IMG/VR virus record: IMGVR_UViG_3300029448_005000
Coordinates: 1-27,957 of that record
Source: a virus
DNA length: 27,957 nucleotides
Reading direction: 5' to 3' (one strand)
The notes under the pieces were generated by a model. That model was not told where the DNA came from, did no database searches, and was given only the letters and a program-made list of their open reading frames with translations. The position numbers and the translations under genes were made by a program. Positions 1-27,957 of the stretch are shown piece by piece (the stretch's first letter is position 1; the number at the start of each line of letters is the position of its first letter).

Positions 1-1
1 T

Positions 2-1042
2 ATTAAGTCGCAAGAGTTAAATGAAACAGATGGAGATAATGATTTTACTAATCGAAACTCTGCTACTAGGACTGAGATATACAACAATAACCTGGATTAC
101 GCAGGATATCTTGCCACTGTTGATGAAATAGATCAAGCTATAAACCTTGATGACATTGACCCTACAAAAGGTAAAGGAGATAGAGAAGCTTTTGCTAGTG
201 CACTTGCAACAGCACTAAACACAGCGGCAAATACTACAAATTCAGTGTTAACATTTAATAATTTAGAAGAAGCAAAAAATAGTGCTAGAAGAAGGCTACG
301 TGGTATGAGTGAAGAATTGTTTGATGAGTTTGATCAAACCATGAACAACGAAACCAAGTCACAGCTACTCACCAGCATTGTTACTGATTCTAATTTCATA
401 GTAAGAACTAGCGCTAGAGGCGTTGAAACAGTGGTTGATGCTAATATTGAAGCACTTGGAAACAACATTATACAGCTTACAAAAAAAGACGGCAGCAATG
501 ATAAAGAGGTTGACATAGATGGAGATTTTTACCAAACGCTAAAAGATAGTAATTTACTTACAGACAAAGTTGAAGGTTATATAAACGCGTTAAATAGTAT
601 AATAATAAAAAGAGACACGGCAGCTTCAATTAGCGATTACAATGATTTAGAAGGTGACGATAAGGAGTTAATAGATAAAGCATTAGCTGAATTAGCAAAA
701 GCAATAAATGAAGAGTTTATTGAACAGCGTGTAATATCAGGTAGTGTAAGTGATGATGATATTATCATGCAAATAGTAGGTAAAGACGGTGTGGTTTCGT
801 TAAAATCATTAGACATAGATAGAGCTATGTTAAATACAAACGTGGGTAAAACAAGGCTATCAAATATATTTAAAAGTGTTTTAGGTATAAAAGCAAACGT
901 AAATAGATCACCGTTTATACAAAGAGGTACAGACTTTATATATGGAAAAATAGATGCTTCTATGCTGGAGAACAAATTCCAAACGGAACTTTTTAAACTC
1001 TTACCAACTGACATCACAACAAGAACAGGTTACGTAAATTAA
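2..1042 (+). CDS. 5'-truncated unknown protein, probably structural
   Basis: The reading frame is open from base 2, so the gene begins left of the window; the GTG at 245 is only an internal valine codon. About 346 residues are visible. They are acidic and rich in Asn, Asp, Thr and Ala, predicted mostly helical, with no signal peptide, membrane helix or catalytic motif I can recognise. The frame ends with TAA two bases before the ATG of the giant virion protein, so the two are probably co-transcribed. Position directly upstream of that protein suggests a structural or internal virion protein, but this is inferred from context only. I do not recognise the family. Confidence 0.75.
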   Translation: MKSQELNETDGDNDFTNRNSATRTEIYNNNLDYAGYLATVDEIDQAINLDDIDPTKGKGDREAFASALATALNTAANTTNSVLTFNNLEEAKNSARRRLRGMSEELFDEFDQTMNNETKSQLLTSIVTDSNFIVRTSARGVETVVDANIEALGNNIIQLTKKDGSNDKEVDIDGDFYQTLKDSNLLTDKVEGYINALNSIIIKRDTAASISDYNDLEGDDKELIDKALAELAKAINEEFIEQRVISGSVSDDDIIMQIVGKDGVVSLKSLDIDRAMLNTNVGKTRLSNIFKSVLGIKANVNRSPFIQRGTDFIYGKIDASMLENKFQTELFKLLPTDITTRTGYVN

Positions 1043-1044
1043 TT

Positions 1045-4000
1045 ATGTTAGAAAATTTATATCAAGTATTGGTTTCAAGAAATCAGTTACCAAGAGGACT
1101 GTCATTTAATGACTTTAGATACCAATACGAAAACAATCCGAATTTTAAAATATCAATAGACACTTCAGTAAAACGAATAGAAGACGAGCTAGGCTTGTCT
1201 CAACCTCAAGTTACCGATCAAAAACTAGGAAGACAATTTACTTATAAAGGAGAAAAATTTGTTTCACAAGAAGAAGAAAATGTAGGTGACTTCTTTGGTG
1301 ACTTCTTTGGTGATATGATTAGATCTTGGAAGTCAGGCTGGCAAGCATCTGATGCTGTTGATGAGACAATAACTCTAATGAACAGTAAGTTTGGTAGCTC
1401 AGGTGTTTCTGATCAAGATATACAAAAATTTATAGATTCTTACCAACAGTCTACAGACGTTGGCATGACTGATGAAATGCAACGCTTTAATAAAGAATAT
1501 GAAGAGCAAGGTGGTGGCGTATGGGGTTTTGTAAAGGGTGTTGTTAATAACCCTGGTGTTGCGCCGCAACTATTTGTGTCATCAATGGCAACATTAGCAG
1601 GATCATTTGCAGACTCTGAAGAGCTAGCTAGTGCTACACTTGGTGGTGCTGCTGCGGGTGGTGCGTTTGCAGGTGTTGGTGCAGTAGCTGGTGGTGTAGG
1701 TGCACTTGCTGTAGGTATGGAAGGAGCGTTAACGTTTGCAGAGTTATTAAGAGATGAGGTAGGTGAAAGAGATTTTAATATTGATAATGTAAGAGCTGTA
1801 CTTAGTGATAAAAAAAGATTTTCATCAATATACAATAAAGCTGTTGGTAGAGGTGTTGCGATAGGGTTGGTTGAAACAATGACAGCAAGACTAGCAGGTA
1901 CAACAGCAAGAGCTGTAAGAGGTGCTGTAAAGAAAGGTCAAAGAGCAGCCGCGTCTGCAGTTGGTGTAGGTGTTGAAGCTGTTGGTGGTGGTACAGGTGA
2001 AATATTTGGAAGGCTAGCAGCTGACCAAGAGATGGATGTCAGAGAGATAGGATTTGAAGCTATAGGTGGTACAGCAACAGCACCACTAACAATCGGTAGA
2101 GCAGCGTTTGCTCCTAACGCTACATACAATTTAAACAATCAAGAACTTACTGGAAACGAATTTAGAAAAGCTATTAATTCATTAGATGCTAAAACATTGT
2201 TGTCTAACAAGCTTAAAATTGATATAAAGAACGATGCTAATATGGAAGCATTAGTTAATGATAAAAGAAAAGATGCTTTGTATGATATGCAAATTGATAA
2301 CAAAGTAAAAGACGTTGCTGATAGAAGAAGAATAGTAGAACTAGAAAAGAAATATGCTAGTATTAAAGATCAAACAAGCGTATCAGGTAACATAAAAGCA
2401 ACAGAGTATAGAAACGAAATAAAACAAATACTAGGTAAGTACGGACAAAAAGCAGCTGACGCAGATTTAGTTTTACAAGGTGGCGTTCAAGTTAAAAAGT
2501 TACTTAACTTAGAAGATAACTTAGCTAAAACAGAAGGTTTTGCTAGGTTATTAAATATAAACTATAAAGAGTTTAATACGGATGAAGAATATAGAGAAGC
2601 CGTACAAAAACTATCAGGAGAAACTGTTAAAGAAAAGTCTTCAGAGGGCGAGATATTTCAAGATCCAGAAACAGGTAAGCAAACAATTTTTATAAATAAA
2701 GAAGTAGCAAGACAAAGTAAATTCTTTACAGTTGGTCAACACGAGTTGTTACATGGCTTATTACATGAGACATTAAGAAACAATGATGAAACCGCTATAC
2801 AAGTTGGTAAAACACTAGAAGGTTTTATATTTAATTTAGATGTTGACGCTGTTAACAGTCAGTCACTAAGATCAAGAATAAAAAAATATCAAACAGCTGT
2901 TGACGCTGGACAGTATGATACAGCCGCAAGATACGAAGAGGTTGTAACGTTAGTATCTGAAGCGTTAGCAAATAATGAATTAAAACTAAACACACCACTA
3001 TGGCAGAAGGTTGTTGATGCTGTAAGACAATTTATGAGAAAGCATTTTAATCAAGACATAGAAATAAAAGATGCTGGAGATATAATTAATTTTATCAAAG
3101 ACTACAACAAAAGTTTTGAGCAGGGTGTTTTATATAAGTCTATAGGTAGACTAACTGATAAACAACTACAAGTTAAAATAGAAAACGATCCAACGTTAGA
3201 TAGAATAATTAAGCTTGCTAAAAAAAGAAATACAAACAAAAAGTCTTTTGTAGATGATTATAATGATTTTAAGCTAGATCCAGAGACAAGAAAAAATACT
3301 GTTAACAATGCTTTTAAACAAGACGGTATAGACGGCTTAGTAAATAACTCACATTTATATCTACATAACATCGCAACGCTTATACAGGGTACACAAATGT
3401 ACGATGTTGATCGTATGTCTCAAGAAGAAATAAAAAAAGATAAACAAGATTTATTAGGTGACACACTAGATAACTTAATAAAACACATCAAAGCATATAA
3501 ATCAGAAAGAAACAATGATCCTGACGCTTACATAAACTCATTTATAAAATTTAAAATGGGTACAGCTGCTAAGAAATTACAAAGAACAGAAACAAAAGTA
3601 ACTGAAGCGCAAGAAAGAAAAGCAAGGCAAAGCGCTACGTTAGAAACGTTAAGCGATGAAGCTACAGCGACAATGATAGATATGTTTGAATTAGGCTCAA
3701 CAGAACAAAATAAACTAAACGAGGCAGTAAAAGCATCAGTTAATAGTGTTTTAAAAGATATGACTATTGGTGTAAAACCAAAAAGATCAAAGCTTGATTT
3801 ACAAAGCACGTTTAGAAAAGTTCTAAACAAAGAAATAAAAAAGACTATAAAGAAAAAGCCAGTGTATCAAGCTTGGTTAAAGAAAAACTTTCCAACATTT
3901 TTTAATGATGTTAATGTTGAAACGTTAAACAAAAGATTTAGAGGAGACAAGAGTAATCCAGATTTATTTGTAAGACCTACAGGAAAAAGATATTCAAGAA

Positions 4001-7000
4001 CAGCAACATCACAACCTCAATTATTTGAAAAGCAACCTTTAGCTCAAGTGATGCAAGGTTTAGATGATTACTTTATAAACGTGTCAGCTCAAAACGTAAA
4101 CAATAGAAAAGACAAAATAGTAGAAGAGATATCTAACTACATGGCATTTGAAGCTGCAAGAAAAATTACCTCATCACCTGATATATTTACAATTATAGAT
4201 GAAATAGGTATTACAAAGCTCGATGAAATTAATGAGCAAAGAGTTGAAGCTATAGTAAAAGATACTAGAGATGTAACAAATATAAGAACAAAACTTAAGC
4301 TAGCTGATTTAACGCCTGACATGAGAGGTAAACACGAAAGTAAAATTATAGATACATTTAAAACATATCAACCAATTGATATGTCAGGTAATGTTTCAGA
4401 GATATACTTAGCTCAGAAAAAGAAGATGCTAGCAACTATACCTGAAGAGGATAGAGCAGGCGTTGAAGCTTTTATGAACGATAGAGAGTACATGATAGCA
4501 AAACCACAAACAGGTTTATTTGTAGCAAATGTAAAAAGAACTCATGATAAAGAAGTATTAGATTATTTATACGAAACAGACAACGCAACAGCACCTACAA
4601 CTGAAAAGCAAGTTAGAGAAACAACTAATCACGCTGTTGAAATGATTAAGAGTATACCACCTCAAGTATTAAAAACATTAGTTGGCGACAAAGCAACAAC
4701 AACAGCGTTAACGTTTTTTGGCTTAAAAGATACTAATATGTCTATTGATAATTTACCATGGACAATTAAAAGTGAAAACAAATATTTATTAGGCGCTATA
4801 GACTCTCTCAATGAACACTTAAACTCACAAGAAACTGTAGACGAAGTATGGGATAGTTTAGATATTGATCCCGCTTGGAACTTTAAAGAATATGCTCCTG
4901 TAAATAAAACATCTGGTTTAATAGCAAATATATCAAAAGATCTAGAATCAAACTCAAGTAACAACCAACAAGAAATAATAGATAAATACAAAAACAAAGT
5001 TACACTAGCAAATGTAAATAACCCAAAGGTTCAAGCGTACATGCAATATAAATTTGCTGAAGCGTATAAAAACAGCAACGTAAAAAACAAAGCTGCAAAC
5101 ATAAGGTTATTACAAGGAACAACAAACGCAACCGAGTCGTTTGTTAAAGCGTTAGCTAAAATAAAATACATACATGTATTAAATGGTAAGCCTCAATTAG
5201 CACCTACAAAAAGTACATTATGGGGATATTTAGAGCATTTAAAAGAAAACGCAAACACATTAACTGACTTTAATAAACTAAATCTTGAATACGTTAACGA
5301 TAAGATAACTCAAGAAGAGTATATGGCAGAAGCTAAAAAACTAGCCAATCAAATGGAGATCAGTTATAATGATACTGATTTGTCTGTTATAGAGTTAGAT
5401 AGAAATTTTAACAAAAACTTAGGACAAGGTGATTTTAAACTAAGAGCGCTAAAACCAAAGGACTTAAATAACTTTATAAATATTGAAACTGGTAAAAACG
5501 CTAACACAGAATTAGCAGACAAAATGTTTGCGATGGAAGAAAATAATAACTTGTTAATTAGAAAACAAAAGTTAGCAGACCCATCTGACCAGCTTAAGAA
5601 ATTTAAAAACTACGACAAAGCCTTGAAGATGGCTAATCGTTTAAACCCACCAGAAAAAGGTATAAGTATATTAGACTTTGATGACACGTTGGCTAAGACT
5701 AAATCTAACGTGCTTTACACGCTCCCTGATGGCACGAAAGGAAAAATTGATGCTACAGCATTTGCAGAGCAAGCTGGAGCCTTAGAAGCTGCAGGAGCTA
5801 AGTTTGATTTTAGTGAGTTTAGTCAGGTAAAAGCTGGTAAAAAAGGACCGTTTTTTGCTAAAGCTTTAGATCTTATAGGAAAGTACGGTAACAAAGATAT
5901 GTTTATATTAACAGCAAGACCTCAAGAGGCTGCACCTGCTATACAGAAATTCTTAAAAGGTGTTGGGTTAAATATAAAAGTTGAAAACATTATAGGTTTA
6001 GAAGATGGTAGGCCAGAGGCTAAAGCAGAATTTATAGTTGATAAAGCCGCTGAAGGTTATAATAACTTTTTGTTTGCTGATGACGCTGTTAAAAATACAA
6101 TTGCTGTTAACGAAGTGTTAGAAAGTTTAGATATTAATGGTAAAGTATATCAAGTTAAACAAGACTTCAGGCAAAACATGGACCAGAAGTTTAACAAGAT
6201 ATTAGAGCAAGTTAAAGGTATAGATCGTAATGCTGTTTTTTCTGATGCTGCAGCTAGAGTACGTGGTGCTTTAAATGATAAGTTTTGGTCAAGATTATTT
6301 GTGCCACCAGGTGCTGATGATTTTAAAGGTTTGATGTATTACTTTATGGGTAAAGGCAAACAAGGTCAAGCACACGCTGAATTTTTTAACGAAACATTAT
6401 TTAAACCATTTGCTAAAGCAACAAAGAGTATTAACGCGGCTAGACAGAGAATAGTTAATGAGTATGCTCAGTTAACAAAGGACATGCCAGCAGTAAAGAA
6501 GATGTTACTTAAAGCAACTGGCTACAGTAATTTTACGTACGATCAAGCTATAAGGGTTTACTTAATGCATCAAAATAACATTGATATACCTGGCTTAGCA
6601 AAAAGAGATTTAACAGCTTTATTAGATATAGTAAAATCTGATCCTAGTTTAGTATCATATGCTGACAAAGTTTCAGCTATAACAAGATTAGATGAAGGCT
6701 ACGTACAACCTGATGACGTTAATTGGTTAGCATCAACGATAGAGTTAGATTTAAGATCTATCACAACCATAACTAAAAGAGCAGAATATCTTTCTGAGTG
6801 GAAAGCAAATAAGGATGCTATATTTACACCTGATAATCTAAATAAAATAGAAGCTATATACGGTGCTAGCGTAAGATCAGCACTAGAAGATTCATTGTAT
6901 CGTATGGAGATCGGTACTAACAGACCTACAGGTATGAGTAAAATAGCTAATGAATTTACTGACTGGGCCAATGGTGCTGTTGGTAATATAATGTTCTTTA

Positions 7001-8184
7001 ATATAAGATCAGCTGTACTACAAACAATATCATTTGCTAACTTTGTAAACTGGAGTGATAACAACCCTTATAAATACATGAAAGCTGTTGGTAACTTTCC
7101 ACAGTTCGCTAAAGACTTTGCTATGATATGGAACTCTGACTTCTTAAAAAGCAGAAGACAAGGGCTACAAACTGACGTTAACGCGTCTGAAATAGTAAAT
7201 CAAGCCGCTAATTCTAAAAATAAAGTTAAAGCACTTATAGCTTATGTACTTGGTAAAGGTTATTTACCTACACAAATGGGTGATAGTTTTGCGATATGTA
7301 CGGGTGGTGCAGGTTTTTATAGAAATAGAGTTGATTCGTATTTAAAGCAAGGTTTAAATTTAAAAGAAGCGGAGTCAAAGGCGTTTAGTGACATGCAAGA
7401 AACATCTGAAGACGCACAGCAATCAGCAAGACCAGATAAAATATCACAACAACAAGCTAGTGAAATAGGTAGATGGATACTTAGTTTTCAAAACACACCA
7501 ATGCAATATACAAGGATAATAAAGAAAGCTGCGTTAGATTTAGCTAACAAAAGAGGTGACGCTAAAACTAATATATCTAAGATAATTTATTATGGTGCTT
7601 TACAAAACCTAATATTTACCTCATTACAAAATGCAATTTTTGCTTTAGCATTTAGCGACGTTGAAGAAGACGAAGAAAAAGAAAAGTATAGTAGAATAGC
7701 AAATGGTATGGTTGATACTATACTAAGAGGCACAGGTATTTACGGTGCTGTAGCAGCTATGCTAAAGAACGTAGCGCTAGAGTTTGTAGATCAAAACAAA
7801 AAAGGATATAGAGCTGATCACGCGTACACAGTGCTAGAAGCAGTTAACTTATCACCAGCACTTGGTAGTAAAACTAGAAAAGTATACAGCGCTACACAAG
7901 CAGTTAAATTTAACAGTGATGAAATAATGTCAAGAGGTTTTCATATAGATAACCCAGCGTACGAAGCTGTAGCTAATGTAACATCAGCTGCAATTAACTT
8001 ACCAGTTGATAGAGCGTTAAGGATAACAGATAATTTACGTGAAGCTACTAATAAAGAAAATCAAGCCTGGCAAAGAATAGCTTTAACTCTTGGCTGGAGC
8101 ACGTGGGACTTAGGCATAGAAGGTCAACGTAGAAAAAAAGATAAGAAAAAGAAAAAGAAGAAAGGTGGACTTAAATTATTATAA
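1045..8184 (+). CDS. Giant polyvalent virion-type protein (zincin-like and HAD domains)
   Basis: A 2379-residue protein starting at ATG in the context AATTATG. Visible regions in order: an N-terminal part with a duplicated GDFF segment (residues 81-88); Gly/Ala-rich, membrane-like stretches at about 173-240 and 270-350; a zincin-like motif H566-E-L-L-H570 with another His at 574 and Glu-rich helices after it; long Lys-rich helical regions; an HAD phosphatase-like domain at about 1540-1705 with D1544-F-D1546-D-T, T1623 and D1679-D1680; a C-terminal region (about 1760-2330) resembling the C-terminal domain of phage large polyvalent proteins; and a Lys-rich tail. Such proteins are thought to be packaged in the virion and delivered with the DNA (established for some families, inferred here). 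No RNA polymerase motif was recognised. An ejection or internal core protein is the best guess; catalytic activity of either domain is unproven. Confidence 0.9.
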   Translation: MLENLYQVLVSRNQLPRGLSFNDFRYQYENNPNFKISIDTSVKRIEDELGLSQPQVTDQKLGRQFTYKGEKFVSQEEENVGDFFGDFFGDMIRSWKSGWQASDAVDETITLMNSKFGSSGVSDQDIQKFIDSYQQSTDVGMTDEMQRFNKEYEEQGGGVWGFVKGVVNNPGVAPQLFVSSMATLAGSFADSEELASATLGGAAAGGAFAGVGAVAGGVGALAVGMEGALTFAELLRDEVGERDFNIDNVRAVLSDKKRFSSIYNKAVGRGVAIGLVETMTARLAGTTARAVRGAVKKGQRAAASAVGVGVEAVGGGTGEIFGRLAADQEMDVREIGFEAIGGTATAPLTIGRAAFAPNATYNLNNQELTGNEFRKAINSLDAKTLLSNKLKIDIKNDANMEALVNDKRKDALYDMQIDNKVKDVADRRRIVELEKKYASIKDQTSVSGNIKATEYRNEIKQILGKYGQKAADADLVLQGGVQVKKLLNLEDNLAKTEGFARLLNINYKEFNTDEEYREAVQKLSGETVKEKSSEGEIFQDPETGKQTIFINKEVARQSKFFTVGQHELLHGLLHETLRNNDETAIQVGKTLEGFIFNLDVDAVNSQSLRSRIKKYQTAVDAGQYDTAARYEEVVTLVSEALANNELKLNTPLWQKVVDAVRQFMRKHFNQDIEIKDAGDIINFIKDYNKSFEQGVLYKSIGRLTDKQLQVKIENDPTLDRIIKLAKKRNTNKKSFVDDYNDFKLDPETRKNTVNNAFKQDGIDGLVNNSHLYLHNIATLIQGTQMYDVDRMSQEEIKKDKQDLLGDTLDNLIKHIKAYKSERNNDPDAYINSFIKFKMGTAAKKLQRTETKVTEAQERKARQSATLETLSDEATATMIDMFELGSTEQNKLNEAVKASVNSVLKDMTIGVKPKRSKLDLQSTFRKVLNKEIKKTIKKKPVYQAWLKKNFPTFFNDVNVETLNKRFRGDKSNPDLFVRPTGKRYSRTATSQPQLFEKQPLAQVMQGLDDYFINVSAQNVNNRKDKIVEEISNYMAFEAARKITSSPDIFTIIDEIGITKLDEINEQRVEAIVKDTRDVTNIRTKLKLADLTPDMRGKHESKIIDTFKTYQPIDMSGNVSEIYLAQKKKMLATIPEEDRAGVEAFMNDREYMIAKPQTGLFVANVKRTHDKEVLDYLYETDNATAPTTEKQVRETTNHAVEMIKSIPPQVLKTLVGDKATTTALTFFGLKDTNMSIDNLPWTIKSENKYLLGAIDSLNEHLNSQETVDEVWDSLDIDPAWNFKEYAPVNKTSGLIANISKDLESNSSNNQQEIIDKYKNKVTLANVNNPKVQAYMQYKFAEAYKNSNVKNKAANIRLLQGTTNATESFVKALAKIKYIHVLNGKPQLAPTKSTLWGYLEHLKENANTLTDFNKLNLEYVNDKITQEEYMAEAKKLANQMEISYNDTDLSVIELDRNFNKNLGQGDFKLRALKPKDLNNFINIETGKNANTELADKMFAMEENNNLLIRKQKLADPSDQLKKFKNYDKALKMANRLNPPEKGISILDFDDTLAKTKSNVLYTLPDGTKGKIDATAFAEQAGALEAAGAKFDFSEFSQVKAGKKGPFFAKALDLIGKYGNKDMFILTARPQEAAPAIQKFLKGVGLNIKVENIIGLEDGRPEAKAEFIVDKAAEGYNNFLFADDAVKNTIAVNEVLESLDINGKVYQVKQDFRQNMDQKFNKILEQVKGIDRNAVFSDAAARVRGALNDKFWSRLFVPPGADDFKGLMYYFMGKGKQGQAHAEFFNETLFKPFAKATKSINAARQRIVNEYAQLTKDMPAVKKMLLKATGYSNFTYDQAIRVYLMHQNNIDIPGLAKRDLTALLDIVKSDPSLVSYADKVSAITRLDEGYVQPDDVNWLASTIELDLRSITTITKRAEYLSEWKANKDAIFTPDNLNKIEAIYGASVRSALEDSLYRMEIGTNRPTGMSKIANEFTDWANGAVGNIMFFNIRSAVLQTISFANFVNWSDNNPYKYMKAVGNFPQFAKDFAMIWNSDFLKSRRQGLQTDVNASEIVNQAANSKNKVKALIAYVLGKGYLPTQMGDSFAICTGGAGFYRNRVDSYLKQGLNLKEAESKAFSDMQETSEDAQQSARPDKISQQQASEIGRWILSFQNTPMQYTRIIKKAALDLANKRGDAKTNISKIIYYGALQNLIFTSLQNAIFALAFSDVEEDEEKEKYSRIANGMVDTILRGTGIYGAVAAMLKNVALEFVDQNKKGYRADHAYTVLEAVNLSPALGSKTRKVYSATQAVKFNSDEIMSRGFHIDNPAYEAVANVTSAAINLPVDRALRITDNLREATNKENQAWQRIALTLGWSTWDLGIEGQRRKKDKKKKKKKGGLKLL
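1285..1308 (+). repeat. Two tandem 12-bp units inside the giant gene
   Basis: The unit GGTGACTTCTTT occurs twice in a row and is followed by a partial third copy (GGTGA). It encodes GDFF-GDFF-GD. The repeat keeps the reading frame, so it looks like a small in-frame duplication in the coding sequence rather than a regulatory site. Confidence 0.7.
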
Positions 8185-8203
8185 TTAGACGTAATTATAA
8201 ATT

Positions 8204-8245
8204 ATGGCAGCACAAAATAACACAACAACTAAATCACTTTCATAA
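8204..8245 (+). CDS. Possible 13-residue leader peptide
   Basis: A short ATG frame encoding MAAQNNTTTKSLS lies between the giant gene and the next gene. It has the same AATTATG start context as long genes here, and its stop overlaps the next start as TAATG. It could be a real mini-protein, a leader that couples ribosomes into the following gene, or chance. The polar sequence gives no clue to function. I keep it only because of the start context and the exact stop-start overlap. Confidence 0.25.
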   Translation: MAAQNNTTTKSLS

Positions 8246-8538
8246 TGGCGGAAATATTAGATAAACAAGTAGGTATTGATATAGATGGCGATAAAAAGCC
8301 AGATATAAAACTCGATATTAAGAGTATAGCTATCGTTGTAGGTTTTATTATTAGTGGCTCTATGGGTTATCAAAGCCTAAAACAAGAGATAGAGCTTGCT
8401 AAAGAATTACCTGTTTACGAAGTTAAAGAAACCTCTGATGGTTTATTACTTAAACAAAAGGTTGAATATCTTGAGAAAGAAATAGAAAACCTAGAGGACA
8501 AAGTAAAAGATATCGAGAACAAAGTATACAAAAGATGA
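8245..8538 (+). CDS. Single-helix membrane protein with coiled coil, holin or i-spanin candidate
   Basis: A 97-residue protein. Residues 12-20 form an Asp-rich loop (D12, D14, D16, D20) that resembles an EF-hand or dockerin-type calcium loop. One hydrophobic helix follows at about 27-45, and then a charged heptad-like segment (about 67-95) that should form a coiled coil. One helix plus coiled coil next to an endolysin is the shape of an inner-membrane spanin, and small membrane proteins here can also be holins. Neither role is proven. The start overlaps the tiny upstream frame (TAATG) and the stop overlaps the HMA gene, which indicates translational coupling within a lysis-type operon. Confidence 0.85.
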   Translation: MAEILDKQVGIDIDGDKKPDIKLDIKSIAIVVGFIISGSMGYQSLKQEIELAKELPVYEVKETSDGLLLKQKVEYLEKEIENLEDKVKDIENKVYKR

Positions 8539-8855
8539 TAGCAAAATTATTTATATTAGCTTTAGCGTTAAATAACATCACGTTAAAAGTTACAGGACTA
8601 ACATGCAGCATGTGTTCATTTAGCGTACAGAAAAGTGTAGAAAAAGTATACTTTGTAGAAAGTGTAGAGGCTAATATAGAAGATACCACTTTTGAAATAA
8701 GATTTAAAAAAGATAATTACGTAGATTTTTTTGCTATACAAAACGCTGTAGAAGATGCAGGGTTTTTTATAGATAAAGAGTCAGTTGCTGTAGATACAAA
8801 AAACACAAATGAATTTTGGCAAAACAGCAATTATATTATTTGGAAAAATAAATAA
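8535..8855 (+). CDS. Phage-encoded HMA (heavy-metal-associated) domain protein
   Basis: A 106-residue protein with a short hydrophobic N-terminus (about 1-14) that may be a signal peptide or anchor. After it come residues typical of the ferredoxin-like HMA fold: GLTCSMC with C24 and C27, a following helix containing SVQKSV, a strand with VESVEANI and a final AVEDAGF segment. This is the pattern of CopZ/Atx1/MerP-type proteins, which bind Cu(I) or other soft metals through the two cysteines. If exported it would act in the periplasm like MerP. The start ATG overlaps the upstream stop (ATGATAG) and the endolysin follows after 6 bases. Metal and role in infection are unknown; the fold assignment rests on the motif and overall pattern. 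Confidence 0.85.
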   Translation: MIAKLFILALALNNITLKVTGLTCSMCSFSVQKSVEKVYFVESVEANIEDTTFEIRFKKDNYVDFFAIQNAVEDAGFFIDKESVAVDTKNTNEFWQNSNYIIWKNK

Positions 8856-8861
8856 TAATTT

Positions 8862-9323
8862 ATGATAAGTAAACACATAAGTATGCGTGAAGGCACGTAT
8901 AGCATTACAGCAACAAGATTAGGTTTAGAAAACAAACCAACTGAAGAACATCTTAACAACATGAAGTTGTTAGCTGTAAAAGTGTTTGAACCACTTAGAG
9001 AGTGGGTAGGCGGTCCTATCAGAATAAATTCATTTTATCGTGGGCCAGAGTTAAACAAAGCTATCGGCGGTAGTAATAAGTCACAACATTGTCACGGCCA
9101 AGCTGTTGACATAGATGACGTGTATGGACACAAAACAAACGCTGAGATGTTTAACTATATAAAAGATAATTTAGAATTTGATCAGATGATTTGGGAGTTT
9201 GGTGACCACAAAAATCCTGACTGGGTACACGTAAGCTATGTTAATCCAGGCGAAAACAGAAACAGATGCTTAGTAGCGTTTAGAAAAGATGGAAGAACTC
9301 AGTACGCAAACTACGCAGCTTGA
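8862..9323 (+). CDS. M15-family peptidase, probable endolysin
   Basis: A 153-residue protein with the peptidase M15A signature S74-x-H76-x-x-G79-x-A81-x-D83 and, downstream, WEFG (E112) and WVH (H123). In the family H76, D83 and H123 bind zinc and the Glu is catalytic. These enzymes cleave peptide cross-links of peptidoglycan and act as endolysins in many phages. The length matches a single catalytic domain without a cell-wall-binding domain and there is no signal peptide, so export through a holin would be expected. The start follows the context AATTTATG. The last 35 bases overlap a frame-shifted mini-gene. Confidence 0.92.
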   Translation: MISKHISMREGTYSITATRLGLENKPTEEHLNNMKLLAVKVFEPLREWVGGPIRINSFYRGPELNKAIGGSNKSQHCHGQAVDIDDVYGHKTNAEMFNYIKDNLEFDQMIWEFGDHKNPDWVHVSYVNPGENRNRCLVAFRKDGRTQYANYAA

Positions 9324-9420
9324 TATTTTAGTATTTTCAGTTTTTGTTGCATTAGCGTACATAACAAAAGTTCTTGTAACTAATATCCCAGAAGACAATG
9401 ATACAAACAATAAGGAATAA
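9289..9420 (+). CDS. 43-residue single-helix mini-protein overlapping the endolysin
   Basis: An ATG frame in another register starts inside the 3' end of the endolysin gene and ends 22 bases into the next mini-gene. The product has a polar N-terminus (about 1-11), one hydrophobic helix (about 12-31, LDILVFSVFVALAYITKVLV) and an acidic/Asn-rich tail. Small one-helix proteins embedded in lysis genes are often holins, antiholins or spanin parts. The frame is too short for default gene callers. Support comes from the clean membrane helix, the position filling an otherwise empty gap, and the overlap pattern seen throughout the genome. Confidence 0.6.
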   Translation: MEELSTQTTQLDILVFSVFVALAYITKVLVTNIPEDNDTNNKE

Positions 9421-9532
9421 ATGGAAAAATAAAAAACCAGAAGATAAAGTAGTACTCATAATATTTGGACTACAAATCACCTGGTTAATAACCATAATTG
9501 TCGCGCATTACATTTTTAAACTTTGGACATGA
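9398..9532 (+). CDS. 44-residue single-helix mini-protein
   Basis: Starts at ATG within the end of the previous mini-gene and ends in ATGA overlap with the lipoprotein gene at 9529. The first 18 residues are strongly basic (RNKWKNKKPEDK); residues about 19-42 form one hydrophobic helix with two Trp. A basic cytoplasmic N-terminus would give an N-in topology. A holin, antiholin or spanin-like role is possible given the neighbours (endolysin upstream, lipoprotein downstream), but no family is recognised. Confidence 0.6.
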   Translation: MIQTIRNKWKNKKPEDKVVLIIFGLQITWLITIIVAHYIFKLWT

Positions 9533-9999
9533 CAGATAAACAGAGAGACTTAGGTAGACTTATAACGTTAGCAATACTACTCAGCATATTACTTGTAGGT
9601 ATATTATCTAGTTGCGCGCCTATGTTATACAATCGTAATCAAGTTATGGTAACGCATGTACTAGCGTTAACTGAAATGGGTGACACAGTTAAGATAAGAA
9701 TAGATCAAATACGACCACAACAAACCTATAATGTTGTTGGCTATGACTTTGTTAGATGGCAAGATAATAGATATTATGTACCACATTATGATCGTCACTA
9801 TGATTATAGATATCATGATAGTAGATGGAGATACCACGGTAGTGCACAAGGTAACTATGGTTACATAACACCAAACCCTAATATAAACAATAGTCCACCT
9901 ATATCTGTAGGTAGTCAAACAACAGGTGGTAGTGGCGCGCCAATAGCTAGTAACCCTGTAACATCAGGTGGTGGTAGCTCAAGAGGTAAAAACAATTGA
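9529..9999 (+). CDS. Tyr/His-rich lipoprotein, o-spanin-like candidate
   Basis: I choose the ATG at 9529, which overlaps the preceding stop as ATGA, over an upstream TTG at 9523. Residues 1-10 are charged, 11-26 hydrophobic, and L26-S-S-C29 fits a lipobox, so the mature protein should be lipidated at C29. The mature part has a beta-like segment, then an unusual Tyr/His/Arg-rich stretch (about 86-112, with repeated YD, RY and HY) and a Gly/Ser/Pro/Asn-rich low-complexity tail. A phage lipoprotein beside an endolysin suggests an outer-membrane spanin partner, but the length (about 156 residues) and composition are not typical, so a surface or exclusion role is also possible. Confidence 0.8.
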   Translation: MTDKQRDLGRLITLAILLSILLVGILSSCAPMLYNRNQVMVTHVLALTEMGDTVKIRIDQIRPQQTYNVVGYDFVRWQDNRYYVPHYDRHYDYRYHDSRWRYHGSAQGNYGYITPNPNINNSPPISVGSQTTGGSGAPIASNPVTSGGGSSRGKNN

Positions 10000-10000
10000 T

Positions 10001-10252
10001 ATGCCAGAGATAAGAAAAACAACAAAAGGTAAAGGAAGAAATTTTAGAACTACAGAAGAAGGGGCAGGTATGACCGCTAAGGGTGTTAGAGAATATAGAA
10101 AGAAAAACCCTGGTAGTAAATTAAAAACAGCTGTAACAGGTAAAGTAAAACCTGGTAGCAAAGCAGCTAAACGTAGAAAATCATTTTGCGCTAGATCAAA
10201 AGGTTGGAAAAGTGAAAGAGGTCTTGCAGCTAGACGTAGATGGAAATGTTAA
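10001..10252 (+). CDS. Small basic conserved phage protein (KRRKSFCAR type)
   Basis: An 83-residue, strongly basic protein. I take the ATG at 10001, one base after the lipoprotein stop, rather than the upstream GTG. The segment with GMTAKGVREYRKKNPGSK, then KPGSKAAKRRKSFCARSKGW and the end ALRRWKC-like (AARRRWKC) recalls a family of small basic proteins found widely in marine phages (from memory). Function is unknown; the charge suggests nucleic-acid binding or packaging in the virion. It is the first of a run of tiny basic genes. Confidence 0.8.
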   Translation: MPEIRKTTKGKGRNFRTTEEGAGMTAKGVREYRKKNPGSKLKTAVTGKVKPGSKAAKRRKSFCARSKGWKSERGLAARRRWKC

Positions 10253-10256
10253 TATT

Positions 10257-10472
10257 ATGTGGGCATTATTTAAAGATAAAAACGATATAAACGAAAAGAA
10301 CGTAATAGGATTTGCGTCTTTCATAGTAATGACTTTGTTTGCTATAGCAGACTTAATGACAAGTCTTATAGCAGATAAAGATCTTATTATAAACGAAGTA
10401 GTCTATAACTCATTTGTATGGGTTACATTAGGTTGCTTTGGAATATCAGCATTTGAAAAAACAAAGAAATGA
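10257..10472 (+). CDS. Two-helix small membrane protein, holin candidate
   Basis: The ATG at 10257 follows the context TATTATG, four bases after the upstream stop; a longer frame from GTG at 10212 would overlap the previous gene by 41 bases and is less likely. The 71-residue product has a charged N-terminus, two hydrophobic helices at about 16-38 and 46-64, a short charged loop between them and a Lys tail. Two-helix small proteins of this size near an endolysin are often class II holins. The family is not recognised, so holin is an inference from topology and location. Confidence 0.75.
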   Translation: MWALFKDKNDINEKNVIGFASFIVMTLFAIADLMTSLIADKDLIINEVVYNSFVWVTLGCFGISAFEKTKK

Positions 10473-10627
10473 AATCAAAAGGGTTAGGAGATAGTATACA
10501 TAAGTTTACAAGCAAAACTGGTATTAAGTCTGTAGTAGATAGAGTATCAAACGGCTTAAATATACCTTGCGGATGCGAAGGTAGACGTGAAGCTTTAAAT
10601 ATAATGTTTCCTTATAAAAACAAATAA
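10469..10627 (+). CDS. 52-residue conserved phage mini-protein with CGC motif
   Basis: The start overlaps the upstream stop as ATGA and the frame ends two bases before the next gene. Recognisable points are an N-terminal GLGDSIHKFTSKTGIKSVVD segment, a C34-G-C36 pair, and the end GRREALNIMFPYKNK. I recall closely similar short proteins (GLGD..., CGC..R...LN..FPYK) in flavobacterial phages, with no known function. The paired cysteines could bind a metal or form a disulfide. Confidence 0.7.
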   Translation: MKSKGLGDSIHKFTSKTGIKSVVDRVSNGLNIPCGCEGRREALNIMFPYKNK

Positions 10628-10629
10628 TT

Positions 10630-10776
10630 ATGGGTAAAATTAGTCCGGCATGTAAAGCTGCAGCAAAACGTAAATTTAAAGTATGGCCTAGCGCTTATGC
10701 TTCAGGGTGGGGTGTAAGATGTACTAAAGCAGGTGGTCCAGGTAACTACGGTGGTAGTGGTAAAAAGAAGAAGTGA
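10630..10776 (+). CDS. 48-residue basic mini-protein (KVWPSAYASGW type)
   Basis: Starts at ATG in AATTATG context and ends in a TGATG overlap with the next gene. The N-terminal half contains SPACKAAAKRKFKVWPSAYA, and the second half is Gly/Lys-rich (GGPGNYGGSGKKKK). Short proteins with a KVWPSAYAS-like core are common in marine phages (from memory), with no known function. It has two cysteines (C8, C31) and is very basic. Confidence 0.7.
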   Translation: MGKISPACKAAAKRKFKVWPSAYASGWGVRCTKAGGPGNYGGSGKKKK

Positions 10777-10880
10777 TGAAGAAAGACTACAAGAAAAAAC
10801 CTAAATGTTGGACCGGCTATAAACAAGTTGGTTTTAAGAAAAAAGGCGGTAGGCGTGTACCTAATTGTGTAAAAAAATAA
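10776..10880 (+). CDS. 34-residue basic mini-protein (CW-GYK...VPNCV type)
   Basis: Starts within the previous stop (TGATG). The product is almost entirely Lys/Arg plus a conserved-looking core with C11-W-T-G-Y, a KKKGGRRVPN segment and C31. Very similar short proteins with CW-x-GY and VPNCV occur in many marine phage genomes (from memory), often next to the KVWPSAYAS type as here. Two spaced cysteines might bind a metal or bridge. Function unknown. Confidence 0.7.
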   Translation: MKKDYKKKPKCWTGYKQVGFKKKGGRRVPNCVKK

Positions 10881-10884
10881 AGTT

Positions 10885-11034
10885 ATGATAAAGGATAAGC
10901 AATTAAAAGAGGTTGTAAAACAACTTAAAGGCGCGTCAAAGATGCACGCACAACAAGCAAAAAAAGTACAAGCGCATATAGATGCTATGAAAAAACCTAA
11001 GATGCTTAGGAAAAAAAGAAAATCCTGTATATAA
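10885..11034 (+). CDS. 49-residue basic helical mini-protein (SKMHAQQAKK type)
   Basis: ATG in AGTTATG context, four bases after the previous stop; ends in TAATG overlap with the next gene. Predicted to be one or two amphipathic helices, with the segment GASKMHAQQAKKVQAHIDAM and a Lys/Arg-rich tail. The SxMHAxQA pattern is one I recall from small marine phage proteins. No function known. Confidence 0.7.
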   Translation: MIKDKQLKEVVKQLKGASKMHAQQAKKVQAHIDAMKKPKMLRKKRKSCI

Positions 11035-11288
11035 TGCCAAAAAGTAAAGTAAAAGGTGGTGGAACAAGAAAGGTTTGTTTGCCATACGCAAAATATAAAA
11101 GCATGAGTAAAGAGCAGAGGCAAAAAGTAATTAATGCCAAGAGATCTGCTGCAGCTCAAGGAAAATATAAAAGATCTAGTAAGTCAAATGTAAAAGGTGC
11201 TAGGAAAAAAGGTGCTACATTACGTGACTGGTTTCAAAAAGAAAATTGGGTTAACATAGCTAACGGCAAGCCTTGCGGAGCAAAATGA
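11034..11288 (+). CDS. 84-residue basic conserved phage protein
   Basis: Starts in TAATG overlap with the upstream gene and ends in ATGA overlap with the next. The protein is Lys/Arg/Ser/Gly-rich with a segment RKVCLPYAKYKSMSKEQR, a helix RQKVINAKRSAAAQGKYKR and a C-terminal TLRDWFQKENWVNI...KPCG motif. The W-x(5)-WV...KPCG ending recalls a widespread small domain in marine phages. Its high charge fits a nucleic-acid-associated or virion-internal protein, which is inference only. Confidence 0.75.
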   Translation: MPKSKVKGGGTRKVCLPYAKYKSMSKEQRQKVINAKRSAAAQGKYKRSSKSNVKGARKKGATLRDWFQKENWVNIANGKPCGAK

Positions 11289-11422
11289 AATTTAATTTTT
11301 TTGATTTAAATGAGAACGGTAAATATGACTGGTGGGAATATATACTACCAATTGTTGTATTATTAATTATTGAGGTTATAGCCGAGGTTGTAGCTAGATT
11401 TTTGACACAGCCGTTTTTTTAG
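11285..11422 (+). CDS. 45-residue single-helix mini-protein at the end of the rightward block
   Basis: The ATG overlaps the upstream stop (ATGA). The product has an aromatic/acidic N-terminus (MKFNFFDLNENGKYDWWEY), one hydrophobic helix (about 19-40) and a short tail. Residues 7-15 (DLNENGKYD) again look like a calcium-loop-type Asp/Asn-rich turn next to a membrane helix, as in the protein encoded at 8245. Its last 29 bases overlap, on the opposite strand, the end of the GT29-like gene. Confidence 0.65.
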   Translation: MKFNFFDLNENGKYDWWEYILPIVVLLIIEVIAEVVARFLTQPFF

Positions 11423-12188
11423 CTACACTTCTTATTATCTTCTGACCTTTCATCCAACCAGTATATTCAACTTTATTTCTTTTCATATCACTTAACGTGT
11501 GCCACTCAAGCAAACCATCACGTTCTAACTTACTCACATATTGATTTTCTAAATTACGATCATGCGCTGAATGCTTTGTAGTATAAAGAGGTAAATGCCA
11601 ACTGTGAGGATCACATTCACCATTACCATCTTTTACATTTTTAGCCATGTATGTACTCTTCTTTACACTCTTATGAAAGAAGTCAAATCCAATAATACTC
11701 AATTTCTTTTGAGTGTTAATTTCCCTAATAAAATATAGTATTGTTAAAAACCCAGCTGAAGGCCTGAGTTGTAAGCTGTACATTGAATTACCAAAACCGT
11801 TCCACAGCGATTCTAGCTCTGCGTCTGACCACATCTGAGTATAAGGCATACCCTTTGGTAGATGATCTTCTAATACCCAGTCTTTGAGTAAAAAATTACC
11901 ACGACATCTATTAAGTAATATTTCAACATCTTTAAATTTACCTTTTGTAAATTCTTTATTACGCCTCTTCCATATAGGAGCTCTGAACTGACCAGTTACC
12001 CACACGTTTGTCTTACTACCTAATTGTTTTCCTTTATCATCAGCTATACTATCAACAGCTCTACCAAAGCGTACAACAATATCATGGCTGTCTATGAACG
12101 CGCCATAATCATGATGCATTAACTCTACAGAGTTGCCAACAAGTATTACTGATTTATTCTTTACAAGCTGTTGTATACGCTCCACCAC
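11394..12188 (-). CDS. GT29 (sialyltransferase-fold) glycosyltransferase, possible Kdo transferase
   Basis: A 264-residue protein with the sialyltransferase L motif (about 12-66: SVILVGNS, IDSHDIVVRFGRA, GSKTNVWVTG), the S motif (about 142-170: RPSAGFLTILYF then IIGFDFF) and a late His-containing motif (H206, H209 in KHSAHDRNLE). Family GT29 enzymes transfer a sugar from CMP-sialic acid; some plant members are linked to CMP-Kdo transfer. The genes just upstream in the operon make CMP-Kdo, so Kdo is the likely donor here (inference). There is no signal peptide or membrane anchor, so it should act in the cytoplasm. No ATG lies before the L motif; GTG at 12188 or 12185 is the likely start, overlapping the GT8-like gene by 28 bases. 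Acceptor unknown. Confidence 0.85.
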   Translation of the reverse strand: MVERIQQLVKNKSVILVGNSVELMHHDYGAFIDSHDIVVRFGRAVDSIADDKGKQLGSKTNVWVTGQFRAPIWKRRNKEFTKGKFKDVEILLNRCRGNFLLKDWVLEDHLPKGMPYTQMWSDAELESLWNGFGNSMYSLQLRPSAGFLTILYFIREINTQKKLSIIGFDFFHKSVKKSTYMAKNVKDGNGECDPHSWHLPLYTTKHSAHDRNLENQYVSKLERDGLLEWHTLSDMKRNKVEYTGWMKGQKIIRSVAKKTAVSKI

Positions 12189-12811
12189 TCTTCTGATAAC
12201 TCTCCATCTTTATATTTGTCAAACCAAGGTCCACCGTTAGTATAGTGTATCGCTTTTATGTTATCATTTTTTTCATAATAACCTACTAAGTGATTATACT
12301 CAACTGGTATCTCAGCTATCTCACTCTCATCTATCCACTCAAATTGATGTAATTGCTGTGGTGTAGCATTATCTAAATATTCTTTAGTTAATATATCTTT
12401 TAGTTTCTCACAGTTAAAAACTATTAATGAGCTCCAACATTTCTTTGGATACATTTTATTTTTAACACCATCCATCTTTGTTCCTTTAACATTATCTAGA
12501 TCATGCTTTACAACTGCTATTGTTTTATCTCCTAGGTATTGTACAACCTCTTCAGGATCACATTTCCAAACAAAGTCATTATCACAAAACATGGCTATGC
12601 CATTCCAGTTGTTACACAAAGGTGTATAAAACCTTGTAAAAGAAAATTCTGTTGATTCATTAGGCACATCTTTTCTACCATAAATACCACGCTTAATTAG
12701 CTGTGCTTTTACTAAAGACATAACCTCGTGGTCACCGTTGTCTAATATAGACTTTCTAACTACTTTTGTAGCTTGCGGATGACGTGAATCACTTCCTATA
12801 AATATTCTCAT
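12161..12811 (-). CDS. GT8-like glycosyltransferase
   Basis: A 216-residue protein with a GT-A-type pattern: N-terminal IFIGSDSR, the segment STEFSFTRFYTPL where GT8 enzymes bind the nucleotide sugar, a D77-N-D79 (DxD) metal motif in GIAMFCDNDFVW, and a C-terminal H189-Y-x-x-G-x-P-W, which matches the metal-binding His and GPxKPW region of LgtC and glycogenin. The family transfers hexoses from UDP-sugars with retention. The start overlaps the kdsA stop as ATGA, so production is coupled to Kdo synthesis. Donor and acceptor are unknown; an outer-core or virion/host glycan is possible. It is shorter than LgtC (about 310 residues), so some elements are missing. Confidence 0.75.
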   Translation of the reverse strand: MRIFIGSDSRHPQATKVVRKSILDNGDHEVMSLVKAQLIKRGIYGRKDVPNESTEFSFTRFYTPLCNNWNGIAMFCDNDFVWKCDPEEVVQYLGDKTIAVVKHDLDNVKGTKMDGVKNKMYPKKCWSSLIVFNCEKLKDILTKEYLDNATPQQLHQFEWIDESEIAEIPVEYNHLVGYYEKNDNIKAIHYTNGGPWFDKYKDGELSEEWWSVYNSL

Positions 12812-13560
12812 GCTATAAATTTTAATATTGTTTCAAAATTATTTAACGGTACCATATTAGGACCATCGCTTAAAGCTTTATCCGGGTCAGGATGTACTTC
12901 AAAAAAGTAACCATCAACATCAACCGCTTGTGCTAACTTAGCCATGTATGGTGCATACTTTCTATCACCACCACTTTTATTGCCAAGAGCGCTGGGTTTT
13001 TGAGTTGAATGAGTAACGTCCATAACTATAGGTACGTTAAATTTTTTCATATCTAGTATCTGTCGGAAATCTACAACTAAGTTACCTAAACCAAACATAG
13101 TTCCACGCTCAGTTACCATTATATTATTATTACATGTGGATTGCACTTTTTTAATTGGGTGCTCCATGTTGTTACCACTCATAAACTGTGCCTTCTTTAT
13201 ATTTACGGTCTTACCTGTTCTGCCGGCTGCAATTAAAAGATCTGTTTGTCTACATAAAAAAGCAGGTATTTGTATAACATCAACAACATCTTTAACTTGT
13301 ATAGCCTGTATAGGTTCGTGTATGTCTGTTGTTATTTGAACATCAAACTCTTTTTTAACTTTAGCTAGTATTTCTAATCCCTCTTGTAAACCTGGTCCTC
13401 TGTATGAGTCTACAGAAGTTCTGTTTGCTTTATCAAATGAAGCTTTAAATATGTAATCAAAACCATACTTAGCTGTAAGTTCTTTTACCTTTTCTGCTAT
13501 TTTCATACATGTGTACTCACTCTCTATAACACATGGTCCTGATATTATAAACTTATCCAT
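12808..13560 (-). CDS. kdsA: 3-deoxy-D-manno-octulosonate 8-phosphate synthase
   Basis: Condenses arabinose-5-phosphate and phosphoenolpyruvate to Kdo-8-phosphate, the first committed step to Kdo of lipopolysaccharide. The 250 residues cover the whole TIM barrel with FKASFDKANR, SYRGPG, DIHEP, QIPAFLCRQTDL, DVTHSTQ and EVHPDPDKALSDGP. C10, H184, E221 and D232 match the four ligands of the metal-dependent class, whereas the E. coli type has Asn in place of the Cys; so this enzyme should need a divalent metal. I take the ATG at 13560, with an 8-base overlap with kdsB, though one six bases upstream is possible. No partner for arabinose-5-phosphate isomerase or Kdo-8-phosphate phosphatase is seen, so host enzymes must serve. 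Confidence 0.95.
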   Translation of the reverse strand: MDKFIISGPCVIESEYTCMKIAEKVKELTAKYGFDYIFKASFDKANRTSVDSYRGPGLQEGLEILAKVKKEFDVQITTDIHEPIQAIQVKDVVDVIQIPAFLCRQTDLLIAAGRTGKTVNIKKAQFMSGNNMEHPIKKVQSTCNNNIMVTERGTMFGLGNLVVDFRQILDMKKFNVPIVMDVTHSTQKPSALGNKSGGDRKYAPYMAKLAQAVDVDGYFFEVHPDPDKALSDGPNMVPLNNFETILKFIA

Positions 13561-14185
13561 TAACATCTTCTTGTGTATTTATTTCTCTACCTTCATATTT
13601 AACCTCACATACTTTAATATCATATAAACCTAAATATCTATTTTGTTCTAAGTTTTCTTGTGGATATTCATCATCTAATAAATCATAACACTGTAAAGCG
13701 TGTGGTCTATACATGTATATACCAAGGTGTCTATCACCATAACCAATATCAGATCTAGTAAACCACATAGCTTTACCTGCTTGATGTACAACCTTAACAC
13801 CGTTTGGCTCGTAACCTTTTGTGTAAGCTGTGTATACTACAAAATTATTTTTAGCTCTATCAATAAAAGGCTTTACAGTTTTATGTGTTATATCTATCAT
13901 GTCACCCTGTATATTGATTATAGTTTGATACTCGCTTAAAAATTCATGAGCTTGAGCTATTCTAGCTGTCCCATTTTCTGCCTCATTAGTCATAATAACA
14001 TTGTTGCTAGGTATAACTTCTGCTATTTTAGGACTATCAGTTATAACAAATGTATCATAACCCATAGTACGTACTTTATCAAATACTATACGTATTAGTG
14101 GCTCATCATCAAACATCATAAGCATTTTATGTTTTAGCCTAGTACTCTCTAGTCTAGCTGGTATTACAAATACTATATCTTTCAT
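13553..14185 (-). CDS. kdsB: CMP-Kdo synthetase (3-deoxy-manno-octulosonate cytidylyltransferase)
   Basis: Activates Kdo with CTP to CMP-Kdo. Family landmarks: VIPARLESTRLKHK (CTP-binding loop), ENGTARI, N91-I-Q-G-D95 with the metal-binding Asp, NGVKVV, WFTRSDI followed by RHLGIYMYR, and LEQNRYL. At 210 residues it is shorter than the usual 245-260: about 15 residues are missing before RHLGIY and the C-terminal helix is absent. The usual VDTPEDL near the end reads INTQEDV, so the second metal-binding Asp is Asn203. GTER also reads GTAR. The enzyme may still work or may have changed substrate. Its start overlaps the cupin stop (ATGA) and its stop overlaps kdsA. Confidence 0.9.
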   Translation of the reverse strand: MKDIVFVIPARLESTRLKHKMLMMFDDEPLIRIVFDKVRTMGYDTFVITDSPKIAEVIPSNNVIMTNEAENGTARIAQAHEFLSEYQTIINIQGDMIDITHKTVKPFIDRAKNNFVVYTAYTKGYEPNGVKVVHQAGKAMWFTRSDIGYGDRHLGIYMYRPHALQCYDLLDDEYPQENLEQNRYLGLYDIKVCEVKYEGREINTQEDVNG

Positions 14186-14526
14186 GCTCTCTTACCTGAT
14201 GTTCTTCTTTTTATATCATCGTGGTTAAACTCAGCCCAGTATAACTCAAAAGCTACACCATCTTCAACACCTTCAAACTGATGGTATTTACCAGGTTTAA
14301 CCATAGTAAAATCACCTGCTTCTAATATTGTCTCATCTAAAAGATTTTGATCATCTTGCCAGACTCTGACTAACATTTTACCGGACTCTACATAAAATCC
14401 GTTCCATTTAAATTCATGCTCATGCTCTGAGCATTTAAATCCTTTATTAAATTCTATTCGGTGAAACTCAAAAACCCCATTAGCGTGGATCTTTTCAGTT
14501 TTTCCCCATATTTTTCCTGCTTTCAT
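14182..14526 (-). CDS. Small cupin protein
   Basis: A 114-residue single-domain cupin: motif 1 with H35-E-H37 in KCSEHEHEFKWNGFYVESG, and motif 2 with GDFTMVKPGKYHQFE, where H82 is the remaining metal-binding His. This fold includes sugar isomerases, epimerases, dioxygenases and binding proteins. Location between the SDR and kdsB suggests a role in sugar chemistry, for example isomerisation of a sugar phosphate, but nothing in the sequence fixes the reaction. The ATG lies inside the 3' end of the SDR gene (32-base overlap), and its stop overlaps the kdsB start. Confidence 0.8.
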   Translation of the reverse strand: MKAGKIWGKTEKIHANGVFEFHRIEFNKGFKCSEHEHEFKWNGFYVESGKMLVRVWQDDQNLLDETILEAGDFTMVKPGKYHQFEGVEDGVAFELYWAEFNHDDIKRRTSGKRA

Positions 14527-15094
14527 TTAATTTTATTTGTTTTTGTTTTTGTACTTCTACATAAGACTCATTGTGATATAAATCTATTGAGCCTATTTCT
14601 AATTTTCTTCTTTGAGTAGCGTTTTGAATTAACCATACTATAGTATGTGCCGCTTCTTTATATGTTAAACTAGGTAAATCTGATTCTAATAAACCTAAGT
14701 TGACATCTACTATCTTACATTTTTTAGGTGTAGTAAATTTTAAACTATCCGATAAATGTGATAAAGATGCTTTAGAAGCTGAGTACATATAACCTTTTGA
14801 TAGGTTAGGATACTTTGCTCTACTATTTATATTTACAATAACTTTACTTGAGTCATTAGCCCATAAGTTAAACACAGCTGCTAACACTTCTGTCTGACAA
14901 AATGTTTCATGAGCATTGTTTATAAAAACTCTATACTCAGGGCTTTTTAATTCTTCAATTAATGTATTTATACATTTAGGACAGCATATATCATACTTAG
15001 GCCTATTAAAACCTATTGGTACCCACTTGCCGCACAACTCATTTTGTATTGCTTTACCTAAGCCTCTAGTTGTTCCCGTTATCGCTACTTTCAT
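14495..15094 (-). CDS. Short-chain dehydrogenase/reductase (SDR)
   Basis: A 199-residue Rossmann enzyme: nucleotide-binding TGTTRGLGKAI (TGxxxGxG, residues 6-13), INNAH after strand 4, catalytic Ser in NINSRAKY (S91) and Y104-S-A-S-K108 (YxxxK). It ends with a shorter substrate region and a Lys/Gln-rich tail. SDRs reduce or oxidise sugars and many other substrates with NAD(P)(H). In this operon a step in making or modifying a nucleotide sugar or glycan is the likely job. It starts 29 bases inside the radical SAM gene. About 50 residues shorter than typical classical SDRs, mainly at the C-terminus. Confidence 0.85.
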   Translation of the reverse strand: MKVAITGTTRGLGKAIQNELCGKWVPIGFNRPKYDICCPKCINTLIEELKSPEYRVFINNAHETFCQTEVLAAVFNLWANDSSKVIVNINSRAKYPNLSKGYMYSASKASLSHLSDSLKFTTPKKCKIVDVNLGLLESDLPSLTYKEAAHTIVWLIQNATQRRKLEIGSIDLYHNESYVEVQKQKQIKLNESRKNMGKN

Positions 15095-16007
15095 AATGTT
15101 TATTTATAAGATCAAAACTAGGCTTACCAAATAAATCACCTTTAACAGAGCATTTATCACATGGGCTCTGTGATCTATCACCGTGCTTTAATCTTTGTCT
15201 TATCTCTTTCATATCATCAGCCATCCAAACCTCTTCTAATGTTTGTTTAGCTATGTTACCTATCTTTCTTTCTTTACCCCAGTCATTTGAACAGAACAAC
15301 ACATCACCGTTCCAGTCAACAAACATCTTATAAAATGGGTAATGACATGGCTTACCTTTCAAAGCTTCAATATCATGATCTTCAAAACCTATCCAGTCTA
15401 TAATACCACTTCTATTGTTAAGCTTTAAACCATAATCTTTTAAATTATAGTGTGCACGTAAACTATACTTTGATTTAGATATACCAGCTTCATCCATAAG
15501 AGTCGCAAATACACCTGCTTGCTCTGGTCCATCATACAAGTTTATATAAAACATAGATAGGCCAGCGTTATAAATATCTAATATCAATTGTGGTTTACGC
15601 TTTAGCATATCACCATTTGTATTACACTCTAGTAGATTATCTTTTAAATGTTTTCTAAAAGTAAAAACTATATCAGGAAAGCTTTTGTTTAATAAGCCTT
15701 CACTGTATCCACTAAAAGATATTCTACCTGTGTAATTAGCATCAGCCAAGTGTTTTGCTATTTTTTCTGCTGTATCAACAGACATATTTAAATTTCTGTT
15801 AGGATACACACTTGAATCATGACGCGGACAGAATACACATTTTCTATTACACAACTCAGTCGTATTAAGTTCAATAGTAAGTATAGCATCTAACGGGTTA
15901 GTACTACCTTTTATTCTGTTTAAATGTACTTGTTCTTGTTTTTTTCTATATTCAAGAAAAGTATCCGCATCATGCGTTTGATGCTGTCTTCTTTCTTCGT
16001 GTTTCAT
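15066..16007 (-). CDS. Radical SAM/SPASM enzyme
   Basis: A 313-residue protein with the radical SAM cluster motif C53-N-R-K-C57-V-F-C60, a TIM-barrel core, and a C-terminal SPASM-type region with C221 (KPCHYPFYKMFVDWNGDVLFC), C239, C283 and C286 (SPCDKCSVKG), enough to bind an auxiliary iron-sulfur cluster. Proteins with the CxxPFxxMxVxxxGxVxxC pattern are frequent in surface-polysaccharide clusters and modify sugars or other small molecules; anaerobic maturase-type peptide modification is another option. Flanked by the Cupin_4 gene (one-base gap, TAATATG) and the SDR (29-base overlap). The first 35 residues are polar and charged. Substrate unknown. Confidence 0.9.
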   Translation of the reverse strand: MKHEERRQHQTHDADTFLEYRKKQEQVHLNRIKGSTNPLDAILTIELNTTELCNRKCVFCPRHDSSVYPNRNLNMSVDTAEKIAKHLADANYTGRISFSGYSEGLLNKSFPDIVFTFRKHLKDNLLECNTNGDMLKRKPQLILDIYNAGLSMFYINLYDGPEQAGVFATLMDEAGISKSKYSLRAHYNLKDYGLKLNNRSGIIDWIGFEDHDIEALKGKPCHYPFYKMFVDWNGDVLFCSNDWGKERKIGNIAKQTLEEVWMADDMKEIRQRLKHGDRSQSPCDKCSVKGDLFGKPSFDLINKHYESSDNGNN

Positions 16008-16008
16008 A

Positions 16009-16788
16009 TTACCACTTCCTGTTATCTCTCCATTTATACGGAAAGTCCTCAGTATTTAAATGACCATTAGCATCATACTTTTCTGGTTGCCATTTATACC
16101 ATGGCTCACGTTTAGAATTTTTTGATATTTGAAAATTCTTTAGCGACTGCTTTGGTTTGTTTGGAAAATGAATACTACATAATATTCTAGCACCAATAGG
16201 TATAACCTCATGATATTGAAACTGTGGTATATATAATAAATCACCTGCCTCTAATATAAACTCTTCAAGTATTTCTTTAGGTTTATCTGGTGCAAACTCT
16301 TTAAATATTCTCCATTTAACTCTACCTTGAGTATGAAACAAAAAGTTCTCTGTATTATCAGCGTGCGCCGGAAAACTTTTAGATCCTTTACCAGGCGACG
16401 CGTATACATTAACCTGACCTTTTGCAAAATACCTTTCAAATGTTTTACAAACATTCATAAGTACTTCTTTTCTATATTCAGCAAATGGTATTACAAATGA
16501 TTTACCATCTGTCCACGCTTTGTGTACTTGTGTTTTAGTTAGCATAGGTAATTTTAATTTACCTTTTTTAACTTTATCAAGACACCACTTCTCATGTTTA
16601 TCATCCCAACCTATTATTTGTAGGTTAGGTATTTTAGGAAACTCGTTCATGTACTGTTCAAAGTCTTTCCAGTTAAACAGGTTTTTAAATTTGTTTCTTC
16701 TTAATACTAAATGCTTTTTACCCCAGTACTCTTTAAAAAATACTTTAGGCTCAACAGGATCTAGTAACTCTTTCATTAAATTATCCAT
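16009..16788 (-). CDS. Cupin_4/JmjC-like 2-oxoglutarate oxygenase
   Basis: A 259-residue protein. The N-terminal FFKEYWGKKHLVLRR segment is typical of the YcfD/RoxA ribosomal-oxygenase group. Iron ligands are visible: H142-x-D144 in FPAHADNTENFLFHTQGRVK and H193 in GDLLYIPQFQYHEV. YcfD hydroxylates an arginine of ribosomal protein L16; this shorter protein lacks the family's C-terminal winged-helix part. It may hydroxylate a protein or a small molecule connected with the neighbouring sugar genes. I take the ATG at 16788, which overlaps the nrdA stop by 8 bases, over a GTG one codon upstream. Confidence 0.82.
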   Translation of the reverse strand: MDNLMKELLDPVEPKVFFKEYWGKKHLVLRRNKFKNLFNWKDFEQYMNEFPKIPNLQIIGWDDKHEKWCLDKVKKGKLKLPMLTKTQVHKAWTDGKSFVIPFAEYRKEVLMNVCKTFERYFAKGQVNVYASPGKGSKSFPAHADNTENFLFHTQGRVKWRIFKEFAPDKPKEILEEFILEAGDLLYIPQFQYHEVIPIGARILCSIHFPNKPKQSLKNFQISKNSKREPWYKWQPEKYDANGHLNTEDFPYKWRDNRKW

Positions 16789-18502
16789 CACAACTTAAAC
16801 AGTTAGGGTCCATTGCTTGTTTGGCTATATCGCCTCTAAGCACAGACTCGGTTCTCATATAATACAATGTTTTTATTCCTCTTTTCCAAGCTTCTAAATG
16901 TGTTTTGTTTAACCACTTAGGATCTACCTCGGAAGGAAACGCTAAATTTAAACTAACAGCCTGATCTATATATTGCTGACGTATGCCAGCTTGATTAACA
17001 AGCTCTAGTTGATTTATCTCTTTAAAAGTTTTATAAACTTCTTTTATAGGTACATCGTGTTCACCTACAGTAATTTTATCTAATGCCTTTATACCTTGCA
17101 CAGATCCACCATCAGCCAATATCTGATCCCATATCTTGTCGGTATTCAAGTTGTGTTTCTTGAGTTCTTCGACAAGAGTCGGATTTTTGCGGATAAACGT
17201 GCCCTTCGCACTCTGATCTGTAAATACATTAGCAGCCCACGGCTCGATTCCTGGGCTAATATTACCAGCAAGCTTTGAGTTAGAAACGGTAGGTGCAATA
17301 GCACGAAGGTGAGTATTACGGAATCCGGAACCCACGCACCATAGCGGCTCACCATACGTCTCTGCAAGCGCCATGCTAGCCCTTTCGCTTTCAATTTTAA
17401 TCTGACTAAAAATCCTTCTTGTTTCATATTGTGCTAATAAACCCTCAAAAGGAAAACCTTTTTGTTGTAAATAAGTATGCCAACCTAATACACCTAAGCC
17501 TAAAGCTCTGCTTTTCTCAGCAAACCTTACAGCGTTTTCAAAGCCTCTCCTGTTCTTAGCCTTCTGTATAAACTCTTCTAGCACGCCATCTAAAAACCAT
17601 ATACTATCGTATATTAGATTTGTATCTTTCCACTCATGATATTTAGCTAGGTTTAAACTAGATAAACAACATACAAAGCTATGGTTCTCATCTGTATGTA
17701 ATACTATTTCAGAACATATGTTAGTCATATAAACTTTCAAAGCATTATCTTTATACATACTAGGGTTTTGTTTATTAACATTACCCTTGAACATTATATA
17801 AGGCTCACCAGTTGCTTTACGTTTTTGTAATAGCTTACCCCACTTTCTTCTTGCAACCTTATCACCAGCAGCAAGCTTTCTCATAAACTTATCACCAATA
17901 ACAGTACATTGATGTAAGTTAAGTGACTGTCTATTAACGTCACCTTTTGGCTCTCTTATCTCTAACCAGTCTTCCCAGTCTTTATGTTCTATATTTAAAT
18001 TAACTGATGCTGCACCTCTTCTTACAGCACCTTGATTTGTAGCAAGTATAGTTGAATCATATATCTTACAGAAAGGCACAACACCATCTGATGTACCATT
18101 CATTGTAATCTCAGAACCTGCTGGTCTGATTTGATTTATACCTATACCTACGCCACCACCGTGTTTAGCTAATAGCATCATCTCTAGGTTTTTTTGTCCT
18201 ATATCTTGTATACTATCAGCTACATCAATACCAAAGCAAGAGATAGGTAAACCTCTCTCTGTACCTAGGTTTGATAAAACTGGCGAAGCTAAACATAACC
18301 AACCATTCCATATATACTCAAAGAATTTTTCTTCAAGCTCAGGTTTTTTAAGTCGCATTGCAGCCGTTTTAGCCACACGTTTGTAAGCTTCTTTAGGTGT
18401 CTCTCCATTATAAAGATAACCACCAGTTATTGTTTTTTTATACACGTCAGCCTCTGCCCACTCTGGGTAGTCCTGACCTTTTATCCATCTATTACTCCAC
18501 AT
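16781..18502 (-). CDS. nrdA: Class Ia ribonucleotide reductase, large subunit
   Basis: Reduces ribonucleoside diphosphates to deoxy forms for phage DNA synthesis. Key residues are present: C89 (PISCFG) and C278 (FVCCLSS) form the redox pair, N261-x-C263-x-E265 (NICSE) is the active-site thiyl triad, Y547-Y548 (LYYMRTES) relay the radical, and the end has C568-x-x-C571 for re-reduction. At 573 residues it lacks the N-terminal ATP-cone, so dATP overall inhibition is probably absent, as in several phage enzymes. The segment for residues about 368-447 has markedly higher GC (near 48%) than its flanks. Sits seven bases after nrdB. Confidence 0.96.
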   Translation of the reverse strand: MWSNRWIKGQDYPEWAEADVYKKTITGGYLYNGETPKEAYKRVAKTAAMRLKKPELEEKFFEYIWNGWLCLASPVLSNLGTERGLPISCFGIDVADSIQDIGQKNLEMMLLAKHGGGVGIGINQIRPAGSEITMNGTSDGVVPFCKIYDSTILATNQGAVRRGAASVNLNIEHKDWEDWLEIREPKGDVNRQSLNLHQCTVIGDKFMRKLAAGDKVARRKWGKLLQKRKATGEPYIMFKGNVNKQNPSMYKDNALKVYMTNICSEIVLHTDENHSFVCCLSSLNLAKYHEWKDTNLIYDSIWFLDGVLEEFIQKAKNRRGFENAVRFAEKSRALGLGVLGWHTYLQQKGFPFEGLLAQYETRRIFSQIKIESERASMALAETYGEPLWCVGSGFRNTHLRAIAPTVSNSKLAGNISPGIEPWAANVFTDQSAKGTFIRKNPTLVEELKKHNLNTDKIWDQILADGGSVQGIKALDKITVGEHDVPIKEVYKTFKEINQLELVNQAGIRQQYIDQAVSLNLAFPSEVDPKWLNKTHLEAWKRGIKTLYYMRTESVLRGDIAKQAMDPNCLSCDG

Positions 18503-18509
18503 ATATTAC

Positions 18510-19469
18510 CTACCAAATATCTTCGAAATCTTCGCCTTCGTTCGCTTTGCTGTAGTCTGTTGGCCTAATAGCAAAAAAGTCGGTATGAGTATGCCCGCCA
18601 GTAAGATGATAAAACCAATCCAGGTTTTTTGCGGCTTTTTTGTCGTAGTCGAAGAGCTCTTCATATCCGAGTTCCTTAAGTTTCTCATTTGTTCTTCTTC
18701 TTATAAATTGTTTTAAATCATAAGCAGTTAAGTTTTCCAGATCACCCTTCTCAAACATCTTGTCTATATATTTTTCTTCTAATTCTAGCATTGTCATAGC
18801 CGCGTCGTGAACATGAGGTTTACAAGCTTTACGCAATAGTGGTTTTTCTTCACACATGTGATTAAACAACTTGCAACCCATTTTACTATGAAGCGACTCA
18901 TCTCTAACAGACCACTTCATTTGTTGACCGACACCTTTTAACAAGTTTCTTAGTTGAAAGCTATATAGCACCGCAAACGCAGAGTATAAGCTTACACCTT
19001 CCGCAAATGCACTAAACACTGCTAAAGATTTACCTATCTCTATTGGATCCGTACCATCATAACTAACTAAGTTATCGAACCTTTCCGCTGTGGCAGGTTC
19101 ATGTAAAAACGCTTCGAAGTCTTCAAGACCTAGCGTTTCGTTTAAATAGGAATATGCTACTGCGTGTATTGTTTCTTGACTTCCAAACATCATAGACATC
19201 TGTTGTATCTCATGTTTAGGAAACCAACCAACAACTTTCTGTGTCCAGTAATCTGATACCGCACACTCAGTCTGAGCAAACCCTAATAATATGTTACCAA
19301 CTAAATGCTTTTCTTCTTTAGTAAGTTTTTCGTTCCAGTCTTTCACATCACCTGACATAGGTATTTCTGTGTGTAACCAAAACGCTTGCGCTTGTGGTAA
19401 CCAACCTTCTGTATAGTATTCTGGATACTCAAAAGGTTTATATGCAATTCTTTTATCAAATAGTCCCAT
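18510..19469 (-). CDS. nrdB: Class Ia ribonucleotide reductase, small subunit
   Basis: Provides the tyrosyl radical for NrdA. Probable di-iron ligands are E68, E99, H102, E157, E191 and H194 (TECAVSDYW, QETIHAVAY, FSAFAEGV, VRDESLH), and Y106 is the radical tyrosine. The acidic C-terminus (EGEDFEDIW) fits the tail that docks on NrdA. I choose the ATG at 19469 (MGLFDKR), in AATTATG context right after the upstream stop; the longer frame from 19496 would add nine residues that do not look like the family and would overlap the mini-gene. 319 residues, typical of short phage NrdB. Confidence 0.96.
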   Translation of the reverse strand: MGLFDKRIAYKPFEYPEYYTEGWLPQAQAFWLHTEIPMSGDVKDWNEKLTKEEKHLVGNILLGFAQTECAVSDYWTQKVVGWFPKHEIQQMSMMFGSQETIHAVAYSYLNETLGLEDFEAFLHEPATAERFDNLVSYDGTDPIEIGKSLAVFSAFAEGVSLYSAFAVLYSFQLRNLLKGVGQQMKWSVRDESLHSKMGCKLFNHMCEEKPLLRKACKPHVHDAAMTMLELEEKYIDKMFEKGDLENLTAYDLKQFIRRRTNEKLKELGYEELFDYDKKAAKNLDWFYHLTGGHTHTDFFAIRPTDYSKANEGEDFEDIW

Positions 19470-19471
19470 AA

Positions 19472-19621
19472 TTATTCGTAGTATAAAGATAAACAAATAT
19501 CAAATAAGAATACATACAACACGTGATCAACTTTTAAATTATCGTTATCAATGTACTGTCTGTATCCTGCTAAAAACCCTGGATAAATTCCAAAGCTTAA
19601 TTCCCAACTAATTAATTTCAT
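19472..19621 (-). CDS. 49-residue conserved phage mini-protein (GIYPGFLAGYR type)
   Basis: A short frame fills most of the gap upstream of nrdB. It starts in ATGA overlap with the neighbouring mini-gene and stops two bases before the nrdB start. Sequence features are SWELSFGIYPGFLAGYRQY and VDHVLYVFLFDICLSLYY. I recall very similar small proteins (FGxYPGxLxGxRxY...HVLYxPFxDxCLxxY) in flavobacterial phages. Hydrophobic and aromatic, but not a clear membrane helix. Function unknown. Confidence 0.75.
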   Translation of the reverse strand: MKLISWELSFGIYPGFLAGYRQYIDNDNLKVDHVLYVFLFDICLSLYYE

Positions 19622-19758
19622 CTTCCTTGTCCTCTGTAGCTAGACCCACTATAATACTTACCGTTTATATTTTTTGTATTCCTATTTTTAGAGTGAATAC
19701 CTGGTCTTTTCTTTTTAGGTTTAAACCTATACGCTTGTAAGTTTAATGTTCTAGCCAT
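19618..19758 (-). CDS. 46-residue basic mini-protein (RPGIHSK...YRGQGR type)
   Basis: ATG at 19758 lies 8 bases inside the end of the endonuclease gene; the stop overlaps the next mini-gene (ATGA). The protein is basic, with RFKPKKKRPGIHSKNRNTKN in the middle and SYRGQGR at the end. The PGxHxK...K/N-Y...YRGQGR pattern is one I recall in many small phage proteins of Bacteroidota viruses. No function known; the charge suggests nucleic-acid contact. Confidence 0.75.
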   Translation of the reverse strand: MARTLNLQAYRFKPKKKRPGIHSKNRNTKNINGKYYSGSSYRGQGR

Positions 19759-20194
19759 GTTTTATTAATTTAACAACTTCATCGCACTCGTTTTGTTTTT
19801 GAGGTTTAAATAACCTCACTTTAGGGTAGTTATCAGCTATAACTTTTTTGAATAACTTCCAACGTAATGGAAATGATTCATTAGCTCTACCCTTACATTC
19901 AATAATAAAATTCGTGCCTTCAAAATCTGGTGTATAATTTATAGATAAAACCTTTTTGTTCCCTCTATCAATCATATCACCTTTACCGTTTGATTGCCTT
20001 TCATATGATGAATTTTTTAATTCAAATGAAGGTTGTAATTCAAACGAACGTTTCTCGTACTGAGCTTTTATCTTAGCTTTCTTTAAAGCTCTATACATAT
20101 AGGCTTCAAGTCCACTAGCAAACTTAATCCCATCAACAGTAACTTTTTTACTGACGACAGGACCTCGTTTTTTTCTTCTAATTTTCCTCCTCAT
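19751..20194 (-). CDS. PD-(D/E)XK endonuclease, T7 endonuclease I/VRR-like
   Basis: A 147-residue protein with a basic N-terminus (about 1-17), a helix containing SGLEAYMYRALKKA with a candidate catalytic Glu (E30), and the core YTPDF...FIIECKGR (PD...ExK). After it comes FPLRWKLFKKVIADNYP, typical of this phage nuclease group. T7 endonuclease I resolves branched DNA and helps break down host DNA; a similar structure-specific role is likely. A middle insertion (about 55-78) is Ser/Asn/Gly-rich. Its start overlaps the upstream small gene by 17 bases. Confidence 0.8.
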   Translation of the reverse strand: MRRKIRRKKRGPVVSKKVTVDGIKFASGLEAYMYRALKKAKIKAQYEKRSFELQPSFELKNSSYERQSNGKGDMIDRGNKKVLSINYTPDFEGTNFIIECKGRANESFPLRWKLFKKVIADNYPKVRLFKPQKQNECDEVVKLIKHG

Positions 20195-20426
20195 CTGGAT
20201 AACTATATATTATTTTATCTCCTAAACATTTCTTAGCAGCTTGTATATATAACAATGCATCCATTATCTCTTCTTGAGTATCATCTAAAAAATCATTAAG
20301 ATCTTTCATGCCTTGTTCGACCTCACTGGTCATCGTTTGGCCATACTTTTTTTGGCCAACTAAACTTCTTTCATCCATCTTCTTGATGACGTCAAGAACT
20401 ATTTGATCTTTAGTATTAACCTTCAT
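20178..20426 (-). CDS. 82-residue conserved phage protein (KYGQTM type)
   Basis: Mostly helical and acidic, with RSLVGQKKYGQTM, DLNDFLDDTQEEIMDALLYIQAA and an acidic tail. I recall this pattern (RS..G..KYG..M....L..WL...QEE..DA..YI) in many phage proteins near nucleotide-metabolism genes; the QEEIMDALLY segment resembles the helix of MazG/dUTPase-like all-alpha pyrophosphatases, so a related role is possible, not shown. Overlaps the gene on each side (11 and 17 bases). Confidence 0.75.
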   Translation of the reverse strand: MKVNTKDQIVLDVIKKMDERSLVGQKKYGQTMTSEVEQGMKDLNDFLDDTQEEIMDALLYIQAAKKCLGDKIIYSYPDEEEN

Positions 20427-21186
20427 CTTTTACAAATGTACCGTTAATCATTTTGCCTTTTCTCTTAGCAATAACATTATATGCTTCTGCTATACACGTT
20501 TCAATGTGTACACCATTTAAATGTGCTAAGTTAGTTAATACTACAACCATATCACCAATAGCATCTATAACTTCTGGCTTATCGTTTTCTAATGTAGCTT
20601 TAGCTAGCTCACCCATTTCTTCTTGTAGTTTGATTAATTGAGTTTTTGAATCGCCTTCAGCGTATATACCTCTCTCTTCAGCCCAAGATCTAATACTTTC
20701 AAACATCTTAAGAGGTTTTTTAGAGCATTTAACGCTAGGTTTACTAGCAAATACTGAAAACGCTTTGTTATATATGTAAGATCTGTTAGGATTATACATA
20801 GAAGTTTTAACGTTTTTCATTATCCATTGTATTGTATCACTGTCTATTTTAAATCGACCGTGATCTGTTTCCCACTCCATACCGATAACATCGTGTAATC
20901 TACCTTTTAGTTTATCGATAGGTACTGGAAACGTAGTAGTTTGTTCTGTTACGTTTATTTTCATTTTGGTTTTGGGGTTTAAAGTTTTATAAAGTCTATG
21001 GTCAACCTTGTAACCATATTCTTTTTGTAATTCTAATTCTCTATTAGAAACAACATCTATATCTTTATGTGTTTCTAGTATTTCGTATTCGTCAGGTGCA
21101 TAACCTTGTTGTGCAGTGACCCGGTTATTAAGATCACACGTCACACCAATCTTTTTACCTGGTATGTGATAAATGTAGTATATCAT
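20416..21186 (-). CDS. Fusion protein: GIY-YIG-like nuclease domain plus MazG-like pyrophosphohydrolase
   Basis: A 256-residue protein in three parts. Residues 1-62 (YYIYHIPGKKIGVTCDLNNR ... NRELELQKEYGYKVD) match a small GIY-YIG nuclease-like domain with R22 and a late Glu. Residues about 63-155 are a linker region of unknown fold. Residues about 160-250 match MazG-like NTP pyrophosphohydrolases, with E189-E-x-x-E193 and E205-x-x-D208 plus D212 as metal ligands. MazG domains hydrolyse (d)NTPs or (p)ppGpp-like molecules. The start overlaps the upstream TS-like stop (ATGA). Domain calls rest on motifs; the nuclease part is less certain. Confidence 0.8.
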   Translation of the reverse strand: MIYYIYHIPGKKIGVTCDLNNRVTAQQGYAPDEYEILETHKDIDVVSNRELELQKEYGYKVDHRLYKTLNPKTKMKINVTEQTTTFPVPIDKLKGRLHDVIGMEWETDHGRFKIDSDTIQWIMKNVKTSMYNPNRSYIYNKAFSVFASKPSVKCSKKPLKMFESIRSWAEERGIYAEGDSKTQLIKLQEEMGELAKATLENDKPEVIDAIGDMVVVLTNLAHLNGVHIETCIAEAYNVIAKRKGKMINGTFVKDEG

Positions 21187-21821
21187 AGTTTGTCATTATA
21201 TAAATGCATGTTATGTGCATGATGATAATACCATCCGACCTCCTTATTTACATCCTCTGAGACTTTCTTTTGCAACATACTAAAACAGTATTGATCGTTA
21301 CAGAAGCCGTACCAGAGATCATTAGATCGCATGTACACAGACATACATAATTTATCGTCTATTATTGTAAACTGTACCGCGTAAGTACAAGGCGTATCGT
21401 TATCATAATCCTTGTTTTCTTTTGCGTCGTAAATACTTATAGCAGCGTGTCTAGTATCTATTTGTTTTTTTAACTTATCAACAACATAATCATATTGATT
21501 ATTACGTAGCCACTGCCAACCATAATTACTATTTACATTACCATCTTTGTCAGCCATACGCTCCCATATAGGAGGTACTTTACCGTATATTTCACCAAGC
21601 TTTTTTATATTACGATTACCTGATAAATACCATTGCCATTCAGCTTCGGCATACTCGTGCTTCCAACCACGTTCTTTATTCTTTATGTGGTTGTCTAATG
21701 GATCCACCATATAAAACCCACAGTTAAATATAGCTTTAGTATTGCTAAAGTCTACACCTCTTCTTATTATCAAATCGTGATAATAATTAAATGCGTGATT
21801 TGCGTTATAAAATTTTTTCAT
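21183..21821 (-). CDS. Thymidylate-synthase-like protein
   Basis: A 212-residue homologue of the TS/dCMP-hydroxymethylase family. Landmarks: EWQWYLSG, YG-W at 100-102, R124-H, the nucleophile C145 in DTPCTYAVQF, R165-S-N-D168 for phosphate and base, and HLY near the end. It is shorter than TS (about 264). The position that reads Asn in TS (GVPFNIASY) and Asp in dCMP hydroxymethylases falls in GFCNDQYCF, either N175 or D176 depending on alignment, so substrate (dUMP or dCMP) is open. I take the ATG at 21821, in TAATG overlap with the helicase stop, though a start three codons earlier is possible. Confidence 0.85.
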   Translation of the reverse strand: MKKFYNANHAFNYYHDLIIRRGVDFSNTKAIFNCGFYMVDPLDNHIKNKERGWKHEYAEAEWQWYLSGNRNIKKLGEIYGKVPPIWERMADKDGNVNSNYGWQWLRNNQYDYVVDKLKKQIDTRHAAISIYDAKENKDYDNDTPCTYAVQFTIIDDKLCMSVYMRSNDLWYGFCNDQYCFSMLQKKVSEDVNKEVGWYYHHAHNMHLYNDKL

Positions 21822-23536
21822 TAGTTCCATGGTAATTCTTCCTCAACTGGTTTCTCATCAGGTATATAACAACCTGACTTTGGCTCCCATTTAAAAAATG
21901 ATTCAGCACCGTTTTCACCTAAGTTTTGGAATTTAACTTTTAATACTTTTACTTTTGTGTTCTTAGCCTCATAGTCTCTGTGTACTAACAAGCCGTGATA
22001 ACTTGCATCATACCACTCACCACCACCTTTGATGTTATACATAGTTGGCTCTTCAATTTTACCATCTTGTGTTCTATACATCTTAGTAGGGTGTGCTACT
22101 ATAATAACTAATACATCATATTTCTTAGCAAAGACTTCTATTTCAGTTAGATAATCTAATGTATATTTATTAACATCATCAGATTTGCAATCAGTATTTC
22201 TAACTTTATTAAAAGGATCAATGACTAAGCATTTAATACCTTTACGTTTAACAAGCTCAGCACCTTTTTTAAGTACTGACTTGAGGTCATACTTGTCCAT
22301 ATCGATAAAAAAGAAGTTATCGTCTACATGTGATGACACATGTTTCCAAGTCTTATTATCAATATCAGAGGGTAATGGCAGATCCTGCCAAAACTTACGC
22401 ATTAATTTATGTGCGTGTAAAAAGGTTGGTTGGTTTTCCGGGGAAGCGTATGCTGTTTTCCAGCTGTACTTTTGGTTATATCCAACAACCATTTGGTCTA
22501 CAAAGTCAGACTTACCTGACGACGGTATACCTGTTACAGTTATAAATTGACCTGTATATGTACTAAATACTTTATCAAAGTTATCTAAACCTATTTGATA
22601 TCCAGGTTTAAAACCATGTTTGACAAAGTCTTTTAGTTCCTCTTCAAAGTCTTTCAAAGTTGAAACACCTTCAAGTGGCACAGGTTGTGCGATCGCTATT
22701 ATATTTGCAAGATCTTCCTTACCATATTTAACGAGATATTCATTAGCATCTTTACAGTCTTTTAGATCTATAACGTGACAGATTTCAGCGCCGAGCCTAC
22801 GTATAAGCTCTTGCTGTAACGCCTGACCTGCTTCGTCATTGTCTATAGCTAAAACAATTTTAGTTTTATCTTCAAAATAATCTATACAATTATCAAGATA
22901 ATCTAAGTTGTTACTGTTTAATGTAGCTCCGTTAGGAACTGACACAACTGACTTGACGCCAGCTTCATGTAAAGATAATGCATCTATCTCACCCTCAGTT
23001 ATAACACACCAATCATATCCAACAACACTATCTACGTTATAAAATATCTTTTCTGCTCCTTTATATAATTTAAAGTTTTTTCTACCATCACGGTATTTAA
23101 CATTAATGAGCTCACCGCCCATGCGGTAATTAAACTTAATAGCATTTTCGATCTGATTAGTTTGAGGCATATACTCAGGACCCTCAGATACGTCAAACGT
23201 ATCCAATGTATCCTGAGATATTCCTCTTGATTCAAACCACCTCAACATTTTACTACCCGGAGGTTTATTAGTAGTATGATTAAACTCCGGTTTTACATAT
23301 TCTTTGGCAGCATCTCCTTTTCTCTCATATGTGTGTAGTTGAAATGTTTCGTTGCAGTTGTGACAAGTACCGAGACCTCGCTCCCAATCATAGCTAGCAC
23401 ATTTAAGCTTTCTATTCTTGGGTTTGCGATCATGAGAACATAAAGGACACGCGCCTTGTGGTTTACCCACATCCAGCTTGTGTTGATTGAAGTTATCAAT
23501 CGTGAATCCGTTAATCTCTGTCTCGTTTACTTTCAT
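21821..23536 (-). CDS. T7 gp4-type primase-helicase
   Basis: A 571-residue bifunctional replication protein. The N-terminus has a zinc-ribbon (C30-x-x-C33 and C58-x-x-C61) for template recognition. A TOPRIM primase core follows with E181 (ITEGEIDAL) and D232-N-D234 (AIDNDEAG). The C-terminal RecA-like helicase has Walker A G336-IPSSGK-S343, a Walker B with D440 (CLVIDPFNKV), and VLVIIVAHPTK and GGGEWYDASYHG motifs. It unwinds DNA and makes primers at the fork. Four bases from the SSB-like gene. Length matches T7 gp4 (566). Confidence 0.95.
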   Translation of the reverse strand: MKVNETEINGFTIDNFNQHKLDVGKPQGACPLCSHDRKPKNRKLKCASYDWERGLGTCHNCNETFQLHTYERKGDAAKEYVKPEFNHTTNKPPGSKMLRWFESRGISQDTLDTFDVSEGPEYMPQTNQIENAIKFNYRMGGELINVKYRDGRKNFKLYKGAEKIFYNVDSVVGYDWCVITEGEIDALSLHEAGVKSVVSVPNGATLNSNNLDYLDNCIDYFEDKTKIVLAIDNDEAGQALQQELIRRLGAEICHVIDLKDCKDANEYLVKYGKEDLANIIAIAQPVPLEGVSTLKDFEEELKDFVKHGFKPGYQIGLDNFDKVFSTYTGQFITVTGIPSSGKSDFVDQMVVGYNQKYSWKTAYASPENQPTFLHAHKLMRKFWQDLPLPSDIDNKTWKHVSSHVDDNFFFIDMDKYDLKSVLKKGAELVKRKGIKCLVIDPFNKVRNTDCKSDDVNKYTLDYLTEIEVFAKKYDVLVIIVAHPTKMYRTQDGKIEEPTMYNIKGGGEWYDASYHGLLVHRDYEAKNTKVKVLKVKFQNLGENGAESFFKWEPKSGCYIPDEKPVEEELPWN

Positions 23537-23539
23537 ATA

Positions 23540-23851
23540 TTAAAATGGTATATCATCATGTTTATCTGCAACTGCTTGTGGAGCAGGTTGTGAAGCACCT
23601 TGTGCTTTAACCGGCTCAGGAAAAGTACCGTTTGTCCAAACTACCTTTGAATTACCTAGGTAAACCTTAGGAGCTTTGGCCTCTCTTTCTTCCTTAGTCT
23701 GATCAACGATCACAGGACCGTTGTTACCAAACTGATCAGGTTCATCATTAACACTGATAGATATAGGTAAATACTTACCTTTTTTACCCGTGATAATCTT
23801 ATCCTTAGGAATAAGCGTGAGGTTGATACTTGTTTTTATAATACCAGCCAT
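23540..23851 (-). CDS. Single-stranded DNA-binding-like protein
   Basis: A 103-residue protein with a beta-rich first part (INLTLIPKDKIITGKKGKYL, ISISVNDEPDQFGNNGPVIVDQ) and a Pro/Ala/Gln-rich linker ending in the acidic tip DDIPF. Bacterial and phage SSBs use such a DD(I/L)PF tail to recruit partners. Position between the recombination genes and primase-helicase fits an SSB. The OB-fold itself cannot be proven by eye. Recalled relatives occur in flavobacterial phages. Confidence 0.75.
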   Translation of the reverse strand: MAGIIKTSINLTLIPKDKIITGKKGKYLPISISVNDEPDQFGNNGPVIVDQTKEEREAKAPKVYLGNSKVVWTNGTFPEPVKAQGASQPAPQAVADKHDDIPF

Positions 23852-23852
23852 A

Positions 23853-24020
23853 TTAGTAAGTTGATATTTGGTTAAACATTCTAGACATCTGGTCTTTACT
23901 TGCGCCAGTTAGTCTTCTTAAATTGTCCACGGCTTTCACGTGGCTTTGGTTTGTGTAAAAATTATTTACGCTTGTTGTCATGCCTGTTACGTCGCATGTT
24001 CTTTTTCTGGTTCTTGCCAT
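23853..24020 (-). CDS. 55-residue conserved phage mini-protein
   Basis: ATG at 24020 in AATATTATG context, and the stop lies one base before the SSB-like start. The protein is basic with KRTCDVTG at the N-terminus and a helical DNLRRLTGASKDQMSRMFNQ segment, with a single Cys (C9). It fills a gap that would otherwise hold nothing. Function unknown; its site between exonuclease and SSB suggests a link with replication or recombination. Confidence 0.7.
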   Translation of the reverse strand: MARTRKRTCDVTGMTTSVNNFYTNQSHVKAVDNLRRLTGASKDQMSRMFNQISTY

Positions 24021-24029
24021 AATATTAAA

Positions 24030-24770
24030 TTAAAGTGTTTTGGTTATAAAATATTGCTTAGGATCGAAATCCTTAGTCTTAAAAAATAAATCATAAATTC
24101 CGCTAGCCCTCTCTACCTTCAAATCCCCACGCTGTAAGAATTCATCTGAGCAATCAAATATTCCTATTTGCTTTGTGCTCTTATCGATTACTATGAAAAC
24201 GAAGTCATATCCAAATAGCTTTTGATATATAAATGCTTGTGAATCGTAATTATAACGATATGCACTAGACTTAAATTTATTTATATCAGCCGTTGTTTTC
24301 AAATCAACTACAACTTTTTCATCATGGTTAACAATATCAGCCTTACCCTTCCATTTATTGCCATATAATTCGACAATACCTGGTTCTTCATACTTCACGT
24401 TATTGCTACCATCTGAACCTAGTATTAAGTTTCTACATACTTCATTGTCCATAATCTTTGCCGTCATAGCCTCGATCATATCAACTTCTTTTTCTAGTAG
24501 GCATAGCTCTCCGCCTGACATCTCTTTATAAACTTTAGTATTACGAGTCGATGACTTTATAATCTTAAAGCTTTTCAATTTGTCTGGCTCAAGTATTGCA
24601 GTATGAAAATACTTACCTACTAAAAAAGCAGAAGTTTCAGTACTTGGTTGTCCAAGTGCTAGAGGATTGTTAAACAACGTACCGATGTCACTGTTACTTA
24701 GGAACTTCTTTCCATAATCTCCGTAGTAAAGCTCGTCGTTACGAAGCTTTTCAATCGCCTGTTTATTCAT
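24030..24770 (-). CDS. PD-(D/E)XK exonuclease (RecE/DUF3799-like)
   Basis: A 246-residue nuclease. Residues about 50-62 (LVGKYFHTAILEPD) carry the G-x-x-x-H motif seen in this family, and the core KWKGKADIVN...VVVDLKTT gives the D-x(n)-D/E-x-K site, followed by FKSSAYRYNYDSQAFIYQKL with the QxxxY helix. Such enzymes degrade one strand to feed an annealing protein. The partner ERF-type protein is encoded immediately upstream, one base apart, giving a Red-like recombination pair. Confidence 0.88.
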   Translation of the reverse strand: MNKQAIEKLRNDELYYGDYGKKFLSNSDIGTLFNNPLALGQPSTETSAFLVGKYFHTAILEPDKLKSFKIIKSSTRNTKVYKEMSGGELCLLEKEVDMIEAMTAKIMDNEVCRNLILGSDGSNNVKYEEPGIVELYGNKWKGKADIVNHDEKVVVDLKTTADINKFKSSAYRYNYDSQAFIYQKLFGYDFVFIVIDKSTKQIGIFDCSDEFLQRGDLKVERASGIYDLFFKTKDFDPKQYFITKTL

Positions 24771-24771
24771 C

Positions 24772-25308
24772 TTAAATAGATTTAAGTTGTGACTCTATCT
24801 CACTTGACATAGAGTACTTCTTCTTAATCGCGTCAACTTTCCCACCTGCCTTAACATAGTCAACAGCTTTAGTAAACGAGTCTGTTCCAGCTTTCAAAAA
24901 AGCTTTATTAGACGTTTTGCCGTGACTGTTAGTCGCATCACTATCCTGCGTATCATCGATTAAGAATAAATTACCAAGCGCGTACTTCTTACCGTACGAA
25001 CTTGCACTACCAAATTGCTGCGGCACTTGCATACCCTTTTGTGCAAGGTCAACACCAACAACCGCGGCAGCACTTATTGAATCAGTGCCGTCAGTAATTG
25101 TGGCAGTCGTTTTTATTATAGGACCAAATTCGCCTATAACAAGATCTTCATTAACTATAACAGTTACATTATGCTTAGTTAAATGAGGCTTTACAGCTTC
25201 AAGTATATCTTCAGCAGACCTGAAATAATACTTACCGAAGCTATTAAACCTAGTTTTCTTAGCTTTAAAATGTACCTGTATGTCTTTTAATTTTTGGTTT
25301 AAATTCAT
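24772..25308 (-). CDS. ERF-family single-strand annealing protein
   Basis: A 178-residue recombinase. Family features include YYFRSAEDILEAVKPHL, a strand-rich middle (TTATITDG, SISAAAVVGVDL) and the signature QQFGSASSYGKKYALGNLFLIDD followed by DSDATN. ERF proteins bind single-stranded DNA and anneal complementary strands. The exonuclease follows directly, so the two likely act together in recombination-dependent replication or repair. The C-terminal 40 residues are Lys-rich. Start overlaps the sigma stop (ATGA). Confidence 0.9.
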   Translation of the reverse strand: MNLNQKLKDIQVHFKAKKTRFNSFGKYYFRSAEDILEAVKPHLTKHNVTVIVNEDLVIGEFGPIIKTTATITDGTDSISAAAVVGVDLAQKGMQVPQQFGSASSYGKKYALGNLFLIDDTQDSDATNSHGKTSNKAFLKAGTDSFTKAVDYVKAGGKVDAIKKKYSMSSEIESQLKSI

Positions 25309-26066
25309 GGTATATAATCTAAAATTTCTGAATGTTTTACATTCTGTTTTAATCTTTCAACAGCTTGTTTTTTAAGCTGTGAAACTCTTACATAAGCACT
25401 CTGGCCTTTAATCTGTAGTTTGTATGCTATTTCTTTAGCACTGTGTTTTGGACAGTCTAGGCCATAGCTTAATCTTAGTACTTCGTACTCTTTTCTATTT
25501 AAATACCTTTGTAATAAAGATTTTAAATAAATACTAAACATTTCCTCATTGTACTCGGGTTGTTTATCCGGTATTTCAAAGACCTGGTTGTTATTCTCAG
25601 ATATCTCTTCAATACTTAAAAACAATGAGTCAAAGAATTTACTTACAGCATTTTGATCAGCAGTTTGATTCCTCATTTCTGCGAGCTTATGCTCTGGTAT
25701 ACGTAAACCACCTTTATTTATATCAATAGAACGTCTTATGTTTCCTTTGATACGTTTAGATAAAAATGATTTCAATGTATTATTCTTATCCTTTGATTCA
25801 TCTAGTTTTTCATGTACAATTTTATCTACAGCGTTTATTAAACCTATATTACCAAACTGTATAAGATCTAATATATCTAATACACCTGATGCAGGTTGCG
25901 CTGTTGAAAACTTTTTAGCTATATTTTCTACTAAAGGTAGAAACTTGTGTATGAGATCATCACGAGTCATGCTCTTGAAGTCCTCACTTTCATATAAGTC
26001 TTGTGTTAAGACGTTTCCTACGTCATTTTTATATCTGACATAGTTCTCAACGTTATACTTTCTCAT
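25305..26066 (-). CDS. RNA polymerase sigma-70 family factor
   Basis: A 253-residue phage sigma factor. Region 2 is visible at about 36-122 (FLPLVENIAKKF; DILDLIQFGNIGLINAVDKI; FLSKRIKGNIRRSID) and region 4 at about 185-245 (LNRKEYEVLRLSYGLDCPKHSAKEIAYKLQIKGQSAYVRVSQLKKQAVERLK) with a helix-turn-helix for the -35 element. Region 1 is absent and region 3 reduced, as in alternative sigma factors. It probably redirects host RNA polymerase to phage middle or late genes. Its start lies 14 bases inside the HTH gene, so the two are translated together. Confidence 0.88.
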   Translation of the reverse strand: MRKYNVENYVRYKNDVGNVLTQDLYESEDFKSMTRDDLIHKFLPLVENIAKKFSTAQPASGVLDILDLIQFGNIGLINAVDKIVHEKLDESKDKNNTLKSFLSKRIKGNIRRSIDINKGGLRIPEHKLAEMRNQTADQNAVSKFFDSLFLSIEEISENNNQVFEIPDKQPEYNEEMFSIYLKSLLQRYLNRKEYEVLRLSYGLDCPKHSAKEIAYKLQIKGQSAYVRVSQLKKQAVERLKQNVKHSEILDYIP

Positions 26067-26673
26067 CTAACATATTGTTTAATTGTTCTTTTTCATTTTT
26101 TAATTCATCAGTCATATGTCTATGAATAGTTCTTGAAGAACATTTCAAACAATTAGCTAGCTTAGCTATAGTTATCTTTTGTTCCAAGCTGTTAATATTC
26201 AACATCCACTCATAAATATCAGTTTTTGATATTCTTCCCCGCCCAATTAACGACCCAACTATTTTTAGTTTTTCTGATATATCAATCATTAAGTTTGGCT
26301 TAAATATAATCTTCCTCAATTTATTCTTAGGAGGCTTCTTAGTTTTAGCAAAACTGTTAATTAAAATATCAAGGGTTTTACTTGGTATTGTAAAGGTAAT
26401 AAATCCATTTGACTTATCACAGATAAATTGTGATAAATTTTCAAACTTTTTTCTATCAATGCTAGGATTTAACCACCATAACACGGACAAATGCCACTTT
26501 AAAGATCTAAACGTAGTAATCTTGGCTGTACTTCTAAACAACTCATAACATTCATAAGTACCTTGTTGATAATAACTACCCCACCAATATATCTTGGTAG
26601 GTTCATCATTATCAGGATAACCTCTGTATATTATTCTTTTACGATGTAAATACTCTAAATTTCTATGTGACAT
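26053..26673 (-). CDS. Helix-turn-helix protein upstream of the sigma factor
   Basis: A 206-residue basic protein. A C-terminal HTH is visible at about 165-190 (KITIAKLANCLKCSSRTIHRHM), preceded by KTDIYEWMLNIN. The N-terminal half (about 1-110) has an aromatic-rich segment (KIYWWGSYYQQGTYECYELF) of unknown fold and no recognised catalytic motif. Possible roles: transcriptional regulator of the block or replication initiator-like DNA-binding protein. Preceded by a 49-base gap that holds an inverted repeat and a weak promoter candidate; overlaps the sigma gene by 14 bases. Confidence 0.75.
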   Translation of the reverse strand: MSHRNLEYLHRKRIIYRGYPDNDEPTKIYWWGSYYQQGTYECYELFRSTAKITTFRSLKWHLSVLWWLNPSIDRKKFENLSQFICDKSNGFITFTIPSKTLDILINSFAKTKKPPKNKLRKIIFKPNLMIDISEKLKIVGSLIGRGRISKTDIYEWMLNINSLEQKITIAKLANCLKCSSRTIHRHMTDELKNEKEQLNNMLDEKV

Positions 26674-26685
26674 TAGCCTGTTATT

Positions 26686-26711
26686 ATTATACTATATAGG
26701 GCTTTTGTCAC
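26686..26711 (-). promoter_or_regulatory. Weak promoter candidate for the HTH-sigma operon
   Basis: Read on the minus strand, GTGACA (26711-26706) and TATAAT (26691-26686) resemble -35 and -10 boxes, but the 14-base spacer is short. TAATAA two bases further would give 16. The -10 lies 12 bases from the start ATG, so the leader would be very short. The flavobacterial consensus (TTTG and TAnnTTTG) is not present. Confidence 0.25.
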
Positions 26712-26718
26712 CCTATAT
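26694..26718. promoter_or_regulatory. Perfect 8-bp inverted repeat, possible operator
   Basis: ATATAGGG and CCCTATAT are separated by nine bases and sit in the gap between the 3D-protein gene and the HTH gene, over the region between the candidate -35 and -10. This is where an autorepressor would bind. No T-tract follows on either strand, so a terminator is less likely. Confidence 0.4.
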
Positions 26719-26719
26719 T

Positions 26720-26740
26720 AAATCATTTAAAAAATGATTT
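26720..26740. repeat. 9-bp inverted repeat over the 3D-protein stop codon
   Basis: AAATCATTT and AAATGATTT with a three-base spacer form a perfect A/T-rich dyad that contains the stop codon of the gene at 26723-27127. It could form a weak 3' hairpin that protects or ends the transcript, or be part of the regulatory dyad cluster with the adjacent repeat. It lacks a following U-run on the coding strand. Confidence 0.4.
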
Positions 26741-27127
26741 TTCGTGGGTTAAGATAACTTTTTCCCATTTACCACCTTTCATACTTTGTGGTACAAGGAA
26801 ATCTATACGTTTTCTAAACCTTGGATTCATACGGTCTCTTACAAACCATATACCATCAAGAAGTCCTGCACCTTCAACATGGACTTTATCACCCATCTTA
26901 AATTTGTATTCGTTCTCAAGATCCCAACTTACAGCTATTATCCTATCGGATAATGGGTCATCTATATTAATTTTATAGCCTGACGCTGTAATATCTGGTG
27001 TACTATCGGTTTGTGCTTCAACAGCATGATAAATTGTAGCAGTTACATAAAGTCTCTGCTTTTCATTATTTAAGTTGCTACTGTCATATGACAATAGGCT
27101 TGTAAATATAATTAATAACTTTAACAT
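26723..27127 (-). CDS. Secreted 3D-domain (double-psi beta-barrel) protein
   Basis: A 134-residue protein with a hydrophobic N-terminus (about 1-13) that may be a signal peptide. The rest resembles a 3D/RlpA-type barrel: VTATIYHAVEAQTDSTPDITASG near the start, then DRIIAVSWDL, FKMGDKVHVEGAG and DGIWFVRDRMNPRFRKRIDFLV with the Asp residues that give the 3D domain its name. Such barrels occur in lytic transglycosylases and cell-wall hydrolases, so a peptidoglycan-linked role, separate from the lysis cluster, is possible. Catalytic function not shown. Confidence 0.78.
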   Translation of the reverse strand: MLKLLIIFTSLLSYDSSNLNNEKQRLYVTATIYHAVEAQTDSTPDITASGYKINIDDPLSDRIIAVSWDLENEYKFKMGDKVHVEGAGLLDGIWFVRDRMNPRFRKRIDFLVPQSMKGGKWEKVILTHEKSFFK

Positions 27128-27142
27128 ATAATAATTATTTAG

Positions 27143-27634
27143 TTAATAAATTGGTATTTGCTCATATTTATTTTCAGTCTTAGCTGCAATATGAGACTTA
27201 TCATTAATATAATATTGCCAATAAGCAATAATACTGTCTTTGTGTTTATACTCATCGGGCATTGCTTGTGGAGGTTGATTAAACTTACCACCTAAAGGCA
27301 TGCCAACAGGACAATACTGTAATGCATCAAAGCATTTAGTTATTGTCAAATGAGTTTTATCATATCTTTTTGTATACTCATTACCTAATGCTATCATATG
27401 ATGAAACAACCAATAATACTGTCTACTGTTTTGTCTACACCATATAGTTGATGGGTGATTATAATGAGCTTTTTTGTAAGGTATATAGCTACTATCATAT
27501 CCAAGTTTCTCAGCGTAATGATGATGAGCCGTGCACAACATCTGTGCAGACTCAAGTATCATCTTAACTACATGTTTATTATATTGTAGTCTAGCTGCTT
27601 TATCAGGACATTTATCTAAGTAAAATATATTCAT
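27143..27634 (-). CDS. Conserved phage protein (MNIFYLD...KHVVKMILESAQML type)
   Basis: A 163-residue protein with a well-known but poorly understood phage pattern: MNIFYLDKCPDKAA then the KHVVKMILESAQMLCTAHHHY helix, HPSTIWCRQNSRQYYWLF, and a C-terminal QPPQAMPDEYK...AYWQYY. Some databases label relatives as pyrimidine dimer glycosylase-like, but I do not see evidence for that reaction here. Many His, Cys and Tyr residues suggest a metal or nucleotide site. Start overlaps the ligase stop by one base (TAATG). Confidence 0.8.
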   Translation of the reverse strand: MNIFYLDKCPDKAARLQYNKHVVKMILESAQMLCTAHHHYAEKLGYDSSYIPYKKAHYNHPSTIWCRQNSRQYYWLFHHMIALGNEYTKRYDKTHLTITKCFDALQYCPVGMPLGGKFNQPPQAMPDEYKHKDSIIAYWQYYINDKSHIAAKTENKYEQIPIY

Positions 27635-27957
27635 TACTCGTAGTTACGTATTGCTTTGAACAATGGATGTCTGTAACTACCTGCTTTAGTCCTTTCAAAG
27701 TATGTGAAAGTAGCAGTCTTGCCAACCCAGTCTTGCATGGCTTTAAAGTTTTTCTGTAGATATGCAAACTTGTCCATGACTGGCATGCCAAATTTAACGC
27801 CATCACTGTCAACAGCAATGAACTTGCCGATTGTGCCACGTCTTTTGCCTTTGCCTTCAACCCAGCTTACAATTGTAGCTTCGGTATCACTGAAGTCTTT
27901 AAACTTCATAAGATCATAAGATCTACCGCATTTGTATGGGCCATCTAGTCTAAGTAT
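27634..27957 (-). CDS. ATP-dependent DNA ligase, C-terminal fragment (runs off the right edge)
   Basis: The frame is open to the window end, so the gene starts further right; the ATG at 27909 is internal. The visible 107 codons begin with LRLDGPYKCGRSYDLMKFKDF, which matches nucleotidyltransferase motifs IV-V of ATP-dependent ligases (the Lys pair in KFK binds the ATP phosphates). The OB-fold domain follows (EATIVSWVEGKGKRRGTIGKF, GKTATFTYFERTKAGSYRHPLFKAIR). It seals nicks during phage replication. Local GC is slightly higher than in neighbours. Confidence 0.92.
   Translation of the reverse strand: MLRLDGPYKCGRSYDLMKFKDFSDTEATIVSWVEGKGKRRGTIGKFIAVDSDGVKFGMPVMDKFAYLQKNFKAMQDWVGKTATFTYFERTKAGSYRHPLFKAIRNYE

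Follow-up and report, generated by a model that had tools for sequence, protein, structure and literature searches.

Among the closest described systems for the locus analysed here are the HMA-domain proteins MerP and CopZ on the one hand, and the lysis proteins RI/T of phage T4 and Rz/Rz1 on the other. CopZ is cytosolic, and the CxxC sites of HMA domains typically favour soft metals. We know of no earlier case in which an HMA domain was connected with lysis genes, and little is known about the timing and execution of lysis in phages of marine Bacteroidota, a group of major degraders of algal sugars. In T4, the antiholin RI is exported by an atypical, poorly cleaved signal peptide and restrains the holin T, which has one N-in transmembrane (TM) segment and a periplasmic domain (PMC11413866). 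A survey of spanins defines the layout of i-spanins and ties intermolecular disulfides to the two-component type (PMC6139136).

The locus lies in a stretch of 27,957 nucleotides (IMG/VR record IMGVR_UViG_3300029448_005000, positions 1 to 27,957), hereafter the window. The features relevant to the argument are listed below; the term lysis cassette, as used here, is a putative label taken from the family matches of the neighbouring genes.

8245–8538, plus strand: TMcoilA, small one-TM protein with a C-terminal coiled coil (weak PHROG holin/anti-holin match, E 1.4e-4)
8535–8855, plus strand: HMA-domain protein of 106 residues (from the ORF call, Pfam, AlphaFold and Foldseek), with a hydrophobic N-terminus (residues 1–12), an HMA fold (14–87) containing C24-x-x-C27, and a conserved aromatic tail (89–105)
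8537–8861, plus strand: HMA cassette, present or absent by comparison with relatives L043–L046
8862–9323, plus strand: M15_3 peptidase, predicted endolysin (PF08291, E 5.7e-15; PHROG 894 endolysin, E 1.4e-31)
9529–9999, plus strand: lipoprotein with lipobox LSSC, candidate o-spanin (start and lipobox read by eye)
10257–10472, plus strand: small membrane protein (weak PHROG holin match, E 0.0034 for a longer reading from 10212)

An HMA protein between a membrane protein and a predicted endolysin

The start codon of the HMA gene is fixed by an in-frame stop just upstream in most relatives, and the encoded protein matches PF00403 in Pfam (E 2.7e-8; 34.5 bits against a cut-off of 24.8) over model positions 1–61 of 62, that is, over the whole domain and above the curated cut-off. 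The AlphaFold model, whose confidence is moderate (mean pLDDT 73, with residues 1–11 below 50 and the tail at about 50), places strands at residues 14–20, 41–47, 52–57 and 78–87 and helices at 25–36 and 65–74, in the beta-alpha-beta-beta-alpha-beta order that the initial annotation had anticipated. Foldseek searches of the PDB with this model returned oxidised MerP (1osd, E 1e-5) and CopZ (2qif, E 6.6e-5) as nearest matches, with TM-scores of up to 0.87 by target length, and a profile of the HMA relatives retrieved copper ATPase domains, CopA, MerP and CopZ from the PDB. C24 and C27, the only cysteines of the protein, are invariant in all 20 distinct family sequences. By score, fold and CxxC the protein is a member of the HMA domain family, and it would presumably bind metal. 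The likeness to MerP and CopZ, the conserved cysteines and the position between a membrane protein and an endolysin in a lysis cluster, all claimed by the initial annotation, are thus borne out.

MerP is the top Foldseek match and shares with the phage protein a single HMA domain with CxxC and probable export, whereas the phage protein differs in its extra tail and its lysis context. It scores 33.2 bits against the MerP model TIGR02052, below the cut-off of 92.55, and no mer genes are found among its immediate neighbours, the TMcoil and M15 genes. The likeness to CopZ lies in the fold and the CxxC; the best NCBIfam CopZ model gives 45.6 bits against a cut-off of 91, and no CopA-like gene was seen beside the phage HMA gene.

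In the window the M15 gene adjoins the HMA gene at a distance of 7 bases, an arrangement that would fit a metal chaperone for the zinc-dependent endolysin next door. The initial annotation had raised such metal loading and proposed a search for HMA genes beside M15 endolysins in other phages. Among 16 contigs searched for M15_3, one of which (L043) carries no HMA gene and was left out of the count, 8 of the 15 with an HMA gene gave a match (the contig of L052 and 7 of the other 14). The rest, one of them 48.7 kb long, gave none, though contigs may be incomplete. Since M15 genes accompany only about half of them, HMA genes track M15 genes only loosely: many HMA loci have a DUF5675 gene instead, and many M15 loci carry no HMA gene. 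Together with the typical preference of HMA CxxC sites for soft metals, this makes a chaperone for the endolysin barely credible, and of the initial interpretation it is this part that is disfavoured, while the fold, the CxxC, the lysis-cluster position and the rarity stand. Copper poisoning or protection of the cell, also raised there, may play a part, the data speaking neither for nor against it.

Two more small ORFs, unlisted, 43 and 44 codons long and each with a hydrophobic segment, separate the M15 and lipoprotein genes in the window (9289–9532, plus strand); the second overlaps the lipoprotein start as ATGA (by eye).

Pairing with a membrane coiled-coil gene

The stop codon of TMcoilA overlaps the start codon of the HMA gene as ATGA in the window. 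TMcoil proteins, of which we distinguish the subfamilies TMcoilA and TMcoilB, have one hydrophobic segment followed by about 50–65 residues and are shorter than lambda Rz; the coiled coil was assigned by eye, with weak matches to coiled-coil families as a guide. Their matches to lysis families are weak, and their role in lysis is putative. Lysine and arginine are richer on the N-terminal flank of the TM segment in 140 of 160 distinct TMcoils (2 show the opposite and 18 are ties), and by the positive-inside rule TMcoilA is predicted to be N-in. A disulfide between the HMA CxxC and the TMcoil coiled coil was considered and ruled out, as TMcoils have no cysteine after the TM segment. Separately, the TMcoilA N-terminus (8275–8316 in the window) carries a conserved D/G pattern, IDIDGDKKPDIKLD, which resembles a calcium-binding loop and falls on the side predicted to be cytoplasmic.

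Counting distinct sequences rather than independent evolutionary events, 19 of 20 HMA genes stand immediately behind a TMcoil gene (TMcoilA in 10 and TMcoilB in 9); the exception, that of L017, lies further down the region, just before nrdA. An ATGA overlap joins 93 of 113 TMcoil-to-partner pairs; among the remaining neighbouring gene pairs of these loci it occurs in 164 of 935. That the HMA gene almost always sits behind a membrane gene of this cassette, and overlaps it, suggests that the phages have co-opted a metal- or thiol-binding fold, either for the lysis apparatus or for its timing.

Akin to Rz/Rz1, the two genes overlap and the upstream one encodes a predicted N-in TM segment with a putative coiled coil, whereas the product of the downstream gene, the HMA protein, has no lipobox cysteine and so is no lipoprotein. 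We nevertheless considered a spanin accessory, in which TMcoil would be the Rz-like subunit of the inner membrane, the lipoprotein the Rz1-like subunit of the outer membrane, and the HMA or thioredoxin fold a periplasmic adaptor between them. The predicted layout of TMcoil (N-in TM, C-terminal coiled coil) resembles that of an i-spanin, and the lipoprotein family directly follows the TMcoil gene in some contigs; in others, however, it is often several genes away, TMcoil is short and has no cysteines in the part after the TM segment for the intermolecular disulfides associated with two-component spanins, and the HMA protein has no lipobox, so that an adaptor of this kind is unlikely.

The commoner partner of TMcoil is a secreted thioredoxin-fold protein of 105–110 residues (AlphaFold pLDDT 87; Foldseek matches are thioredoxins). 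Scanned for independently, 105 of its 113 members come after a TMcoil. In most members the WCxxC motif has become WNxxN, and 51 of the 113 have no cysteine at all. This replacement of CxxC by NxxN in the commoner partner suggests that the shared job of the partner slot is protein binding rather than redox catalysis, the HMA version adding a thiol/metal site. The genes around TMcoil pairs include M15 or DUF5675, 3-TM holins and the lipoprotein, with TMA-TRX-TMB-HMA, DUF5675-TMA-HMA, TMB-TRX-M15 and TMA-HMA-M15 (the order of the window itself) as common arrangements; no thioredoxin-like gene was found within the window fragment. The three commonest parts of the cassette have 286, 140 and 299 matches in IMG/VR. 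As an observation in its own right, the NxxN thioredoxin-fold family recurs, coupled to the membrane coiled-coil gene, at L031:7364–7696 and at over 100 other loci.

Comparison with relatives revealed that the HMA gene can be missing from the locus. In L043–L046 the end of TMcoilA runs straight into the M15 gene; L043 is 98% identical to the window DNA over 8191–8536, and identity of the four loci resumes at 8862 (92–94%). On the basis of these near-identical loci we regard the HMA gene as an optional cassette. TMcoilA with up to 100% protein identity also occurs away from any adjacent HMA gene, and of 16 such contigs, which may be incomplete, 15 have no HMA gene elsewhere, the remaining one being that of L017; TMcoil therefore seems independent of HMA.

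N-terminus, tail and a proposed role in lysis

A hydrophobic N-terminal segment, as the initial annotation described it, is found in all 20 distinct relatives (mean Kyte-Doolittle of residues 2–12 from 1.8 to 2.9). At 12 residues it is short for a signal peptide, has no lysine or arginine in about half of the relatives and mostly no clear A-x-A; its sequence varies while its hydrophobicity is kept. From this hydrophobicity we tentatively predict export, although the N-terminus is unusually short. The most constrained part of the protein is the tail, residues 89–105, with a pN/pS of 0.075; the HMA domain has a value of 0.29 and the N-terminus one of 0.60. The many synonymous differences within the tail (pS 0.81) rule out constraint at the DNA level as the cause and place it at the level of the protein. 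No such aromatic tail was seen in the cellular relatives, and we take it as a presumed docking element.

The fixed pairing, the coupled translation and a conserved tail of non-cellular type speak for joint action of the HMA protein with TMcoil or the TMcoil complex, and the data are compatible with a role in lysis, which is our best reading. Specifically, we tentatively propose, with somewhat less than even confidence, that the HMA protein is exported and serves as an optional partner to a membrane lysis protein, adjusting lysis in the manner of T4 RI, with its CxxC as a metal or thiol switch. The N-terminus would carry the protein into the host periplasm, the host being a member of the Bacteroidota, or anchor it there; translational coupling would favour its assembly with TMcoil, whose coiled coil would also face the periplasm; the aromatic tail would dock on the TMcoil complex; and the CxxC, by binding Cu(I) or another soft metal or by forming a disulfide, would switch the complex, so that lysis would be delayed or triggered, as RI restrains T. 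The likeness to RI/T is one of layout only, that is, a small, probably exported protein whose target would be a lysis protein with a single N-in TM segment and its C-terminal part outside; the signal peptide of RI, too, is atypical. The two systems showed no sequence relation, the HMA protein has no antiholin PHROG match with an E-value of 1 or less, T is larger than TMcoil, and many cassettes have separate 3-TM holins. Against the proposed lysis partnership also stand the occurrence of TMcoilA up to 100% identical in loci devoid of HMA, the L017 gene away from TMcoil and near nrdA, the putative function of TMcoil with its weak lysis-family matches and its lack of cysteine after the TM segment, and the N-terminus of 12 residues, short for a signal peptide and devoid of lysine and arginine in about half of the relatives. 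A bolder and rather doubtful extension is a modular two-gene lysis unit, combining TMcoil with an exported partner, either a dead thioredoxin or a live HMA domain, the HMA version of which would make lysis sensitive to copper or the redox state in the periplasm. If the proposed partnership holds, this would be, as far as we know, the first HMA domain linked to phage lysis genes, and an uncultured but recurrent cassette is in any case now tied to concrete, testable two-gene units.

Relatives, rarity and host

The first two scans of IMG/VR returned 22 HMA relatives, down to 63% identity, and a later scan added one more, more diverged relative in L052; all 20 distinct viral relatives come from uncultured (metagenomic) virus contigs. 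The rarity in phages that the initial annotation had asserted was upheld: a protein search of 50,697 phage records gave no credible match (best E 0.3), a search of predicted viral structures gave none below 0.001, and the open-access literature yielded no phage lysis cassette with an HMA protein. TMcoilA, TMcoilB and the thioredoxin-like protein likewise had no credible match among deposited phages. The primase-helicase of the window is closest to that of Cellulophaga phage phi10:1 (42.5% identity over 97%) and the nearest cellular HMA relatives found are from Bacteroidota, on which grounds the contig probably comes from a Bacteroidota phage; the carriers are a marine phage family that probably infects Bacteroidota. 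In trees of poor resolution the phage HMA proteins cluster in 60% of bootstrap replicates and may have a single origin.

Cellular relatives at E 1e-8 or better (down to 1e-18) occur in 22 of 296 Bacteroidota genomes. Most are secreted-looking proteins of about 160–190 residues with a GLTCSMCS or similar motif, and the next gene usually encodes an outer-membrane-barrel-like protein with no Pfam match; TlpA-like thioredoxins or cysteine-rich proteins are often nearby, and some loci adjoin multicopper-oxidase-like or MauG-like genes (all these neighbours named by eye). The phage form shares with them the HMA domain (up to 51% identity over 57 residues) and the L-T-C-S-M-C-S motif; in contrast to the cellular form, whose signal peptide is normal-looking, it has a shorter N-terminus, an aromatic tail of its own, no C-terminal domain and no barrel neighbour. 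As a side observation, the operons L296–L298, L300, L302–L304 and L307 encode a secreted TlpA-like thioredoxin together with a secreted HMA protein, and most also hold the barrel-like outer-membrane protein devoid of a Pfam family; we read them as a putative metal system.

This kinship raises the main rival reading, which we hold somewhat less probable than the lysis partnership: the HMA gene would be an auxiliary (moron) gene captured from the secreted Bacteroidota family, its product would buffer or deliver a soft metal such as copper in the periplasm during infection, and its position would reflect only the tolerance of the lysis region for insertions. The secreted GLTCSMCS-type proteins as nearest cellular relatives, some beside multicopper-oxidase-like or MauG-like genes, the optional presence of the gene and the invariant CxxC give such an origin good support, but chance insertion leaves unexplained why 19 of 20 placements follow two TMcoil subfamilies with start-stop overlap, and why conservation is strongest in a C-terminal tail of non-cellular type. 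Much less probable still in our estimate is a mimic that competes with the host HMA protein at the outer-membrane barrel, for example blocking superinfection or disabling that system. The homology to the host-type domain with loss of the C-terminal domain, and the secreted thioredoxins of the host operons set beside the thioredoxin-fold partner of the phages, would be in keeping with it, yet nothing supports the barrel as a receptor or as a binder of the cellular HMA protein, the thioredoxin of the phages belongs to the short classical kind rather than the TlpA-like one, and the lysis-cassette placement is left unexplained.

Two further regions of the window deserve mention. A 2379-residue protein (1045–8184, plus strand) has no Pfam match and matches PHROG 32588, of unknown function (E 3e-50); by eye it carries the motifs HELLH, as in zinc proteases, and DFDDTLAK, which is HAD-like. 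On the minus strand, 11394–16791 holds a sugar cluster with a GT29-like glycosyltransferase, another possible glycosyltransferase, a DAHP/KdsA-type synthase (E 1.6e-62), a KdsB-like cytidylyltransferase, a cupin, an SDR, a radical SAM/SPASM protein and a JmjC-like cupin, a gene content that may serve the phage to synthesise or alter a surface sugar, KDO-like or of another kind.
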